From Novosphingobium jiangmenense (GTDB lineage: Bacteria; Pseudomonadota; Alphaproteobacteria; Sphingomonadales; Sphingomonadaceae), in assembly GCF_015694345.1 (NCBI RefSeq), contig NZ_JADQDC010000002.1, positions 1 to 64,000 on the forward strand: a stretch of DNA of 64,000 bases, given 5' to 3'. This document shows, piece by piece, positions 1 through 64,000 of this stretch (position 1 is its first letter; each line of letters opens with the position of its first letter). The notes below the pieces were generated by a model. The model was not told the DNA's origin, searched no databases, and worked only from the letters and a program-made list of their open reading frames with translations. A program made the position numbers and the translations under genes.

Positions 1-407
1 ACGTGCTCAAGAAGGAAGGCGTCAACGTCAAGTACGCCATCCACCCGGTCGCGGGCCGCATGCCCGGCCACATGAACGTGCTGCTTGCCGAAGCCAACGT
101 GCCCTACGATGAAGTGTTCGAGCTGGAGGACATCAACAGCGAGTTCGCGCAGGCTGACGTTGCCTTCATCATCGGCGCGAACGACGTGGTCAATCCGGCG
201 GCCAAGACCGACAAATCCTCGCCGATCTACGGCATGCCGGTGTTCGACGTCGACAAGGCCAAGACGATCTTCTTCGTCAAGCGCTCGATGGGCGGTGTGG
301 GCTATGCCGGAGTCGACAACGACGTGTTCTACATGGACCAGACGATGATGCTGCTGGCCGACGCCAAGAAGATGGTCGAAGACATCGTCAAGGCGCTCCA
401 GCACTGA
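1..407 (+). CDS. pntB: NAD(P) transhydrogenase subunit beta, C-terminal part
   Basis: The C-terminal 135 or so residues of the membrane-bound proton-translocating transhydrogenase beta subunit; the gene begins before the window. The visible part is the cytoplasmic NADP(H)-binding domain III. It carries the [18 protein letters not shown] stretch, the [10 protein letters not shown] segment and the SPIYGMPV and [11 protein letters not shown] motifs, all characteristic of PntB. The enzyme passes hydride from NADH to NADP+ using the proton gradient and so supplies NADPH. The stop is TGA at 405-407, and a small lipoprotein gene follows after 14 bases. Identification is secure; only the 5' part is missing. 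Confidence 0.95.
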
Positions 408-421
408 TTGGGGCAGCACTG

Positions 422-742
422 ATGCGCAAAGGCGCTGCCGTCATCGCGATTGCCTTGACGGTGGCAGCCTGCGCGCCCTCGAAACTGGCTTATGGAAAGG
501 TCCGCTCGGCTCTGGTCGATGCGGGCCTTTCCGATTCCAACGCCTCGTGCATGGCAACACGCATGACCGACCGGCTGAGCATCGGACAGCTCAAGCGGTT
601 GCAGGCCCTCCAAGGACCAAAGCGCGGCCTTGCCGACTATGTCGCCACGGTGAAGCGCCTCGGCGATGCCGAACTGCTCGGCGTCACGACAAGCGCCGCA
701 GCGCTCTGTGCGAGCGGTCTGGCGCCGGAGAAGAAGCGCTAG
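422..742 (+). CDS. small putative lipoprotein, function unknown
   Basis: A 106-residue protein. Its N-terminus is a lipoprotein signal: two basic residues (R2, K3), a hydrophobic run, and a lipobox VAAC with the lipidated Cys at position 17. The mature part has two further Cys residues (in NASCMATRMTDRLS and ALCASG), which could form a disulfide in the periplasm. No enzymatic motif is visible. The start is preceded by GGGG at 410-413. It lies 14 bases after pntB and may be cotranscribed with it. I do not recognise a characterised family; similar short lipoproteins are common in sphingomonads. Confidence 0.7.
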   Translation: MRKGAAVIAIALTVAACAPSKLAYGKVRSALVDAGLSDSNASCMATRMTDRLSIGQLKRLQALQGPKRGLADYVATVKRLGDAELLGVTTSAAALCASGLAPEKKR

Positions 743-821
743 CGGTCTGGACCTGTCGCGCGGCCTTTCGTAATGCCGGTGCATACAGGGGGCTGTCATC
801 CCAGCCCGGGGAGTTAACGTT

Positions 822-1511
822 TTGCGCAAGATCGGCCTTATCGGCGGCATGAGCTGGGTTTCGACCCGCACCTACTACGAAGACATCAACCAGCTGGTTC
901 AGGCGCGCACCTCGAAAATGGCAAGCGCGCCGCTGCTGATTGAAAGCCTTGACTTCACCAATCTGATCCGGCTGTCCACGCCAGAGCAGTGGGACCATGC
1001 TGCCGAGGTGTTGACCGACAGCGCCCGCAGGCTTGAACAGGCCGGAGCAACCGCGCTGCTCATTGGCGCCAATTCGATGCACAAGGTCTATGATCAAGTG
1101 GCGGCAGCAGTCTCGGTGCCGGTGATCCACATTGCCGACGCGGTGGGCGCGAAGATGAAGGAAGCGGGCGTCAGCAACGCCACGCTGATCGGCACTCGCA
1201 ACGTCGTGATGGAAAGCTTCTACCGCAAGCGCCTCGTCGCCCACGGCGTCAGCCTGCTGCCGCCGGTGGTCGAGGAAGTCGAGGCGATGGACAAGATCAT
1301 CTACGACGAACTGATGCTGGGCAAGGCCTCGCGCTCGGCCGAGCGCACGTTCAAGACCATGCTGACCAACATGGGGCAGCGTGGGGCGCAGGCAGCGGTG
1401 CTGGCCTGCACCGAGCTCGACATGGTGATCGACGTCGATGCCAACGTCCTGCCGATCTTCGACGGCACGCGCATCCATGCGCAGGCGGCAGTCGACTGGA
1501 TTCTCGGTTGA
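822..1511 (+). CDS. aspartate/glutamate racemase family protein (one catalytic Cys missing)
   Basis: A 229-residue member of the Asp/Glu racemase superfamily, recognised from the N-terminal MRKIGLIGGMSW and the C-terminal LACTELDMVI motif. Classical members use two Cys residues as opposed acid and base. Here the C-terminal one is present (C196) but the N-terminal one, normally in a CTNTMHK-like motif, is replaced by Gly (IGANSMHKV, G82). A single-Cys active site is known in an E. coli L-Asp/Glu-specific racemase (from memory), so the protein may still be active, perhaps in one direction. The start is TTG at 822, eight bases after GGGGAG. The next gene starts seven bases downstream, suggesting cotranscription. 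Confidence 0.85.
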   Translation: MRKIGLIGGMSWVSTRTYYEDINQLVQARTSKMASAPLLIESLDFTNLIRLSTPEQWDHAAEVLTDSARRLEQAGATALLIGANSMHKVYDQVAAAVSVPVIHIADAVGAKMKEAGVSNATLIGTRNVVMESFYRKRLVAHGVSLLPPVVEEVEAMDKIIYDELMLGKASRSAERTFKTMLTNMGQRGAQAAVLACTELDMVIDVDANVLPIFDGTRIHAQAAVDWILG

Positions 1512-1518
1512 GCGCAGC

Positions 1519-2691
1519 GTGATCGAGGGCCGCGCACCTTACGCCAGCGATCCGGCGCGCACACGGGGCCGTGAGTTCGGGCTGGACGACAAGGCCTCGC
1601 GCGGCCCTCGCAGCGCGTTCCAGCGTGATCGCGACAGGATCATTCACTCGATCGCATTCCGGCGGTTGCGCCACAAGACGCAAGTGTTCATCGCCCCCGA
1701 TGGCGACCACTACCGCGTGCGCCTCACGCACAGCCTGGAAGTGGCGCAGATCGGGCGTGTGATTGCCCGCGCTCTGGGACTGGACGAGGATCTGACCGAG
1801 GCGCTGTGCCTTGCTCACGACATCGGCCATCCGCCGTTCGGCCACGCTGGCGAAGACGCGCTCGAAGAGGCGATGGCCGGGGCGGGGGGCTTCGACCACA
1901 ACGCGAACACCCTGCGCGTGCTGATGCGACTCGAAAGCCCCTACTGCGGGCACGAGGGGCTAAACCTGTCGTGGGAGACTCTGGAGGGACTCGCCAAGCA
2001 TAACGGGCCGATCTTCAAGCCGACCTGGGCGCTTGAGGAACTGGACGCGGCCTTCCCGCTGGACCTTACCACCTTTGCCTCGCTGGAAGCGCAAGTCGCG
2101 GCGATATCGGACGACATCGCCTACGATAACCATGACATCGACGATGGGCTGAGGGCAGGGTTCCTGTGTCTCGACCAGCTGCTCGAACTACCCTCGGTGG
2201 CCGAGCAGTGGCGCGAAATCGAACGTCGCTTTCCCGGTGCCCCGCAGGACCGGATGCTGCGAGAGCTGGTGCGCGGCCAGATCGGCCACATGGTGAACGA
2301 CGTGATCGCGACGGCACAGGCCAACATCGCAGAGACAGGCGTTGCGAGCGTCGAGGATGTGCGATGCGCCGGTCGTCCGCTGGCGACTTTCTCGGCGGCG
2401 ATGGGCGAGGAGGAGCGGGCGCTCAAGCAGTTCATGTACCAGCGCCTCTATCTGCACGAGGAGCAGTGCCAGACGGCGGACCGCGCCAAGGGCGTGATTG
2501 CCTCTCTGTTCAAGGCCTATGCCGACGATCCGAAGCTGATGCCCGAAAGCTGGCAGGCTTCGCTTCCGGCAACCGAACCCGCCAAGACCCGGCACATGGC
2601 CGACTTCATCTCGGGCATGACCGACCGCTATGCGATCGACAGCTACGCCAGGCTGTTCGGACAGGCGCCGGAGGGTTTGCGCAATGTCTGA
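1519..2691 (+). CDS. dgt: deoxyguanosinetriphosphate triphosphohydrolase-like protein
   Basis: A 390-residue HD-domain dNTP triphosphohydrolase. These enzymes release tripolyphosphate from dNTPs, often dGTP, and tune nucleotide pools. Near the N-terminus RDRDRIIHSIAFRRLRHKTQ is the family signature. H71, then H100-D101 in LAHDIGHPPFGH, and a later Asp in AISDDIAYDNHDIDDG form the H..HD..D metal site. The C-terminal part matches the helical region of the shorter Dgt-like clade. The start is GTG at 1519, seven bases after the racemase stop; upstream in-frame codons do not match the family. The 3' end overlaps the next gene by eight bases. Confidence 0.9.
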   Translation: MIEGRAPYASDPARTRGREFGLDDKASRGPRSAFQRDRDRIIHSIAFRRLRHKTQVFIAPDGDHYRVRLTHSLEVAQIGRVIARALGLDEDLTEALCLAHDIGHPPFGHAGEDALEEAMAGAGGFDHNANTLRVLMRLESPYCGHEGLNLSWETLEGLAKHNGPIFKPTWALEELDAAFPLDLTTFASLEAQVAAISDDIAYDNHDIDDGLRAGFLCLDQLLELPSVAEQWREIERRFPGAPQDRMLRELVRGQIGHMVNDVIATAQANIAETGVASVEDVRCAGRPLATFSAAMGEEERALKQFMYQRLYLHEEQCQTADRAKGVIASLFKAYADDPKLMPESWQASLPATEPAKTRHMADFISGMTDRYAIDSYARLFGQAPEGLRNV

Positions 2692-3361
2692 GCAGACGCG
2701 TGTGGTTCTTGTCGGTGCCACCGGATTGATCGGCCGCGCGGTGATGGCCGAAGCGGTAGGCCGCTCCGATATCCACCTCGTCGCCGTCGCGCGGCGCGAA
2801 GTGCCGCTGCCCAAGGGGGCGCGGATGGAGATGCTGCTGTCCGACACCGGGCACTGGTCCGATGCCATTGCGGCAGGCCGCCCGGATACTGTGGTTATTG
2901 CGCTTGGCACCACGATCAAGGCTGTCGGCGGGGACAAGCAGGCTTTCCGCGCTGTGGATCACGACCTGGTGTTGGAATGTGCCGCTGCCGCCAAGGCTGC
3001 GGGCGCGCGGCAGCTGATCGTGATATCCTCGGTCGGCGCGCAGTTCTCGTCGAAGAACTTCTACCTCTCGGTCAAGGGCGAGGTGGAAGACAAGCTGGCC
3101 AAGCTGCATCTGGATCGGCTCGACGTGATCCGGCCCGGCCTGCTGCGCGGGAAACGCGAAGGCGCGCCGCGCCCTGCGGAGCGGATCGGCATGATCCTCA
3201 GTCCGTTGGCGGACCTGTTGATGCTAGGGTCGTTGCGCAAATACCGCTCGGCCAAGGCCAGCGACGTTGCTCGCGTGATCCTGACGCTGGCCGGCGCAAA
3301 GCAGGGCGGGCGCTTCGTCCACCAGCATGACGAGATGCGCCGCATCCTGCGCCGGGGATAA
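2684..3361 (+). CDS. NAD(P)-binding (NmrA/HTATIP2-like) protein
   Basis: A 225-residue atypical SDR with an N-terminal Rossmann motif VVLVGATGLIGRAV (G11, G14, G17). The mid-region VISSVGAQFSSKNFYLSVKGEVEDKL contains S and YLSVK in the arrangement of the SDR catalytic Tyr-xxx-Lys. The IRPGLLRGKREG segment resembles the HTATIP2/YbjT-like group of NAD(P)H-binding proteins. The substrate is unknown. The ATG at 2684 lies inside the end of the dGTPase gene, so the two are translationally coupled. Transcription probably ends before the riboswitch that follows. Confidence 0.8.
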   Translation: MSEQTRVVLVGATGLIGRAVMAEAVGRSDIHLVAVARREVPLPKGARMEMLLSDTGHWSDAIAAGRPDTVVIALGTTIKAVGGDKQAFRAVDHDLVLECAAAAKAAGARQLIVISSVGAQFSSKNFYLSVKGEVEDKLAKLHLDRLDVIRPGLLRGKREGAPRPAERIGMILSPLADLLMLGSLRKYRSAKASDVARVILTLAGAKQGGRFVHQHDEMRRILRRG

Positions 3362-3417
3362 GCTCGTCTCACGGCGGTTGACTTCACGCTGCACTGCAAC
3401 GAAGAGGAACCGTCGCT

Positions 3418-3645
3418 GATCGCGCGGGAGAGTTCTCTCGATTCGTTCAGGATCGAGAGACGCCGAAGGAGCAACCGCCCCGGAATCTCTCAGGCAAATG
3501 GACCGCGTTGGTCGATAGCGACACTCTGGAAAGTGCCGCTTCCCGCAAAGGGAAGGGCCGCCGAAGGGGTAACCCCATCCAAACCCGTCTGGAGAGGCGG
3601 GCGGGGGAAAGCTCTCAGGTTTCCGTGACAGAGGGGGCGCCGCAT
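3418..3645 (+). promoter_or_regulatory. tandem glycine riboswitch (gcvT element)
   Basis: Two consecutive copies of the glycine aptamer core lie upstream of gcvT. The first contains CGCCGAAGGAGCAACCG followed by TCTCAGGCAAATGGACCG (about 3461-3505). The second contains GCCGAAGGGGTAACC followed by CTCTCAGGTTTCCGTGACAG (about 3558-3632). The linker between them is short, as in the cooperative tandem class. The element sits in a 304-base gene-free leader before gcvT and should switch the glycine cleavage operon on when glycine is plentiful. A TTGACT at 3378-3383 could be a -35 element, but I see no clear -10. The aptamer edges are approximate. Confidence 0.93.
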
Positions 3646-3674
3646 GGCGTCTGAACTGCACGGGAATGATATTT

Positions 3675-4853
3675 GTGAGCGACACATACAATAGCTCTGG
3701 CAATAACTCCGGCGAAATTGCCGACGTCGATCCGGACGTGCCGGCCGGCCCGCTGACCTTGCCGCTCGACCAGTGGCACCGCGCGCGCGGCGGCCGCATG
3801 GTCGATTTCGCCGGTTACTGGATGCCGGTCCAGTTTGAAGGAATCATCGCCGAACACCTCTGGACCCGCGAAAACGCCGGATTCTTCGACGTTTCGCACA
3901 TGGGCCAGCTCTACCTGTCAGGCGAAGACGTGGAGGCGGCGCTTGAAGCTGTCCTGCCAATCGACCTTTCGACCCTGCCTGTCGGCGGCGTGCGCTATTC
4001 GCTGCTGCTCAACGAAGAGGGCGGTATTCTCGACGACCTGATGGTCACGCGCTGGCGCACCGGCTTCTATCTCGTCGTCAACGGCGCGACCAAGTGGGAT
4101 GACATCGGCCACTTGCGCGAGCATCTGCCCGATGCGGTCACCATCAATCACCTTGAGGACAGCGCGCTCTTCGCGCTGCAAGGCCCGAAGGCGTTTGAAG
4201 CCCTCGAACAGCTGGTCACCGGCGAGCACCCGCTCTCCGCACTCACTTTCATGCGCGGCGGCCAGTTCAAGCTCGGCGGGGTCGATGCGTGGATCAGCCG
4301 CTCGGGTTATACCGGCGAAGACGGCTTCGAGATCGCGGTTCCGGCCGAAAATGCAGCCGAACTTGCCGACCTGATCTGCGCCCAGTCGCAGGTGAAACCC
4401 ATCGGCCTAGGCGCGCGTGACAGCCTGCGACTTGAAGCCGGCCTTCCGCTCTACGGCCACGACATGACCGAAACGGTCGATCCCGTGAGCGCCGACCTGC
4501 TGTTCGGCGTCAACAAGCGCCGCCGCAACGAAGGTTGCTTCATCGGCGCGGACAAGGTCCTGCCGCTGATCGGTGCCGGAGCGCCCACCCGTCGCGTCGG
4601 CCTCGCCATCGAAGGCCGCATGGCCGCGCGCGAAGGCGCCAAGGTGCTTTCCGGCGAAACCGAAGTCGGCACCGTCACTTCGGGCGGTTTCTCGCCCAGC
4701 CTCGAGCGCCCGATCGCCATGGCTTATGTGCCGGCCGATCTCGCTGCCCCCGGCACCCCGCTTTCCATCGACGTGCGCGGCCGCAAGCTCGCCGCCAGCG
4801 TCGTGCCCATGCCTTTCGTTCCCCATCGCTACCATCGCAAAGGAGCCGCCTGA
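3675..4853 (+). CDS. gcvT: glycine cleavage system T protein (aminomethyltransferase)
   Basis: T protein of the glycine cleavage system; it transfers the one-carbon unit from the aminomethyl-lipoyl H protein to tetrahydrofolate and releases ammonia. Recognised from [21 protein letters not shown] near the N-terminus, [13 protein letters not shown], the [10 protein letters not shown] motif and [20 protein letters not shown]. The length from GTG 3675 is 392 residues, normal for bacteria. I chose GTG 3675 because GGGA (3662-3665) lies nine bases before it; ATG at 3666 directly abuts the same sequence and is the alternative. First gene after the glycine riboswitch; its TGA overlaps the gcvH ATG by one base. 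Confidence 0.95.
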
Positions 4854-5224
4854 TGAGCCGCTATTTCACCAAGGACCACGAATGGATCGCGGTCGAAGGC
4901 GCTGAAGCGACGGTCGGGATCACCGACTACGCGCAGAGCCAGCTGGGCGACATCACCTTCGTCGAACTCCCCGGCGAGGGCAGCGAGGTCGGCAAGGGCG
5001 ACAGCGCCTCGGTGGTCGACAGCGTCAAGGCTGCGTCCGACGTCTACGCCCCGGTCTCGGGCAAGGTCACAGTGGCCAACGCGGCGCTCGAAGACGAGCC
5101 CGAACTGGTCAACTCGGACCCCGAAGGTGAGGGCTGGCTGTGGAAGATGACCCTTTCCGACACAGCCGAACTCGAAGGCCTGATGGATGAGGCCGCCTAC
5201 CAGGCCTACGTCGCGGAGCTGTGA
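4853..5224 (+). CDS. gcvH: glycine cleavage system H protein
   Basis: The 123-residue lipoyl carrier of the glycine cleavage system. [10 protein letters not shown] and [19 protein letters not shown] are typical. The lipoylated Lys is K59 in [17 protein letters not shown]; the usual ESVKA is DSVKA here, a conservative change. The C-terminal [12 protein letters not shown] is also family-typical. The ATG overlaps the gcvT stop (TGATG), indicating translational coupling. It shuttles the aminomethyl group from the P protein to the T protein. Confidence 0.96.
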
Positions 5225-5228
5225 TCCC

Positions 5229-6587
5229 ATGCGCTACCTTCCCCTGACCGACGCCGACCGGAGCGCAATGCTCTCGGTCATCGGCGCGGGCTCGATCGAC
5301 GAACTGTTCGCCGATGTGCCCGCCGAGGCGCGCCTTGCCGTCCCCATCGCAGGCCTGCCCAACCATGCCACCGAATTGGCCGTTGAACGCCACATGGCGC
5401 GGCTTTCGGCGAACAACACCACTGCCGGATCGGTGCCGTTTTTCCTTGGCGCCGGGGCCTATCGCCACCACGTGCCCGCCACTGTCGATCACATGATCCA
5501 GCGCGGCGAATTCCTTACGGCCTACACCCCCTATCAGCCGGAAATCGCGCAAGGCACGCTGCAGGTGCTGTTCGAGTTCCAGACGCAGGTAGCGCGGCTG
5601 TTCGGCACCGACGTTGCCAATGCCTCGCTCTACGACGGTTCGACTGCGTGCTGGGAAGCGATTGCCATGGCGGGCCGCGTGACCAAGCGCGGCAAGGCCG
5701 TGCTATCGGGCGGCGTGCATCCGCATTATGTCGAAACCGCGCGCACGATGGCAAAGTTCACCGGCGACGTGCTCGACACCAGCGCGCCGGTTCTGGAAGC
5801 CACGCCCGACGATGATGCGCTGATCGCGAAGATCGACGCTGAAACCTCGTGCGTCGTCGTGCAATACCCCGACATACTCGGCCGCATCCCCGATCTCGCC
5901 AAGATTGCCGCCGCCGCCCAAGGCGCGGGTGCGCTGCTGATCGCGGTGGTGACCGAACCGGTCGCGCTTGGCGTGCTGCAGAGCCCTGGCAGCCTCGGCG
6001 CCGATATCGTCGTGGGCGAGGGGCAGTCGCTCGGCGTCGGCCTCCAGTTCGGCGGCCCGTACCTCGGCCTGTTCGGTTGCCGTGAGAAGTACCTGCGCCA
6101 GATCCCCGGTCGCCTTTGTGGCGAGACGGTAGACGCCGATGGCAAGCGCGGTTTCGTGCTCACGCTCTCCACCCGCGAGCAGCACATCCGCCGCGAGAAG
6201 GCGACGAGCAACATCTGCACCAACTCCGGCCTGTGCGCGCTGGCTTTCTCGATCCACATGACGCTGCTCGGCGGTTCGGGTCTGGCGGACATGGCCAAGC
6301 TCAGCCACCTCGCCGCGCGCAAGACGGCTGCCGCTCTGGCCGGGGTGCCCGGCGTGACGGTGGTCAACAGCCATTACTTCAACGAATTCGCGGTGACCCT
6401 GCCGACCGACGCGCGCCAGATCGTCCGCGATCTCGCCGACCGTCAGGTGCTGGGCGGCATCTCGCTCGGGCGGCTCTATCCGCAGGAAACGGCGCTCGCG
6501 AACGGCATGGTCGTCGCTGCCACCGAATGCACGACTGACGAGGACATCGCCGCGCTGGTCTCGGCGCTGAAGGAGGTGCTGGCATGA
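5229..6587 (+). CDS. gcvPA: glycine dehydrogenase (decarboxylating) subunit 1
   Basis: The 452-residue N-terminal subunit of a split P protein, which in many enterobacteria and eukaryotes is one long chain. Features include [15 protein letters not shown] at the start, [15 protein letters not shown], the [22 protein letters not shown] signature, [12 protein letters not shown] and the [25 protein letters not shown] motif. It pairs with the following PLP-binding subunit to decarboxylate glycine and load the methylamine on GcvH. ATG 5229 lies four bases after the gcvH stop. The 3' end overlaps gcvPB by ATGA, consistent with equimolar synthesis. Confidence 0.96.
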
Positions 6588-8137
6588 ACGCGATCAATCC
6601 CACCGGATGGCGTCCCTCGATGGGCGAGAACGCGCCCGACAACGGCATCCAGACCTTCACCTGCAACCGCGCATTGCAGCTCGAGGAGCCACTCCTGTTC
6701 GAACTCGGCAATGCCGATCGTTCGGGCGTGGACTTCCCCGAGACCGATGGCATCGACCTTTCGGCCCTTGGGCCGATGGCACGGGCCGAACGTCCCGATC
6801 TCCCGGGCCTGTCGGAGCCGGAGACCGTCCGCCACTACACCCGCCTGTCGCGGCAGAACTATGCGATCGACCTCGGCCTGTTCCCGCTCGGCTCGTGCAC
6901 GATGAAGCACAACCCGCGGCTTGACGAGAAGGTCGCGCGCATGCCCGGCTTTGCCGACGTTCATCCGCTGCAGCCGGTCCACACGGTGCAAGGCGCACTG
7001 GGTGTGATCAACGAGCTGGCGCACTGGCTGATCGAACTCACCGGCATGCACGGCGTGGCGATGACGCCAAAGGCCGGTGCCCATGGCGAACTTTGCGGTC
7101 TGCTCTGCATCCGCGCCGCTCTGGAAGCCAAGGGCGATCCGCGCGACGTCATCCTCGTGCCGGAAAGCGCGCATGGCACCAATCCGGCGACGGCGGCCTT
7201 CGCCGGGTTCAAGGTCGAGAATATCCCGGCCACCCCGGACGGTCGCGTCGATACCGCAGCGCTCACTGCGCGGCTTGGGCCGGACGTTGCGGGCGTGATG
7301 ATTACCAATCCCAACACCTGCGGGTTGTTCGAGCGTGATCTCAAGATCATCGCCGATGCGGTCCACGCTGCGGGCGGATACGTCTATTGCGACGGTGCCA
7401 ACTTCAACGCCATCGTCGGGCGCGTGCGTCCGGGTGACCTTGGCGTCGATGCCATGCACATCAACCTGCACAAGACCTTCTCCACCCCGCACGGGGGCGG
7501 TGGTCCGGGTTCAGGGCCGGTGGTGCTGTCCGAAGCGCTTTCCCCGTTCGGTCCGCTGCCCTTCACCGCGCGGCAGGCCGATGGCTCGATCAAGCTGATC
7601 GAGGAAGAGCAGGCGCATGAGGAGCACCCGCATGCGTTCGGCCGCATGTGCGCTTTCCACGGCCAGATGGGCATGTACACCCGCGCGCTCGCCTACATCC
7701 TCAGCCACGGCGCTGACGGGTTGCGGCAGGTATCTGGCGATGCGGTGCTGAACGCCAACTACGTGCTTCGCAGCCTCGACGACGTGCTCGATGCCCCGTT
7801 CGGTGCAGCAGGCCCTTGCATGCACGAAGCGCTGTTCTCTGACGATGGCTTTGCCCCAGGGTTCTCGACCAACGATCTCGCCAAAGGCCTGATCGACGAG
7901 GGCTATCACCCGATGACGGTCTACTTCCCGCTCGTCGTCCACGGCGCGATGCTGGTGGAGCCGACCGAAACCGAGAGCAAGGCCGGGCTCGACCAGTTCA
8001 TCGGTGCCATGCGCTCGCTGGCCGAGCGGGCGCGGGCAGGGGACGAACTGCTCAAGTCAGCCCCGCATCTGGCTCCACGCCGTCGCCTTGATGAGACGCT
8101 GGCGGCGCGAAAGCCCAAGCTGGTCTACAAGGACTAA
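6584..8137 (+). CDS. gcvPB: glycine dehydrogenase (decarboxylating) subunit 2
   Basis: The 517-residue C-terminal, PLP-binding subunit of the split P protein. PLP should be held by K297 in [20 protein letters not shown]. Other family motifs are [13 protein letters not shown]-like ([15 protein letters not shown]), [29 protein letters not shown] and [11 protein letters not shown]. It overlaps gcvPA by four bases and closes the gcvTHPAPB operon. The operon lacks lpd, the L protein, normally shared with 2-oxoacid dehydrogenases and encoded elsewhere. A strong terminator follows. Confidence 0.96.
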
Positions 8138-8144
8138 AGATACG

Positions 8145-8182
8145 AAAAGGGCCGCCCCGGATGTCTGGAGCGGCCCATTTTC
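8145..8182. terminator. bidirectional rho-independent terminator
   Basis: A hairpin with arms GGGCCGC (8149-8155) and GCGGCCC (8170-8176) has a loop of about 14 bases. A-rich sequence (CGAAAA) precedes it and ATTTTCT follows, so it can end transcription on both strands. It lies between gcvPB and the convergent entericidin-like gene. Confidence 0.85.
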
Positions 8183-8197
8183 TCGCCAAAGAAACGA

Positions 8198-8329
8198 TCA
8201 GTTGATTGCTTCTTCGGTCGTGTTTGCGGCCGACTTGAGGTCGTCGCCGGCGCCGCGAACGGTGTTGCAGGCGGTGGCGCCGAGGAGAAGGCCACCCATC
8301 ATGGTGGCGAAAACGAACTTGCGGATCAT
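8198..8329 (-). CDS. entericidin A/B family lipoprotein
   Basis: A 43-residue lipoprotein. Basic residues (R3, K4), a hydrophobic helix and the lipobox GATAC with C21 precede a short helical tail NTVRGAGDDLKSAANTTEEAIN. This is the size and pattern of entericidin-like outer-membrane lipoproteins, which in E. coli form a toxin/antidote pair linked to stationary phase. The start ATG (8327-8329) has AGGTG upstream on the minus strand. Only one member is present, so a two-component antidote/toxin arrangement is not supported. Function in sphingomonads is not established. Confidence 0.8.
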   Translation of the reverse strand: MIRKFVFATMMGGLLLGATACNTVRGAGDDLKSAANTTEEAIN

Positions 8330-8415
8330 GGCTTTCACCTTTCGAACTTGTTTTGTGAGGACAGGCCTCACGATCAGGACGAAGGGGAAAACGCGCCATG
8401 GCTGGCGCGGTTCCA

Positions 8416-9330
8416 TCACGTGGCCAGAGGGGCAGGGTTCCGGCTGCGCGAAAGCACGTGCTCGCGCCAGGCGATGAGCAGGCTCGCCCCGATGATGATC
8501 GGCGCACCAAGCCACGTCGTAGCCGGCGGAAGGTGGTCGAAGATCAGCCAGCCCCAGAACGTCGCCCATGCCAACTGGATGTAATCGACCACGATCACGC
8601 TGGAGACCGAGCCGAAGCGGAGCGATGCGGTCATCGCGATCTGCGCGAACAGACCGGAGACGCCGATCCCGATCAGCATGGCCCACCCCACCAGATCGTG
8701 GTGCAAGTCCTGCCCGATCAGGCCCAGCGCAAGCACCGGCGCGCTGAAGGCCGAGAAGTAGAAGACCACGGTGAGAGGCTCTTCGGTGCGTCCGAGGTCC
8801 CGCAATTGAATGGTCACCAGAGCGACCATGAATGCAGCGCCAATGCCTACTGCAATGCCGAAGGGTGGCAGGCTTGACGTGTCCGGTCCAGCAATCACCA
8901 GCACACCAAGGAGGCCCATCAGCACGGCGGTCCAGCGCCAGACGCCGACCTTTTCCTTCAGGAAGACAGCGGACAGGATCACGGCAAAGATCGGCGTGGT
9001 GAAGCCGAGAATTGTCGCCTCTGCCAGCGGCAGCAGCCTGACAACGCCGAGAGTGAGAAACATGCCCGTACCGCCGATCAGGGCGCGCCGGGCGTGGATC
9101 CACGGGCGCTTTGTCTTAAGGCGCCCAACCTGTCCGCGCGCGACCAGCCAGCCGAAGATGGCCAGCGCGGGGAGGGCTTGGCGAAAGAACAGCGTTTCAG
9201 GCAGGGCAATGTTGCGCTCGCCAGTCAACTTGACCAGCAGCAGCATCACGGAGAACAGCACCGTCGCCAGAAAACGCAGGCCGAGAGCGAGCATCGGACG
9301 GTCTTGGGCGGGTGGCTTCGGTGCGGACAT
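8416..9330 (-). CDS. EamA-family DMT transporter
   Basis: A 304-residue inner-membrane protein with about ten predicted transmembrane helices in two EamA repeats. The first is in LRFLATVLFSVMLLLVKL through ILSAVFLKEKVGVWRW; the second ends in VVDYIQLAWATFWGWLIFDHLPP. The KEK and YIQL motifs match drug/metabolite exporters of the RhaT/YdcZ/RarD type. The substrate is unknown. I chose the ATG at 9328-9330 because it gives a normal short cytoplasmic N-terminus; an upstream in-frame ATG at 9393 would add a Lys/Arg-rich extension and overlap the divergent gene. Transcribed alone. Confidence 0.85.
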   Translation of the reverse strand: MSAPKPPAQDRPMLALGLRFLATVLFSVMLLLVKLTGERNIALPETLFFRQALPALAIFGWLVARGQVGRLKTKRPWIHARRALIGGTGMFLTLGVVRLLPLAEATILGFTTPIFAVILSAVFLKEKVGVWRWTAVLMGLLGVLVIAGPDTSSLPPFGIAVGIGAAFMVALVTIQLRDLGRTEEPLTVVFYFSAFSAPVLALGLIGQDLHHDLVGWAMLIGIGVSGLFAQIAMTASLRFGSVSSVIVVDYIQLAWATFWGWLIFDHLPPATTWLGAPIIIGASLLIAWREHVLSRSRNPAPLAT

Positions 9331-9392
9331 TGCCTTGGGCAATAGGCCTTTGCCCCTTGCGATCAACCCCTTCCTTGCCCATCTGGCGGGCA

Positions 9393-9611
9393 ATGGAAGA
9401 CTTGTTCCCGCACATCTGGCAGTTTCACCTCACGGCGGGAGCGCTGGCGCTCACCGTCGCCCTGACCTCGGTGTGGGCGGAGCGCCGTCGGCTGCGGCGG
9501 GTCAACCTTGATGCGGTCGGGTTCATGCCCTGGACCGTGATCTACATGGTCACGTTCATCGCCGCCTGCGTGTTCCTGGGGCTGGCCGCGAGGGAATGGT
9601 TCGCGGCCTGA
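9393..9611 (+). CDS. small two-helix membrane protein, unknown function
   Basis: A 72-residue protein with two hydrophobic segments (WQFHLTAGALALTVALTSVW and VIYMVTFIAACVFLGLAA) separated by a basic loop AERRRLRRVNLD. It is probably an inner-membrane hairpin with the loop in the cytoplasm. The ATG at 9393 follows GGCGGG at a short distance. It is divergent from the EamA transporter and convergent with cpaF, ending seven bases before the cpaF stop. No family function is recognised. Confidence 0.6.
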   Translation: MEDLFPHIWQFHLTAGALALTVALTSVWAERRRLRRVNLDAVGFMPWTVIYMVTFIAACVFLGLAAREWFAA

Positions 9612-9618
9612 TCCCGGA

Positions 9619-11169
9619 TCAGAGGCAGGCTTCGAGGTAAGCCTGATCAAAACCGAACTGGCGCGCCTTTTCCAGGGTGTAAGGGCGCAGACCCGACGGG
9701 CGGAATTCACCGATGATCTTGCCCTCTTCGGTCTCGTCCAGATACTCGAACTTGAACAGTTCCTGCGTCACGATCACGTCGCCTTCCATCCCGATCACTT
9801 CGGTGATGTTGGTCGTGCGGCGCGAACCGTCGCGCAGGCGCTTGACCTGCACGATGATGTCGACCGATTCCGCGATCTGGCGCGAAATGGCTTCCTTCGG
9901 GATCTTGATGTCGCCCATCATGATCATGTTTTCCATACGGCCCAGACACTCGCGCGGGCTGTTCGCGTGGAGCGTACACATCGAGCCGTCGTGGCCGGTG
10001 TTCATCGCGGCGAGCAGGTCGAAGCATTCCGCGCCACGAATTTCGCCGAGGATGATGCGGTCAGGACGCATACGCAGGGCGTTCTTCACAAGGTCACCGA
10101 TGGTGATCGCGCCTTGGCCTTCAAGGTTCGGCGGGCGGGTTTCGAGCGGCAGCCAGTGCGGCTGCTGCAGGCGAAGTTCGGCGGCGTCTTCGATGGTCAG
10201 CACGCGCTCGCCCGGATCGATCATCTTCGACAGGGCGTTGAGCATGGTCGTCTTGCCCGAACCGGTACCGCCCGAGATGACGATGTTCATGCGGCAGGCG
10301 CCCGCGATCTTGAGCGCGGTGCACATCTTGTCGGACATAGAGCCGAAATCGCGCAGCATGTCGAGCGTGATCGGCTTCTCGGAGAACTTGCGGATCGAGA
10401 TGGCGGTGCCGCGCAGGGAGAGCGGCGGCACGATGACGTTGACACGGCTGCCGTCCTTGAGGCGGGCGTCGGCCAGCGGCGTGGTCTGGTCGACGCGGCG
10501 GCCGACCTGGTTGACGATCCGCTGCGCGATCTGGAACAGGTGGCTTTCGTCGCGGAACCGGATCGGGGCGAGCTGAAGCTTGCCCTTTTTTTCGATGTAG
10601 GTCTGCTCTGGCCCGTTGACCATGATGTCCGACACGTCGGGGTCGTTGAGCAATTCCTCGAGCGGACCGAAGCCGAGCAATTCGTCGATCAGCACCTTTT
10701 CCAGCGCGAACTGTTCGCGGCGGTTCAGGGTAACCTTCAGTTCCGCCAGAACTTCAAGGATGATCGGGCGGAACTCTTCCGAAAGCTCGTCCTTGGTCAG
10801 CGTGGCCGCCGCTTCCGGATCGACGCGTTCGAGCAGGCGCGGCAGCACCTGTTCCTTGATCTTGTGAACCGAGGCCTCGAAGCCTTCCGCCTGGTAGTTG
10901 CCCTCGTTCACGCCATTGGCGCGATCAGCAAGGCGGGTGAGCGCATCAGCCTTGAGCGACGCGGCGTTTGCCGGCGCATCGACCGGGTCCATCGGTGGCA
11001 GCGGCGGAAACTGATCGCCGCCCATGGGCATTGGCATCGGTACGGCGGCCGGCGAGGGACTCGCTGCTTGCGGTGCCTCGCCATTGCGCATGGGGCGCGC
11101 GACGCCAAACGAAGGACGGCCTCCGCTGCTCGTGCCTGCAATACCGTTCTTTCGCCCGAAAGCGCTCAT
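9619..11169 (-). CDS. cpaF: CpaF/TadA-type pilus assembly ATPase
   Basis: A 516-residue secretion ATPase of the tight-adherence (Tad) pilus family. The N-terminal 70 residues are Pro/Met-rich and probably disordered. The core has PDVSDIMVNGPEQTYIE, Walker A VISGGTGSGKTTML (about 300-308), the Asp box TIEDAAELRLQQPHW, a Walker B region RPDRIILGEIRGAECFD, and the His box HDGSMCTLHANSPRECLGRME. It would power Flp pilin polymerisation at the inner membrane. No other tad/cpa gene is next to it, so it appears detached from its usual operon. ATG 11169 opens the gene; upstream (11170-11281) I see no gene. Confidence 0.9.
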   Translation of the reverse strand: MSAFGRKNGIAGTSSGGRPSFGVARPMRNGEAPQAASPSPAAVPMPMPMGGDQFPPLPPMDPVDAPANAASLKADALTRLADRANGVNEGNYQAEGFEASVHKIKEQVLPRLLERVDPEAAATLTKDELSEEFRPIILEVLAELKVTLNRREQFALEKVLIDELLGFGPLEELLNDPDVSDIMVNGPEQTYIEKKGKLQLAPIRFRDESHLFQIAQRIVNQVGRRVDQTTPLADARLKDGSRVNVIVPPLSLRGTAISIRKFSEKPITLDMLRDFGSMSDKMCTALKIAGACRMNIVISGGTGSGKTTMLNALSKMIDPGERVLTIEDAAELRLQQPHWLPLETRPPNLEGQGAITIGDLVKNALRMRPDRIILGEIRGAECFDLLAAMNTGHDGSMCTLHANSPRECLGRMENMIMMGDIKIPKEAISRQIAESVDIIVQVKRLRDGSRRTTNITEVIGMEGDVIVTQELFKFEYLDETEEGKIIGEFRPSGLRPYTLEKARQFGFDQAYLEACL

Positions 11170-11281
11170 CCGCAGTTTCCCGTCAGCTTCCCGAGGATCA
11201 TGCGACCAATCTGGTCAGCGATCCGTCTTCAGGAATGGTGAATAGACTTGAAACTTTGAAGATTTCCTAATGCGTGCCATT

Positions 11282-12115
11282 TCAGGACTTGCTGGCGACG
11301 ATAATGTATCCGTCGCCAAGGTCTGTCTTCAGGAACAGTCGCTGGGTCCAGCAGGCCAGCGTCATGGCGAAGCGACCGAGCCAGTTCTGCTGCATGCCGA
11401 AATAGGCAAGATCGACCGAACGGTCTGTTCCGCTGGCTGCCGTGGCGGCAAGCGGATCAGCCGCACCTCCAGCCTTTTCCTTGTTCCGGAATCGCTTGTT
11501 TGCAAGCCAGTTGGTAAAGGTTGCCAGGGGGTAACCGTAGCACTCGATCAGCTCGATTTGGACCTTGGCTTCTGCAGCCAGTCTCAGGATATCTTCGCGC
11601 TCGTACCTCCGGACATGGCCCGCCCATTCGTCGCGCTTGCTCCAGCTGCGCATGTGGGCCGGCATCGACAGTATGATTAGGCCGCCGGGCTTCAACCATG
11701 CCAGCCATTCCCGAAGTGCCTGCGCATCCTGCTCGATGTGTTCAAGCACCTCGAACGCCAGAAGAATGTCGAAACCTTCGTTCCAGTCGGAAGAAGGATC
11801 GCTGACGATCTGCGTGCGATTTGCACCGTTGTTCATGGTCCGTGCCACCGACGCGGCGGCGGGGGCGGCTTCAAGGCCGGTGCATTCGTGCCCGAGATCG
11901 GCCAGTTCGCGCAGCAAGGCGCCAGCGCCGCAGCCTACCTCCAGGACACGTCCCGGCGCTCGTGCGGCCAGAGCTGCCAAGATGCGCTCTCGCCGAAGTA
12001 CGTAGCGAGGGGCCGGCACCCATGATCCTTCCAGCATAGGCCCGTATTGCCTGTCCTTGCGGAACAGGTTTTCCCGGGCTTCGGACGGGGCGAGGGGCAT
12101 CGTGGTCGTGCTCAC
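11282..12115 (-). CDS. class I SAM-dependent methyltransferase
   Basis: A 277-residue methyltransferase. Motif I VLEVGCGAGALLRELA (about 58-71) binds S-adenosylmethionine. FDILLAFEVLEHIEQD and LKPGGLIILSMPAHM match motifs II and III of the Methyltransf_11/23 group. It is the last gene of the five-gene minus-strand glycan operon; its start overlaps the glycosyltransferase stop by four bases. The position suggests it methylates a sugar or a lipid-linked saccharide made by the operon, but the acceptor cannot be read from the sequence. Confidence 0.82.
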   Translation of the reverse strand: MSTTTMPLAPSEARENLFRKDRQYGPMLEGSWVPAPRYVLRRERILAALAARAPGRVLEVGCGAGALLRELADLGHECTGLEAAPAAASVARTMNNGANRTQIVSDPSSDWNEGFDILLAFEVLEHIEQDAQALREWLAWLKPGGLIILSMPAHMRSWSKRDEWAGHVRRYEREDILRLAAEAKVQIELIECYGYPLATFTNWLANKRFRNKEKAGGAADPLAATAASGTDRSVDLAYFGMQQNWLGRFAMTLACWTQRLFLKTDLGDGYIIVASKS

Positions 12116-13248
12116 TGTGTCTCCAGCACACTTGCAAGTTGTTCCCGGACGACAGTCATTCCGACCATGGGCATTTCCTTCTGCGCGGCCTCATGAATTT
12201 CTGCAGCCTTTGCAGGGTCGCACAGTTCGTTTGCCAGTGCGACCAGAGCGTCGGCAAGATCTGAGGGATCTCCGGGGCGAACAAGCCTTATCGACCTGCC
12301 AAGCGCTATGATCTCCCGTATCGCAGGACAGTCCATGGTTACCAGCGGTCGCTTTGCAGCGAGAATCTGAAACACCTTGTTCGGGATTACGCGAGCTGCC
12401 TTCCCGTCGGCGGCGAACACGCCGAGGCAGATCGAGGCATCGGCAATCTTCTGTCCAAGGAGGCTGTAGTCCACCCAAGGAACACGCCTCAGATTCCCTA
12501 ACTGATGTTCCTTGATCATGGCATCGACGGTCGGCTGTTCCTGGCCGGTGCCGATGATCGTGAATTCCATTGCCGGTGCATCGAGACGTCCAGCGATCTG
12601 GCGGATAGCCTCGACGATGACCGGCAGGCCGTGCAACGGAATGAACTGGCCGTAGAACAGGACTTTGACAGGCTTTCCGGTCGGTGGATTGCGCGCGGGC
12701 GTGAAAACGTCGCTTTCGACCCCGACCCAGACCGATTTTGTCCTGGCCGCAGGCAGGCGATAGAGGTCGGCGATATAGCGGGCATGTTCGCGGGTATCGA
12801 GCAGTATGGTCTGTGCGGCGCGCGTCGCCAGCCATTCGGTGGCGTAGAGCAGCCTGGCGAACAGACCGTTGGCGCGAAGCATCTGCCGGTCGATCACGAC
12901 AGTGTCGTATGCTGAAAGGAACATGTCCCAGCAGATCTGCGCACCGCGCAGTCTGGCGAAAGGGTAGAGGATCAGAACATCGAGAATACCGGGGTAAGGT
13001 ACCACCACGCGGTCATGACGCGGCGCCCGCAAATAGGCGAACAGCAAAGCCGGATAGGCCGCCAGCCAGCGCAGGAGGACCATTACGCGCGCGCGTGGTC
13101 CAAGCACGGATTTGTCTTCGATCCCGGTCCATGGGGAGCGGTGGCAAACCACAAGGTTTGGCTCGAGTTCGCGCAAGGCCTCAAGCATGATCCGCACGCG
13201 CGGCTTGCCACAATCGAACGTGCCCCAGACGACCGTTTTTCCAGTCAT
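12112..13248 (-). CDS. group 1 (GT4-like) glycosyltransferase
   Basis: A 378-residue GT-B-fold transferase. The C-terminal half carries PVKVLFYGQFIPLHGLPVIVEAI, the typical start of the Glycos_transf_1 domain. It continues with EFTIIGTGQEQ and a donor-site segment around FAADGKAARVIPNKVFQILAAKRPLVT with the Glu-like role partly replaced. The N-terminal half has membrane-associating segments (LLRWLAAYPALLFAYLRA). It probably transfers a nucleotide-activated sugar to a membrane-bound acceptor. It overlaps the flippase-like gene upstream and the methyltransferase downstream by four bases each. Confidence 0.82.
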   Translation of the reverse strand: MTGKTVVWGTFDCGKPRVRIMLEALRELEPNLVVCHRSPWTGIEDKSVLGPRARVMVLLRWLAAYPALLFAYLRAPRHDRVVVPYPGILDVLILYPFARLRGAQICWDMFLSAYDTVVIDRQMLRANGLFARLLYATEWLATRAAQTILLDTREHARYIADLYRLPAARTKSVWVGVESDVFTPARNPPTGKPVKVLFYGQFIPLHGLPVIVEAIRQIAGRLDAPAMEFTIIGTGQEQPTVDAMIKEHQLGNLRRVPWVDYSLLGQKIADASICLGVFAADGKAARVIPNKVFQILAAKRPLVTMDCPAIREIIALGRSIRLVRPGDPSDLADALVALANELCDPAKAAEIHEAAQKEMPMVGMTVVREQLASVLETQ

Positions 13249-14156
13249 CTGCCGTCGCCTTGAGGTGCCTGGCTCGGCCCTCTGGTGAGAAGGCTGGCAA
13301 GCACGGCAAGCGCACTGGCCGCCAGACAGGCCAGACGGTCAAGCCCGACGGCAAGGAACGCCGCCGCCGGCGCTACCTTGACGGATCCCGCAACAAGCGC
13401 GGCAAGGCTTTCGCTGATGCCGAGGCCCGCCGGAGCGATGGACGCCGCAGAGCCCGCAATGTTTGCCAGGGCAAACGGCAGCGTATTGATCGGCGGCACC
13501 AGCAATCCCAGACACAGCAGCGCGAAGTGAAGCCGAACCGCGATCAGGACCAGTCCGGAGAAGCGGTGGCCGACGGTCAGCAGTGTCAGCTTCGCTCCGA
13601 CGTGTCGCGCCAGCCAAGAGACAGTCATGATCACGCCGACAAGGCCGACAGAGGCAAGGAGCCAGCTGGCAGGGGCCTGATGAAGCCACAAGGCAAAGCC
13701 ACATCCGAGGCTCGCAAGGGCAATCCACAAGACCGCTGTCATCAGCACCAGCAGCGAACTTCGCGTAGCGCTGGCCCCGGCCGCCATCAGTGCGCCAACC
13801 CGGACCATTGCTCCGCCCGGTACGGGCAATGCCTCGGCCAGAGTGCCGTATGAGGCGATTGTCGTAGCCTGCTGCAGAGATGTCTTTGCCCCCACGCAGC
13901 GCGAAAGCAGGACCAGCCCCAGTCCGGAATAGAGCAGCGACAGCGGCATGAGCAGCACTGTTGCCAGAAGCGCCCGGAGATCAAGATCGAGCGGAGACAG
14001 GCCAAGCGATCGAAAGGCGTACCAGCTGCCGCATGCGAACAGCGCGGTCGCGGCAATAAGCAGTGACGCTCGGTGGCGGGCCGAAAGGATCTGCAGCCTC
14101 GCGCGAAGGTCGGTTAGCCCGTCGATGCGACCAGTCAAAGTCGAGGTCAGCTTCAT
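13245..14156 (-). CDS. lysylphosphatidylglycerol synthase TM / AglD-like flippase-family protein
   Basis: A 303-residue inner-membrane protein with about eight hydrophobic helices. The arrangement (LLYSGLGLVLLSRCVGAKTSLQQA, YGTLAEALPVPGGAMVRVGALMAAG, and a C-terminal ASIAPAGLGISESLAALVAGS) matches the UPF0104/LPG-synthase transmembrane family. Members are linked to moving or building lipid-linked substrates. The start ATG (14154-14156) lies four bases after the upstream gene's stop; a longer in-frame start at 14249 would overlap that gene heavily. In this operon it may flip or stabilise a polyprenyl-linked glycan (inference). Confidence 0.72.
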   Translation of the reverse strand: MKLTSTLTGRIDGLTDLRARLQILSARHRASLLIAATALFACGSWYAFRSLGLSPLDLDLRALLATVLLMPLSLLYSGLGLVLLSRCVGAKTSLQQATTIASYGTLAEALPVPGGAMVRVGALMAAGASATRSSLLVLMTAVLWIALASLGCGFALWLHQAPASWLLASVGLVGVIMTVSWLARHVGAKLTLLTVGHRFSGLVLIAVRLHFALLCLGLLVPPINTLPFALANIAGSAASIAPAGLGISESLAALVAGSVKVAPAAAFLAVGLDRLACLAASALAVLASLLTRGPSQAPQGDGR

Positions 14157-14160
14157 CGTT

Positions 14161-15834
14161 TCAGAAGGACGTGAAGTAGGGTTCGGACGGCGCTGGTTGC
14201 GCAGGCATGCGGAGATTGCGGCCCCATAGAAGGCGCACGGCTCCGGCATTCGCTGCCACCGTGTGCTGGCCGCGTTCCAGTTCGATTACAGCACCGGCCG
14301 CATGGCGGACGCCATCGATCACGATGTTTTTCCCGGATGCCACTGTGTACGGACCCGGAACAACCACGCTGATGGTTGATGGTGCATCCGACTGTCGAAG
14401 ATCAAAGCCTGCGATCCAGAAGGGACCCCAGAAATGCAGGTAGCTCTTGCGCAACATGGCAAGGTCGGAGGGCAGAAGCTCGCGGACGGCTTTCTTCGAG
14501 TTGAGAGCGTCGGCGAACATCTGGTCATCGTTCACCACCAGCGGGACGATGCGCTCGCGCTGAATTTGCTCAAGGCTCGGCAATTCGCCGCGCAGGTAGC
14601 GTTCGGTGCCCCAGGGAGTCATGAAGCCGTTTGCCTTCGGGAACTGGCCCAACATGGCGCAGCTGTCGAAGTAGCCGACTGGCGCCCCGAAGATTTCGTT
14701 AGCCGCCGCGACCAGTTGGCGCTGCTTCTCGAGTGTAACGCGCTCTTCGCGGCTCATCGTGATTGCTGCGCCGGCAATAAGGGACAGGGCGATGAACAAG
14801 GCCCCATAGCGTCGCGTGGCAAGCTGGATCACTATGCATGCCGATGCCGCCACGGGAGCCAGCATGAAGACGTGATAGTAGGGCGCGGTGTTGTGATAGA
14901 AGCCGAGCGTCGTGAGCGGCAGCCAAAGCCCCGCCAGCGCGATCCGTTCTGCATCAGAGCGTTGGCTGCGCAGCAGGGCGAAGGGGACTGCCAGAACAAG
15001 CAGTGTGGTGGCAGGCGAGAAAATGGCGCCCTTCAGGTTGTGTCGCCAGTAGGGGTGGTTTGTGAGGCTGAACATCTTTTCGGCCGATGAGCCGACGATA
15101 TCCTTCGCCCCGCGTCCGCTCGCCTCGACAATGCTGTTGGCATGGAGCGTATAGGCAATCGCGAATGTCAGCGCAGCGGCGACGATCATCGTGACGACCG
15201 CCTTGAAGTAGGCGCGGTCCTTCCCGCCTTCAGTCCAGCGAAGCCAGAAGGCGCCCGCAAAGGCTGGCGCATAGAGAACGGCCTTTATCGTGACGAGGCC
15301 GGCCAAGCCGCCAAGCACGCCTGCGAGCAGCATCCACGGCGTGCTGGTCGGGCGGCAAAGCAGTACCCAAAGGCTTGCCATCAGCAGCGCAGTTGCCTGC
15401 GGATCGAAGCGGAAGGACGTGCCGTGCTGCAGGACGTAGCCTGCCGCCAGATAGGCAAGCGCGGACAGGAGGCCGGTTGTCCGGTCGCTGAACCGCGTGG
15501 CGATACCGGCAATGCAGACAAGGGTCACCAGTTCATAGCCGAGCATGAACAGGCGGATCAGGACGACGTGGTCCACAGCGTTGCCGGGCAGCCCTGGCAC
15601 CCACATGAACGCGCGCGTGAAAAAGGTTTGCAACGGCTGATCGAGCCGCCCCTGCGTCGCCAGCACGGTTAGGCTGTAGTGCCAGAACTCATCCCAGTTG
15701 ATCGCGCGGTAGAGTACCACCTGAGTTTGCAGCGCCAATACTGCGAGAAGCGCACCCAGTGCGATCAGATGCGATCTGTCGCTGGTCTTCAGGGTCGGCT
15801 GAGGTGATGTCGCCGTTTGGGATACCGCGGTCAT
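14161..15834 (-). CDS. GT-C fold membrane glycosyltransferase (GT39/ArnT-like)
   Basis: A 557-residue polytopic membrane protein. Its first periplasmic loop contains YRAINWDEFWHYSLT, where the acidic pair Asp-Glu corresponds to the catalytic motif of PMT/ArnT-type enzymes using polyprenyl-phosphate sugars. About ten further helices follow, then a soluble C-terminal domain of roughly 200 residues ending in a beta-rich PGPYTVASGKNIVIDG segment. ATG 15834 overlaps the GT2 stop (ATGA). The GT2 gene just upstream could make its polyprenyl-phosphate-sugar donor. The acceptor (lipid A, glycolipid or protein) is unknown. Confidence 0.75.
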   Translation of the reverse strand: MTAVSQTATSPQPTLKTSDRSHLIALGALLAVLALQTQVVLYRAINWDEFWHYSLTVLATQGRLDQPLQTFFTRAFMWVPGLPGNAVDHVVLIRLFMLGYELVTLVCIAGIATRFSDRTTGLLSALAYLAAGYVLQHGTSFRFDPQATALLMASLWVLLCRPTSTPWMLLAGVLGGLAGLVTIKAVLYAPAFAGAFWLRWTEGGKDRAYFKAVVTMIVAAALTFAIAYTLHANSIVEASGRGAKDIVGSSAEKMFSLTNHPYWRHNLKGAIFSPATTLLVLAVPFALLRSQRSDAERIALAGLWLPLTTLGFYHNTAPYYHVFMLAPVAASACIVIQLATRRYGALFIALSLIAGAAITMSREERVTLEKQRQLVAAANEIFGAPVGYFDSCAMLGQFPKANGFMTPWGTERYLRGELPSLEQIQRERIVPLVVNDDQMFADALNSKKAVRELLPSDLAMLRKSYLHFWGPFWIAGFDLRQSDAPSTISVVVPGPYTVASGKNIVIDGVRHAAGAVIELERGQHTVAANAGAVRLLWGRNLRMPAQPAPSEPYFTSF

Positions 15835-16847
15835 GCCGCTTCCTTGTCCGAGCCATTCTCCCCGCGCCAATCAAGGCTCGGCGGGGTGCGGTCCTTGAGC
15901 GTTGCGATGTCCTGTTCGAGCCTGCGGATATGTCCGAGTGCGGCTTCGAGGAGTTTGCGGTTTGCCCCGATCAGTTCGGCCAGCACGCCGAGGAGTCCCG
16001 TGAGAGTTCCGAGAACGATCATCGCGCCGCCGAGCACCAGGGACTGCACGTGTCCGGCGCCATCACCCATTGCCCACAGCGCCAGGAAGCGAAGAACCGG
16101 CAGCAGGCCGACCAACGCAATCGTGCCGCCGATAAGCGCGAATGTGCGCAGCGGATTGTAGGTCGCATAGGCCCGGCCCATCGTCATCAGCTGTCGCGCG
16201 ATGAACTGGGGGATCGACTTGAACAGGCGTGAGGGGCGCTCGGTGGCATTCGTACGGATCGGCACGCTGACGATCTTGAACCGCTTGCGTCCGGCCTGGA
16301 TCAGCATGTCGGTGGTGTAGCTGAATTCGGTCGTGATGGTGATCCGCTGTGCGGCGGAGCGGCTGATCGCGCGAAACCCGCTGACAGCATCGGTGACCTC
16401 GGTGCCCGACAGGTTTCGCACCACCGCACTGCCAATGCGCTGGAGCCGACGCTTGATCGGGCCGAAATGTTCATTGCGGCCCACGCCTCGATCGCCGATC
16501 ACCAGATCGGCCTCGTTGGCGATGATCGGTGCGACGAGCTTGGCGATGTCCTCGCCCGCGTATTGTCCGTCGGCGTCGGTGTTGACGATGATGTCGGCGC
16601 CAGCGGCAAGCGCGGAGTCGAGGCCGCTCTGGAACGCGGCAGCAAGGCCCCGGTTGCGGCGATGGCGGACGACGTGATGCGCACCAAATCTCCGGGCGAC
16701 TTCGGCGGTGCCGTCCGTGCTTCCATCGTCGATGATCAGGATTTCGATCTTGTCGATGCCGGGAATGCGGCGGGGCAGGGCTACGAGCGTATCGGGCAGA
16801 CTGTCGGCCTCGTTGAGGCAGGGAATCTGGATGATAAGCTTGGTCAT
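15831..16847 (-). CDS. polyprenyl-phosphate glycosyltransferase (GT2, DPM1/GtrB-like)
   Basis: A 338-residue GT2 enzyme. The GT-A domain has IIQIPCLNEADSLPDTL, EILIIDDGSTDGTAEVARR and the metal-binding IVNTDADGQY. Two C-terminal transmembrane helices follow (TFALIGGTIALVGLLPVLRF and LVLGGAMIVLGTLTGLLGVL), then a Lys/Arg-rich tail. This is the layout of enzymes that load a hexose on undecaprenyl phosphate. It is the first gene of the five-gene operon and overlaps the GT-C gene by four bases, a common donor-synthase/transferase pairing. Confidence 0.85.
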   Translation of the reverse strand: MTKLIIQIPCLNEADSLPDTLVALPRRIPGIDKIEILIIDDGSTDGTAEVARRFGAHHVVRHRRNRGLAAAFQSGLDSALAAGADIIVNTDADGQYAGEDIAKLVAPIIANEADLVIGDRGVGRNEHFGPIKRRLQRIGSAVVRNLSGTEVTDAVSGFRAISRSAAQRITITTEFSYTTDMLIQAGRKRFKIVSVPIRTNATERPSRLFKSIPQFIARQLMTMGRAYATYNPLRTFALIGGTIALVGLLPVLRFLALWAMGDGAGHVQSLVLGGAMIVLGTLTGLLGVLAELIGANRKLLEAALGHIRRLEQDIATLKDRTPPSLDWRGENGSDKEAA

Positions 16848-17028
16848 GTGGCCCCGTTTCCGTCCTTGCGCGAAAGGCCCCCGGCGCCCCGCAAGTCCGT
16901 ATTTCTAGGGCGGCATGGTTAACTACCGGTAAAGTGCCGCACTTCCTGCTGGAGCGGACGCGACTTGGCCGCTAGAGCTTTGGTTATGGTCGATAACCAC
17001 GTGGTGCGGCGCAAGGGAAACTCTTAGC
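16848..17028. promoter_or_regulatory. divergent intergenic promoter region with an inverted repeat
   Basis: This 181-base gap separates the glycan operon (minus) from the DMT transporter (plus) and must hold both promoters. It contains a perfect six-base inverted repeat GGTTAT-n5-ATAACC (16982-16998), which could be a regulator site for the transporter. I see no convincing -35/-10 pair. Confidence 0.35.
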
Positions 17029-17931
17029 TTGCAGGAAAGTCACAGGTCCGGATTGCTGTTTGCCCTGGGCGGTTTTGCGCTGCTTTCGGTCGGTGACGTG
17101 CTGGTCAAGAGCATGGCCGGGGCATGGCCAGGCACTGCGATCGGCGCCTTGCGCTATGTCTTCGGTGCGGCGGGGCTGGGGCTCATCCTGCTGATCCGTG
17201 AAGGACCCAAGGGCTTTGCCTTTCCCAAGCTGCGCTGGCAGGTGCTGCGCGGTTTCAGCGTGGCGATGTCGGCGATGTCGTTCTTCAGTGCCGTTCATCT
17301 CATGCCGATCGGCGAGGCGACTGCGATCTCGTTTACCAGCCCGATGATCACGGCGATCCTTGCCGCGCTGCTGCTGGGCGAACCGATGCGCCGCGAGACA
17401 TGGATCGCGACGATCGTGGCCTTTTCCGGCGTGCTTATCATCCTGCGTCCCAATCTGGCGTTGCTGGGACCGGTCGCTCTCTTGCCGGTGGTGGCCGCAA
17501 CCGGGATGGCCTCCCTCATGGTGGCGAACCGCAAGGTCGCGGGCACCGGGTCTGCGCTGTCCATGCAGTTCAATGTGGCACTGATTGGCGCGGTTTTTCT
17601 GTGCATTGGCACCGCCGCAGGACATTTCAGTGGGGTGCATTTCTTCGCGGTTCCGGCCTTGCCGACCTCGGTCTTGATCAAGTCCGCGATCATTGCGGTT
17701 TCGGCGAGTTGTGCGCACGCCCTGATCTACCTGGCGACCACGCGGGCCGGTGCAGCATCGATTGCGCCGATGACTTATGTGCAGTTGCTGATGGCAGGCA
17801 CGTTCGGATGGGCCCTGTTCGGCGAGCGGCCTGACATCGTTGCTGCGGCAGGGGCTCTCATCATCGTCGGTGCCGGACTCTACCTCTGGCGGTCGGGAAG
17901 GCCACCGTCGGAACCCGCCATGACCGATTGA
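17029..17931 (+). CDS. EamA-family DMT transporter
   Basis: A 300-residue inner-membrane permease with about ten helices in two EamA domains. Motifs: GDVLVKSMAGAWPGTAIGALRYVFGA, EATAISFTSPMITAILAALLLGEPMRRETW, and in repeat two SIAPMTYVQLLMAGTFGWALFGERPD. The start TTG at 17029 has AGGGAAA upstream at 17014-17019. The stop overlaps the HNH gene start (TGATG). The substrate is unknown. It is a different member from the EamA gene near 8.4-9.3 kb; the sequences share only family motifs. Confidence 0.83.
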   Translation: MQESHRSGLLFALGGFALLSVGDVLVKSMAGAWPGTAIGALRYVFGAAGLGLILLIREGPKGFAFPKLRWQVLRGFSVAMSAMSFFSAVHLMPIGEATAISFTSPMITAILAALLLGEPMRRETWIATIVAFSGVLIILRPNLALLGPVALLPVVAATGMASLMVANRKVAGTGSALSMQFNVALIGAVFLCIGTAAGHFSGVHFFAVPALPTSVLIKSAIIAVSASCAHALIYLATTRAGAASIAPMTYVQLLMAGTFGWALFGERPDIVAAAGALIIVGAGLYLWRSGRPPSEPAMTD

Positions 17932-18212
17932 TGCCTGCCGTTATTGGCCCATGCTGGCTTTGCAGGCGCGATCTGGGACGTCGGGTGGAACTGCATCACC
18001 CCGTTCCCAAAAGCAGGGGCGGAAGGACTTCCGTGCCCTTGCACCCGATCTGCCATCGCACCTTGCACGCCACGTTCCCGAATGCGGACCTGGCGCGAAT
18101 GGGCGACAATCTTGCGCTGCTCCGCGCCAATCCTGATCTGGCGCGCTTCCTGCTCTGGATTGCCGACAAGCATCCGGACTTTCATGCGCCAACGGCGCGC
18201 AAGAAGCGTTAG
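17931..18212 (+). CDS. small HNH-type protein
   Basis: A 93-residue protein that is almost all one HNH-like zinc fold. CWLC (C8, C11) starts the metal knuckle, VELHHPVPKSRGG carries the His pair (H22-H23), and PICHRTLHATF (C41, H42, H46) closes it. HNH proteins cut or nick DNA, but such short stand-alone ones may have other roles. The ATG overlaps the DMT transporter stop; a TTG three bases upstream is the alternative start. It converges with the HAD gene, with four bases of 3' overlap. Confidence 0.72.
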   Translation: MPAVIGPCWLCRRDLGRRVELHHPVPKSRGGRTSVPLHPICHRTLHATFPNADLARMGDNLALLRANPDLARFLLWIADKHPDFHAPTARKKR

Positions 18213-19051
18213 ATCGCGTCAAGCAGTGGCTTGAGATCGTTGAGAAGGACCGACGGCCGGTCCTTTTCCGGCAAGGCGAGATCACTGCCCATGATGCCCG
18301 TTGCCAGACCGATCGAGTGCGCCCCGACCGCATTGGCCATCCGCATTTCGAGCGCCGGGTCATCGCCCACGACAACGACATCCTTGGTGGCGCTGCGCGG
18401 CAGGCCCATGATCGTCAGCGCCGTTTCGAAAGCGACTTTCGAGGGCTTGCCCAGGATGCGTGGGCGCTTGCGCGTCATCGCGGTCAGCATGGCGTTGATC
18501 GGGAAGCTCGCTCCGATCGCCCGACCGTTCTCGGTGGCGAAGAACGGCACGTTGCTAGCCGTGACCAAACGCGCCCCGTTCCACAGCGAATGACATGCGG
18601 CTTCGAGCGCGTTGAAATCGAACTCGCGGAACCAGCCGGTATAGACTGCCTCCACGCCTTCCGCCTCTTCCGACGGCCCCACCACATCGAGGCCTGCGGC
18701 AATCAATGGTTCCGCACAGCCGGGATTGCCGAGAACGCGCACCTTGTCGACGCCGGCTTTGGACAACCAGACAGCCGCCGAGGACGATGGCGTGAGCATC
18801 TGGTCGTCGTCCACCGGAAAGCCCGCATTGCGCAGGGAATTGGCATAGGCGACCGGCGGCTTGGCCGTGCCGTTGGTGAAGACCACGAAGGGCTTGCCGC
18901 TGTCTTTCAGCGCGTTGAGCACGTCCACCGCATGAGGCAGCGCGCGATGGCCGCCGCTCTTGGCATCGCCAAGGGCAATGGTGCCGTCCATGTCGAAGAT
19001 GAAGCCGGCCGCATCGCGCAGGCGGGCTTTGAAGTCAGCGGTCAAAGTCAA
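18209..19051 (-). CDS. HAD-IIA (NagD-like) phosphatase
   Basis: A 280-residue HAD hydrolase with motif I FIFDMDGTIALGD (nucleophile D20, acid D22), motif II VVFTNGTAKPP, a C2-type cap, and motif IV VVVGDDPALEMRMANAVGAHSIGL. NagD-like enzymes remove phosphate from nucleotides, sugars or aryl phosphates. Its ATG overlaps the carboxyltransferase stop by four bases, so it is the last gene of the Tm-1/carboxylase operon. That suggests a dedicated dephosphorylation step in the pathway rather than a housekeeping role (inference). Confidence 0.85.
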   Translation of the reverse strand: MTLTADFKARLRDAAGFIFDMDGTIALGDAKSGGHRALPHAVDVLNALKDSGKPFVVFTNGTAKPPVAYANSLRNAGFPVDDDQMLTPSSSAAVWLSKAGVDKVRVLGNPGCAEPLIAAGLDVVGPSEEAEGVEAVYTGWFREFDFNALEAACHSLWNGARLVTASNVPFFATENGRAIGASFPINAMLTAMTRKRPRILGKPSKVAFETALTIMGLPRSATKDVVVVGDDPALEMRMANAVGAHSIGLATGIMGSDLALPEKDRPSVLLNDLKPLLDAI

Positions 19052-20520
19052 AGCGAGGCTCCGGCATGGAGGGCGAGGCGGAAGTTGCCGCGCTCGATCA
19101 CGATGTCGCGTGCGTCAGGCTTGGCCGCGAGTTTGCGCAGCAGCGAGATGATCGGGGCGGCCTTGGGCGAATAGGTCGCGCGCGACGGGCCTGCGGCGAG
19201 CATGGCATCAACCTGTTCGGCGGGCATGACAGCGCGCAGCAGAAACTCCTCGTCGGGGAGGTTGTAGCCGAACTGGCGGCGCAGATCGCCGAGCGCAGGG
19301 AAGGTTGGCTCGTTCTCCAACTCGCGCGAGCGGGGGCGGTCCATGATCGTGGCAAGAACCTCGCGATCCACCGGCGAGGTGGGCTTGCCGAACTTGCCCA
19401 TGCAGTAGCGGATGACCTGATCCGAAACCTGCGCATAGCGCCGTTCGCCGATCACGTTGAACAGGGCCTGGGTCATGACCATCTGCGGAAACGGCGTGAC
19501 CATGATCGGGAAGCCGAGGTCGGCGCGGACCTGCCCGGTCTCCTCGATTACCGCGCCCATCCGGTCGGAGAGGCCCAGTTCATCGAGCTGCCGCGCAATC
19601 GTGGTCATCACGCCGCCTGCAATCTGGTGGCGCAGGAAGCTGGCGTCGAAGTTCTGCGGCGTGCCGGGCGGCAGGCCTTCTGCCAGCGCCACGCTCTGCC
19701 AATAGGTGGTCAGGCGCTTGAGCGCGGCCTTGTCCACACCGACGTCAAAGCCCGCTTCTTCGAGGTTGGCGACCATCCGGTTTGCCTCCGGCAGTGACGA
19801 TCCATCGCCTCCCGGGCCGACCCCCACGTGAATCGCAGAAATGCCAAGCTTCGCCGCCTCGAGGCTGGCCATCATGCCCTGACCGACCGTGGTGTGGGCA
19901 TGGATCTCGAGCGGACGATTGCCGATGACGGCCTTTACCGCAGGGACCAGCGTGCGGGCGCGGTCTACCGAGAGCAGGCCCGCCGGGTCCTTGATATAGA
20001 ACAGGTCGATGTTCGGGCTCTCCCCGACCGCGCGGGCAAAGTCGGCATAGAACTGGTCGGTGTGGATTTCGGAGAGCGTGAAGGTGAGTGCCGCCATGAC
20101 TTCGGCGTTGCCTTCTTCCTTCACCAGCTTGGCCGCTTCGATGACCGCCGGCACCTCGTGCATCGGATCAAGCAGCACGAACCGCCCGACGCCATTGGCT
20201 TGCAGTGCACGGTAGACAAGCCGCATGAACTCGGGATCGGCCTGCTGCCAGGCGATGAAACGCAAGCCGGTGGTGATGAACTGCAGCGGCGTCGTCGGCA
20301 TCGCGGCCGACATGCGGCGCAGCCGCTCCCACGGGTTGTTCTGGAAGTAGCGCACAGCCACGGCCATGTGGCTCGACGAGGTGAAGTCGATGGCGCGAAA
20401 ACCACAGGCCTCGGTCAAGGCAGCGGCCTGCAGCATATGCGCCGTGTTCAGGCCTGTTGCGCCCCACAGGCTCTGATTGCCGTCGCGCATGGTGACGTCG
20501 ACGAGACGGATTTCGGTCAT
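19048..20520 (-). CDS. biotin-dependent carboxyltransferase subunit (pyruvate carboxylase B / OadA-like)
   Basis: A 490-residue HMG-CoA-lyase-fold carboxyltransferase. The N-terminal VDVTMRDGNQSLWGATG supplies the metal-binding Asp (D13). LFYIKDPAGLL (K177) matches the carbamylated Lys, and LEIHAHTTVGQG (H207, H209) the metal-binding His pair. The segment GRFVLLDPMHEV differs clearly from the FRIFDALND-like motif of true pyruvate and oxaloacetate enzymes, so the acceptor is probably another ketone or acyl compound. It has no fused biotin domain; the carrier is encoded two genes upstream. ATGA overlaps join it to the biotin carboxylase and the HAD gene. Confidence 0.82.
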   Translation of the reverse strand: MTEIRLVDVTMRDGNQSLWGATGLNTAHMLQAAALTEACGFRAIDFTSSSHMAVAVRYFQNNPWERLRRMSAAMPTTPLQFITTGLRFIAWQQADPEFMRLVYRALQANGVGRFVLLDPMHEVPAVIEAAKLVKEEGNAEVMAALTFTLSEIHTDQFYADFARAVGESPNIDLFYIKDPAGLLSVDRARTLVPAVKAVIGNRPLEIHAHTTVGQGMMASLEAAKLGISAIHVGVGPGGDGSSLPEANRMVANLEEAGFDVGVDKAALKRLTTYWQSVALAEGLPPGTPQNFDASFLRHQIAGGVMTTIARQLDELGLSDRMGAVIEETGQVRADLGFPIMVTPFPQMVMTQALFNVIGERRYAQVSDQVIRYCMGKFGKPTSPVDREVLATIMDRPRSRELENEPTFPALGDLRRQFGYNLPDEEFLLRAVMPAEQVDAMLAAGPSRATYSPKAAPIISLLRKLAAKPDARDIVIERGNFRLALHAGASL

Positions 20521-21851
20521 TGGGCAAGTCCCGTGAGGAAGCCGGTATCGACGCCGCCTGCGATGAAGCGCTGATCGGCGACGATGCGGCGGTGGAGCGG
20601 GGCAGTAGTGGGCAGCCCTTCGATGTGCAGCGATCGCAGCGCGTGGGCGAGGCGTTCGACCGCCTGTTCGCGCGTCTCGCCATGCACGATGAGCTTGCCC
20701 ATCAGCGAATCATAGAACGGCGGTACCTCGCCGCCGATACCGATGTGCGTATCGACGCGGACGCCTTCTCCGGCAGGCCAGCAAGCCCGGGTCGCGTGTC
20801 CGGGCGAAGGGCGGAAGTCTGCGTCGGGGTCTTCGGCGTTGATGCGCACCTCGATGGCGTGACCGTGCGGTCGGACCATCGCCTGCGTCAGCGAGAGCGG
20901 CTTGCCCATCGCCACCAGCAACTGCTGTTCGACCAGATCGACCCCGGTGATCGCCTCGGTCACCGGGTGCTCGACCTGGATGCGGGCGTTGAGTTCGAGG
21001 AAGTAGAACGAGAAATCCTCGGCATCGACAAGGAATTCGGCCGTGCCTGCTCCGCGATAGCCGATATGCCGAGCCAGCTTCACTGCCGCCTGCTCGATAC
21101 CTTCGCGCGCCGCAAGGGGCATGGCCGGGGCAGGGGCCTCCTCGACCAGCTTCTGGAAGCGACGCTGGATCGAGCAATCGCGCGTGCCGAGGTGGATGGC
21201 GTTGGTGCCATCGCCCAGCAATTGCACTTCAACGTGACGCCCACGCGCCACGAAGCGCTCGACATAGACGGCGCTGTTGCCGAAGGCGGCCTGCGCTTCC
21301 GCCTGAGCCATGTCGAGGGCGGAATCCAGGTCTTCCGGTCGATCGACGCGTCGCATCCCCTTGCCGCCGCCACCGGCCACGGCCTTCAGCAGAAGCGGGT
21401 AAACGGTCTGCGCGGCGCGGGCGTGGACATCGGCGCGAGTGGCGGCTTCGCCACCGGGAAGCACCGGCAAGCCAGCTTCGACTGCCAGCGCCCGCGCGGC
21501 GAGCTTGTCGCCCATGCCTTCAAGCGTCTCGATGTCCGGCCCGACGAAGCGAATACCAGCGGCGTGAACCGCGCGCGCAAAGGATGCGTTCTCAGACAGG
21601 AAACCGTATCCGGGGTGAACCGCATCGCACCCGGACTTGACCATCGCCTCGACCACGCGATCGATCGCAAGATAGCCCTGCGAGGAGGGACCGGGGCCTA
21701 CGATCGCGACCTGGTCCGCCAATTGCGCCGGAAGTGACGCGGCATCCGCTTCGGATGCACCGAGCACGGTCTCGATCCCCATGGCGCGCGCGGTGCGGAT
21801 CACGCGGAGCGCAATCTCTCCGCGATTGGCGATGAACAGCTTGCGGATCAT
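20517..21851 (-). CDS. biotin carboxylase subunit
   Basis: A 444-residue AccC-type ATP-grasp enzyme that carboxylates biotin on the carrier protein using ATP and bicarbonate. Motifs: KLFIANRGEIALRVIRTARA at the N-terminus, DAVHPGYGFLSENASFA, the glycine loop KAVAGGGGKGMRRV, and the active-site FLELNARIQVEHPVTEAITG. It sits between the carrier gene (one base gap) and the carboxyltransferase (four-base overlap), so it is a dedicated subunit rather than the housekeeping acetyl-CoA carboxylase subunit, which in alphaproteobacteria usually sits in accBC. Confidence 0.92.
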   Translation of the reverse strand: MIRKLFIANRGEIALRVIRTARAMGIETVLGASEADAASLPAQLADQVAIVGPGPSSQGYLAIDRVVEAMVKSGCDAVHPGYGFLSENASFARAVHAAGIRFVGPDIETLEGMGDKLAARALAVEAGLPVLPGGEAATRADVHARAAQTVYPLLLKAVAGGGGKGMRRVDRPEDLDSALDMAQAEAQAAFGNSAVYVERFVARGRHVEVQLLGDGTNAIHLGTRDCSIQRRFQKLVEEAPAPAMPLAAREGIEQAAVKLARHIGYRGAGTAEFLVDAEDFSFYFLELNARIQVEHPVTEAITGVDLVEQQLLVAMGKPLSLTQAMVRPHGHAIEVRINAEDPDADFRPSPGHATRACWPAGEGVRVDTHIGIGGEVPPFYDSLMGKLIVHGETREQAVERLAHALRSLHIEGLPTTAPLHRRIVADQRFIAGGVDTGFLTGLAQ

Positions 21852-21852
21852 G

Positions 21853-22299
21853 TCAGGTCAGCCGCACCAGCGCTTCGCCCTTGGCGACAAGCGTGCCATT
21901 GGGAACGAGGACCTCTCCGATGCGCCCGCTGCGTCCGGCATGAACGGGGTTCATCAGCTTCATGGTCTCGACGATGCCGATCACGGTCTCCGGGCCGACT
22001 TCGTCACCCGGTTGCACGAACGGCGGCGCACCGGGCTGGGGGGCGTGGTAGAACGTGCCGGGGAGAGGTGAGCAAATGGCGTCGGGATCGGCCTCGGCTC
22101 TAGCGGTATCGGCGGCTACTTCCGCCGCCGATCCGGCCCACTGCCATTCCTGCGTCACGCCACTGTCGGAACTATCGCCCTTGGCCACGCGAAGGCGGAA
22201 GCGGCGGGTCGACAGGTCGAGTTCGCGATAGCCCGATTTCTCGAGGATCGCGGCGATCTCGGCGATGTCTTCGTGGGTGAGGGGCAGGTCGTCAGTCAT
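21853..22299 (-). CDS. biotin carboxyl carrier protein
   Basis: A 148-residue AccB-like carrier. The biotinylation motif is VETMKLMNPV with Lys at 114; the usual A-M-K is T-M-K, as in several AccB-type proteins. The domain begins at ICSPLPGTFYHAPQPGAPPFVQPGDEV. The N-terminal 50 residues (LTHEDIAEIAAILEKSGYRELDLS) resemble the AccB dimerisation segment. It lies seven bases after the Tm-1-like gene and one base before the biotin carboxylase gene. It shuttles carboxybiotin between the two catalytic subunits of this operon. Confidence 0.9.
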   Translation of the reverse strand: MTDDLPLTHEDIAEIAAILEKSGYRELDLSTRRFRLRVAKGDSSDSGVTQEWQWAGSAAEVAADTARAEADPDAICSPLPGTFYHAPQPGAPPFVQPGDEVGPETVIGIVETMKLMNPVHAGRSGRIGEVLVPNGTLVAKGEALVRLT

Positions 22300-22306
22300 T
22301 TCCGGA

Positions 22307-23524
22307 TCAGTTCTTTGCAGCCAGCATCTCGCGCGCGGCCGCGATCACGGCGCTCGAGAAGGCTTCGTCGTTGAAGTGGGAATCGATGGCGGTGACGGGC
22401 ACGCCCTCGGGCATGACCTGTGCCAGGTATTCGGCGAATGGGCCGGGAACCGAGAGGTCCTGAAGGTGCCCGGTCTCGCTATCGTGGCTGGAGAAGCCCT
22501 TGAGCGGCGTGAACACCCGGACCGGGCCGTTCGCTTCGCGCACATTTGCGGCGAGGTGATCGGCCAGTCTTTTCAGGTCCTCGATGCCGGTACGCACCGC
22601 AGTCAGCTGCGGATTGTGCTCATGATAGCGGCGCCCCGGAAACTGCTGGCGCGATGCATCGATCGGCCCGCCGATGATGAAATCGGCGTTGCCGGGGGCG
22701 AGGATCGTGGGAATGCCCTTGCGCAGTGCCGGGCGTCCGCGATCGGGTCCGGAATCCGCCAGCCCGCCAAACAGGTGATCGAGGATCTCGGTCTGCGAAA
22801 GATCGAGCACCAGCGCCACATCCTTGTCGGTGGCGAGGCCATCCAGCGTAGGTCCGCCGGCGCCCGAGGAATGGAACACCATGACCTCGCAGCCATCGCT
22901 CTCGAGCGCCTGACGGATGCGCTTCACGCTCATTTCGGTGGTGCCGAGCGTGGTGATCAGGACCAGCGGCTTTTCCGGTCCCTTGTCGCGGTCATAGCCC
23001 TTGGCCATGCCGGCAAGGGCATTGGCAGCATTGCGGAAAACGTCGCGGCTGATCGTGTTGATGCCGGAAATGTCCGTCACCGCGTTCATCATCGCGATGT
23101 CCTTGACGCCCATGTACGGCTTGGTGAAGCCCGAGGCCATGGTCGAGACGATCAGTTTGGGCAGGCCATAAGGGAAGCTCTGCATCAGCGCTCCTGCCAA
23201 TGCCGAACCCATCGAGCCGCCGACCGCGAGGATGCCGGAAACCGGATGCTTTGCGTCCCACTGGTGCGCGGCGGCAATGGCGCCGCGGATCATGGCGTCC
23301 TGGCATTTGCCTTCGTGCCCCAGTGCGCGGACATCCTCGATCGTCATGCCACCCGCTTCGGCGACCATCTCCGGCGAGATTTCCGCACCGCCGACACTGC
23401 GGCGAACGCTGGGATCTAGGTGGACCACTTCGACGCCTGCGGCTTCGAGCGAGGCGCGGGTGAAGCGGGATTCCTCTTCCTTGGTATCCTGGGTGCAGAT
23501 GAACAGGACGCTCGGTTTCGACAT
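22307..23524 (-). CDS. Tm-1-like ATP-binding (UPF0261) protein
   Basis: A 405-residue protein of the UPF0261/Tm-1 N-terminal family. In plant Tm-1 this part binds ATP and the family enzyme reaction is not established. It begins KPSVLFICTQDTKEEESRFTR. Other conserved parts are ILAVGGSMGSALAGALMQSFPYGLPKLIVSTMASG, LVLITTLGTTEMSVKRIRQAL and VMVFHSSGAGG. The start ATG at 23524 has GGAGAGGA before it; longer in-frame starts would run under the divergent IclR gene. It leads the carboxylase operon. The TIM-barrel partner that often accompanies this family is absent, and a carboxylase takes its place. Confidence 0.85.
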   Translation of the reverse strand: MSKPSVLFICTQDTKEEESRFTRASLEAAGVEVVHLDPSVRRSVGGAEISPEMVAEAGGMTIEDVRALGHEGKCQDAMIRGAIAAAHQWDAKHPVSGILAVGGSMGSALAGALMQSFPYGLPKLIVSTMASGFTKPYMGVKDIAMMNAVTDISGINTISRDVFRNAANALAGMAKGYDRDKGPEKPLVLITTLGTTEMSVKRIRQALESDGCEVMVFHSSGAGGPTLDGLATDKDVALVLDLSQTEILDHLFGGLADSGPDRGRPALRKGIPTILAPGNADFIIGGPIDASRQQFPGRRYHEHNPQLTAVRTGIEDLKRLADHLAANVREANGPVRVFTPLKGFSSHDSETGHLQDLSVPGPFAEYLAQVMPEGVPVTAIDSHFNDEAFSSAVIAAAREMLAAKN

Positions 23525-23638
23525 CGTTGGTTTTCCTCTCCGTCCCTTATTGCTGCGACAGCGCGGTTGACTTTGCACGGGGGTTTCGTGATTTTGCGTT
23601 GCATAAGGTGAAACGCAGAATTTGCCGGAGCAGGATGG

Positions 23639-24439
23639 ATGCTGGAACGCCGGGTCAAGACCGTGCGCGCGCTGGAGCGTGGACTGGACGTGCTGATCGA
23701 GGTGCAGACGAGAAAGGCGGCGAGCCTTCACGAACTGCATCAAGCGACAGGATTGCCTAAGGCCACGCTGTTGCGAATGCTCGTGACTCTGGGTCAAAAA
23801 GGGCTCGTGTGGCAGCGCCTGGCCGACGGAGCCTATCTTCCGCATGTGGACCGGATCGAGCGCGCCTCGTTCACGTCTGCGGCCCACATTGCCGAAGTGG
23901 CCTCCCCGCACATGAAGGCCCTGTCGACCAAAGTGGCATGGCCGTCAGTGCTTGCGGCGCCGCGACTCGATCACATGGAGATCCTCGAGACCAACAGCCC
24001 GCTGTTCCGGCTCGACTCCGCGATCCTCGGTCCAGTTGGAGTCAAGCTGTCCTACATTCACACGGCCACCGGGCGGGCCTATCTCGCGGCTTGCGGTGAT
24101 GCTGAGCGGGACTCGATTATCGACCGACTGCGACCCGCAAACCCGCCCGAGGGGAGTGAAGCCGAACTGCGCCAGATGTTGCAGCAGGTGAGGCAGCGCG
24201 GGTACGCTACGCGCGATCCTCTCCTACCGTGGCCTGATCGCTCGAAACAGCTTGTGCTGCGCGATGGCCGCCGCTCCATGGCGGTGCCGATCATGGTCGG
24301 CGGTTCCCCGATCGCGACGATCAACGTCACGTGGCCCGGTCGTCGAGGTGCCGACGAAGCGGTCGTCCAGCGTCATCTCGACGCGCTGAAGGCAACGGCA
24401 CGGGCAATCGCGGTAGCACTAGAGGCGAACCCGAGTTAG
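23639..24439 (+). CDS. IclR-family transcriptional regulator
   Basis: A 266-residue regulator. The N-terminal winged helix includes LHELHQATGLPKATLLRMLVTLGQKGLVWQR; the C-terminal effector domain includes VGVKLSYIHTATGRAYLAA. IclR proteins commonly control aromatic and acid catabolism. It is divergent from the Tm-1/carboxylase operon, with 114 bases between the starts, and precedes the MDR dehydrogenase on the same strand, so it may control both. The effector pocket cannot be assigned from sequence. Confidence 0.88.
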   Translation: MLERRVKTVRALERGLDVLIEVQTRKAASLHELHQATGLPKATLLRMLVTLGQKGLVWQRLADGAYLPHVDRIERASFTSAAHIAEVASPHMKALSTKVAWPSVLAAPRLDHMEILETNSPLFRLDSAILGPVGVKLSYIHTATGRAYLAACGDAERDSIIDRLRPANPPEGSEAELRQMLQQVRQRGYATRDPLLPWPDRSKQLVLRDGRRSMAVPIMVGGSPIATINVTWPGRRGADEAVVQRHLDALKATARAIAVALEANPS

Positions 24440-24519
24440 ATTTCATTGTGTGAAATTCGTTTGTCCAACTGATTAATTTGTCGCGCTGAATCGGTGATGA
24501 TCCCTCTCACAGGGAGAAA

Positions 24520-25539
24520 ATGCCGATGCGCCAGTGGGTGATTTCCGCAGGCTCGACGTCGCTTGACGATTTGCGACTGGACGAGGCCGACATTCCGAAA
24601 CCCGGTCCGGGCGAAGTGCTCGTGCGCGTGCGGGCCTGCTCGCTGAACTATCGCGACCAGATCATTCCGCTCGGCTTCTACATGGGCGGAGTTGTCCAGA
24701 ACGACACGGTGCCGCTTTCGGATGGTGCTGGCGAGATCGCGGCTGTCGGCGACGGCGTGTCAGACCTCAAGATCGGCGATCGTGTGGCCGGTATCTTCTT
24801 CCAGGACTGGATGGATGGCCCGCCAAACCCCGGCATGGGCGTGGCGCTGGGCGCACCTCCCGCTCCGGGCATGCTGCAGGATTACGTCGTTCTGCCCGAG
24901 CGTGGCGTCGTGAAGCTGGCCGAGACACTGGACTACACGCAGGCAGCTTGCCTTCCCTGCGCCGGTGTCACGGCGTGGAACGCGCTGATGGAAGGGCCTC
25001 GGCCGGTCAAGGCGGGCGATACAGTGCTGGTTCTCGGAACCGGGGGCGTCTCATTGCTTGCCCTGCAGATTGCCAAGGCTGCCGGGGCAACCGTGATCGC
25101 CACATCATCGTCGGATGAAAAGCTCGAGCGGGTAAAGGCGCTCGGCGCCGATCACGTGATCAATTACCGCACAACGCCAGAATGGGGTGCCGAAGCAGCG
25201 CGCCTTGCCGGTGGCGGCGTGGACAAGGTGGTAGAGGTCGGCGGCGCGGGCACGCTCAAGCAGTCGATCGCGGCAGTGGGCTTTGCTGGTGAGATCGCTC
25301 TGATCGGCGTGTTGACCCGCGAGGGCGACACCAACCCGCATGGCCTGATGTTCAAGGGTGCTTCGATCCGGGGGATCTTCGTCGGCTCGAAGGGCATGGC
25401 CCAGAGGCTGAATGCCTTCATCGACCAGCATGGCATCAAGCCGGTCGTCGACAAGGCTTTCCCAATCGAAAACGCCCGTGATGCCTACGCCTATCAGTCG
25501 TCGGCGGGCCTGTTCGGGAAAGTCGCAATAACGCTTTGA
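24520..25539 (+). CDS. MDR-family NAD(P)-dependent alcohol dehydrogenase/quinone oxidoreductase
   Basis: A 339-residue medium-chain dehydrogenase. The catalytic domain has KPGPGEVLVRVRACSLNYRDQ; the coenzyme domain has VLVLGTGGVSLLALQIAKAAGATVIATSSSDEKL. The usual catalytic Cys near position 40 is missing (SLNYRD), and no structural zinc cluster is visible. It therefore belongs with zinc-free reductases of the quinone oxidoreductase/enoyl reductase type. AGGGAG at 24511-24516 precedes ATG 24520; ATG 24526 is an alternative. It starts 80 bases after the IclR gene. Confidence 0.82.
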   Translation: MPMRQWVISAGSTSLDDLRLDEADIPKPGPGEVLVRVRACSLNYRDQIIPLGFYMGGVVQNDTVPLSDGAGEIAAVGDGVSDLKIGDRVAGIFFQDWMDGPPNPGMGVALGAPPAPGMLQDYVVLPERGVVKLAETLDYTQAACLPCAGVTAWNALMEGPRPVKAGDTVLVLGTGGVSLLALQIAKAAGATVIATSSSDEKLERVKALGADHVINYRTTPEWGAEAARLAGGGVDKVVEVGGAGTLKQSIAAVGFAGEIALIGVLTREGDTNPHGLMFKGASIRGIFVGSKGMAQRLNAFIDQHGIKPVVDKAFPIENARDAYAYQSSAGLFGKVAITL

Positions 25540-25591
25540 GCAGTCATGTGCGCCGCCGTCCGCAAGAGATGGGGCGCAGGAGAGGAAATCG

Positions 25592-26137
25592 ATGACGCAG
25601 TTGCTTGGCTTCGGCCAGCCCTTTGGCGGTGTGATGCAGACGGCCTTCGTGGTCGAGGACATCCGCGCTTCGATCGCCCATTTCCAGCGCGATTGCGGTG
25701 CGGGACCGTTCTTCCTGCTCGATCACTTTCTCGCCCCGGACCAGTTCTATCGCGGCGCGCCTTCGACCGCCGATGTCACCATCGCCATGGGCTTTGCCGG
25801 GCACATGCAGATCGAACTGATCCAGCCGCTGGACGCAAATCCTTCGGTCTATCGCGAGACCATTGAGCAGCGCGGCTATGGCTTTCACCACTTCGGCATA
25901 GCCTGTGCCGATGTCGAAGCGGACCTCGTTGATTACAACGCGCGCGGCTACGAGCTTGCGTTCAAGGCGGCTGTCCCGACCGGCGGGAGCGTGGCCTATC
26001 TCGAGGGCGGCGATGCCGCTGCCCCCGGCTTTCTCGAACTGATCCCGGCAACGCCCGGCATGGACGCACACTTCACCGCGATGTGGCGCGCCTCGCAAGG
26101 CTGGGACGGTTCCGAACCTGTCCGGCCGTTCATCTGA
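25592..26137 (+). CDS. VOC-family (glyoxalase fold) protein
   Basis: A 181-residue vicinal-oxygen-chelate protein. It opens MQTAFVVEDIRASIAHFQRDCGAGPFFLLDHF, typical of a first beta-alpha-beta-beta-beta unit. The second unit contains GYGFHHFGIACADVEADLVDY and ends in FLELIPATPGM, where the His and Glu residues can bind a metal. Members include epimerases, extradiol dioxygenases and isomerases. It lies in the aromatic/ketone gene cluster between a reductase and an MFS permease. The reaction is not identifiable. Confidence 0.78.
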   Translation: MTQLLGFGQPFGGVMQTAFVVEDIRASIAHFQRDCGAGPFFLLDHFLAPDQFYRGAPSTADVTIAMGFAGHMQIELIQPLDANPSVYRETIEQRGYGFHHFGIACADVEADLVDYNARGYELAFKAAVPTGGSVAYLEGGDAAAPGFLELIPATPGMDAHFTAMWRASQGWDGSEPVRPFI

Positions 26138-26174
26138 GCAGCGCATAAAAAAACTATCACGAGGGGAAAGCAGG

Positions 26175-27416
26175 ATGACCACGGGCACAACCAGAAGCGG
26201 CGGATACCAGGTGTGGGTGACCGCGCTGCTGAGCCTGAACTTCGGCATCCTGTTCTTTGATCGCAACGCGCTCAACTTCCTCATGCCGTTCGTCCAGCCT
26301 GACTTGCACCTCACCAACACCCAGGTCGGCATGTTCAGCTCGGCCCTCTCGCTGACGTGGGCACTGTCAGGCCTGCTGGTCGGCCGGATTTCCGACAAGC
26401 TCGGGTCGCGCAAGCCGGTGGTTGTCGTGGCGACTGTCGCCTACTGCCTGTGCTCGTTCATTTCGGGTGCCGCTTCCTCGTTCCTGATGCTGCTCGGCGC
26501 CCGCCTGCTCATGGGTGCGGCCGAGGGCGGGGTCATGCCGGTGAGCCACTCGATGATCGTGTCGGAAGTTGCGCCCGAGCGTCGCGGACTTGCCATGGGC
26601 GTGGCCCAAAACCTTGGCTCCAACCTACTTGGTTCCGGTCTCGCGCCCATCCTGCTGGTACCGGTCGCCGTCGCAGCCGGATGGCGCACCGGCTTTTATC
26701 TTGCAGCCGTGCCGGGCCTCGTCACTGCCGCCCTGATCTGGTTCACCCTGCGCGAACCGCCGGTCGAGGCGCATGACGACGCCTCGCCGCGCATAACCCT
26801 GCGCGAGGCCTTCGCGCATCGCAACGTGATCCTCTGCGCCCTGATCTCGATCCTGCTTGTCTCGTACCTTGTCGTCTGCTGGGCATTCATGCCGCTTTAC
26901 CTGACCAAGGCGCGCGGCTTTGCCCCTGAGACGATGGGCTGGCTGATGGCAACGCTCGGCATCTCCGCAGGCCTCGGCAGCTTCGTCGTCCCCGCGATCT
27001 CGGACGCGATCGGACGCCGCCCGGTGATGATCTTCTTCTCCTTCCTCGGCGTGATCCTGCCTCTGGGCGGCTTGTACTATGAAGGTTCGACCTGGGTGCT
27101 CGCTGCAATCTTCTTCTTCGGTTGGGGCCTCAACGGCCTGTTCCCGATGTTCATGGCGACCATCCCCGCGGAATCGGTCGACCCGCGCCTGACTGCAACG
27201 CTGACCGGCGTGGTGATGGGGACTGGCGAGGTTCTCGGCGGCGTACTCTCGCCGTTTCTCGCGGGCAGCCTTGCCGATGTCTACGGCCTGTCCGCGCCGC
27301 TCTGGCTCATGTTCGGCTGCACCATCCTGGCCGGACTGCTCACGCTTGGACTGATCGAATCCGCGCCGCGCGTAGTTGCCCGGCGCGCCGGACCGGCCAT
27401 GGCCTTCGGGGCCTGA
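26175..27416 (+). CDS. MFS transporter (organic anion type)
   Basis: A 413-residue permease with twelve predicted helices. The N-terminal FFDRNALNFLMPFVQPDLHLTNTQVGMFSSALSLTWALSGLLVGRISDKLGSRKP matches the anion:cation symporter group, whose members import aromatic acids, hexuronates and similar anions; GRISDKLGSRK is the loop 2-3 signature. The GAGGAAA-like Shine-Dalgarno is GAGGGGAAAG upstream of ATG 26175. It is 37 bases after the VOC gene and 18 bases before the AraC gene. It would be the inner-membrane importer for the pathway (inference). Confidence 0.85.
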   Translation: MTTGTTRSGGYQVWVTALLSLNFGILFFDRNALNFLMPFVQPDLHLTNTQVGMFSSALSLTWALSGLLVGRISDKLGSRKPVVVVATVAYCLCSFISGAASSFLMLLGARLLMGAAEGGVMPVSHSMIVSEVAPERRGLAMGVAQNLGSNLLGSGLAPILLVPVAVAAGWRTGFYLAAVPGLVTAALIWFTLREPPVEAHDDASPRITLREAFAHRNVILCALISILLVSYLVVCWAFMPLYLTKARGFAPETMGWLMATLGISAGLGSFVVPAISDAIGRRPVMIFFSFLGVILPLGGLYYEGSTWVLAAIFFFGWGLNGLFPMFMATIPAESVDPRLTATLTGVVMGTGEVLGGVLSPFLAGSLADVYGLSAPLWLMFGCTILAGLLTLGLIESAPRVVARRAGPAMAFGA

Positions 27417-27434
27417 CAAAGGGAGGGAAGCACA

Positions 27435-28370
27435 ATGGGCGAACTTCTCAGATTTCACACGCGTGACGTGGCACCGCCGCAGCGTGCACGGTACTGGAAC
27501 GAAATTGCCGACAGGGTCTTCACGGGCTCATTCGTAAACGTGCCCGGAGAGGACTTTTCGGGAAAGATGCTGGCCTGGCGGGTCGGCGAACTCGACATGA
27601 TCCGCACCGACTCCACCCACTCGGCCGTGGGGCGCACACCGCTTCCGCAGAACGAGGAGCGGCTGATCCTGCACCTGCAGTGCCGCGGCACGAGCCAGCA
27701 TTCGCAGAAGCAGGCGGAATGCGTGCTCGAACCCGGCGACTTCGTACTCGCCAGCCCGCACTCGCCCTACTCGATCAAGCTGACCGGCCATGAGATGCTG
27801 GTCGTCGAGTTCCCCCGTGCCCCCTTGGCCGAGCGTTTCCCCGGTGTCGACGACGCCTTGCTCCAGCGCATGTGCGGAGCAACGCCCGGTGGCAGGGTGT
27901 TTCACGATTTCCTGCTGTCGCTGTGGCAGCAGGGTGAGGGCGCAGCCGAAGATCCCGAGTGGGAAGCCGGGGTCAACGCGGTGTTCTACGATCTTGCCGC
28001 CATGGCCATGCGCGGCTCGCAGCGCCCGGTCGTCGCCAATGGCGATATCGAACTGCGTCGGCGCGTGCTGGCAACGGTCGCCGCCAATCTCGCCGACCCT
28101 GCATTGCGCACGGCTTCGATCGCCGATGCCTGCAGCATTTCGGTCCGCACAGTGCAGAATGTCTTTGCCGCAATGGGCACGACGCCCACGGCCTACATCC
28201 TCGAACAGCGGCTCCGCCGCTCTGCGGACCGGCTCGTCGCGCGGCCCGATGCCAGCATCACGGAGATCGCGTTCGAACTGGGTTTCAACGACAGCGCCTA
28301 CTTCACCCGCTGCTTCCGGCAGCAGTTTGGCGCGGCCCCGCGCGACTGGCGGATGGGCCGCATGACGTAG
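27435..28370 (+). CDS. AraC-family transcriptional regulator
   Basis: A 311-residue regulator. The N-terminal half is the AraC_binding_2-like cupin domain (FSGKMLAWRVGELDMIRTDST and LILHLQCRGTSQHSQKQAEC). The C-terminal half holds two HTH motifs, ASIADACSISVRTVQNVFAAMG and ASITEIAFELGFNDSAYFTRCFRQQFG, the latter with the classical AraC ending. It follows the MFS gene by 18 bases and precedes the TonB receptor, so it likely controls the surrounding uptake and catabolic genes. Confidence 0.9.
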   Translation: MGELLRFHTRDVAPPQRARYWNEIADRVFTGSFVNVPGEDFSGKMLAWRVGELDMIRTDSTHSAVGRTPLPQNEERLILHLQCRGTSQHSQKQAECVLEPGDFVLASPHSPYSIKLTGHEMLVVEFPRAPLAERFPGVDDALLQRMCGATPGGRVFHDFLLSLWQQGEGAAEDPEWEAGVNAVFYDLAAMAMRGSQRPVVANGDIELRRRVLATVAANLADPALRTASIADACSISVRTVQNVFAAMGTTPTAYILEQRLRRSADRLVARPDASITEIAFELGFNDSAYFTRCFRQQFGAAPRDWRMGRMT

Positions 28371-28528
28371 GGGAATGCTGCGCAGCATCGAAGTTTGCGC
28401 AGCAGTCCTGATCGGCTTGCGCGTGAGTGCAAGCGACAAGTTCCGCCAGTGCGTATCAGGCTGGCGTGATTCCGGGGCAGGGGTCCCGGTCTGGCAATCA
28501 ACCACGAAACAACAGGGAGAGGAAAACC
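28371..28528. promoter_or_regulatory. leader before TonB receptor, with a 14-bp perfect palindrome
   Basis: This 158-base gap contains ATGCTGCGCAGCAT (28375-28388), a perfect palindrome five bases after the AraC gene stop. It could be an operator; a loopless palindrome without a T tract is a poor terminator. The rest has no ORF with support. AGGGAGAGGA before ATG 28529 is the receptor ribosome-binding site. Confidence 0.4.
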
Positions 28529-31090
28529 ATGAGAATTGCATCGGTTTCCATCGCAGCACTGGCAACGGCCCTCGCCGTGCCGGCGTTTGCTCAAGAGCAG
28601 GCTCAGGCCGAAAACAGCAGCACCGGCGGTATCGCAGAGATCGTCGTGACGGCCCAGAAGCGCGCGGAAAACGTCCAGGACGTGCCAATTGCAATCACCG
28701 CTTTCACCGCCGGCGCCTTGCAGGAGCGCGCGGTGGGCGACGTCTCGGCGCTCTCGGGCATCACGCCTAACGTCACCCTTGACGCATCGACCCCGTTCTC
28801 CGGCTCAAGCGCCGTGCTCGGCGCGACTATCCGCGGCATTGGTTCCTCCGACTTCGCGTTCAACATCGACCCTGCCGTCGGCGTCTATCTTGATGGCGTC
28901 TATCTCGGCCGTTCGATCGGCGCCAACCAGGATCTGCTCGATGTCGAGCGGATCGAAGTCCTCAAGGGGCCGCAGGGCACCTTGTTCGGTCGGAACACCA
29001 TCGGTGGCGCGATTTCGATCGTGACGCATACGCCGGGCAAGGAGTTCCACGTCAAGGGCGACGTTACCGTCGGCCGCTTCAATCGCGTCCAGGCTCGTGG
29101 CCTGGTCGACATTCCGCTGACCGAAGGCCTCAGCTCGTCGGTCGCTTTCGGCATCCACAAGCGCGATGGTTTCCAGAAGCGCATCGCCTATCCCAATGCC
29201 GGGGCCAACGACAGCTTCACCCAGTTCCCTGCTTCCGGGTATGAAACCCGCAGTCGCCAGGGTGGCGACAATTCGTGGAACCTGCGTGGCAAGCTGCGCT
29301 GGGACAACGGCACAAGCTTCCGCGCTACGTTGAGCGGCGACTACACCAACATCGATCAGGATTCGACCGCGAACACCGTTCTCGCTGTCACGCCGATCCC
29401 GGGGCCGTTCGCGGGCGTTGCCGCCAACAACATCCCCGGCACCGCGCTTGACGTCGTAACGGGCAGTTCGGGCTTCCTGTTCGCAGGCCTCTACAACTTC
29501 TGCATCGGGGCGACCGCCGACCAGATCGCGGCCCGCAATGCGACCGCACTGTGCGGACCGCGTTCTAGCGTGAACGGCTACAACACCATTCCGGGTCTTG
29601 CCAGCCGCAACGTCGACGGCGATCCGTTCAACAATCTGCTGCCGTACGACGGTCGTTGGGTGAACACCGACAAGGATACGACTTACGCCAATGGCAACAA
29701 CTTCTCGAAGCTGAAGCAGTGGGGTCTGGGTCTCAACCTTGAGTATGACCTTTCGGACAATGTCATGCTCAAGTCGATCACTTCGTATCGCGAAGTCGAT
29801 TTCAAGGCGGGCGTCGACCTCGACAACTCCCCGCTGCCGATCCTCCAGACCAGCTTCATCGTCGACCAGTACCAGTTCAGCCAGGAAGTCCAGCTGACCG
29901 GCTCGGCAATGGACGGGGCGCTGAACTTCGTGCTCGGCGGCTATGGCTTCAAGGAAAAGGGTGATCTGCGCGACTTCGTGACCTTCTCGGCCGGTCTGCT
30001 GCAGGTCGATGGTCCGGGCAAGGTCGATACGGAAGCCTATGCAGGCTTCGGCCAGATTGACTGGCGCGTCAGCGATCTGATCGGCATTTCGGTCGGTGCC
30101 CGCTACACCAAGGAAAACAAGCAGTATGACGGCGCCCAGGCTGACGCGAACGGCTTCAACTACAAGCTGTTCAACTGCCTCGCCACCGATCCCGCGACCG
30201 GCAATCCCAGCTCCGCCTGCGCGGCGGCTGTCGGCTTCCCGATTCCGTCGCAGCCGTTCCGCTATTATCCGACTTCGCCGAACAAGCAGACGTTCGATGA
30301 TTTCTCGTACAAGCTCGGCCTGCAATTGCATCCGACCGAAGACGTAATGGCCTATGGCTCGTTCTCGCGCGGGTACAAAACCGGTGGCTGGACGACCCGC
30401 CTTTCCAACCCGCTGCCAGTTGCGCCGACCTTTGGTGAAGAAGTTGCCGAAACCTTCGAAGCCGGCGTGAAGTCGACCTTGCTGGACCGCAGGCTGCAGC
30501 TCAACGCCGCAGTGTTCACCACCAAGTACAAGGGCATCCAACTGAACTTCCAGCAGGGGGTGTCTCCGACCATTCAGAACGCTGGTGACGCCCGCATCAA
30601 GGGCTTCGAAATCGAGATGGTCGCAGCCCCGGCCGATGGCTTCACCATCACCGCTTCGGCGGGCCATCTTGATGCCTACTACACGAGCGTGCTGGCTCCG
30701 GCGCAGGTTGCGCCCAATCCGTTCCAGCTCGGCGTGCAGAAGGGGTCGGACTTGCCGAAGGCGCCGTCATGGAAGTTCAACGTCGCTCCGCGCTTCGAAA
30801 TGGCAATCGGCGATGGCAAGATCGTCGCGCTGGCAGACTGGACCCACACCACGGGCATGCGCAACGACACCGAGGGCACGATCCTGCTGCTGCGTCCGAC
30901 GACCGACATCGTCAACGCCAGCCTGCAGTATCAGGCACCCGACAACCAGTGGAATCTCACGGTTGGCGGCACCAACATCACCAACGAGCGCTATCTGGTG
31001 ACCGGTCAGGCGCAGATCGCGGGCGGCCAGATTTACGGCACCTACAGCCGTCCGGCCGAATGGTACGTCAGGCTCGGCTTCGAGTTCTGA
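28529..31090 (+). CDS. TonB-dependent outer-membrane receptor
   Basis: An 853-residue receptor. The signal peptide MRIASVSIAALATALAVPAFAQE is followed by a TonB-box-like EIVVTAQKRAENVQDVPIAI. The plug domain includes VGVYLDGVYLGRSIGANQDLLDVERIEVLKGPQGTLFGRNTIGGAI, and a 22-strand barrel ends in aromatic F (WYVRLGFEF). It imports a large or scarce ligand across the outer membrane. It sits directly before three dioxygenase-like cupins and behind an AraC gene, so I infer that it takes up the aromatic substrate of the cluster rather than a siderophore. GGAGAGGA at the start decides ATG 28529. Confidence 0.93.
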   Translation: MRIASVSIAALATALAVPAFAQEQAQAENSSTGGIAEIVVTAQKRAENVQDVPIAITAFTAGALQERAVGDVSALSGITPNVTLDASTPFSGSSAVLGATIRGIGSSDFAFNIDPAVGVYLDGVYLGRSIGANQDLLDVERIEVLKGPQGTLFGRNTIGGAISIVTHTPGKEFHVKGDVTVGRFNRVQARGLVDIPLTEGLSSSVAFGIHKRDGFQKRIAYPNAGANDSFTQFPASGYETRSRQGGDNSWNLRGKLRWDNGTSFRATLSGDYTNIDQDSTANTVLAVTPIPGPFAGVAANNIPGTALDVVTGSSGFLFAGLYNFCIGATADQIAARNATALCGPRSSVNGYNTIPGLASRNVDGDPFNNLLPYDGRWVNTDKDTTYANGNNFSKLKQWGLGLNLEYDLSDNVMLKSITSYREVDFKAGVDLDNSPLPILQTSFIVDQYQFSQEVQLTGSAMDGALNFVLGGYGFKEKGDLRDFVTFSAGLLQVDGPGKVDTEAYAGFGQIDWRVSDLIGISVGARYTKENKQYDGAQADANGFNYKLFNCLATDPATGNPSSACAAAVGFPIPSQPFRYYPTSPNKQTFDDFSYKLGLQLHPTEDVMAYGSFSRGYKTGGWTTRLSNPLPVAPTFGEEVAETFEAGVKSTLLDRRLQLNAAVFTTKYKGIQLNFQQGVSPTIQNAGDARIKGFEIEMVAAPADGFTITASAGHLDAYYTSVLAPAQVAPNPFQLGVQKGSDLPKAPSWKFNVAPRFEMAIGDGKIVALADWTHTTGMRNDTEGTILLLRPTTDIVNASLQYQAPDNQWNLTVGGTNITNERYLVTGQAQIAGGQIYGTYSRPAEWYVRLGFEF

Positions 31091-31099
31091 TGCACTGAC

Positions 31100-31145
31100 A
31101 GGAAGCGCGGGCGGGGTTCGTCCCCTCATCCTCGCCCGCGTTCCT
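31100..31145 (+). other. intercistronic GC-rich hairpin after TonB receptor
   Basis: Arms AGGAA-g-CGCGGGCG (31100-31113) and CGCCCGCG-TTCCT (31133-31145) form 13 pairs with one bulged base and a loop of about 19 bases. No T tract follows, so read-through into the cupin genes is expected. The hairpin may protect the 3' end of the receptor mRNA or reduce downstream expression. Confidence 0.55.
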
Positions 31146-31169
31146 CACAAATGAGAACGGAGAGAGACA

Positions 31170-31703
31170 ATGCCTGAAGCGGCGCACACGGAATTCTGGA
31201 AGGACATCAAGCCGGTCGACAAGGTCTTCCGCGAAGGCGGCCTGCCCGAAGTCTACATGCCCAAGATTGCCGAGGGCGACGAGCGCTACTGGGTGCCGAT
31301 CTCCGAAACCGTTTTTTCCAAGCCTGTCTGGATCAGCCCGGCCAAGAACATGTGGGCCGATGTCCTGATGAGCAAGAAGGCGGGCCTCGTGAACCGCCAC
31401 TATCACCCGCACCCGATCTGGGCCTACACCATCAGCGGCAAGTGGGCCTATCTCGAGCACAGCTGGACCGCGACCGCCGGCGACTTCGTCTATGAAACGC
31501 CGGGCGAGAGCCACACGCTGGTCTGCTACGAACACGAGGACCCGATGAAGGTGTTCTTTGTCGTCTCCGGCCCGCTGATGTGGCTGGATGACGAGGGCAA
31601 CACCGTCGGCCATTACGACGTGTTCGACTACATGAAGGCCGCGCGCGAGCACTACGATGCCGTCGGCATCGGTGCCGACTACGTTGACACGCTGATCCGT
31701 TGA
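31170..31703 (+). CDS. 2,4'-dihydroxyacetophenone dioxygenase-like cupin (copy 1)
   Basis: A 177-residue single-domain cupin of the ChrR-like/2,4'-dihydroxyacetophenone dioxygenase family. The metal site is NRHYHPHPIWAYTISG (a HxHxH run) plus ETPGESHTLV in the second motif. Known members cleave the C-C bond between carbonyl and hydroxymethyl carbons of 2,4'-dihydroxyacetophenone to 4-hydroxybenzoate and formate, using non-haem iron. It is the most divergent of the three tandem copies. AGAGAGACA precedes ATG 31170; copy 2 starts 13 bases after its stop. Confidence 0.8.
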   Translation: MPEAAHTEFWKDIKPVDKVFREGGLPEVYMPKIAEGDERYWVPISETVFSKPVWISPAKNMWADVLMSKKAGLVNRHYHPHPIWAYTISGKWAYLEHSWTATAGDFVYETPGESHTLVCYEHEDPMKVFFVVSGPLMWLDDEGNTVGHYDVFDYMKAAREHYDAVGIGADYVDTLIR

Positions 31704-31716
31704 GAGGACCTGCATA

Positions 31717-32262
31717 ATGAGCACCGCCACCGTGATGACCGCGCCGCCTTCGGACAAGGCAGAGATCGTCGACGTTCCTTTCGCGCACAAGGACCTGGTC
31801 AAGCGTCTCAGCCCCGGCGGTCGCTACATCGACGCCCAGACCGATGTCGACAGCCCTTGGGTGCCATTCGGCGAGAACGCCGCGATCAAGCACCTTGCCT
31901 TCGACGTCCGCCAGAACCTGTTTTCCAACATCCTGTGGGTGAAGGGCCCCGGCGTGATCGGCACGCACTTCCATCGCGGCACGATCACCATGGTCTGTCT
32001 CGAAGGCAGCGTGCGCTATCTTGAATACGACTGGGTGGCGACACCCGGCGGCCTGATCCTCGAAACGCCCGGAGAGAGCCACACGCTCGTCACCGACCAC
32101 CCGGAAGGCTGCAAGCTCTTCGGATGGATGCAGGGGCCGATCGAGTTCTACGACGAGAACGCCGTGCTGGTCGATACCACCGACGTCTGGTGGTTCATCA
32201 ACCACTACGAGACCTACTGCCGCGAGAACGGCATCGCCATCAATCCCAAGCTCTATCTCTGA
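31717..32262 (+). CDS. 2,4'-dihydroxyacetophenone dioxygenase-like cupin (copy 2)
   Basis: A 181-residue paralogue in the tandem cupin set. The first metal motif is GPGVIGTHFHRGTITMV and the second LETPGESHTLV. It shares long near-identical runs with copy 3 (WVPFGxNAAIxHLAFDVR, RYLEYDWV, NHYETYCREN), so these two arose by a recent tandem duplication. The order and short gaps (13 and seven bases) indicate one operon. Copies 2 and 3 could act as a heteromer or on different side-chain variants of the substrate (inference). Confidence 0.8.
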   Translation: MSTATVMTAPPSDKAEIVDVPFAHKDLVKRLSPGGRYIDAQTDVDSPWVPFGENAAIKHLAFDVRQNLFSNILWVKGPGVIGTHFHRGTITMVCLEGSVRYLEYDWVATPGGLILETPGESHTLVTDHPEGCKLFGWMQGPIEFYDENAVLVDTTDVWWFINHYETYCRENGIAINPKLYL

Positions 32263-32269
32263 GGCCACC

Positions 32270-32803
32270 ATGGGTACCATGACCGCGCCGCCTTCGGGCG
32301 CCTACAAGATCGTCAACGTCCCCGAACTCTACGGTGACCTCATCCGCGCCAAGGGCGTCGAGGGCACCTACGTCGGTTCCTCGGAAGTCGAGAGCCCGTG
32401 GGTTCCCTTCGGCGACAACGCCGCGATCCGTCACCTAGCCTTCGACGTGCGCGAGAACGTCTATGTCAACGTGCTGTGGATCAAAGGGCCGGGCGTCATC
32501 GGCACCCACAAGCACCGCGGCAAGGTCTGGGCCATCGGCCTCGAAGGCTCGTTCCGTTACCTCGAATATGACTGGGTTTGCCGTCCGGGCGATTTCATCA
32601 CCGAAACGCCTGGCACCGCGCACACCCTCGTCACCGATGACCCGAATGGTATGAAGGCCCTGTTCCACATGCAGGGCGCCAACGAGTTTTTCGACGAGCA
32701 CGGCAACCATGTCGAAACGCTCGACGTGTGGTGGTTCATGAACCACTACGAGACCTACTGCCGCGAGAACAACATCGCGATCAATCCTGCGCTCTGTCTC
32801 TGA
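32270..32803 (+). CDS. 2,4'-dihydroxyacetophenone dioxygenase-like cupin (copy 3)
   Basis: A 177-residue third paralogue, closest to copy 2. Metal motifs are GPGVIGTHKHRGKVWAI and ITETPGTAHTLV. The second-motif Glu-Ser-His of copies 1 and 2 is Thr-Ala-His here, so the metal-binding His is kept but its neighbourhood changes. The C-terminus INPALCL parallels INPKLYL of copy 2. Seven bases separate it from copy 2 and ten from the Rieske gene. As for copies 1 and 2, the substrate is inferred from family only. Confidence 0.8.
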   Translation: MGTMTAPPSGAYKIVNVPELYGDLIRAKGVEGTYVGSSEVESPWVPFGDNAAIRHLAFDVRENVYVNVLWIKGPGVIGTHKHRGKVWAIGLEGSFRYLEYDWVCRPGDFITETPGTAHTLVTDDPNGMKALFHMQGANEFFDEHGNHVETLDVWWFMNHYETYCRENNIAINPALCL

Positions 32804-32813
32804 GGGCACAACC

Positions 32814-33908
32814 GTGAGCAGCGGTCCCGTTCCGAAACTCTCCGCCCAGCCTCAGGCTACGTACTTGCGCAACACCTGGTACGTGGCAGGCTGGGCAAGT
32901 GATCTCGGCGCGGAACCGCAGCAGCGCACGTTCCTCGAAGAACCGGTTGCGCTTTTCCGTGATGCGGAAGGCGTAGCGCAGGCCATCACCGGGCGCTGCC
33001 CGCACCGCTTCGCCCCTCTCGGCCATGGCACCGTGATCGATGGCGCCTTGATGTGCCCCTACCACGGCCTGCGCTTCAGCGGGGAGGGACGCTGCATCCA
33101 CAATCCCCACCCCGGCGGCCAGCTTCCCGATGCGCGGCTGCAAGTCTATCCGCTGGTCGAGCGCCACGCCCTGCTGTGGATATGGATGGGCGATCCGGAG
33201 AAAGCCGACCCGGCCCTGATCCCCGACTTCGCCTGGCTGTCCGACCCGAAGTGGGAGGCCGTGCGCGGCGCTACTGTCGCCGAAGGCCACTACGAACTCT
33301 ACAGCGACAACATCCTCGATCTCAGCCACGCCAACTTCGTCCACCCCGCGCTTGTCGCCAGCGCCTTCACCGAAGGCGAGCGTAAGTTCTGGCAGGACGC
33401 GGAGAGTGTCTTTGCAGAATACGTGCGGCTGAACGACGAACTTTCCGTCGGCATCTCCGCAGTCATGGGCACCGAGGGGCGCAAACAGGACTTCTACGGC
33501 CTCGTCCAGTGGCACGCCCCCGCCGTCCTCTACTTCGATTTCCGCGCAGGCGATCCCGGCACACCGCGCGAGCAATGCACTCTGCTGCCCTCGCTCCACG
33601 CTTTCACGCCAGAGACGCCGGATACAACCCACTACTTCTGGGCCACCGCCCGCGACTACAAGCTGGGCGACGCCGAGTTCACCGCCGCCATGCGTGGCGC
33701 GCTCGAATTCGCGTTCGAGCAGGAAGACATGCCGATCATCCGCGACAGCCACCGCCTGATGCGCGGACAGGACTTCTGGGACCTGCGCCCGCTGATCCTC
33801 AATGGCGACGGCGGCGGCGTCCGCGCCCGCCGCATGCTGCAGCGCCTGATCGATCGCGAACGACAATCAATACAAGAGGATGCCAATGGGAACGCTCGAC
33901 AGGTTTGA
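32814..33908 (+). CDS. Rieske aromatic-ring-hydroxylating oxygenase, alpha subunit (VanA-like)
   Basis: A 364-residue Rieske non-haem iron oxygenase. The [2Fe-2S] cluster is held by C62-P-H64 and C81-P-Y-H84 (GRCPHRFAPLG and MCPYHGLRF). The mononuclear iron site lies in YSDNILDLSHANFVHPALV. The length and N-terminal LRNTWYVAGWASDL match the VanA/dicamba O-demethylase group, which act with a separate reductase. No ferredoxin/reductase gene is nearby, so it must borrow one. The start is GTG 32814, ten bases after the last cupin. Its 3' end overlaps the SDR gene by 23 bases. An O-demethylation or hydroxylation of an aromatic is likely. Confidence 0.86.
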   Translation: MSSGPVPKLSAQPQATYLRNTWYVAGWASDLGAEPQQRTFLEEPVALFRDAEGVAQAITGRCPHRFAPLGHGTVIDGALMCPYHGLRFSGEGRCIHNPHPGGQLPDARLQVYPLVERHALLWIWMGDPEKADPALIPDFAWLSDPKWEAVRGATVAEGHYELYSDNILDLSHANFVHPALVASAFTEGERKFWQDAESVFAEYVRLNDELSVGISAVMGTEGRKQDFYGLVQWHAPAVLYFDFRAGDPGTPREQCTLLPSLHAFTPETPDTTHYFWATARDYKLGDAEFTAAMRGALEFAFEQEDMPIIRDSHRLMRGQDFWDLRPLILNGDGGGVRARRMLQRLIDRERQSIQEDANGNARQV

Positions 33909-34725
33909 CATCAAGGGCCGCTCCGCGCTGGTCACCGGCGCCGCATCGGGCATCGGCCTCGCCTATGCCGAAGCCATGGCCGAGGCCGGCGCTGCCGTCA
34001 CGCTGACCGACATCGACGCCGATGGCGCCTCGCGTGAAGCCGCCCGCCTGCGCGAACTGGGGTATGAGGTCCGGGCCGACCGGCTCGATGTGTCCAGCTG
34101 GGACGACGTCGCCGCCGCCTTCGACGCGCACGACCGCGCCTATGGCGGCCTCGACATCTGCTTTGCCAACGCCGGCATCGACACCGGCGCAGGCTTCTGG
34201 AATCCCGCAGGCCACCGCAACGAGGACGGCCAGGTCGATACCTACGACCACAACCGCTGGGACCGCTCGATCCAGGTCAACCTCAACGGCGTGTTCTACA
34301 CCGTCAGCAACGCCGTACGCATCATGAAGAAGGAGGGCCGTGCCAACGGTCGTACCGGCGGTTCGATCATCACCACCGCCTCCAACGCCGGCCTCGTCAC
34401 CGAACCCATCGTCGGCTTGCCCTACATGCCCGCCAAGGCTGGCGTCCTGCACATGGTCCGCGCCCTCGGCCTCGAACTTGCAGAGTTCAAGATCCGCATC
34501 AACGCCATCGCGCCCGGCCCCTTCGTCACCAACATCGGCGGAGGCTGGCTCAAGAAGGACCCGGTCGCCCGCGCAGCATGGGATGCCATCGTTCCTTTAG
34601 GCTCGGTGGCCGAGACGGAGCAGCTCAAGCCGCTCGCCCTCCTGCTCGCGTCCGATGCGTCCGACTACATGACCGGCAGCCATGTCGTGATCGACGGCGG
34701 CATGATGCTCGGCAAGTACAAGTAA
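33886..34725 (+). CDS. short-chain dehydrogenase/reductase
   Basis: A 279-residue classical SDR. The cofactor motif is ALVTGAASGIGLAYAEAMA with TDIDADG at the second strand, suggesting NAD. NAGIDTGAGFWNP is the NAG motif, and catalytic Ser and Tyr-xxx-Lys lie in TTASNAGLVTEPIVGLPYMPAKAGV. I chose ATG 33886 because AGAGG lies seven bases upstream; ATG 33880 abuts it. The insert after NAG (NEDGQVDTYDHNRWDRS) is longer than usual. It probably oxidises a secondary alcohol of the pathway substrate. Confidence 0.85.
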   Translation: MGTLDRFDIKGRSALVTGAASGIGLAYAEAMAEAGAAVTLTDIDADGASREAARLRELGYEVRADRLDVSSWDDVAAAFDAHDRAYGGLDICFANAGIDTGAGFWNPAGHRNEDGQVDTYDHNRWDRSIQVNLNGVFYTVSNAVRIMKKEGRANGRTGGSIITTASNAGLVTEPIVGLPYMPAKAGVLHMVRALGLELAEFKIRINAIAPGPFVTNIGGGWLKKDPVARAAWDAIVPLGSVAETEQLKPLALLLASDASDYMTGSHVVIDGGMMLGKYK

Positions 34726-34735
34726 GGCCAGCCCC

Positions 34736-35743
34736 ATGCGCGCCGCCGTGATGCAGGGCCTGCACCAGCCCTTGGCCGTCGAGACCATCGCCGATCCCAC
34801 GCCGGGTGAGGGCGACGTAATCGTCAAGGTTGGCCGTTGCGGCATCTGCGGCTCCGACCTGCACATGACCGAGGACCCGGCCTACGGGCAGGGCGCAGGC
34901 TCCATCCTCGGCCACGAGTTCGCCGGTGAAGTCGTCGCACTCGGCAAGGGCGTCGAGGGCCTCAGGACCGGCGATCTCGTCTCGGTCGTCCCCCTGCAGA
35001 GCTGCGGCCAGTGCCACTACTGCCGCACGGGCGAAGTCCAGTGGTGCGAGAAGTTCGGCCTCCAGGGCGGCGGCTATGCCGAATACGCGCTGACCAGGCC
35101 CAACCAGTGCGTCCGCCTCCCCAAGAGCGCCAGCCTTGCCGATGGTGCCATCGTCGAACCACTCGCCGTCGCCCTCCACGGCGTTGCCCTCAGCCGGATG
35201 AAGATCGGCGACAAGGTCCTTGTCCTCGGAGCCGGCCCCATCGGCCTCGCCGTCGCCTTCTGGGCGCGCCGCTACGGGGCAGGGCGCGTGGTCGTGCAGG
35301 ACCTCGCCGAATGGCAACGCGATCGCGCCTTGCAAATGGGTGCGCACGATTTCGTCGTCGATCCCGCCGACCCCATCGGCAGCGCCGAACGCGCGCTTGG
35401 CGGCAAGGCCGACGTAGTGTTCGAATGCGTCGGCGTTCCCGGCCTGATCGCGCAAGCCGTCGATCAGGTGCGCAACGATGGCACGATCGTCCTGCTCGGC
35501 CTTTGCACCCGGCCCGACACCTTCAACAGCTTCGCCATGCTGTCAAAGCAGGTCCGGTTGATCACCTCTGCCTTCTTTACCCGGCAGGAATACGAAGCTG
35601 CCCTTGATGCGCTTGACCGCGGCGCTGTCGAACCGCGTCTGCTGGTAACCGACACGATTTCGCTCGATGCAACGCCCAATGTGTTCGAGAGCCTGCGCAA
35701 GCGCACGCACCAGTGCAAGGTACTGATAAACCCGGCTGAATGA
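34736..35743 (+). CDS. zinc-dependent alcohol dehydrogenase (Tdh/iditol-type MDR)
   Basis: A 335-residue medium-chain dehydrogenase. Catalytic zinc ligands sit in GRCGICGSDLHM and GHEFAGEVV; structural zinc is likely held by the Cys-rich SCGQCHYCRTGEVQWCEKFG. The coenzyme motif is VLVLGAGPIGLAVAFWARRYGAGRVVVQD. It begins ten bases after the SDR stop and ends four bases into the next possible ORF. Two oxidoreductases of different types in tandem suggest sequential alcohol to ketone or aldehyde steps. Confidence 0.88.
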   Translation: MRAAVMQGLHQPLAVETIADPTPGEGDVIVKVGRCGICGSDLHMTEDPAYGQGAGSILGHEFAGEVVALGKGVEGLRTGDLVSVVPLQSCGQCHYCRTGEVQWCEKFGLQGGGYAEYALTRPNQCVRLPKSASLADGAIVEPLAVALHGVALSRMKIGDKVLVLGAGPIGLAVAFWARRYGAGRVVVQDLAEWQRDRALQMGAHDFVVDPADPIGSAERALGGKADVVFECVGVPGLIAQAVDQVRNDGTIVLLGLCTRPDTFNSFAMLSKQVRLITSAFFTRQEYEAALDALDRGAVEPRLLVTDTISLDATPNVFESLRKRTHQCKVLINPAE

Positions 35744-35769
35744 TCGACCGGGACAGTGGGAGAAGACCT

Positions 35770-36612
35770 ATGGCGATCACATCCTTTGCCGGCCGCAATG
35801 CCTTCGTTACGGGCGGAGCTTCAGGCATCGGTCTGGGGATTGCCAAGGCTCTGGCCAAACGCGATGCCTTCGTCATCATCGCCGACCTGCGCCCCGACCA
35901 TATCGGCAAGGCCCTCAAGGCGATGACGGCCGAGGGCCTTGGCGAAAGCGTGATCGCCATGGAGCTCGATGTCACCGATCGCGCCGCCTATGCCGATGCC
36001 GCCCGGCGGCTTGATGACGAACTTGGGGGCGTCGACATCCTCGTCAACAACGCCGGGGTCGGTGTTGAAGGACCGGTGCTGGAGGCGACTTACGCAGACT
36101 GGGACTTCGGTCTCGGCGTCAATCTCGGGGGCGTGGTCAACGGTCTCCAGTCGATCCTTCCACAGATGATCGCGCACGGACGCGGCGGTCATGTCGTGAA
36201 CACGGCGTCCCTCGCCGCCTCGGTGGTAATGCCCGGCCATCTGGCTATCTATGCCGCTGGCAAGGCCGCGGTGCTCAACCTGTCCGAGAACATGCGGGCG
36301 GACCTTGCCGCAAAGGGCATCGGTTGCAGCGTCTTGTGCCCCGGCTTCGTGCGGTCGAACATCCACGAGGCTGCCCGAAATCGTCCCGCGCACTTGCGTG
36401 AGGGCAGTGGTTTCGTCGCATCGGAACAGGCGCTTGCCAAGCGAGTGGTTGGCAACGACTGGATGGACCCCGATCTGGTCGGAGAGATGGTTGCCGACGC
36501 CATTGTCGCGAACGAACTCTACGTCATCACGCATGGGCAGTTCGCGAACAGGATGCGCGAGCGAGCAGAAGCAGTGTTATCAACCACCCCGCCAAGCGCG
36601 ATCCAGTTCTGA
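35770..36612 (+). CDS. short-chain dehydrogenase/reductase, C-alpha-dehydrogenase-like
   Basis: A 280-residue SDR with NAFVTGGASGIGLGIAKALA, VNNAGVGVEGPV and catalytic YAAGKAAV after NTASLAASV. From memory, the run GVNLGGVVNGLQSILPQMIAHG and the later GIGCSVLCPGFVRSNIHEAARNRPAHL resemble LigD/LigL-type alcohol dehydrogenases of lignin beta-aryl ether breakdown in sphingomonads. I chose ATG 35770 because GGGAGAAG lies seven bases before it; ATG 35740 overlapping the ADH stop is the alternative. It ends the plus-strand catabolic operon. Confidence 0.83.
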   Translation: MAITSFAGRNAFVTGGASGIGLGIAKALAKRDAFVIIADLRPDHIGKALKAMTAEGLGESVIAMELDVTDRAAYADAARRLDDELGGVDILVNNAGVGVEGPVLEATYADWDFGLGVNLGGVVNGLQSILPQMIAHGRGGHVVNTASLAASVVMPGHLAIYAAGKAAVLNLSENMRADLAAKGIGCSVLCPGFVRSNIHEAARNRPAHLREGSGFVASEQALAKRVVGNDWMDPDLVGEMVADAIVANELYVITHGQFANRMRERAEAVLSTTPPSAIQF

Positions 36613-36654
36613 GGACTAGCCGCACTCTGGCGTGATGGCCTTCTCGCCACCTTA

Positions 36655-36668
36655 TGCAATCGATTGTT
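36655..36668. promoter_or_regulatory. LacI-type operator-like site, motif 1
   Basis: TGCAATCGATTGTT matches the perfect palindrome TGCAATCGATTGCA at 12 of 14 positions. It lies 67 bases upstream of the GPH transporter gene. The same motif occurs twice before the receptor at 42660. The likely binder is the LacI protein at 41374-42393 (inference). Confidence 0.6.
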
Positions 36669-36735
36669 GTCTTTCTTATCCGCATGTGACATGATCGCTC
36701 CAACGGGTCGCTAAACCCGATGGGAGAGTTCGCGC

Positions 36736-38115
36736 ATGCAAGTTGCAAGCAGTATCCGCAGACCGCATCTGCCGCTGGCGCGGATATTGGAAATGAATCT
36801 CGGCTTCCTTGGCCTGCAGTTCAGCTTCGGTCTGCAGCAGGGCAACATGGGCCCGATCTACAGCTACCTCGGTGCTGACGAATCCCAGCTCCCCATGCTC
36901 CAGCTTGCAGGCCCGATTACCGGGCTGCTGGTGCAGCCAATCATCGGCGCGATGAGCGATCGCACTGCCAGCAAGTGGGGGCGTCGCACGCCGTACTTCC
37001 TGATCGGTGCGGTACTGTGCTGCCTCGGCCTGTTCTTCATGCCGCTGTCGAGCTCGATACTAATGGCGATGTCGCTGCTGTGGATCCTTGATGCCGGCAA
37101 CAACATCACAATGGAGCCCTATCGCGCCTATGTCTCGGATCGCCTGAACCCGGACCAGCGTCAGGCCGGGTTCCTCTCGCAGAGCGCGTTCACCGGTCTG
37201 GCCCAGATGCTCGCGTTCCTCACGCCCTCACTGCTCGTCGGCTTCGGCATGAACCAGGATTGGGTCGACAGCCACGGCATACCTTACACCGTGCGCATCG
37301 TCTTCATGATCGGCGCGGTGCTTTCGATGACCACGATCCTGTGGTCCGTTCTCCGGGTCCCCGAACTGCCCCTGACGGACGAGGAAGTGGCCCACATCAA
37401 GGCCCAGCCCAAGGGCGTGGCGGCCACCCTGCGCGAGATCGGCGAGGCCATTGCCGATATGCCGGTAGCCATGCGCAAGCTCGGGCTGATGAGCCTGTTC
37501 CAGTGGGTCGGCATGTCAGGGTACTGGACCTACGCCGTCTATTCGATCAGCCGCACGGTCTATGGCACGGCAGACGTTCACAGCAGCGCGTTCCACACCG
37601 CCGTCCTGACCAACGGCGAAGTCGCGGCTTTCTATAACGCCATCTCGTTCGTCACCGCCTTTGCCATGGTGCCGCTGGTCAAGCGTATCGGGCCGGGGCC
37701 GCTCCATGCGCTGTGCCTTTTTGCAGGCGGCGTGGGCATGTTCCTCCTGCCCAACGTCACGGACAAGGCGCTGCTCTTCCTGCCCGCGATCGGCATCGGC
37801 CTCGCCTGGGGCAGCATCATGGGCAACCCTTACGCGATCCTCACCAATTCGATCCCGCCGCAGCGCACCGGCGTCTACATGGGGATCTTCAATATGATGA
37901 TCGTCATCCCGATGCTGCTTTTCGCCGTGGTGATGAGCCGGCTTGACCTCGGCTTCGTTTCCATCGGCTTCGATGCCTACAAGCTCGCGCTTGGCGGCGA
38001 TCCGCGCAACATGCTGATGTTCTGCGGGGTTTCGCTGGCGCTTGCCGGGTTCTCGGTCCTGTGGGTCCGCGAAGGCCGCGTCAGCGCGATGCCACAGGCA
38101 GCTCTGGCCGCGTGA
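36736..38115 (+). CDS. GPH/SLC45-like MFS sugar transporter
   Basis: A 459-residue twelve-helix permease. [61 protein letters not shown] is the signature of the glycoside-pentoside-hexuronide/SLC45 group that imports sucrose or maltose-type sugars with protons. A second motif, [17 protein letters not shown], also fits. The motif 1 operator precedes it and the gene is one base from the GH36 gene (TGATG), so uptake and hydrolysis are coupled. It likely brings raffinose- or sucrose-type oligosaccharides into the cytoplasm. Confidence 0.88.
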
Positions 38116-40214
38116 TGACGGGCTCGATTGCATTGCACGCGGGCGCCGGCTCGCTGGTCTGGGATGTCCGGGAAGATGGGTCCCCGGTCTGGCGGCATTG
38201 CGGCCCGACGGTTCATGTGGACAATCTGCCGCCGCTGTCTGCAAGCCGCGCGCCCGCCTCCTACTCGCTCGATCAGGATGTGCCGTTGAGTGTGGCCCCT
38301 GTATCCCGTCTGGGCTGGTTTGGCCCCGAGGTCCTGCGTGCGAGCCGGGCAGGGATGCCCCTGACCGTCGGCTTTGCAGCGACAAGTGTTTCGCAAACCA
38401 GCAGCGCTATCACTTTCCTGCACCGGGACGAAATTTCGGGCCTCGAACTGGAGCAGGTGTTCGAGGTGGTCGGCACGGCATACGTATGCCGAAGCACCGT
38501 GCGCAACATCGGCTCGGAAGCCTTCACCGTGGATTGGCTGGCCAGTGCGCTCTTGCCCGTTCCTGCCGCTGCGCGCGAGATCATCTCGTGGCGCGGCCGG
38601 CACAATGCCGAGCTTGTCGAATGCTGCGAGCCGATGCCGCAACAGGCGTGGGTGCGGGAAGTCCGTCGCGGCATTTCGGGCCATGGTGGACCGGGCGGGG
38701 CCTACCTGCTGGATGAAGGCGCAACCTTCCACGCAGGAGTGGTCCGCGCGCTGCAACTGGCGTGGACTGGTGACAATCGGATCGCGATCGAGCGCGACGA
38801 TGAAGGCTTCTGGACGATCAGCGCAGGCGCATTGCTGCAACCGGGTGAGGTCGTGATCGGTCCGGGCGAAATCTGGACTGCGCCTGACGCCATCTTCACG
38901 GTCTCGGCCTCGGGGCGGAACGGTGCGGCAGCGGCATTTCACGAAGCGGTGCGCAAGCGCCTGCAGTGGCCCGGCGGCAAGATGCGCCCGCGTCCGGTGC
39001 ATCTCAATTCCTGGGAAGCCTGCTACTTCGACCATGACGAGGACCGCATCGTCGCGCTCGCCGAAGCTGCGGCCTCGGTCGGGGTCGAGCGCTTCATTCT
39101 CGACGATGGTTGGTTCCGCAACCGTGACGACGACACCGCAGGTCTTGGCGACTGGACGCCGGATCCGCGCAAGTATCCTAACGGCCTCAAGCCGCTGGCC
39201 GATCGCGTCAACGCGCTGGGCATGGAATTCGGCCTGTGGGTCGAGCCGGAGATGATCAACCCGGACAGTGACCTTTACCGCGCCCATCCGGATTGGGTGC
39301 TGGCGTCAGAGGGAAGGGCAAGGCCGACGGCGCGCAACCAGCTCGTGTTGGACATGCGGCGCGAGGACGTTCGTGATTATCTTTTCGAATGTCTCGACAC
39401 CCTCCTGACCGAGCTTCCGATCACCTACCTCAAGTGGGACCACAACCGCGATCTCGCGCCCGCCGGAGGTGCCGCTCAGCTTCGCGGAGTCTATGCTCTG
39501 CTCGCGAGAGTTCGCTCTTCGCACCCGAGAGTTGAGGTAGAGTCCTGTGCCGGTGGCGGTGGTCGCAATGACGCCGGAATGGCCGACTTCTGCCATCGGT
39601 ACTGGACCAGCGACAACATCGACGCCGTCAGTCGGATCGGCATACAGCGCGGATTTCTCTCGTTTTTGCCGCCTGAGGTGATGGGCTCGCACATCGCGGC
39701 AAGTCCGGCGCATGCTACCGGTCGCCGCCATTCGCTCGCGTTTCGCGCTGCCATGGCCATGACCGGCCATCTCGGCGTCGAAATGGACCCGCGCACGCTT
39801 TCCGATGCCGATCATGCCGAGCTTTCCGACTGGATTTTCTTTCACAAACAATGGCGTGACCTGCTCCACGAAGGCCGGGTCTGGCTGGGCCAAGGCGCCG
39901 ACCAAATGCTGTGGCAAGCCCAGGGACGCGATGACGAATTGCTGCTCTTCGTCATCCGCGCAGAGCCTCCTGCAGACCGCCGCCCGCAGCCGCTGCCGCT
40001 CCCTTTCGTCGGCTTTTCAGGCACTTGGGAGGTGCAGTTGCTTCGCATTGCCGGAGGCGAGGGCGGCCATGCCGCACACAGCGCGCCACTGTTTGACGCG
40101 ATGAAATCCGCTCCGCAGGTCTTCGATGCCGCGTGGCTCGCCCATGCCGGCCTGCCCTCGCCCCCCGCAAAGGCCGAGACGGTCACCATCTTCCACATGC
40201 GCAAGCGCGCCTGA
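38115..40214 (+). CDS. GH36 alpha-galactosidase
   Basis: A 699-residue glycoside hydrolase family 36 enzyme, close to the usual length. The N-terminal beta-sandwich (GLELEQVFEVVGTAYVCRSTVRN) precedes the TIM barrel. Nucleophile D442 lies in LKWDHNRDL and acid/base D500 in YWTSDNIDAV; RFILDDGWFRNR and VEPEMINPDSDLYRAHPDW are family signatures. There is no signal peptide, so it acts in the cytoplasm on imported alpha-1,6-galactosides such as raffinose or melibiose. ATG 38115 overlaps the transporter stop; GTG 38112 is the alternative. An intragenic 16-base palindrome matching motif 2 lies at 38476-38491. Confidence 0.92.
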   Translation: MTGSIALHAGAGSLVWDVREDGSPVWRHCGPTVHVDNLPPLSASRAPASYSLDQDVPLSVAPVSRLGWFGPEVLRASRAGMPLTVGFAATSVSQTSSAITFLHRDEISGLELEQVFEVVGTAYVCRSTVRNIGSEAFTVDWLASALLPVPAAAREIISWRGRHNAELVECCEPMPQQAWVREVRRGISGHGGPGGAYLLDEGATFHAGVVRALQLAWTGDNRIAIERDDEGFWTISAGALLQPGEVVIGPGEIWTAPDAIFTVSASGRNGAAAAFHEAVRKRLQWPGGKMRPRPVHLNSWEACYFDHDEDRIVALAEAAASVGVERFILDDGWFRNRDDDTAGLGDWTPDPRKYPNGLKPLADRVNALGMEFGLWVEPEMINPDSDLYRAHPDWVLASEGRARPTARNQLVLDMRREDVRDYLFECLDTLLTELPITYLKWDHNRDLAPAGGAAQLRGVYALLARVRSSHPRVEVESCAGGGGRNDAGMADFCHRYWTSDNIDAVSRIGIQRGFLSFLPPEVMGSHIAASPAHATGRRHSLAFRAAMAMTGHLGVEMDPRTLSDADHAELSDWIFFHKQWRDLLHEGRVWLGQGADQMLWQAQGRDDELLLFVIRAEPPADRRPQPLPLPFVGFSGTWEVQLLRIAGGEGGHAAHSAPLFDAMKSAPQVFDAAWLAHAGLPSPPAKAETVTIFHMRKRA
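38476..38491. promoter_or_regulatory. operator-like palindrome (motif 2) inside the GH36 gene
   Basis: CGGCATACGTATGCCG is a perfect 16-base palindrome and contains the motif 2 core GCATACGTATGC. It is within coding sequence, about 360 bases after the GH36 start. It may be chance or an intragenic roadblock/auxiliary operator. Confidence 0.3.
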
Positions 40215-40236
40215 TATTCATCCCAGAAAGTTCGAA

Positions 40237-41370
40237 ATGTCTCAGATTTCCGCGGTAGTTCAGTCCCTTGGTCCGTTCGGCGCAAGCCGTTGGGAGCCGA
40301 CCGGCTATGGCAATCCGCCCTGCATTCCCCTGATCGGCAAGGAAGATGTCGTCCGCCTGTTCGAGCACCTCGATCTGTGGGACTGCTGGCCCCTGGCGCA
40401 TGAGGACGGCCGGACGGTAGAGCACCTCGGCCGCAACTGGTGGTTCTTCCTGTCCTCGCCCGTCTTCGCCGACCCGGTCGAGCGCCATGGCCACGCCCGT
40501 ATCCGCTTGATTTCATTCGGTGACGACGGTTGGACTGACCACGGCAACGCCTTTCCTGACGGGCTGAATCCGGGCAGTCGCGAGTGGGCCGGATCAGCCG
40601 TCCTGATGGACGACGGCGTGACCGTGCAGCACTTCTTCACCGCCGCCGGACGGCGTGACGAGCCGACCCAGACTTTCGAGCAGAGGCTCTTCGTGAGCGA
40701 AGGCCGCCTTGGGGCTTCCGGGCCCGGCGATTGGCAGCCCCCCTGCGAGATCGTTGTGGCAGACGGGGAAAGGTACGTGCTCGATCGGCAGGACAGCGGC
40801 GCGCCCGGGCAGATCAAGGGGTTCCGCGATCCCGCCTGGCTGCGCGATCCCGCGACCGGCAAGGCACACATCCTGTTTACCGGCAGCGCCGCGTGGTCTG
40901 ACGATCCTTTCAACGGCAATATCGGCATCGCGACGCTGAACAACGGGACTTGGAATCTAGGCGATCCGCTGATCGATGCTGTCGGCGTCAATAACGAGCT
41001 CGAGCGCCCGCACGTGATCGTCCGCGACGGCAGATACTACCTGTTCTGGTCCACCCAAACGCACACGTTTTCCCCCGCGGCGGTTGCGGGACCGAACGGA
41101 CTCTACGGCATGGTCGCCGACAGCATGGCCGGCCCATGGCGGCCGATCAACGGAACCAGCCTTGTCGCCGCGAATCCCGCCGACGAGTTGAAGCAGTCCT
41201 ACAGCTGGTGGGTAACCGGCGAAGGCGTCGCGTGGAGCTTCGTCGATTACTGGGGAATGGAAGGGCGTACCGTCGCCGACCATCCCGAATTGCTGCGCAG
41301 CAATTTCGGCGGAACGCCCGCCCCGCGCTTCACGCTCAAGTTCGATGGTGATCGCGTCACAATAGCCTGA
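40237..41370 (+). CDS. GH68 levansucrase/sucrase-family enzyme
   Basis: A 377-residue member of glycoside hydrolase family 68. The nucleophile is D49 in LDLWDCWPLAHEDG, the transition-state Asp is D198 in GFRDPAWLRD, and the acid/base is E256 in NNELERPHVIV. Family members split sucrose and transfer fructose to water or growing levan. It has no N-terminal signal peptide, so it is probably cytoplasmic, unlike most secreted levansucrases, and may act mainly as a sucrase on sucrose released from raffinose. It starts 22 bases after the GH36 stop. An inverted repeat spans its stop. Confidence 0.9.
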   Translation: MSQISAVVQSLGPFGASRWEPTGYGNPPCIPLIGKEDVVRLFEHLDLWDCWPLAHEDGRTVEHLGRNWWFFLSSPVFADPVERHGHARIRLISFGDDGWTDHGNAFPDGLNPGSREWAGSAVLMDDGVTVQHFFTAAGRRDEPTQTFEQRLFVSEGRLGASGPGDWQPPCEIVVADGERYVLDRQDSGAPGQIKGFRDPAWLRDPATGKAHILFTGSAAWSDDPFNGNIGIATLNNGTWNLGDPLIDAVGVNNELERPHVIVRDGRYYLFWSTQTHTFSPAAVAGPNGLYGMVADSMAGPWRPINGTSLVAANPADELKQSYSWWVTGEGVAWSFVDYWGMEGRTVADHPELLRSNFGGTPAPRFTLKFDGDRVTIA

Positions 41371-41379
41371 GCTTCAGGC
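41365..41379. terminator. short inverted repeat spanning two convergent stop codons
   Basis: GCCTGA-gct-TCAGGC (41365-41379) is a perfect six-base hairpin whose arms contain the TGA stops of the GH68 gene and of the convergent LacI gene. It may act as a weak bidirectional terminator, but there is no T tract. Confidence 0.35.
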
Positions 41380-42393
41380 GCTTTCGCGCTGGACGAGCTC
41401 CGGTTGCATGATGGTCGAGGGAGCGTCCTCTCCGGCGATGCGGCGGCGTAGCGAGTCCACCATGGCGCGCGCGCCGGCAGCAATGTCCTGCTTCACCGTG
41501 GTAAGCTGCGGGACCATGCGGGTGGCGAGCGGCAGATCGTCGAAACCCGTAACCGCGACTTGCTCAGGCACTGCAAAGCCGCGTTCGTGCAATATGCGGA
41601 TCGTCGTCATCGCTATCATGTCCGAGGCGCAGACAATGCCGTCGACGGCATCGCCAACGGCATCGAGATGGCCGGCAATCTGGCTGGCCATTTCATCGCT
41701 GGCCAGATGCGTCGGGAAAGTCGCCAGACTGACATCCGCCAAGCCCGCCGTTGCCTGTTCCACCCCGCGCTGACGCTCGGCAATCTCGGGGCCGTGCGTG
41801 TCGCCGAAGAAGGCAAGCCGCTTCGCTCCGCGCGCCAGCAGCCGCCTTGCCGCCAGAGCGCCGCCGGCAGCATTGTCGACTCCGACAGTGCATTGCTTCT
41901 GGCCTGCGCGGTGGCTGCCCCAGACGACGAGCGGGCGATAATGCTCGGCAACCCGTTCGATCACCTCGAACTGGTCCGACTGGCCGATCACCAGAGCACC
42001 ATCGAGCATGCCGGAATCGACGATGCGATCGAGCCATTCCTCGTCACCGGGGATGACCCTCGACAGCATGAGGTCGTGTCCGCTCTCGGTCAGTTCGTCG
42101 GCGAGGTAGCCGAACAGGGTCATGAAGAACGGGTCGGAAATGTGCTGGCGTCGCTCATGGCCGAGCGGAATGACGACACCGATGACGCCAGTCTGCTGCG
42201 TGCGCAGCCGGCGCGCCATCTGGTTCGGGCGAAAGCCGTGTTCGCGGGCGAGTGCCTGGATCCGCTCGCGGGTTTCCTTGTTGACCAGAGATTTGTCGGC
42301 GAGTGCGCGGGAAACGGTGCCCGCCGAAACTCCGGCGATCCTTGCCAGTTCAGCAATGTTCTTGATCTTTACGGGCTTTTTTACGTCGTCCAT
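41374..42393 (-). CDS. LacI-family regulator (sugar block 1)
   Basis: A 339-residue LacI/GalR regulator. The HTH is IKNIAELARIAGVSAGTVSRALADKSLVN; the hinge helix region is NQMARRLRTQQTGVIGVVIPLG, followed by the periplasmic-binding-like effector domain with VAVTGFDDLPLATRMVPQLTTV. ATG 42393 gives a normal length; the longer in-frame start at 42561 would reach into the operators. It is divergent from the TonB receptor, with two motif 1 sites between them, so self-regulation and control of both sugar genes is likely. The effector is probably sucrose, raffinose or a breakdown product. Confidence 0.9.
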   Translation of the reverse strand: MDDVKKPVKIKNIAELARIAGVSAGTVSRALADKSLVNKETRERIQALAREHGFRPNQMARRLRTQQTGVIGVVIPLGHERRQHISDPFFMTLFGYLADELTESGHDLMLSRVIPGDEEWLDRIVDSGMLDGALVIGQSDQFEVIERVAEHYRPLVVWGSHRAGQKQCTVGVDNAAGGALAARRLLARGAKRLAFFGDTHGPEIAERQRGVEQATAGLADVSLATFPTHLASDEMASQIAGHLDAVGDAVDGIVCASDMIAMTTIRILHERGFAVPEQVAVTGFDDLPLATRMVPQLTTVKQDIAAGARAMVDSLRRRIAGEDAPSTIMQPELVQRESA

Positions 42394-42556
42394 GAAGTTC
42401 GCATGTCCTGCACAAGCGCTTCTGCGCGCGATCTTGCGCAACGCCCCAAGCCCGATTGATGCGATGTTATCGCCGCGCATGTCAATCATGTTGCTTTGGC
42501 CAGGACCTGTCGGGAAGGGGTAGGTGTTGCGCATCGGGCACAGTTCAGGGAAACAC

Positions 42557-42570
42557 TGCAATCGATTGCT
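42557..42570. promoter_or_regulatory. LacI-type operator, motif 1, site A
   Basis: TGCAATCGATTGCT matches the palindrome TGCAATCGATTGCA at 13 of 14 positions. It lies in the divergent region between the LacI gene and the TonB receptor, 90 bases before the receptor start. Confidence 0.7.
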
Positions 42571-42579
42571 AATTGGTGT

Positions 42580-42593
42580 TGCAAACGATTGTA
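42580..42593. promoter_or_regulatory. LacI-type operator, motif 1, site B
   Basis: TGCAAACGATTGTA matches TGCAATCGATTGCA at 12 of 14 positions. Its centre is 23 bases from that of site A, about two helical turns, so two LacI dimers could bind on one face of the DNA. Confidence 0.6.
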
Positions 42594-42659
42594 GTGACGT
42601 CTAGCGAGACGGTGACTGATTCCTGCAGCTGCTGCAGGAGCTTCTTGGTGGGAGGAAAT

Positions 42660-45170
42660 ATGAAGCTTACGCCCCTTTACGCCTGTGCATCGCTCGTCGC
42701 GCTTTCCGGCGCGATGGTTGCCATGCCTGCCGCAGCGCAGGACGCAGCCCAGGCCGATGCTGCAGAGACCGCGCCCGAATCCGTTGGTCTCGATGCGATC
42801 GTCGTTACCGCATCGGGTCGCGACAAGACCCAGTTGAACAGCGCCGTCTCGGTCAGCGCGATCTCGGCCGAAACCATCCAGGCGATCCGCCCGACCTCGG
42901 AAGCCGAAGTCTTCCGCGCCATCCCGGGTATCCAGGTGGCCGGTACCGCCGGCCCCGGTGGTAACTCGAACATCGCCGTGCGCGGTTTGCCCGTAGCCAC
43001 CGGCGGTTCGCCGTTCGTCCAGATCCAGGAAGATGGCCTGCCCACCGTCCTGTTCGGCGACATCCAGTTCGGCAACAACGACTACTGGACCCGCTTCGAC
43101 GGTTCGGTGCAGAACATCGAAGGCGTGCGCGGCGGCTCGGCCGGCACCTTCGCCTCGCAGGCACCTGGCGCCGTCATCAACTACATCAGCCACACCGGCA
43201 AGCAGGAAGGTGGCTTCGTCTCGATCAACCGTGGTCTCGGCTACGACGAGACCCGCGCCGATTTCCGCTATGGCGGCCCGATCAACGACACCATGTACTT
43301 CCACGTCGGCGGTTTCGTGAAGACCGGCCGTGGCCCGCTCAAGGCCGACTATACCGTGTCGGACTCGTTCCAGGTCAAGGGCAACCTGACCAAGGAATTC
43401 AATGAAGGCCGCGGCTACTTCCGCCTGCTGTTCAAGGTTGCTGACACGCAGGAGCCGAACTACACCGGTGCCCCCGCGCTCGCCACCATCACCGGCAAGA
43501 AGGTCACGAACATCCGCCCCTATCCGGGCTTCGATGGTCGCGATTCCTCGAACTACTCGATCTACAACCAGGACTTCCTGATCTACAATCGCGAGGGCAA
43601 CCTCGAGCGCGTCAAGATGGACGGCATCACCACCAAGGCGCAGTCCTTCGGTAGCCAGTTCCACTATGATTTCGATGGTGGCATCACCGTCGATAACAAC
43701 ATGCGCTACACCAACATGAGCGGTGCGTTCGCCTCGCCGTTCCTGAACACTGCACTGACTTCTTCGGTTCTGGGTTCGACGGTCAACGGCAGCACCGTTG
43801 CCGCGATCCGTTATGCCAGCGGTCCCAAGGCCGGGCAGCTGTTCACCGACCGCTACCTCGACAACAACGTCAATGTCCGCACCAACATCCGCGACATCGG
43901 CAGCTTCGCCAACGACCTGACGGTGGCTGGCAAGTTCGACGTTGCCTCGGGCAAGCTGACCACCCGCGCCGGTCTGTTCTACATGAACCAGAAGATCGCG
44001 ATGGACTGGCACGTCAACAAGTCGCTGCGCGAACTGAACGGCAACAATCCCTCGCAGCTCGACCTGTTCGACAGCGCCGGCAACAAGCTGACGCAGGCCG
44101 GTACCTCGGGCTACAACAACAACTGGGGCAGCTGCTGCTCGCGCGATTATGACCTCTCGTACGCCAACACCGCGCCGTACCTCTCGCTGGATTTCGACCA
44201 CGACCAGTTCGGCGTCGACGGTTCGGTCCGCTTCGAGCGCATCAAGTCGACCGGCTACGCCATTGGTGGCGGCAGCGAGTTCCCGGTCAACAGCGGTGGC
44301 GTGACCATCCCGGCGATCACCGCCGACGGCGTTCGCGAGAACCTGAACTACACGCGCAGCTACACCTCGTGGACTGTCGGTGCGCTTTTCAAGGCGACCT
44401 CGAACCTGACGATCTTCGCCCGCACCTCGCGCGGTGGCCGCTTCAACAGCGACCGCCAGACCCTGGGCGGCAAGATCCGCAACGATGGTGCCTTGTGCCG
44501 TGCAAGCGACATCGGCAGCAACGGTTGTACTGCTGACGGCGTGACGCCTTCGGTGGACTTCGTCACCCAGCACGAACTCGGCATCAAGAGCCGCGGCGAT
44601 CTGCTCGGTGGCCAGTTCACCATGGAAATGACGCTGCTCAAGGGCAACTTCAAGCAGTCGACCTACGAGCTTTCGGCAACGCGTTGCCCCGGTGGTTCGG
44701 GCGGTTGCGTGATCGACGCCAAGTTCAAGTCGACCGGCGCGGAGTTCTTCGCGACCTACCGCAACGGTGGCTTCAGCTTCGTCGGCAACGCCACCTACTC
44801 GAAGGCCAAGCGCCAGACGGCGGGTGCTACCACCTACTCGCGTTCGCCGAACCTGCCTGATCTGATCTACACCGCTTCGGCCAACTACGACTTCGGCGAT
44901 CTCGTCACGGTCGGCCTGGCGATGACCGGCCAGACCAGCGCGATCGACGATGGCGGTTTCGAATATCCGGGCAAGGCTATCTTCAACCCGTCGCTCCGCG
45001 TCTATCCGGTGAAGAACCTCGAACTGGGCCTGCAGGTCTACAACGTGTTCGACACCTTCGATCTGCGTGGCAACGGCGGTATCGCCGATGCGTCGGTCAA
45101 CCCGACCGTGATCGGCGGCGCACCGGCGCTCGGCCGCACCGTGTCGGCTTCGGTCCGCTACAACTTCTGA
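42660..45170 (+). CDS. TonB-dependent receptor (sugar block 1)
   Basis: An 836-residue outer-membrane receptor. The signal peptide MKLTPLYACASLVALSGAMVAMPAAAQ is followed by DAIVVTASGRDKTQLNSAVSVSAI, a TonB-box/plug start. The barrel ends in VSASVRYNF with the C-terminal Phe. The cysteine-rich GSCCSRDYD segment and CRASDIGSNGC insert are probably extracellular loops. GGAGGAAAT is the Shine-Dalgarno. With the motif 1 operators upstream and GH36/GH68/GH32 genes around, it most likely imports sucrose or raffinose-type oligosaccharides. Confidence 0.93.
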   Translation: MKLTPLYACASLVALSGAMVAMPAAAQDAAQADAAETAPESVGLDAIVVTASGRDKTQLNSAVSVSAISAETIQAIRPTSEAEVFRAIPGIQVAGTAGPGGNSNIAVRGLPVATGGSPFVQIQEDGLPTVLFGDIQFGNNDYWTRFDGSVQNIEGVRGGSAGTFASQAPGAVINYISHTGKQEGGFVSINRGLGYDETRADFRYGGPINDTMYFHVGGFVKTGRGPLKADYTVSDSFQVKGNLTKEFNEGRGYFRLLFKVADTQEPNYTGAPALATITGKKVTNIRPYPGFDGRDSSNYSIYNQDFLIYNREGNLERVKMDGITTKAQSFGSQFHYDFDGGITVDNNMRYTNMSGAFASPFLNTALTSSVLGSTVNGSTVAAIRYASGPKAGQLFTDRYLDNNVNVRTNIRDIGSFANDLTVAGKFDVASGKLTTRAGLFYMNQKIAMDWHVNKSLRELNGNNPSQLDLFDSAGNKLTQAGTSGYNNNWGSCCSRDYDLSYANTAPYLSLDFDHDQFGVDGSVRFERIKSTGYAIGGGSEFPVNSGGVTIPAITADGVRENLNYTRSYTSWTVGALFKATSNLTIFARTSRGGRFNSDRQTLGGKIRNDGALCRASDIGSNGCTADGVTPSVDFVTQHELGIKSRGDLLGGQFTMEMTLLKGNFKQSTYELSATRCPGGSGGCVIDAKFKSTGAEFFATYRNGGFSFVGNATYSKAKRQTAGATTYSRSPNLPDLIYTASANYDFGDLVTVGLAMTGQTSAIDDGGFEYPGKAIFNPSLRVYPVKNLELGLQVYNVFDTFDLRGNGGIADASVNPTVIGGAPALGRTVSASVRYNF

Positions 45171-45228
45171 TGCTGGCGGGAGGAGGACCAGACACCTCCT
45201 CACGACAAATTCGGGTCGCATCAGGGAG

Positions 45229-45254
45229 GGGCGGGGCGCACATGCGTCTCGCCC
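45229..45254 (+). other. imperfect GC-rich hairpin after TonB receptor
   Basis: GGGCGGGGCGCA (45229-45240) can pair with TGCGTCTCGCCC (45243-45254) with wobble and one mismatch. There is no T tract. It is the weaker of three similar hairpins found after TonB receptor genes in the window. The gap to the halogenase (45171-45333) holds no convincing gene. Confidence 0.4.
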
Positions 45255-45333
45255 TTCCGTTCCAATATCGCCGCAAGAGCGGTAGGGAAGAAGGGACGCC
45301 AGAGAGAGGCATGACTTGCATGAGCACCGAGGG

Positions 45334-46836
45334 ATGAACGATCTTGGCCTGATGATCCGCTCCATCGCCGTGATCGGCGGGGGCACCGCTGGCTGGATGA
45401 CCGCCGCAGCATTGGCGCAGGCGTTGCGGCACAATTGCAGCATCACACTGGTCGAATCCGATGAGATCGGCACCGTCGGCGTTGGCGAGGCAACCATTCC
45501 GCCGATCCGCACCTTCAACGAAACGCTGCAGATCGACGAGCGTGAATTCGTCCGCAAGACCAAGGGTTCGTTCAAGCTCGGCATCGAATTCGTCGACTGG
45601 GGCAGCCTCGGCAACAGCTACTTCCACCCTTTCGGTCCGCATGGCCGCGCTTTCGACATCGTCAACCTGCATCACTACTGGCTGCGCGCGCGCGAAGCAG
45701 GGGATACGGCGCCGCTCGACGAACATTCGATGGCTTGGGCGCTGGCAAAGGAAAACCGCTTTGCGCCGCCGATGCCGGATCAGCGCAACGTACTGTCCAC
45801 CTTCGACTACGCCTATCATTTCGATGCGGGGCTCTATGCACGGTTCCTGCGTGAGTACTCCGAGGCCAAGGGCGTCACCCGCATCGAAGGCAAGGTCGCA
45901 AGTGTCGAGCAGCATGCCGAAACGGGCTTCGTTACGGGCGTCACGCTGGAAGACGGTCGCAAAGTCGAGGCCGAACTCTTCGTGGATTGCTCGGGCTTTC
46001 GCGGCCTCCTGATCGAAGGCGCGCTCAAGGCCGGGTACGAGGATTGGACGCATTGGTTGCCCTGCGATCGCGCCATGGCGGTGCCTTGCGAGAACGCTTA
46101 TCCGCTGACGCCCTACACCCGTTCGACCGCGCGCGAAGCAGGCTGGCAGTGGCGCATTCCGCTGCAGCACCGCACTGGCAACGGCTATGTCTTCTGCAGT
46201 CAGTTCCTGTCCGAGGACGAGGCAGCGGAAAAGCTCCTGTCGCGCCTCGATGGCAAGCCGCTCGCCGATCCGCGTCCGCTGCGGTTCGTGACTGGGCGGC
46301 GCAAGTCCTTCTGGGAAAAGAACGTCGTCGCGGTGGGCCTGTCGAGCGGGTTCATGGAGCCGCTCGAATCCACCTCCATTCACCTGATCCAGGCGGGCAT
46401 TTCGAAGCTGCTGGCGCTGTTTCCGGACCGCACCTTCGATCCGATCGTGATCGAGGAATACAACCGCATTGCGGTCAGTGAGTACGAACGCATCCGCGAC
46501 TTCCTGATCCTGCACTACAAACTCACCACGCGCGACGACAGCGAACTGTGGCGCTACTGCGCGGCGATGGACGTGCCCGATACGCTCCACACCAAGATCG
46601 AGCATTTCCGCCGCTACGGTCGCCTGGTGCAGCGCGATGCTGACCTGTTCGGCGCGCCGTCATGGCTCGCGGTGCACATCGGGCAAGGCAACATCCCGGA
46701 ACGCACCGATCCGCTGGCGGACTATCGCGCCATCGACGGTCGTGAATGGCTCGCCAAGCTGCGCGCGGCCATGCACCACGCGGCGCTGCAGCAGCCGACG
46801 CACGAGCAGTTCATCAAGGCCAACTGCGCCGCATGA
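45334..46836 (+). CDS. flavin-dependent (tryptophan-type) halogenase family protein, copy 1
   Basis: A protein of about 500 residues with FAD motif [19 protein letters not shown]81 in [14 protein letters not shown] aligns with the catalytic Lys of PrnA-type tryptophan halogenases, and [17 protein letters not shown] is the WxWxIP motif (W271). It may halogenate a small aromatic, but halogenases next to TonB receptors in sphingomonads, Brevundimonas and Xanthomonas have only partly known natural substrates. Starts: TTG 45316 has GAGAGG six bases before it; ATG 45334 and ATG 45352 are closer to the family N-terminus. It overlaps the next gene by ATGA. Confidence 0.85.
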
Positions 46837-48203
46837 GCGATCTGCAGGTCCTGTTGCAGCGCGCCATCGCCTTTCGCGAGCGGCAGGACCTGGGCGGTGC
46901 GCTCGATGCCATCCTGCTCGCTGCGAAGGCAGCGCCGGACGATGCGAACGTGGCGCTGGGTCTGGCCCAGATTTCCTTCGAGGCCGGGCTGGATGCTGCA
47001 GATCTCTATGCTGCTGCACAGCGTCTGCAACCGGCTCGGATCGACTTGCAGCGCAGCCGCGCGACTGCGCTGGCTGCCGAGGGACGGCACGGGGAAGGGG
47101 AGGCGCTGCTCGAGGCCGTGTTGGCGCAGCATCCCGCGTGGATAGAGGGTCATCGTTGTCTTTGCGGGATGCGCGCAACTTCGGGCGACAGCGACTTCGC
47201 CCGCAGCTTCCCGCTCGCCATCGAGCGCGATCCTGCCAACTTCGGCTTGCGCATGGCGTGGTTCCACGTCCTCGCAACCGCTCGGCAGTGGGATGAGGCA
47301 AGAACCGTCATTGCCGATGCCGAAGCAGCGCTGGGCGAACGTCAGCCTTCGCTGCTTGGCAAGCTGTTCATCGCCAGCGAGAGCGGCGAGGCGGCAGACG
47401 ACGCTGCGCTGTTCGATGGTGTCGAGGGAGTTGAGGACGTCGGCCTCGACCTCGCCCGCGTCCGCCATTTCCTGCGCAGCGGGCAGTTGGAACGCGCGCG
47501 CGACGTTTGCCTGAAGCATCTCGGCAAACCGGCCATGCGGGCGTTCTGGTCCTACCTCTCGCTCAGCTGGCGCATGCTTGGGGATGCTCGCGTGGACTGG
47601 CTCGATGCCGGGATGCGCGATGTCAGGATCTTCGACCTGGACTTCACCGCTCCGGAACTCGCGCAACTGGCCAGGACCCTGCGCACGCTCCACACCATGC
47701 ATGAGCCGTGGCACGAGCAGTCGGTGCGCGGCGGCACCCAGACCGAGCGCCCCCTGCTGCTGCGCATCGACCCGGTAATCGCCTCGGTACGCTCCAAGAT
47801 CGAGGCTGCGGTCTCGAAGTACATCGCCGAATTGCCACCCTTCGACGCCGCGCATTCCCTGCTGGCGGCCCCGCGCGGACGGTTCCTTTTCGCGGGCAGT
47901 TGGTCCGTGCGGCTGCGTCCCGGCGGTTATCACGCCACGCATACCCATCCGATGGGTTGGATCAGCTCGGCACTCTATGTCACGGTGCCCGACGAGGCGG
48001 ACCTCGGTCCCGCGCCCTCGGGCCATCTTCAGTTCGGCAATCCGCCCCCCGAACTCGCGCTTCCGCTCGAACCCTACGGCGCGGTCGAACCCAAACCCGG
48101 TCGTCTAGCGCTGTTCCCGTCGACGATGTGGCACGGCACGTTCCCCTTCACCGACGGGGAGCGCATGACGATCGCTTTCGACATTATCCCCGCAAAGGCC
48201 TGA
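46833..48203 (+). CDS. TPR protein with C-terminal 2OG-Fe(II) oxygenase-like domain
   Basis: A 456-residue protein. The first 280 or so residues are helical and TPR-like ([32 protein letters not shown]). The C-terminus is a 2OG-Fe(II) oxygenase-like domain: [20 protein letters not shown] (candidate ligands among H367, H370 and H372), distal H434 in MWHGTFPF and R444 for 2-oxoglutarate. The usual HxD is replaced by an HxH-like pattern (ATHTH), so the iron site may be atypical. It overlaps the halogenase by four bases and precedes GH32 by one base. Similar neighbours of TonB receptors and halogenases are known; function is unproven. Confidence 0.72.
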
Positions 48204-48204
48204 C

Positions 48205-49530
48205 ATGCACCCCCGCTACCACTACGCCCCCGCCGCCAACTGGTTGAGCGATCCCAACGGCCTCGTCTGGCAGGACGGGGAATGGCACATGTTCTACCAG
48301 TACAACCCGTTCGGGGAGGAGTGGGGGCACATGTCGTGGGGCCACGCCGTCAGCCCCGATCTGGCGACCTGGCAGGAATTGCCGGTCGCTCTGGCCGAGG
48401 AAGATCAGACCATGATCTTCTCAGGCTCCGCCGTCATCGACCACGCCAACAGCGCCGGGTTCGGCGCAGATGCGATGGTCGCCATCTACACCGGCGCCCG
48501 CACCGATCGCCTCCACCAGTTCCAGTGCCTCGCCGCCAGCACCGACCACGGCCGCACCTTCGCGAAGTTTGCGGGCAACCCCGTGCTTGACCGAAAGATG
48601 GCCGACTTTCGCGATCCCAGCGTCTTCTGGCATGAGCCGACGCGCCGCTGGATCATGGTTGTCGTGCTGTCAGACGAGAACCGCGCGCTCCTCTACAGCT
48701 CCCCCGATCTCAAGAGCTGGTCCGAGATGTCGGAGATACCTCGCGACGGCGCTCCCGGCCACCTGTGGGAATGTCCGTTCCTCGTCGAGTTACCGATCGA
48801 GGGCAGTCAGGAAACGCGGTGGCTGTTCAAGGTCGACGTGCTCTCAGGCGCGCCTGGTTCGGGCGCGCTCTATCGCGTCGGCACATTCGATGGCGTGCGC
48901 TTCATGCCAGAAACAGGATGGCAAGTGGCCGATCATGGCGACGAGTTCTACGCTGCGATTGGCTGGACCGAACCGCGCGATCGCATGGATCGGCCGACCT
49001 GGATCGGGTGGATGGGCAATCATGCCGTGCAGAAGCATCTGCCGCCGCAGGGCTGGCGCGGTGCAATGAGCCTGCCCCGGCGTCTCTCGCTACGTCCGGA
49101 CAGTGGCGGCTTTCGCCTTGTCCAGACCGTCGAGCCGTCGTGCCGGACCCTGTTCGCGAATGCCGAGACGATCACGGCAGACGAGGGCTGCCAGCCGCTT
49201 GCTTCCGCAGCACTCCTCGGCCTTCCGGGAAATTCGGAATGGAGTCTTGCTCTGTCTGACGATGCAGGCCGCAGGCTCGCATGCACGCTTGCGCAAGGCA
49301 CGCTGACGGTCGAGCGGACCGATCCCGTGACCCCGCAACTCGACAAGCGTTGCGCGATGCGGCTGACCGAAGATGCCCCAGTCGAGATATGGCTCGACAC
49401 GGGCAGCATCGAAGTCATTGCCGGACGCGGGGCGGATTGCCTCACGTTGCAGCATCGCCTTGCCGGAGAGGCCTGGGCCCTGCGCGGCAAGGGCGAAGTT
49501 GCGGTCCGCTATCTTGCTGCCAGGGCCTGA
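48205..49530 (+). CDS. GH32 sucrose/fructan hydrolase
   Basis: A 441-residue glycoside hydrolase family 32 enzyme. Nucleophile D16 lies in WLSDPNGLVWQDG, the transition-state Asp is D137 in DFRDPSVFW, and acid/base E189 lies in HLWECPFLVEL. It releases fructose from sucrose, raffinose or fructans. It has no signal peptide, so it acts in the cytoplasm. The C-terminal half is the usual beta-sandwich. It ends 22 bases into the 3' end of the convergent fructokinase gene. Fructose would then be phosphorylated by that kinase. Confidence 0.93.
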   Translation: MHPRYHYAPAANWLSDPNGLVWQDGEWHMFYQYNPFGEEWGHMSWGHAVSPDLATWQELPVALAEEDQTMIFSGSAVIDHANSAGFGADAMVAIYTGARTDRLHQFQCLAASTDHGRTFAKFAGNPVLDRKMADFRDPSVFWHEPTRRWIMVVVLSDENRALLYSSPDLKSWSEMSEIPRDGAPGHLWECPFLVELPIEGSQETRWLFKVDVLSGAPGSGALYRVGTFDGVRFMPETGWQVADHGDEFYAAIGWTEPRDRMDRPTWIGWMGNHAVQKHLPPQGWRGAMSLPRRLSLRPDSGGFRLVQTVEPSCRTLFANAETITADEGCQPLASAALLGLPGNSEWSLALSDDAGRRLACTLAQGTLTVERTDPVTPQLDKRCAMRLTEDAPVEIWLDTGSIEVIAGRGADCLTLQHRLAGEAWALRGKGEVAVRYLAARA

Positions 49531-50408
49531 CGGCCAAGCTCGATCGCGCCGGTGATCCCGGCGTCGTCGCCAAGGCCCGGCGTGACGATGTAGCCTTCGA
49601 GTCCTTCGTCCAGACGCGGATGCTGGACATAGCCATTGAGTTTGGCGGCAGTGGCCTTGCGCACCATCTCCACCAGTCCCGGAGCCTTCATCACGCCGCC
49701 GCCGAAGATCAGCCGGTCCGGCATGTGCAGCAGCACCAACGTGCTGGCCAGGTGCGCGATGTAATCGGCGACGATGCCGGTTTCGGTCGGGCCAAGCTTG
49801 TCGAGACTGGTGCCCCAGCGGCGCTCGATGGCCGGCCCGCAGGCCAGACCTTCCAGGCAATCGCCGTGATAGGGACAGATGCCTGCAAACGGATCCCGCG
49901 CAGCGTCTCGCGGCGGCATGATATGGCCGCTTTCAAAGTGGGATATCCCCATCAGCGAACGCCCATCGCGCACGACACCTGTGCCGATCCCCGTGCCTAT
50001 GGTCGTGTATGCAACCGTGCGGCAGCCTTGCCCGGCGCCGGCCATCCACTCGCCGATCGCAGCGCCATTCACGTCGGTATCGACCTTGATCGGGGCGTCG
50101 AAGCCGGCCAGCACGTCATGAAAGCGCGCGCCTGACCAGCCCGGCTTGGGCGTGGTGGTGAACGTGCCATACGCCGCCGAGGCCGGGTCGATGTCGATCG
50201 GGCCGAAGCTTGCCACGCCGAATGCGGCGATTGGCCCATGCTCGGCAGCGGCCTGTTCGAAGAACGCCTGCATGGCGGGCCATGTCTCGACCGGAGTTTG
50301 TGTCGGCATGCGCGTACGGGCGAGGATTTCGCCATCCTGCGTTGCCAGTGCCAGCACGAACTTCGTACCACCAGCTTCCACCGCGCCGATCAGTCCTTGT
50401 TTGCTCAT
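49509..50408 (-). CDS. ROK-family fructokinase
   Basis: A 299-residue sugar kinase of the ROK family. N-terminal GAVEAGGTKFVLALATQDG binds ATP phosphate; TTIGTGIGTGVVRDG is the ROK core; the zinc motif CPYHGDCLEGLACGPAI is typical of fructokinases such as those of Bacillus and Zymomonas. It phosphorylates fructose released by GH32/GH68 so that it can enter glycolysis or the Entner-Doudoroff route. ATG 50408 overlaps the MFS transporter stop by four bases, so both belong to one minus-strand operon. Confidence 0.9.
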   Translation of the reverse strand: MSKQGLIGAVEAGGTKFVLALATQDGEILARTRMPTQTPVETWPAMQAFFEQAAAEHGPIAAFGVASFGPIDIDPASAAYGTFTTTPKPGWSGARFHDVLAGFDAPIKVDTDVNGAAIGEWMAGAGQGCRTVAYTTIGTGIGTGVVRDGRSLMGISHFESGHIMPPRDAARDPFAGICPYHGDCLEGLACGPAIERRWGTSLDKLGPTETGIVADYIAHLASTLVLLHMPDRLIFGGGVMKAPGLVEMVRKATAAKLNGYVQHPRLDEGLEGYIVTPGLGDDAGITGAIELGRQALAAR

Positions 50409-51910
50409 TCGCCAGAAGCCCTTGCGTTTTCCTTTACCAGCATCATTGCTGCTGCCGCCGAAGCCATCATCAGTGCCGCCACCAGCATCGTCCAGCGCGG
50501 TTCGCCGGGAAAGAAGCTGCGCATCACGCCGCCCATGAGGGTGGCCACCACCAGCTGCGGTATCACCACGAAGAAGTTGAATATGCCGATATAGATCCCG
50601 AACTTGCGGGGCGGCAGGACGCGCGTGAGGATCACATAGGGCATCGATAGCACCGAGGCCCAGGCGATGCCCATCCCGACCATCGGAAGCAGCAGCAGGC
50701 CGGGATCGCGGATTACGAGCAATCCGACGAAGCCTGAGGCGCCGCACAACAGCGCAACCGCGTGGGTGGCCGCATTGCCGATCCTTCGAGCCATGACCGG
50801 AAGAAGGAATGCAGCGATCGCGGCGATGCCGTTGTAGAAGGCAAACATCACGCCGACCCAGTCGGCACCCGCATTGAATGCAGCGCTGGTGGCGTCAGTT
50901 GCACCAAAGGCTTGGGCAGTCACCACCGGGGTCGTGTAGATCCAGACGATGAAAAAGCCGATCCAGGTGAAGAACTGGGCAAACGCAAGCTGGCGCATCT
51001 GCACGGGCATCTGCGCGAGATCGCTCACGATATGAGCCAGTGCACCCTTTGCCGACGTGGCGCGAACCCCGATCTGCATGGCGCCGAACACGACCAGGCC
51101 ACCGCCGAGCACATAGAGTTGCTTGTCGAGCGCCAGATAGGCGACGAGAGCGAGAAGTACTGTCCCTGCCGCGATCCAGAAGGGTCCGCTCCGTGGATAG
51201 ACAAGGGGTTCATGCTGCGCGGCATGAGCCTCTTCGGCGGCGCCTTCGAAAGCGGCCATCTGCTCGGGTGAGTACTCGCGCACGCGCAGCACAGTCCACC
51301 CGACGCTCAGAACCATGGCCGCAGCGCCGAGATAGAAGCTGTAGCGGACCGAAGGAGGGATCACGCCTTCCGCAGCGGTGTTGGCTATCCCGAGCCAGTT
51401 GAACAGGGCCGGGGCGAGACTGCCCAGCACAGCCCCTGCACCGATGAAGCAGGTCTGGAAGGCGAAGGCCTGCGCTCGCTGATCATCAGGCGTCATGTCT
51501 CCGGCAAAGGCGCGGAACGGCTCCATCGCCACGTTGAGCGATGCATCGAGCAGCCACAGGAACGCCGCCGCCAGCAGCAGCAGGCCGGTATTGGGAAGTC
51601 CGACAAGCGCAAGTGCGGCAAGCACCGCGCCTGCCAGAAAGTATGGCCGGCGCCTTCCCAGTCTGCCCCACGTCCGGTCCGAGTGGTAGCCGATCAAGGG
51701 TTGCACGATGAGGCCAGTCACCGGACCCGCGATCCACAGGAACGCCAGATCGTCCACCGAACTGCCCAGCGACTGGAAGATGCGGCTGACATTGGCGTTC
51801 TGCAGCGCAAAGGCGAGCTGGATGCCGAAATAGCCGAAGCCGATGTTCCACAGGCCCCAGAAGCTCTGCCGTGGTTTTTCAGCGATGCGGGCGGCGGTCG
51901 GTGCAGTCAT
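50405..51910 (-). CDS. GPH/SLC45-like MFS sugar transporter
   Basis: A 501-residue twelve-helix permease of the same group as the 36.7 kb transporter. Features: GYFGIQLAFALQNANVSRIFQSLGSSVDDLAFLWIAGPVTGLIVQPLIGYHSDRTWGRLGRRRPYFLAG and DASLNVAMEPFRAFAGD. Such proteins carry maltose or sucrose with protons. ATG 51910 follows GGAGAG. It is cotranscribed with the fructokinase, which favours sucrose; its promoter region holds weak matches to both operator motifs. The protein has a long cytoplasmic loop around EGAAEEAHAAQ. Confidence 0.87.
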   Translation of the reverse strand: MTAPTAARIAEKPRQSFWGLWNIGFGYFGIQLAFALQNANVSRIFQSLGSSVDDLAFLWIAGPVTGLIVQPLIGYHSDRTWGRLGRRRPYFLAGAVLAALALVGLPNTGLLLLAAAFLWLLDASLNVAMEPFRAFAGDMTPDDQRAQAFAFQTCFIGAGAVLGSLAPALFNWLGIANTAAEGVIPPSVRYSFYLGAAAMVLSVGWTVLRVREYSPEQMAAFEGAAEEAHAAQHEPLVYPRSGPFWIAAGTVLLALVAYLALDKQLYVLGGGLVVFGAMQIGVRATSAKGALAHIVSDLAQMPVQMRQLAFAQFFTWIGFFIVWIYTTPVVTAQAFGATDATSAAFNAGADWVGVMFAFYNGIAAIAAFLLPVMARRIGNAATHAVALLCGASGFVGLLVIRDPGLLLLPMVGMGIAWASVLSMPYVILTRVLPPRKFGIYIGIFNFFVVIPQLVVATLMGGVMRSFFPGEPRWTMLVAALMMASAAAAMMLVKENARASGE

Positions 51911-52025
51911 CGTCTCTCCGTGATGGCGAACGGTTTCGCGCATGGGACGTCTGCCGCGCCCTTGGATCGAATTCAGGCCCGTCAAGTGATCCAGGCAGCG
52001 CGAAGTCGCAGAATCCGCCGCTCGC

Positions 52026-52049
52026 TGCAATCGATGCGCATACGAATAC
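52026..52049. promoter_or_regulatory. overlapping weak matches to operator motifs 1 and 2
   Basis: TGCAATCGATGCGC (52026-52039) matches motif 1 at 10 of 14 positions, and GCATACGAATAC (52038-52049) matches motif 2 at 10 of 12. They share two bases and lie 116-139 bases upstream of the transporter/fructokinase operon. Both LacI proteins could compete here (inference). Confidence 0.4.
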
Positions 52050-52071
52050 CAAACAAATGCACGTTGCGGAA

Positions 52072-53106
52072 TCAGCCGCCGCTGCTGGCCCGCACGACCA
52101 GCCGGGCGGGGAGGACGCGCGGATTGGGCGGCCGTCCTTCCACCTGCGCCAGCACGCATTCCACCAGCGCTTCGCCCGCCAGCCTGATATCCTGCATGAT
52201 CGTGGTCAATGGCGGGGAGGTGAATGCTGCGGCAGGAATGTCGTCAAATCCGACGACGGCAACGTCGCCCGGGACGGACAATCCAGCTTCGGCCAGAGCG
52301 CGCATTGCGCCGATGGCGATGAGGTCGCTGGCGGCGAAGATGGCATCGAAGGCGTTCCCTCGCGCGATCAGTTCGCGCGCGGCGCGGTAGCCGACTTCCT
52401 CTGAGGATACTGCATCGACAACCAGCGCCGGATCGGGTTGCAGGCCTGCGGTCGCAATGGCCTTGGCCAGACCTGCGTAGCGCTGCTCGAATTCAGGGTA
52501 GTGGGAATCGGCCTGCCCGAGGAACGCGATGCGCTTGCGCCCGCGCGCCAGCAGGTGTTCGCCTGCGAGCCGTCCGGCACCGAAGTTGTCGGAGCCAACT
52601 GTGGCGCCGATCGTTCCTTCATCGACCGATCCCCAGCGCACGAAATGGGTGCCCGATCTGATCAACTGGCGCAGGCGCGGCTCGTACGCGGTGTAGTCGC
52701 CATAACCGAGCAGGATCAGCCCATCGGCGCGGTGGCTGTCCTGATAGCGCTTGTGCCAGTCGTCATCGAGCTTCTGGAACGAGATCAGCAGGTCCAGCCC
52801 GCGATTGGCGCAATGGCGCGTGATCGAGCCGAGCATGGCAAGGAAAAACGGGTTGATGTTGGATTCGTCGGGCGTCGGGTCCTCGAAGAACAGCAGCGCC
52901 AGCGTGTTCGAGCGCTGCGAGCGCAGTGACGACGCATTCTTGTCGACGGTGTAGTTCAGCTGCCGCGCAATCGCCTCGATCTTCTGGCGGGTGGCGAGGC
53001 TGACCGATTTGCTGCCACGCAGCGCACGGCTCACCGTCGGCTGCGAAACGCCGGCGAGGTAGGCAATGTCGAAACTGGTTGGTTTATTGGAAGGCCTGCG
53101 CCCCAT
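52072..53106 (-). CDS. LacI-family regulator (sugar block 2)
   Basis: A 344-residue LacI/GalR regulator. The HTH is TSFDIAYLAGVSQPTVSRALRGSKSVSLATRQKI, with Gln-Pro at the specificity positions of the recognition helix, unlike Ala-Gly of the block 1 regulator. The hinge and effector domain follow (VDKNASSLRSQRSNTLALLFFED, VAVVGFDDIPAAAFTSPPLTTI). ATG 53106 gives the family length; an in-frame start at 53181 would add 25 unmatched residues. It is divergent from the TonB receptor at 53460 and probably binds motif 2 between them. Confidence 0.9.
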   Translation of the reverse strand: MGRRPSNKPTSFDIAYLAGVSQPTVSRALRGSKSVSLATRQKIEAIARQLNYTVDKNASSLRSQRSNTLALLFFEDPTPDESNINPFFLAMLGSITRHCANRGLDLLISFQKLDDDWHKRYQDSHRADGLILLGYGDYTAYEPRLRQLIRSGTHFVRWGSVDEGTIGATVGSDNFGAGRLAGEHLLARGRKRIAFLGQADSHYPEFEQRYAGLAKAIATAGLQPDPALVVDAVSSEEVGYRAARELIARGNAFDAIFAASDLIAIGAMRALAEAGLSVPGDVAVVGFDDIPAAAFTSPPLTTIMQDIRLAGEALVECVLAQVEGRPPNPRVLPARLVVRASSGG

Positions 53107-53459
53107 GTCCCCATCACTCCCACCGCCCGGTGTGGTCCCGTGGTCGGTCTCGCCGGAGTGTATGCGTGATGCGCGGCTCATGCAATGGCACCGCTCGGCC
53201 GTTGCCGTGAGCAGACCTGTTGCCCCGTGTTTTCAGGCCTTTGCTGCAGGTGCGGACCGTTGCCGGAAAGCATCATCTGAAACCAATCTCGGCCCGGTGA
53301 TACGCATAGTATACGTATGCCATATTCGTCATTCTTCATCGCCCCTTTAAACCGAAATGGAGCGGAAGGCCGGGATCAGCGGCAACCGCCGGAGTCGATC
53401 GAGCTTTTCGCACAAGGTTCAGGGCCGGAACGATCCGGCTTGGGGGAGTGAGTTTCAAC
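53107..53459. promoter_or_regulatory. divergent 353-base regulatory gap with motif 2 operator
   Basis: No convincing gene is present. GTATACGTATGC (53309-53320) matches GCATACGTATGC at 11 of 12 positions. It overlaps a wider inverted repeat GCATA-n7-TATGC (53304-53320) centred nearby. It is 140 bases before the receptor and 203 bases before the LacI start. GGGGGAG at 53442-53448 serves the receptor. Confidence 0.6.
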
Positions 53460-56180
53460 ATGGCAATTCGCACATTATCCGCTGCTGCGGGCGTATCGCT
53501 CGCCGCCATCACGGTCGCCCTCGCGGCAACCCCGGCCATGGCGCAGGACGCGGCAGCGGCACAGGATCAGGCCCAGGCAACCGAAGCCGCACCCGAAGGC
53601 CAGGAGCAGGCCATCGTCGTGACCGGCTTCCGCGCCGCGCTCGCAACGGCGGTCAACGTCAAGAAGACCTCGCCGGTCATCGTGGAATCGGTTTCCGCCG
53701 AAGACATCGGCCGTCTGCCCGATGCCTCGATCGGTGAATCGATCGCCCGCCTGCCGGGTCTCACCACGCAGCGCCTGTTCGGTCGCGCCAACTCCATCGC
53801 CATTCGCGGTTCGAGCGCCGACCTGTCCTCGACCACGCTGAACGGTCGCCCGCAGACTTCGACCGGCGAGCAGCGCAACGTCGAGTTCGACCAGTTCCCC
53901 TCGGAAATCGTCAGCCGCGTCGACGTCTACAAGACGCCGCAAGCCAACTTGGTCCACCAAGGTCTTGTCGGCACCGTCGACATCAAGACGATCCGTCCGC
54001 TCGAGTTCGGCAAGGGCCTGCTCTCGTTCGGCGGTCGCGGCACTTATGCCGATCTCGGCAAGGTCAACAAGGACAGCAACGAGTTCGGTTACCGCGCAAC
54101 GGCAACCTATGTCGGCCAGTTCATGGAAGACCGCCTCGGCGTCGCGCTTTCGGCTGCCTACACCGACGAGCCCTATCAGGCGCAGGAGTTCGAAGCCTGG
54201 GGCTATGCCGACGGTCCGAACAGCACCAAGATCATCGGCGGCATGAAGCCGTTCGGCGTTTCGACCCAGCTCAAGCGCCTCGGCATCCAGGGTACCGTGC
54301 AGTTCAAGCCGGTCGACGAACTGACGCTGACGGTTGACGGCTTCTACGGCAACTTCAAGGACAAGCAGATCAAGCGCGGGATCGAATTCCCGCTCGCCTG
54401 GAGCGGTGCGCAACTGTCGCCCACCGGCATCGAGACTTCGGGCAACCTGATCACCAAGGGCACGTTCTCGGGCGTCGAAGCCGTCGTCAACAATCACGGT
54501 TACGAGCGCAATTCGGACATCTTCTCGGGCGGCTTCAACGCGGCCTGGGCCGGTGAAGATGGCTGGTCGGCCTCGTTCGACTTCGGTTACTCGAAGACCG
54601 ACCGCAACGAACTCAGCCTAGAAACCAACGCCGGTACCGGCCCCGGCGGTGGCGTCGGTGCCACCGACACCCTGACCTTCGTCAGCGGCCCGACCGGCAC
54701 AAGCTTCACCAGCCACGTTCTCGACTACGGCAACTACAACACCATCGTCCTCACCGATCCGCTCGGTTGGGGTGGCGGTGCGCCGAAGGGGTCGCAGGAA
54801 GGCTACTACAACGACCGCATCATTGATGACGAGATCAAGAGCTTCCAGGTCGAAGTCGGCAAGGAACTCGAAGACAGCTTCCTCTCGAAGGTTACTGTCG
54901 GCACGGCTTATGTCGATCGCACCAAGGCCAAGACTCCGGAAGAGTACTTCCTCAACCTCGCTGGCGGCGCGAAGTCTCTGGTGGTGCCCGAGCAGTACCG
55001 CACCGGCGCTACCGACCTCTCCTTCATCGGCGCGGGTCCGATCATCGGCTACGATCCGTTCCGCATGGTCGAGGACGGCGTCTACGTGAAGACGCTCAAC
55101 GCCTCGAAGGACGTTCCGGCCAAGGCCTACTCGGTCACCGAGCGCGTGATGTCGATCTACCTGAAGGGCGATCTCAAGGCGACGTTTGGCGACGTCGAGA
55201 TGGACGGCAACATCGGCGTCCTCGCGCAGAACACCGAGCAGAAGTCACGCGGCTTCGTGAACCTCGCCGCCGCATCGCTGGTGCCGACCGTTCGCGGCGC
55301 CCGCTACTGGGACATCCTGCCGAGCCTCAACCTCAACTTCCGTATTCCGGGTGACTGGGTTGTCCGCTTCGCCGCGGCCCGCGAAATCCAGCGTCCGCGC
55401 TTCGAGGACATGAAGGTCAGCCTCGACTACAGCTACAACGTCAACAGCGGCGTGATCACCGGCAACGGCGGCAACCCGCAGTTGCGCCCGTACCGCGCCT
55501 GGGCGGCGGACCTGAACATCGAGAAGTACTTCGGTCGCAAGGGCTACATCGGCCTGCAGATGTTCTACAAGAAGCTGGACAACTACATCTACAAGGATGT
55601 CGTCCCCTACGACTACACGGGCCTGCCGATCGTCGCGCCCGTTCCGATCACCAACTACGTCGGCACGATCAACACGGCGGTCAATGGCACCGGCGGCAAG
55701 CTCTACGGTGTCGAACTAGCCGGCACCCTGCCGTTCGAGGTCATCACCCCGGCGCTCGAAGGGTTCGGCTTCACCGGCGGCCTTGGCTACACCAAGACCT
55801 CGATCAAGCCGGGTCCGAACGCCAATGCGATGGACCTGCCGGACTATTCGCGCTGGGTTGCCTCGGGCACGCTGTTCTTCGAGAAGGCCGGCTTCAACGC
55901 TCGCGTCTCGGCCCGTCACCGCTCGTCGTTCCAGGGCATCTTCGTCGGCTTCGGCGGTGAGCGTGAACTGCGCCGCGCGCTGAAGGAAACCATCGTCGAC
56001 GCCCAGGTCGGCTATGACTTCAAGGACACGAGCCCGCTGCACGGCCTGTCGCTGTTCGTCCAGGGCCAGAACCTGACCGACGAGCCGTTCGTCTCGGTGG
56101 ACAACGGAGCCCCGCTCCAGATCCGCAACTACCAGACCTATGGCCGCCGCTTCATGGCCGGGTTCAACTACAAGTTCTGA
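53460..56180 (+). CDS. TonB-dependent receptor (sugar block 2)
   Basis: A 906-residue outer-membrane receptor. Signal peptide MAIRTLSAAAGVSLAAITVALAATPAMAQ; then EQAIVVTGFRAALATAVNVKKTSPVIVESVSAEDIGRLPDASIGESIARLPGLTTQR, the typical plug of the alphaproteobacterial oligosaccharide receptors that resemble Caulobacter MalA. The barrel ends in RRFMAGFNYKF. GTG 53448 is a possible earlier start, but it abuts the Shine-Dalgarno. The neighbouring GH13/GH97 genes suggest maltodextrin or other alpha-glucans as ligand. Confidence 0.93.
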   Translation: MAIRTLSAAAGVSLAAITVALAATPAMAQDAAAAQDQAQATEAAPEGQEQAIVVTGFRAALATAVNVKKTSPVIVESVSAEDIGRLPDASIGESIARLPGLTTQRLFGRANSIAIRGSSADLSSTTLNGRPQTSTGEQRNVEFDQFPSEIVSRVDVYKTPQANLVHQGLVGTVDIKTIRPLEFGKGLLSFGGRGTYADLGKVNKDSNEFGYRATATYVGQFMEDRLGVALSAAYTDEPYQAQEFEAWGYADGPNSTKIIGGMKPFGVSTQLKRLGIQGTVQFKPVDELTLTVDGFYGNFKDKQIKRGIEFPLAWSGAQLSPTGIETSGNLITKGTFSGVEAVVNNHGYERNSDIFSGGFNAAWAGEDGWSASFDFGYSKTDRNELSLETNAGTGPGGGVGATDTLTFVSGPTGTSFTSHVLDYGNYNTIVLTDPLGWGGGAPKGSQEGYYNDRIIDDEIKSFQVEVGKELEDSFLSKVTVGTAYVDRTKAKTPEEYFLNLAGGAKSLVVPEQYRTGATDLSFIGAGPIIGYDPFRMVEDGVYVKTLNASKDVPAKAYSVTERVMSIYLKGDLKATFGDVEMDGNIGVLAQNTEQKSRGFVNLAAASLVPTVRGARYWDILPSLNLNFRIPGDWVVRFAAAREIQRPRFEDMKVSLDYSYNVNSGVITGNGGNPQLRPYRAWAADLNIEKYFGRKGYIGLQMFYKKLDNYIYKDVVPYDYTGLPIVAPVPITNYVGTINTAVNGTGGKLYGVELAGTLPFEVITPALEGFGFTGGLGYTKTSIKPGPNANAMDLPDYSRWVASGTLFFEKAGFNARVSARHRSSFQGIFVGFGGERELRRALKETIVDAQVGYDFKDTSPLHGLSLFVQGQNLTDEPFVSVDNGAPLQIRNYQTYGRRFMAGFNYKF

Positions 56181-56187
56181 TCCCTCC

Positions 56188-56216
56188 GGAGGGGGCGGCC
56201 TCATCCCGCCCCCTCC
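56188..56216 (+). other. perfect GC-rich hairpin after TonB receptor
   Basis: Arms GGAGGGGGCGG (56188-56198) and CCGCCCCCTCC (56206-56216) form 11 perfect pairs with a seven-base loop. No T tract follows. It lies eight bases after the receptor stop and before the halogenase, as expected for an mRNA-stabilising or attenuating structure. Confidence 0.6.
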
Positions 56217-56296
56217 ACCCTTCCGGGGGAAGAGAGACGTTGCCATAACGTGCCCGCAGAAGGCACTCTTCTATTTCGGACTGCGGGAGAACGGAC

Positions 56297-57823
56297 GTGC
56301 CAGCTTCACATCAGCGCAGGATCGTCATCGCAGGTGGTGGCACGGCGGGATGGATGACGGCAGCCGCCTTGTCCCGGCTCGCCTCGCCGCATTGGCAGAT
56401 CACCCTTGTCGAATCCGAGGATATCGGCACCGTGGGCGTGGGCGAAGCAACCATTCCGATGGTCCGCCTGTTCAACCAGACACTCGGTATCGACGAAGCC
56501 CAGTTCCTGCGCGAGACGCATGGCACCTGGAAGCTCGGCATCGCCTTCGAGGGCTGGGGCGGTTTCGACGATCGCTACATCCATGGCTTCGGCCTGACCG
56601 GGCGCAGCCTCGGCGTCTTGCCATTCCATCATTACTGGTTGCGCGGCCGTGCACAGGGCCTTGCCGGGCCGCTTGGCGAATTCGTGCTCAATGCTGTCGC
56701 CTGTGACAGCAACAAGTTTGCCCACATCGATCGGCCGCAGGGCAGTGCCCTGCCGCCAATGCCCTATGCCTACCATTTCGATGCCTCGCTCTATGCCGCG
56801 TTCCTGCGTCGCTATGCCGAAGCGCGCGGCGTTCGCCGGATCGAGGGACGCATCGTCGGATTTGATCGCGATGCCGCTAGCGGCGACCTCTCGGCCCTCA
56901 GGCTGGATCGCGGCGAGGTGATCGAAGCCGATCTTTTCGTCGATTGCTCGGGCTTCCGCAGCCTGCTGCTCGGGCAGGAAATGGGCGTGGAATATGTCGA
57001 CTGGAGCCATTGGCTGAAGTGCGATCGCGCAGTCGCTGTGCCCTGTGCGAGGGCCGAGCCGCTCGTTCCCTATACCCGTTCGATTGCCCAGCCTGCAGGC
57101 TGGTGCTGGCGGATACCGCTCCAGCACCGCACCGGCAACGGTCACGTCTTCTGCTCTGACATGATGAGCGAGGACGAAGCCACTGCGCGGCTCGTTGGCC
57201 GTCTCGACGGCGAGCAACTGGCAGACCCGCGCACGATCCGCTTCAAGGCCGGTAGGCGCGCAAAGTTCTGGGAACGCAACGTCGTGGCGGTGGGTCTGTC
57301 GTCGGGCTTCATCGAACCGCTCGAGTCAACCTCGATCCACCTGATCCAGACCGCAATCAGCCGCCTTGTCGACTTCCTTCCCAACGGCCCGGTGCAGGAC
57401 GCAGACCGCGATGCCTACAATCGCCTCGCGACTTTCGAGATCGAGCGCATCCGCGACTTCGTGATCCTCCATTACGTCGCCAATGGCAGGTACGGCGAAC
57501 CCTTCTGGGACTCTCTGCGGCAAATGGAAGCAGACGGGCAACTCCCCGAGGCCTTGGGCGAGCGTCTTGCCATGTTCCGCGCATCGGGCCGCGTCGTGCG
57601 CGAGCACGATGAACTGTTCGACGTGCCCGGTTGGGTCCAGGTCATGATCGGGCAGGGGGTGATGCCCGAGCGCTGGCACCCGCTGGCCGACCAGGTCGCT
57701 CCCGCAAGCCTCAAGGGCTTCCTCGATACCGTGCGCGGTGCATACGAAAAGGACGTTGCCCGAATGCCATCCCACGCCGAATACGTGGCTCACGTCTGCG
57801 GACAGGTGCCGGCACATGCGTAA
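56297..57823 (+). CDS. flavin-dependent (tryptophan-type) halogenase family protein, copy 2
   Basis: A 508-residue paralogue of the 45.3 kb protein. FAD motif [20 protein letters not shown]79 in HGTWKLGIAFEGWG sits at the catalytic Lys position; [17 protein letters not shown] (W269) is the WxWxIP motif; the C-terminus has [24 protein letters not shown]. It is clearly diverged from copy 1 but has the same place after a TonB receptor. The start is GTG 56297. Its 3' end overlaps the GH13 gene by eight bases, so it is part of the alpha-glucan operon. The natural substrate is unknown. Confidence 0.86.
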   Translation: MPASHQRRIVIAGGGTAGWMTAAALSRLASPHWQITLVESEDIGTVGVGEATIPMVRLFNQTLGIDEAQFLRETHGTWKLGIAFEGWGGFDDRYIHGFGLTGRSLGVLPFHHYWLRGRAQGLAGPLGEFVLNAVACDSNKFAHIDRPQGSALPPMPYAYHFDASLYAAFLRRYAEARGVRRIEGRIVGFDRDAASGDLSALRLDRGEVIEADLFVDCSGFRSLLLGQEMGVEYVDWSHWLKCDRAVAVPCARAEPLVPYTRSIAQPAGWCWRIPLQHRTGNGHVFCSDMMSEDEATARLVGRLDGEQLADPRTIRFKAGRRAKFWERNVVAVGLSSGFIEPLESTSIHLIQTAISRLVDFLPNGPVQDADRDAYNRLATFEIERIRDFVILHYVANGRYGEPFWDSLRQMEADGQLPEALGERLAMFRASGRVVREHDELFDVPGWVQVMIGQGVMPERWHPLADQVAPASLKGFLDTVRGAYEKDVARMPSHAEYVAHVCGQVPAHA

Positions 57824-59639
57824 GTTTCTCGGTTTCTCCCTGCTTTCGCTGCTCGCCGTACAGCCCGCCTTGGCCGATACGCCCTTGGCCGAGGTTAGGG
57901 CGCGTCCAGCGGCCGGGGAGACGATCTATTTCCTGCTACCCGATCGCTTCGAGAACGGCGACAAGCGCAACGACCGCGGCGGCCTGAAGGGTGACCGCTT
58001 CAAGACCGGCTTCGATCCTTCCGCCAAGGGCTTCTACCATGGCGGCGATCTGAAGGGGCTGACCGCGCGGCTCGATTATCTGCAAGGCCTCGGCGCAACC
58101 GCGATCTGGGTGGCACCGGTGTTCACGAACAAGCCGGTTCAGGGCGGTCCGGGCCTCGAGAGCGCCGGATACCATGGCTACTGGGTAACCGACTTCACCC
58201 GCGTCGATCCGCACTTCGGGACCAATGCCGAGTTCAAGGCTCTGGTCGACGCCGCCCACGCGCGGGGCATGAAAGTCTACATGGACATCATCGCCAACCA
58301 CACGGCGGACGTGATCCAGTACAAGGGTGGGCAATACACCTACCGGGATCGGGCCAACTGGCCGTACTCGCGCAAGGGTGGGTTGTACGGAAAGCCGATC
58401 AATCCCGGATTTGCCGGGGACGAGGATTCGAGCGCGGCGAACTTTGCCAAGCTGACCGATCCGGGGGCGGCATACGAACCGTTCGTGCCACCTGCCGAAG
58501 CACATGTGAAAGTGCCGGACTGGCTCAACGATCCGATTTACTACCATAACCGCGGCGACAGCACTTTCCGTGGCGAAAACAGCCGCTTTGGCGACTTCGC
58601 CGGTCTCGATGACCTGTTCACCGAACACCCGCGCGTCCGCGCCGGGATGATCGAAATCTATGCCGACTGGATCAAGCAGTACGGCATCGACGGCTATCGC
58701 ATAGATACCGCCAAGCATGTCGATCCGGGCTTCTGGCAAGCGTTCATCCCGGCAATGCTCGACACCGCCAAGCAGGCTGGCATCCCGAACTTCACCATCT
58801 TCGGTGAAGTGGCGAACGAGGGGCCTGATCCCGGCACCATCGCGCGTTACACCCGCCGAGACGGCTACCCGGCGGTACTCGATTTCGCATTCCAGGGTGC
58901 AGTTCGCGCGGTACTGGGGCAGGGCAAGGGCACGGAGGTTCTCGCCGACACCTTCGATGGCGACGTTCTCTACCAGGGTGGTGAAGAAGCAGTGCTGGCG
59001 ATGCCGACCTTCCTCGGCAATCACGACATGGGGCGCTTCTCCACGCTGCTCGCCAAGGACATGCCGGGGATTTCCGAGGCCGAACTGACGAGCCGCGTCG
59101 AACTGGCCCACGTCATGCTGCTGACCCTGCGGGGATCGCCGGTCATCTACTACGGCGACGAGCAGGGCTTCGTTGGCGATGGCAACGATCAGGATGCGCG
59201 CGAGGACATGTTCGCAAGCAAGGTCCTGAGTTACAACGACAACAGGCTTCTCGGCTCAACTTCCACCACTGCGGTGGCCAATTTCGATCCGGCCCATCCA
59301 TTCTACCGGCTGATTTCCGGCCTCGCGAAACTTCGCAAGGAACATCCGGCACTTGCGCGAGGACGCCAGATTACGCGAACGTATTCGGAGAAGCCCGGAC
59401 TGTTTTCGGTCTCCCGCTTCGATCCGGTTAGCGGTACCGAATATTTCATCGCCTTCAATACATCGGACAAGCCGATTTCCGTGCAAAGCGTGATCGGGAC
59501 GTCCGCAACAAGCCTTGAGACGCTTTACGGTCCTTGCCCGGCGCAGGTTTCCGCGCCCGGCAGCGTTACCGTGGAGCTACCCGCCTTCGGCAGCATGGTC
59601 TGCCGCCTCGCTCCCTCCCCGGAAAATACTGTTCGATGA
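57816..59639 (+). CDS. secreted GH13 alpha-amylase-family enzyme
   Basis: A 607-residue GH13 enzyme with signal peptide MRKFLGFSLLSLLAVQPALA. The TIM barrel has IYFLLPDRFENGD at strand 1, MDIIANHTADV, nucleophile D297 in GYRIDTAKHVD, acid/base E331 in TIFGEVANEG, and transition-state D404 in FLGNHDMGRF. The long N-terminal region resembles cyclomaltodextrinase/alpha-amylase subgroups of proteobacterial maltose loci. It likely cuts maltodextrins in the periplasm after the receptor imports them. ATG 57816 is inside the end of the halogenase gene; the 3' end overlaps the next GH13 by ATGA. Confidence 0.9.
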   Translation: MRKFLGFSLLSLLAVQPALADTPLAEVRARPAAGETIYFLLPDRFENGDKRNDRGGLKGDRFKTGFDPSAKGFYHGGDLKGLTARLDYLQGLGATAIWVAPVFTNKPVQGGPGLESAGYHGYWVTDFTRVDPHFGTNAEFKALVDAAHARGMKVYMDIIANHTADVIQYKGGQYTYRDRANWPYSRKGGLYGKPINPGFAGDEDSSAANFAKLTDPGAAYEPFVPPAEAHVKVPDWLNDPIYYHNRGDSTFRGENSRFGDFAGLDDLFTEHPRVRAGMIEIYADWIKQYGIDGYRIDTAKHVDPGFWQAFIPAMLDTAKQAGIPNFTIFGEVANEGPDPGTIARYTRRDGYPAVLDFAFQGAVRAVLGQGKGTEVLADTFDGDVLYQGGEEAVLAMPTFLGNHDMGRFSTLLAKDMPGISEAELTSRVELAHVMLLTLRGSPVIYYGDEQGFVGDGNDQDAREDMFASKVLSYNDNRLLGSTSTTAVANFDPAHPFYRLISGLAKLRKEHPALARGRQITRTYSEKPGLFSVSRFDPVSGTEYFIAFNTSDKPISVQSVIGTSATSLETLYGPCPAQVSAPGSVTVELPAFGSMVCRLAPSPENTVR

Positions 59640-61270
59640 AGACTTCAGAAGCCGTTCTTGCCACCCCCAAGCCAAAGGCCGAAGCGCCGTGGTGGCGGGG
59701 TGCCGCGATCTACCAGATCTATCCGCGCAGCTTCTGCGATTCCAACGGTGACGGGATCGGCGACCTGCCGGGCATTACCCAGCGTCTGGAGCATGTCGCC
59801 CGGCTTGGCGTCGATGCGATCTGGGTGTCGCCGTTCTTCAAGTCCCCGATGCGCGATTTCGGCTATGACGTGGCCGACTACTGCGATGTCGATCCGATCT
59901 TCGGCACGCTTGCCGATTTCGACGCCATGGTGAAGCGCGCGCACGAACTCGGGCTCAAGGTCACGATCGACCAGGTCTATGCCCATACCTCCGACCTGCA
60001 TCCATGGTTCGAGGAAAGCCGTCAGGACCAGCTGAACGACAAGGCCGACTGGTACGTCTGGGCCGATCCCAAGCCCGATGGCTCCCCGCCGTCCAACTGG
60101 CAGTCCGTCTTCGGCGGCCCGGCCTGGACCTGGGATGCGCGCCGCCGCCAATACTACCTGCACAACTTCCTTTCGAGCCAGCCTCAGGTCAACGCGCACA
60201 ATCCCGACGTTCAGGAAGCGTTGCTCGGCGTGATGCGTTTCTGGCTGGATCGCGGCGTGGACGGCTTCCGCCTCGATGCGCTCAACTTCCTGATGCACGA
60301 CCCGACGCTGCGTGACAATCCGCCCGCGCCCGACGACGGCCGCCGCAAGACGCGCCCGTTCGACTACCAGCTCAAGATCTACAACCAGTCGCACCCGGAC
60401 ATCCTCAAGTTCATCCAGCGCGCGCGGAAGCTGTGCGATGAATATGGCGCAGTGTTCACCGTCGCCGAAGTCGGGGGCGATCTGGCCGAGACCGAGATGA
60501 AGGCCTTCACTGCGGGCGAGGATCACCTCAATAGCGCCTACGGCTTCGACTTCCTCTACGCCGACAAGCTCACGCCCAAGTTCGTCGAGCAAGCGGTGGC
60601 CAAGTGGCCCGATGCCCCGGGCATTGGCTGGCCGAGCTGGGCCTTCGAGAACCATGACGCGCCCCGCGCGCTGTCCCGCTGGTGCCAGCCAGAAGATCGC
60701 GAGGCATTCGCGCGGCTGAAGGCGATGCTGTTCGCCTCGCTGCGTGGCAACATCATCGTCTATCAGGGCGAGGAACTGGGGCTGACGCAGGTCGATATCC
60801 CGTTCGAACAGCTGCAGGATCCCGAAGCGATCGCCAACTGGCCGCTGACGCTTTCGCGCGATGGTGCGCGCACGCCGATGCCGTGGCAGGTGCAGTCGGG
60901 CGAGGGAGGCTTCACCTCCGGCTCGCCATGGCTGCCTGTGGGCGAAGAGAACCTTGCGCGCGCAGTGGACCGGCAGGAAGCCGATCAGTCCTCATTGCTC
61001 AATCTCACGACAAAGCTGCTGAAGCTTCGCCGCGAGAATGACGCCCTCCGGCTTGGCACGTTCGAAGTGCTCCATGCAGACGAATGCCTACTTGCCATCC
61101 GTCGTCTTTCAGGTGAGCAATCGATTGCAGGCTTGTTCAACCTGTCCTCCGTCCCGGTGGTCTGGCCGCAAGGGCTGGTGCGGGAAGGAAAGGAAATCGC
61201 GTCGGTCAACGGCGCCACTGCTGGACAGTTGCCGCCATTCGGCGCGTTGCTGATCGAAGAGAGGATCTGA
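59636..61270 (+). CDS. GH13 alpha-glucosidase (oligo-1,6-glucosidase type)
   Basis: A 544-residue GH13 enzyme. WWRGAAIYQIYPRSFCDSNGDGIGDLPGI is the classical start; nucleophile D214 lies in GFRLDALNFL, acid/base E278 in FTVAEVGGD, and D341 in FENHDAPRA. There is no signal peptide, so it is probably cytoplasmic and splits terminal glucose from maltose and short maltodextrins. It overlaps the upstream GH13 by four bases and the GH97 gene by one. A 12-base palindrome GCAATCGATTGC identical to the motif 1 core lies at 61117-61128, 142 bases before GH97. Confidence 0.92.
   Translation: MKTSEAVLATPKPKAEAPWWRGAAIYQIYPRSFCDSNGDGIGDLPGITQRLEHVARLGVDAIWVSPFFKSPMRDFGYDVADYCDVDPIFGTLADFDAMVKRAHELGLKVTIDQVYAHTSDLHPWFEESRQDQLNDKADWYVWADPKPDGSPPSNWQSVFGGPAWTWDARRRQYYLHNFLSSQPQVNAHNPDVQEALLGVMRFWLDRGVDGFRLDALNFLMHDPTLRDNPPAPDDGRRKTRPFDYQLKIYNQSHPDILKFIQRARKLCDEYGAVFTVAEVGGDLAETEMKAFTAGEDHLNSAYGFDFLYADKLTPKFVEQAVAKWPDAPGIGWPSWAFENHDAPRALSRWCQPEDREAFARLKAMLFASLRGNIIVYQGEELGLTQVDIPFEQLQDPEAIANWPLTLSRDGARTPMPWQVQSGEGGFTSGSPWLPVGEENLARAVDRQEADQSSLLNLTTKLLKLRRENDALRLGTFEVLHADECLLAIRRLSGEQSIAGLFNLSSVPVVWPQGLVREGKEIASVNGATAGQLPPFGALLIEERI
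61117..61128. promoter_or_regulatory. motif 1 core palindrome within the GH13 alpha-glucosidase gene
   Basis: GCAATCGATTGC is a perfect palindrome matching the motif 1 core; with flanks AGCAATCGATTGCA it matches 13 of 14 positions. It lies 142 bases upstream of the GH97 start but inside the preceding gene, so it could be an internal operator for GH97 or chance. Confidence 0.35.
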
Positions 61271-63318
61271 TGCGTAACCTTCTGAACGTCGCAGCGCCGC
61301 TGGCGCTGACCCTTTCGTGCGCCTTCGTCACGCCTGCACTGGCCGAGACGGTGACGGCCTCTTCGCCCGATGGCAGCCTCGTGCTTTCGGTCACCACCGA
61401 CAACGATGGCCACCCGCTGTACAGCCTGACCCGCAAGGGCAAGCTGCTGCTTGGCTCCTCGATGCTCGGCTTCATCACCAGCGATGGCCCGACCATGCAG
61501 CGCGGCCAGAAGATCATCGGCAGCGAAACCGCATCGGGCAAGGAAACCTGGGAGCAGCCTTGGGGCGAGCGGCGCTACGTCACCGACAATCACAACGAAC
61601 TGCTGGTGAAGTTCGAGCAGGTGTCCGACTGGGGCGGCCGCCGCATGAACGTCCGTTTCCGCCTGTTCAACGACGGCTTCGGCTTCCGCTACGAAATCCC
61701 CGAGCAGCCCGCGATGAAGGTGATGAAGATCGCCGACGAGCTGACCGAGTTCAACGTCGCGCAGAACGGCACCGCCTGGTGGATTCCGGGTGGCGAATGG
61801 AACCGCTACGAGCAGGTCTACCAGAAGACCCCGATCGACGGCGTTTCCACCGCGCATACGCCAATCACGATGAAGTTGGACGATGGCACGCACCTCTCGT
61901 TCCACGAGGCCGCGCTCGTCGACTACTCCGCCATGTGGCTGAAGCGCCAGACTGGCACCTCCTTCCGCGCAACCCTCTCGCCGTCGCCCAACGGTCCGAA
62001 GGTCATACGCGCCCTTCCGTTCAACACGCCATGGCGCACCATGCGCGTGGCCGACAGCGCCAAGGGCATCGTCGAGAACGACCTTGAACTGAACCTCAAC
62101 GAACCGAACAAGATCGGCGACGTCTCCTACTTCAAGCCAATGAAGTACATCGGCATCTGGTGGGGCATGATCCGCGGTGACTGGACCTGGGCGGAAGGTC
62201 CCAAGCACGGCGCGACGACCGAGCGGACAAAGCAGTACATCGACTTTGCCGCGAAGAACGGTTTCCGCGGCGTGCTCGTCGAAGGCTGGGACAAGGGCTG
62301 GAACGGCACCTGGTTCGGCAACGGCAAGGACTTCAGCTACACTCAGGCAACACCCGATTTCGATATCGAGGCGGTGACGAAGTACGGCGCCAAGAAGGGC
62401 GTCATGCTGATCGGCCACCATGAAACCGGCGGCAACATCGCGAACTACGAAGCCCAGCTCGAAGACGCGATGAAGCTCTACGACAAGCTCGGCGTCCGTG
62501 CCGTCAAGACCGGCTATGTCGCGGATGCGGGAGGCATCCTCGCGCCCGGTGACACGCCGGATACGTACAAGATGGAGTACCACGACGGCCAGCGCCAGGT
62601 GCAGCACCATCTCAAGGTGGTCGAGATGGCCGCCAAGTACCACATCGTCGTCAATGCCCACGAACCGGTCAAGGACACCGGCCTGCGCCGCACCTATCCC
62701 AACTGGATCGACCGCGAAGGTGCGCGCGGCATGGAATACAACGCCTGGGGCCAGTTCGCCAACGGACCGGACCATGAACCGACGCTGGTCTATACCCGCA
62801 TGCTGTCGGGCCCGATGGACTTCACGCCAGGCATCCTGAGCCTTGAGGGCGCCAACCACGTGCCGCTGGCTTCCACGCTGGCCAAGCAGCTCGGCCTTTA
62901 CCTCGCGATCTATTCCCCGATCCAGATGGCGGCGGACTTAATCGAGAGCCTTGAGGCGCACCCGAAGGAACTGGCCTTCATCAAGCAGGTTCCTGCAGAC
63001 TGGTCGGAAAGCCACCTGATTGCGGGCGAAGTGGGCGACTATGCGATCTTCGCGCGCAAGGACCGCAATAGCGCGGACTGGTACGTAGGCGGGGTCAATG
63101 ATGCGACCGCGCGTGACGTTTCGCTGAGCCTCGACTTCCTCGATCCCGGCAAGACCTACACTGCCACGGTGTGGAAGGACGGTGAGGGCGCGACTTACGA
63201 AACCGAGGCCCGCCACCGCATCGCCTATGCCACGCTGAAGGTGAAGAAGGGCGATGTCCTGCCGGCTTGGCTGGCCCCCGGCGGCGGTCTTGCCGTGCGC
63301 CTGCATCCGGGCAAGTAA
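61270..63318 (+). CDS. GH97 alpha-glucosidase/alpha-glucan hydrolase (SusB-like)
   Basis: A 682-residue family 97 enzyme with signal peptide MRNLLNVAAPLALTLSCAFVTPALA. The N-terminal beta-sandwich (SPDGSLVLSVTTDNDGHPLYSL) is followed by a barrel with GVLVEGWDKGWNGTW, VNAHEPVKDTGLRRTYPN and MEYNAWGQF. E465 and E489, in a pattern like Bacteroides SusB, point to the inverting, calcium-dependent alpha-glucosidase subgroup. It is probably periplasmic. TGATG joins it to the GH13 gene. Family 97 also contains alpha-galactosidases, but these differ in the catalytic Asp region. Confidence 0.9.
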   Translation: MRNLLNVAAPLALTLSCAFVTPALAETVTASSPDGSLVLSVTTDNDGHPLYSLTRKGKLLLGSSMLGFITSDGPTMQRGQKIIGSETASGKETWEQPWGERRYVTDNHNELLVKFEQVSDWGGRRMNVRFRLFNDGFGFRYEIPEQPAMKVMKIADELTEFNVAQNGTAWWIPGGEWNRYEQVYQKTPIDGVSTAHTPITMKLDDGTHLSFHEAALVDYSAMWLKRQTGTSFRATLSPSPNGPKVIRALPFNTPWRTMRVADSAKGIVENDLELNLNEPNKIGDVSYFKPMKYIGIWWGMIRGDWTWAEGPKHGATTERTKQYIDFAAKNGFRGVLVEGWDKGWNGTWFGNGKDFSYTQATPDFDIEAVTKYGAKKGVMLIGHHETGGNIANYEAQLEDAMKLYDKLGVRAVKTGYVADAGGILAPGDTPDTYKMEYHDGQRQVQHHLKVVEMAAKYHIVVNAHEPVKDTGLRRTYPNWIDREGARGMEYNAWGQFANGPDHEPTLVYTRMLSGPMDFTPGILSLEGANHVPLASTLAKQLGLYLAIYSPIQMAADLIESLEAHPKELAFIKQVPADWSESHLIAGEVGDYAIFARKDRNSADWYVGGVNDATARDVSLSLDFLDPGKTYTATVWKDGEGATYETEARHRIAYATLKVKKGDVLPAWLAPGGGLAVRLHPGK

Positions 63319-63341
63319 CTGCAGTAAGGCCGGAAACGATT

Positions 63342-63384
63342 GCGGTCGGCGATGGTGCAGTGCAAACCATCGCCGACCGCTTTT
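63342..63384 (+). terminator. strong rho-independent terminator
   Basis: A perfect 15-base stem (63342-63356 with 63366-63380) and nine-base loop, followed by TTTT, closes the alpha-glucan operon after GH97. Confidence 0.9.
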
Positions 63385-63401
63385 GCACGCATAGCTATCC
63401 T

Positions 63402-63413
63402 GCATACATATGC
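63402..63413. promoter_or_regulatory. motif 2 operator-like site before zwf
   Basis: GCATACATATGC differs from motif 2 GCATACGTATGC at one position. It lies 98 bases before zwf, within a nine-base inverted repeat GCACGCATA (63385-63393)/TATGCGTGC (63409-63417). CGGAAACGATTGCG at 63331-63344 is a weak motif 1 match. The rest of the gap 63319-63510 shows no gene. Confidence 0.55.
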
Positions 63414-63510
63414 GTGCTGAACCGGGCGGACGAAGGGTCTAGGGCCATGTGCAAGGCACCGGCCCGGCGCCATATTCGGCGGGCCGCATTGCCAAGGGAG
63501 ATTAGCGTCG

Positions 63511-64000
63511 ATGATCGAAACCAGTTGCTCGGCCCTGCTGCTGTTCGGCGCGACCGGGGACCTTTCGCGGCGCATGCTGCTCCCGTCGCTCTATGCTCTG
63601 CACGAGGATGGGTTGATCCGCCCGGACCTGCGCATCGTCGGCACCGCCCGGTCAGAGCATGACGACGCCGAGTTTCGCGAGTTCGCCCGCGCCGCCCTCG
63701 CTGAATTCCTGCCCGAGGACCGTCGCGACGAAGAGAAGCTCGCCAGTTTCCTCGACCGACTTGAGTACCAGACGCTTGACGCATCCAACGTCGATGGCTT
63801 CGGCGAACTCGCGAAGAAGCTTGGCGATACCTCGTGCGGCCTCTCGATCTTCCTGTCGACCGCACCCTTCCTGTTCGAACCCACCATCGAAGGCCTGAAG
63901 CGGGCAGGGCTGGCCCACGCCAACGTGCGCATCGGCCTTGAAAAGCCGCTCGGCAACGATCTTGCCTCGTCCACCCGCATCAACGACGCGGTTGCCGCTG
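63511..64000 (+). CDS. zwf: glucose-6-phosphate 1-dehydrogenase, N-terminal part
   Basis: The first 163 residues of zwf; the gene runs off the window end. CSALLLFGATGDLSRRMLLPSLYAL is the NADP-binding GxxGDLxxR motif, and RIGLEKPLGNDLASS contains the EKPxG active-site signature. The enzyme makes 6-phosphogluconolactone for the pentose phosphate and Entner-Doudoroff pathways. AAGGGAG at 63494-63500 precedes ATG 63511. Its place beside the alpha-glucan operon with a motif 2 site suggests joint induction of sugar uptake and the ED route. An edd/glk/pgl neighbourhood beyond the window would support this. Confidence 0.93.
   Translation, partial: MIETSCSALLLFGATGDLSRRMLLPSLYALHEDGLIRPDLRIVGTARSEHDDAEFREFARAALAEFLPEDRRDEEKLASFLDRLEYQTLDASNVDGFGELAKKLGDTSCGLSIFLSTAPFLFEPTIEGLKRAGLAHANVRIGLEKPLGNDLASSTRINDAVAA

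Follow-up and report, generated by a model that had tools for sequence, protein, structure and literature searches.

The analyzed window, a stretch of 64,000 nucleotides from Novosphingobium jiangmenense (contig NZ_JADQDC010000002.1), carries three tandem cupin genes, hereafter c1, c2 and c3, that are separated by gaps of 13 bp (c1-c2) and 7 bp (c2-c3). They are embedded in a longer series of plus-strand genes, next to which a minus-strand operon runs in the opposite direction (Table 1). A scan for promoters and terminators across positions 28300-36800 gave no signal above chance. Searching the whole window with Rfam at gathering thresholds returned two glycine riboswitch aptamers far upstream of the cupins and no other match.

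Table 1 Genes of the cupin locus and of the divergent operon. Fractions give the full-flank c2 loci in which the gene was found.
Feature	Position	Strand	Basis
HAD-family phosphatase	18209..19051	-	family level
Carboxyltransferase subunit (HMGL-like/PYC_OADA)	19048..20520	-	family level
Biotin carboxylase subunit	20517..21851	-	family level
Biotin carboxyl carrier subunit	21853..22299	-	family level
UPF0261 protein, probable single-component aryl-ketone kinase (MarK-like)	22307..23524	-	404 residues aligned to PDB 9mpy, 834 bits; ORF start placed at 23524
IclR-family regulator, first gene of the plus-strand series; the divergent kinase-like gene lies 114 bp away	23639..24439	+	Pfam IclR_C, HTH_IclR
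MDR-family alcohol/quinone dehydrogenase	24520..25539	+	31/62
Glyoxalase-superfamily (VOC) protein	25592..26137	+	Pfam Glyoxalase_4; 51/62
MFS transporter	26175..27416	+	NCBIfam MFS models, those displayed all below cut-off; 52/62
AraC-family regulator	27435..28370	+	AraC_binding_2 and HTH_18; 37/62
TonB-dependent receptor, 79 bp upstream of c1	28523..31090	+	Pfam TonB_dep_Rec, Plug; 43/62; start set manually to the Met in a signal-like stretch
c1, putative DAD-type cupin dioxygenase, 177 aa	31170..31703	+	DAD homology, tree, active-site residues
c2, cupin of the DAD family whose pocket is altered (Phe129->Gly), 181 aa	31717..32262	+	tree, residues, model
c3, cupin of the DAD family and sister lineage to c2, 177 aa	32270..32803	+	tree, residues, model
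Rieske oxygenase, VanA/dicamba O-demethylase type	32814..33908	+	Pfam VanA_C, Rieske; nearest solved relative DdmC (E 2.4e-68)
SDR1, short-chain dehydrogenase, in the core with c2	33880..34725	+	60/62; best solved relative carbonyl reductase 3ctm
Zinc alcohol dehydrogenase (ADH), butanediol/sorbitol dehydrogenase kind, in the core with c2	34736..35743	+	59/62
Second SDR, less conserved, 4 bp overlap with the zinc ADH gene	35740..36612	+	

All three cupins match the Pfam family Cupin_7, with 38.4 bits for c1, 27.3 for c2 and 26.5 for c3, the last being slightly below the curated cut-off of 27. Each holds an HxH motif and a later histidine (H77/H79/H115 in c1, H84/H86/H122 in c2 and H80/H82/H118 in c3), in agreement with the initial annotation, which had described three tandem dioxygenase-like cupins of the three-histidine type. 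Pairwise alignment scores among the three proteins lie 15, 16 and 52 standard deviations over shuffled sequences, a similarity far beyond chance. The c1 protein shares 110 of 173 residues with the characterized 2,4'-dihydroxyacetophenone dioxygenase (DAD) from Alcaligenes (E = 1.3e-83 to PDB 4p9g); c2 and c3 are ~33% identical to DAD, and ~32% identical to c1. Searches of c2 and c3 with Pfam and NCBIfam profiles identified cupin domains only. In a phylogenetic tree, c1 groups with DAD in a clade of 30 rows (SH-aLRT 100), and c2 and c3 fall outside it in a separate clade of 54 rows (SH-aLRT 97). The c2/c3 clade is an older one.

The initial annotation had taken c2 and c3 for recent duplicates with long near-identical blocks. 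However, the two proteins share 110 of 177 residues (62%), their DNA is 69% identical and the longest exact word common to both comprises 30 bases; the most similar 20-codon windows reach 88% (near the C-terminus) and 82% at the DNA level. Across relatives, the c2-c3 identity ranges from 49 to 67% with a median of 57.6, compared with ortholog medians of 80.3 (c2-c2) and 80.5 (c3-c3). The silent-site distance between c2 and c3 of the window is 0.71, a value exceeded by 57 of the 75 c2 and 41 of the 54 c3 orthologs when they are compared with the window's copy. Silent sites are thus too worn for dating, yet they exclude a recent event. Taken together, ortholog and paralog identities, the tree and the silent-site distances rule out a recent duplication and identify c2 and c3 as an old paralog pair.

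Structure prediction yielded models of c2 and c3 with a pLDDT of 90.7 and 90.6, respectively. A Foldseek search returned DAD as the top match of both models (E = 2.2e-15 for c2 and 3.4e-14 for c3). In VIA-align, DAD, 3ebr, 3cjx and two entries for acetylacetone dioxygenase (one of them putative) scored Z = 17.7-22.2 and all others 14.4 or less; the best match of both models was 3ebr, 1.3 to 2 Z units over DAD. The acetylacetone dioxygenase Dke1 (3bal) aligned with Z-scores of 17.7 and 17.8, an r.m.s.d. of 4.2-4.4 and a sequence identity of 14-16%, values that refer to the overall fold. The nearest solved structures of stated function are therefore DAD and then Dke1, both of which are C-C-cleaving dioxygenases. 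We found no pointer to the lyase-like side function that had been proposed for the trio: the DMSP lyase DddK appears only far down the structure list of c2 (Z = 11.7-11.8), and we discarded this role.

A closer inspection of the active site (DAD numbering) shows that the iron ligands His76, His78 and His114, together with Tyr93, Glu95 and Glu108, are invariant in 63/63 c1, 81/81 c2 and 61/61 c3 sequences, and likewise in 45/45 more distant homologs. The three iron-binding histidines are hence kept in all 205 c1, c2 and c3 sequences, as are the catalytic tyrosine and the gate glutamate, and judging from these residues all three proteins should bind metal. The surrounding pocket differs between the clades. 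The c1 sequences retain Trp61 and Asp63 (63/63), onto which the substrate phenol hydroxyl was modelled in the DAD paper, and Ser49 is present in the c1 of the window. In all 142 c2 and c3 sequences Asp63 is replaced by Asn and Trp61 by Phe or Tyr, so that the phenol-binding pair of DAD is absent; both proteins also carry S49I and W137F. Position 129, termed an invariant Phe in the DAD paper, is Phe in 63/63 c1 and 61/61 c3 sequences but Gly in 81/81 c2 sequences, an exchange that should open the pocket close to the iron. Position 82, an invariant Val in the alignment of the same paper, is Ile in 63/63 c1 and 76/81 c2 sequences and Val in 61/61 c3 sequences. As V82I is a mild change, we refer to c1, which also shows F43I in 59 of 63 sequences, as DAD-type and not as a proven DAD. 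The C-terminal part of the pocket (Tyr153, Met156) was mapped differently by two alignments and is not trusted. Because the pocket residues differ in a fixed manner among the clades, different substrates are the best supported of the three options offered initially, the others being a heteromeric enzyme and the lyase function.

All three cupins occur in 30 of 119 Novosphingobium genomes, and the trio is therefore not peculiar to this strain. The earlier expectation that single copies are the norm roughly holds outside the Sphingomonadaceae, where 20 of 23 genomes with a c1 match had one. Among the 40 cupin-bearing genomes of the genus, seven have a single match, which is c2 in five. The order c1-c2-c3 is contiguous in 41 of 80 loci, and c2 stands without c3 in 17 of the 62 loci with full flanks. 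A core of cupin, SDR and zinc ADH recurs in further bacteria, as in a Halomonas replicon (c3-like, SDR1, ADH and MFS) and a Pseudosulfitobacter plasmid (c3-like, SDR1 and ADH). In 7/7 fetched genomes from outside the family, the DAD-clade cupin has an SDR at a distance of at most 3 kb, although SDRs are abundant in such genomes generally; one of the seven (L160) adds an MDR, an MFS and an AraC-binding regulator. In Rhodococcus P23, an SDR and two DAD-family cupins adjoin an annotated 4-hydroxybenzoate 3-monooxygenase, and in Sphingobium TomTYG64 vanAB and genes for protocatechuate cleavage lie ~8 to 12 kb away from a c2-like gene and a TonB receptor.

Among the other plus-strand genes, the IclR gene was present in 31 of 88 searched loci, many of which end short of its position. 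The solved relatives of the zinc ADH include ketose reductase, (R,R)-butanediol and sorbitol dehydrogenases, its top match being 4ej6, which has no named function. A Rieske gene of at least 60% identity was found in 32 of the 62 full-flank c2 loci (31 of which also have c3, and 29 c1) and was absent from 30; some Rieske match exists in 37/62. Since the nearest solved relative of the enzyme is dicamba O-demethylase, O-demethylation appears likelier, and we dropped a role as maker of 2-hydroxyacetophenone. No gene of the operon can yet be assigned to the step from acetophenone to 2-hydroxyacetophenone, which counts against the interpretation given below, as do V82I and F43I in c1 and the rank of 3ebr, a structure of unknown function, ahead of DAD.

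The UPF0261 protein of the divergent operon is near-identical to PDB 9mpy and sits at the operon head, where the kinase of an aryl-ketone carboxylation pathway would be. We infer that UPF0261/9mpy corresponds to MarK; a literature search on these names gave no match that links them. The divergent operon is a probable acetovanillone pathway. In the genus, the UPF0261 gene is present in 32 of 33 genomes with at least two cupin matches versus 0 of 7 with a single match, and all 31 same-contig pairs of cupin and UPF0261 are divergent with 3.0-13.5 kb between them, counts that are not independent because the genomes are related. No UPF0261 match was found in the Erythrobacteraceae genomes of loci L054, L057, L074 and L075, which carry c1 and c2, nor in the Halomonas record with c3-like, SDR1 and ADH genes. 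The cupins therefore do not need the carboxylase operon.

The family membership, iron-site residues, clade-fixed pocket changes, gene partners and carboxylation-operon linkage, as read from the sequences, are best explained by a set of putative specialized side-chain-cleaving dioxygenases for lignin-derived aryl hydroxyketones, with c2 and c3 acting on ketones made by the SDR and dehydrogenase, a reading to which we assign a probability of roughly 60%. The trio would thus probably represent three iron enzymes, each for a different plant-derived aromatic ketone. We infer the reactions, the substrates and the order of steps as follows. The operon would serve the uptake and breakdown of aryl ketones and alcohols from plants (lignin). 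c1 may carry out the reaction known from DAD, with 4-hydroxyphenyl 2-hydroxyethanones, perhaps methoxylated ones, as substrates and 4-hydroxybenzoate-type acids and formate as products. SDR1 and the zinc dehydrogenase would convert aryl 1,2-diol or arylglycerol stereoisomers to alpha-hydroxyketones (Ar-CO-CH(OH)-R), and c2 and c3, with their reshaped pockets, would cleave these other, probably bulkier, compounds. The Rieske enzyme would probably remove O-methyl groups.

An alternative that we consider unlikely is that c2 and/or c3 cleave beta-dicarbonyls such as vanilloyl acetate and vanilloyl acetaldehyde in the manner of Dke1. By this account, the two would be oxygenases that directly convert aryl beta-keto acids or aldehydes to an aromatic acid and a two-carbon acid. 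They would thereby complete the path of the kinase-carboxylase-phosphatase operon and, in Novosphingobium, take the place of the CoA-dependent final steps in the degradation of acetovanillone and beta-hydroxypropiovanillone. Dke1 is the nearest solved enzyme of assigned function after DAD, aryl beta-keto acids are the expected product of the divergent operon, and neither of the two operons showed a gene for an acyl-CoA ligase or a thiolase. Gly129 of c2 should provide a wider pocket near the iron, and a 2025 paper describes the enzymes of vanilloyl acetaldehyde catabolism in N. aromaticivorans as still to be found. However, the identity to 3bal is only 14-16%, no UPF0261 match accompanies the c2-SDR1-ADH core in Erythrobacteraceae (L054, L057) or was found with the c3-like core in Halomonas, and such a route has no need of SDR1 or a diol-type ADH. 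If true, it would account for the tight divergent linkage, and the operon pair would unite carboxylation- and oxygenase-based routes for lignin ketones.

We regard it as improbable that c2 and c3, with c1 as an optional member, assemble into a hetero-oligomer with a single active species. The short gaps of 7-13 bp, the contiguity of the trio in about half of the loci (41/80) and the dimeric DAD structure would fit such an assembly; each protein, however, has a complete iron site, c3 is missing beside c2 in 17/62 loci, and seven of the 40 cupin-bearing genomes of the genus have a single match. An obligate heteromer is not supported by this co-occurrence, because c2 occurs without c3 and is the sole match in 5/40 genomes. 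Just as doubtful are redundant dosage isozymes that all perform the same DAD reaction: the DAD fold predicted for c2 and c3 and the common metal site would permit it, but the pocket residues are clade-specific and fixed or nearly so, c1 is only ~32% identical to the others, and losses among loci are patchy. A non-enzymatic or sensing role of c2 and c3, to which their best Pfam family, the ChrR cupin-like domain, might point, is highly improbable given the invariant DAD iron ligands, Tyr93 and Glu108, the presence of nothing besides cupin domains, and the weak ChrR-family score of c3 (19.4 bits; cut-off 124.5).

According to the DAD paper, dioxygenases that cut the side chain of an aromatic ring and not the ring itself are a rare class. 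A conserved trio with one iron site and clade-fixed pocket changes offers a ready panel for determinants of substrate range. Moreover, its link to the probable acetovanillone operon provides candidate genes for lignin-ketone steps that, for a model lignin degrader, are reported to be unknown. A title and abstract search of the open-licence PMC literature found no description of the triple cupin, and the word 'cupin' was absent from the papers on N. aromaticivorans and sphingomonad lignin degradation searched by term.

For Novosphingobium sp. MBES04 (PMC10866074), a cluster, G-II, is described as four tandem genes headed by a DAD-like gene. A lignin model dimer induces this gene strongly, and its promoter is responsive to a phenylpropanone; we compare it by description and do not equate its gene with c1, c2 or c3. 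With the hydroxyphenylethanone/acetovanillone pathway (Hpe of Rhodococcus, Acv of Sphingobium SYK-6 and the MarK variant of N. aromaticivorans), the divergent operon has the three-part biotin carboxylase and the HAD phosphatase in common at the family level; its genes include no two-component kinase, UPF0261 occupies the kinase position, and the tie to a cupin operon seen here is not described for that pathway in the passages of PMC9618137 and PMC13101465 that we examined. At the level of structure, the unannotated Ralstonia cupins 3ebr and 3cjx are at least as near in fold to c2 and c3 as DAD (Z = 19.7-22.2) at 17-24% identity, and Dke1 and the putative 2o1q share the cupin fold (Z = 17.7-18.3) at an identity of 11-16%. 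Compared with DAD of Alcaligenes sp. 4HAP (PDB 4p9g/5bpx), c1 shares the iron ligands, Tyr93, Glu108, Trp61, Asp63 and Phe129 and departs by F43I and V82I, whereas c2 and c3 share the predicted fold, the iron ligands, Tyr93 and Glu108 but depart by W61F/Y, D63N, S49I and W137F, and c2 additionally by F129G. DAD is usually encoded by one gene; here, three DAD-family genes lie side by side.

Three cupin genes of the window, c1, c2 and c3, lie head to tail with gaps of 13 bp (c1-c2) and 7 bp (c2-c3), which bears out the tandem triple proposed in the initial annotation. The c1 protein is 32% identical to c2 (51/159 residues) and 31% identical to c3 (51/164), scoring 15 and 16 standard deviations over shuffles, respectively, and c2 and c3 share 62% identity (110/177; 52 standard deviations). 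Their genes are 69% identical at the DNA level, with a longest exact word in common of 30 bases and 88% and 82% identity in the best 20-codon windows. The initial description of c2 and c3 as recent duplicates with near-identical blocks is thus too strong on both counts. Among relatives, c2-c3 identity ranges from 49.2 to 67.2% (median 57.6), and median ortholog identities amount to 84.5, 80.3 and 80.5% for c1, c2 and c3. The silent-site distance between c2 and c3 is 0.71 for the window copies and 0.58-1.86 (median 0.90) within loci (computable in 50 of 51 pairs); the window copies stand at medians of 0.80 (c2, 75 orthologs) and 0.91 (c3, 54 orthologs) from their own orthologs. Silent sites are therefore too worn to date the duplication, yet it is not recent.

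Coordinates of the features discussed, in window positions
Feature	Position	Strand	Description
c1	31170-31703	+	cupin, head-to-tail series
c2	31717-32262	+	cupin, head-to-tail series
c3	32270-32803	+	cupin, head-to-tail series
SDR1	33880-34725	+	short-chain dehydrogenase
ADH	34736-35743	+	zinc alcohol dehydrogenase
IclR gene	23639-24439	+	114 bp from the UPF0261 operon on the opposite strand
UPF0261 gene	22307-23524	-	kinase-like, head of the divergent operon
Divergent operon	18209-23524	-	UPF0261 protein, biotin carboxyl carrier, biotin carboxylase, carboxyltransferase, HAD phosphatase
Glycine riboswitch	3415-3641	+	tandem aptamers, Rfam RF00504, 63.5 and 46.5 bits
Sugar-gene run	36736-63318		GH36, GH68, GH32, GH97, two alpha-amylase-family genes

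The c1 protein matches the solved 2,4'-dihydroxyacetophenone dioxygenase (DAD) 4p9g with an E-value of 1.3e-83 and is identical to it at 110/173 residues; for c2 and c3 the identity to DAD is 52/160 and 52/159 residues. A tree of 128 rows places c1 and DAD within a 30-row clade (SH-aLRT 100) and c2 and c3 in a separate 54-row clade (support 97), whose basal member is a Halomonas sequence and within which a 31-row clade of c2 orthologs (support 99) emerges among c3-like sequences. As the tree derives from a quick search with several long branches flagged, its deep joins are unsure. The best of five AlphaFold models reached a pLDDT of 90.7 and a pTM of 0.79 for c2 and 90.6 and 0.82 for c3, with two of five at pLDDT 75.5-76.5 and 76.3-76.7, respectively. 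Foldseek returned DAD as top match for both (E 2.2e-15 for c2, 3.4e-14 for c3). VIA-align ranked 3ebr, a structure of unassigned function, above DAD, with Z 21.8 (rmsd 1.8) for c2 and Z 22.2 (rmsd 1.7) for c3 over 150 residues. Below 3ebr follow both DAD entries (Z 19.8-20.9), 3cjx, 2o1q and acetylacetone dioxygenase 3bal, down to Z 17.7, and all later rows score 14.4 or below.

Residue numbering and roles follow the available text of the DAD structure paper (PMC4219425), which describes Fe(II) bound by three histidines and a scheme of metal chelation by the alpha-hydroxyketone, followed by O2 binding and C-C scission into two acids. The iron ligands His76, His78 and His114 together with Tyr93 and Glu108 are present in c1, c2 and c3 and invariant among 63 c1, 81 c2 and 61 c3 distinct sequences and 45 more distant homologs; the alignment also held nine DAD-like rows, one of them a fragment gapped at some positions. 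DAD-like C-C cleavage is therefore the most economical reading of all three proteins, as judged from sequence. Around this core, the c1 clade keeps Trp61, Asp63 and Phe129 in 63/63 sequences and Ser49 in 61/63 (the others being one Thr and one gap), with the substitutions F43I (59/63) and V82I (63/63). In all 142 c2/c3 sequences, Asp63 is replaced by Asn, Trp61 by Phe or Tyr, Ser49 by Ile and Trp137 by Phe; at position 129, c2 carries Gly (81/81) and c3 Phe (61/61). The structure paper terms Val82, Tyr93 and Phe129 invariant in its alignment and places Phe129 next to the ring and the peroxy intermediate. Positions Tyr153 and Met156, on whose mapping alignments disagree, were left out.

The forward strand reads IclR regulator, MDR dehydrogenase, VOC protein, MFS, AraC regulator, TonB receptor, c1, c2, c3, Rieske oxygenase, SDR1, zinc ADH and a second SDR. 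We sampled the best 80 of 197 loci by c2, and 62 of these had full 8-kb flanks. At set identity thresholds for gene presence, SDR1 (60 of 62) and the zinc ADH (59) are the most frequent partners, followed by MFS (52), VOC (51), c1 (47), c3 (45), TonB receptor (43), AraC (37), Rieske (32) and MDR (31) genes. The complete cupin triple is found in 37 of these loci, c1 with c2 in 10, c2 with c3 in 8 and c2 alone in 7; since every locus was selected by the presence of c2, its own frequency is meaningless. Elsewhere in the window, the sugar-gene run also holds two LacI regulators, two TonB receptors and two tryptophan-halogenase-family genes, each of the latter coming after a TonB receptor, and the glycine riboswitch immediately precedes a gcvT gene and split gcvP genes.

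Related arrangements were found in other bacteria. Halomonas sp. PA16-9 carries consecutive c3-like (75%), SDR1 (61%), ADH (64%) and MFS genes, and a Pseudosulfitobacter plasmid has a c3-like gene (58%) adjoining SDR1 (49%), with ADH (53%) beyond an ABC transporter; a XylR-type regulator is also present. A Rhodococcus pyridinivorans P23 plasmid encodes a tandem DAD-family cupin pair (positions 9407-10441 of locus L150), one member on a very long tree branch, and an SDR adjoining 4-hydroxybenzoate 3-monooxygenase. Plasmids of Neorhizobium, Caballeronia and Sulfitobacter have a single cupin with an SDR next to it or one gene off. In proteobacteria outside the family, an SDR lies within 3 kb in 7/7 DAD-clade loci (a raw count that may include chance proximity), one of which (L160) also has MFS (42%), MDR (37%) and an AraC-binding regulator. 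At two others (L157, L159) the cupin gene adjoins an aldehyde dehydrogenase, an SDR and a thiamine-diphosphate enzyme, neighbours likewise annotated on the Sulfitobacter plasmid, hinting at a partner that makes or breaks an acyloin. In Sphingobium TomTYG64, a c2-like gene with a TonB receptor lies about 8 to 12 kb from vanAB and protocatechuate-cleavage genes.

A 100% match to the c2 protein occurs in Novosphingobium subterraneum DSM 12447. Among a draw of 119 Novosphingobium genomes, 40 had at least one c2-query match (E up to 1e-15): 30 with all three cupins, three with two and seven with one (c2 in five, c3-like in one, c1-like in one). A wider family sample gave matches in 25/149 genomes, and a phylum sample queried with c1 in 28/398, of which 23 lie outside the family, 20 with a single match.

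The divergent operon is probably a MarK-type aryl-ketone kinase/carboxylase/phosphatase operon. Its UPF0261 protein aligns with PDB entry 9mpy over 404 residues (834 bits), and we infer from sequence a MarK-type kinase; the gene's longest ORF (to 23911) is over-extended and runs into the IclR gene. N. aromaticivorans uses MarK as a single-component kinase, according to the available text of PMC9618137 and PMC13101465. In the 119 genus genomes, the UPF0261 gene (E up to 1e-100) occurs in 34, 32 of them with cupins; the assemblies of the other two comprise 390 contigs (52% complete) and 760 contigs (81% complete). It is present in 32/33 genomes with at least two cupin matches (the exception having 430 contigs at 99% completeness) and 0/7 with one (presence/absence, Fisher 3.6e-19, kinship ignored). 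All 31 same-contig pairs are divergent with 3.0-13.5 kb between them, and the 32nd is split over contigs. Among 24 genomes or records searched via loci, 15 gave a hit (E up to 1e-20), including the Pseudosulfitobacter plasmid (31%), and nine gave none; the Halomonas record likewise gave none. Three of the seven DAD-clade genomes have a distant match (30-33%), each far from the cupin.

The expected substrates of c1 are 2-hydroxy-1-(4-hydroxyaryl)ethanones. Where c2 and c3 obtain their ketone is hinted at by the neighbouring dehydrogenases: the best solved relative of SDR1 is the carbonyl reductase 3ctm, and ADH resembles butanediol and sorbitol dehydrogenases. Yeast carbonyl reductases of the SDR1 and ADH types interconvert 2-hydroxyacetophenone and both phenylethanediol enantiomers. 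An SDR and an MDR enzyme, one per aryl diol stereoisomer, followed by a cupin, would cut a lignin side chain back to the acid. Literature searches among open-licence papers found none describing this triple-cupin operon.

The chemistry class of the triple is ordinary; what is unusual is that it is conserved, diversified and linked with a probable operon for aryl ketones. In Novosphingobium sp. MBES04, a lignin model dimer induces a DAD-like gene 44.58-fold, the highest in its cluster, and its promoter responds most strongly to a phenylpropanone, with 2,4'-dihydroxyacetophenone also active (available text of PMC10866074).
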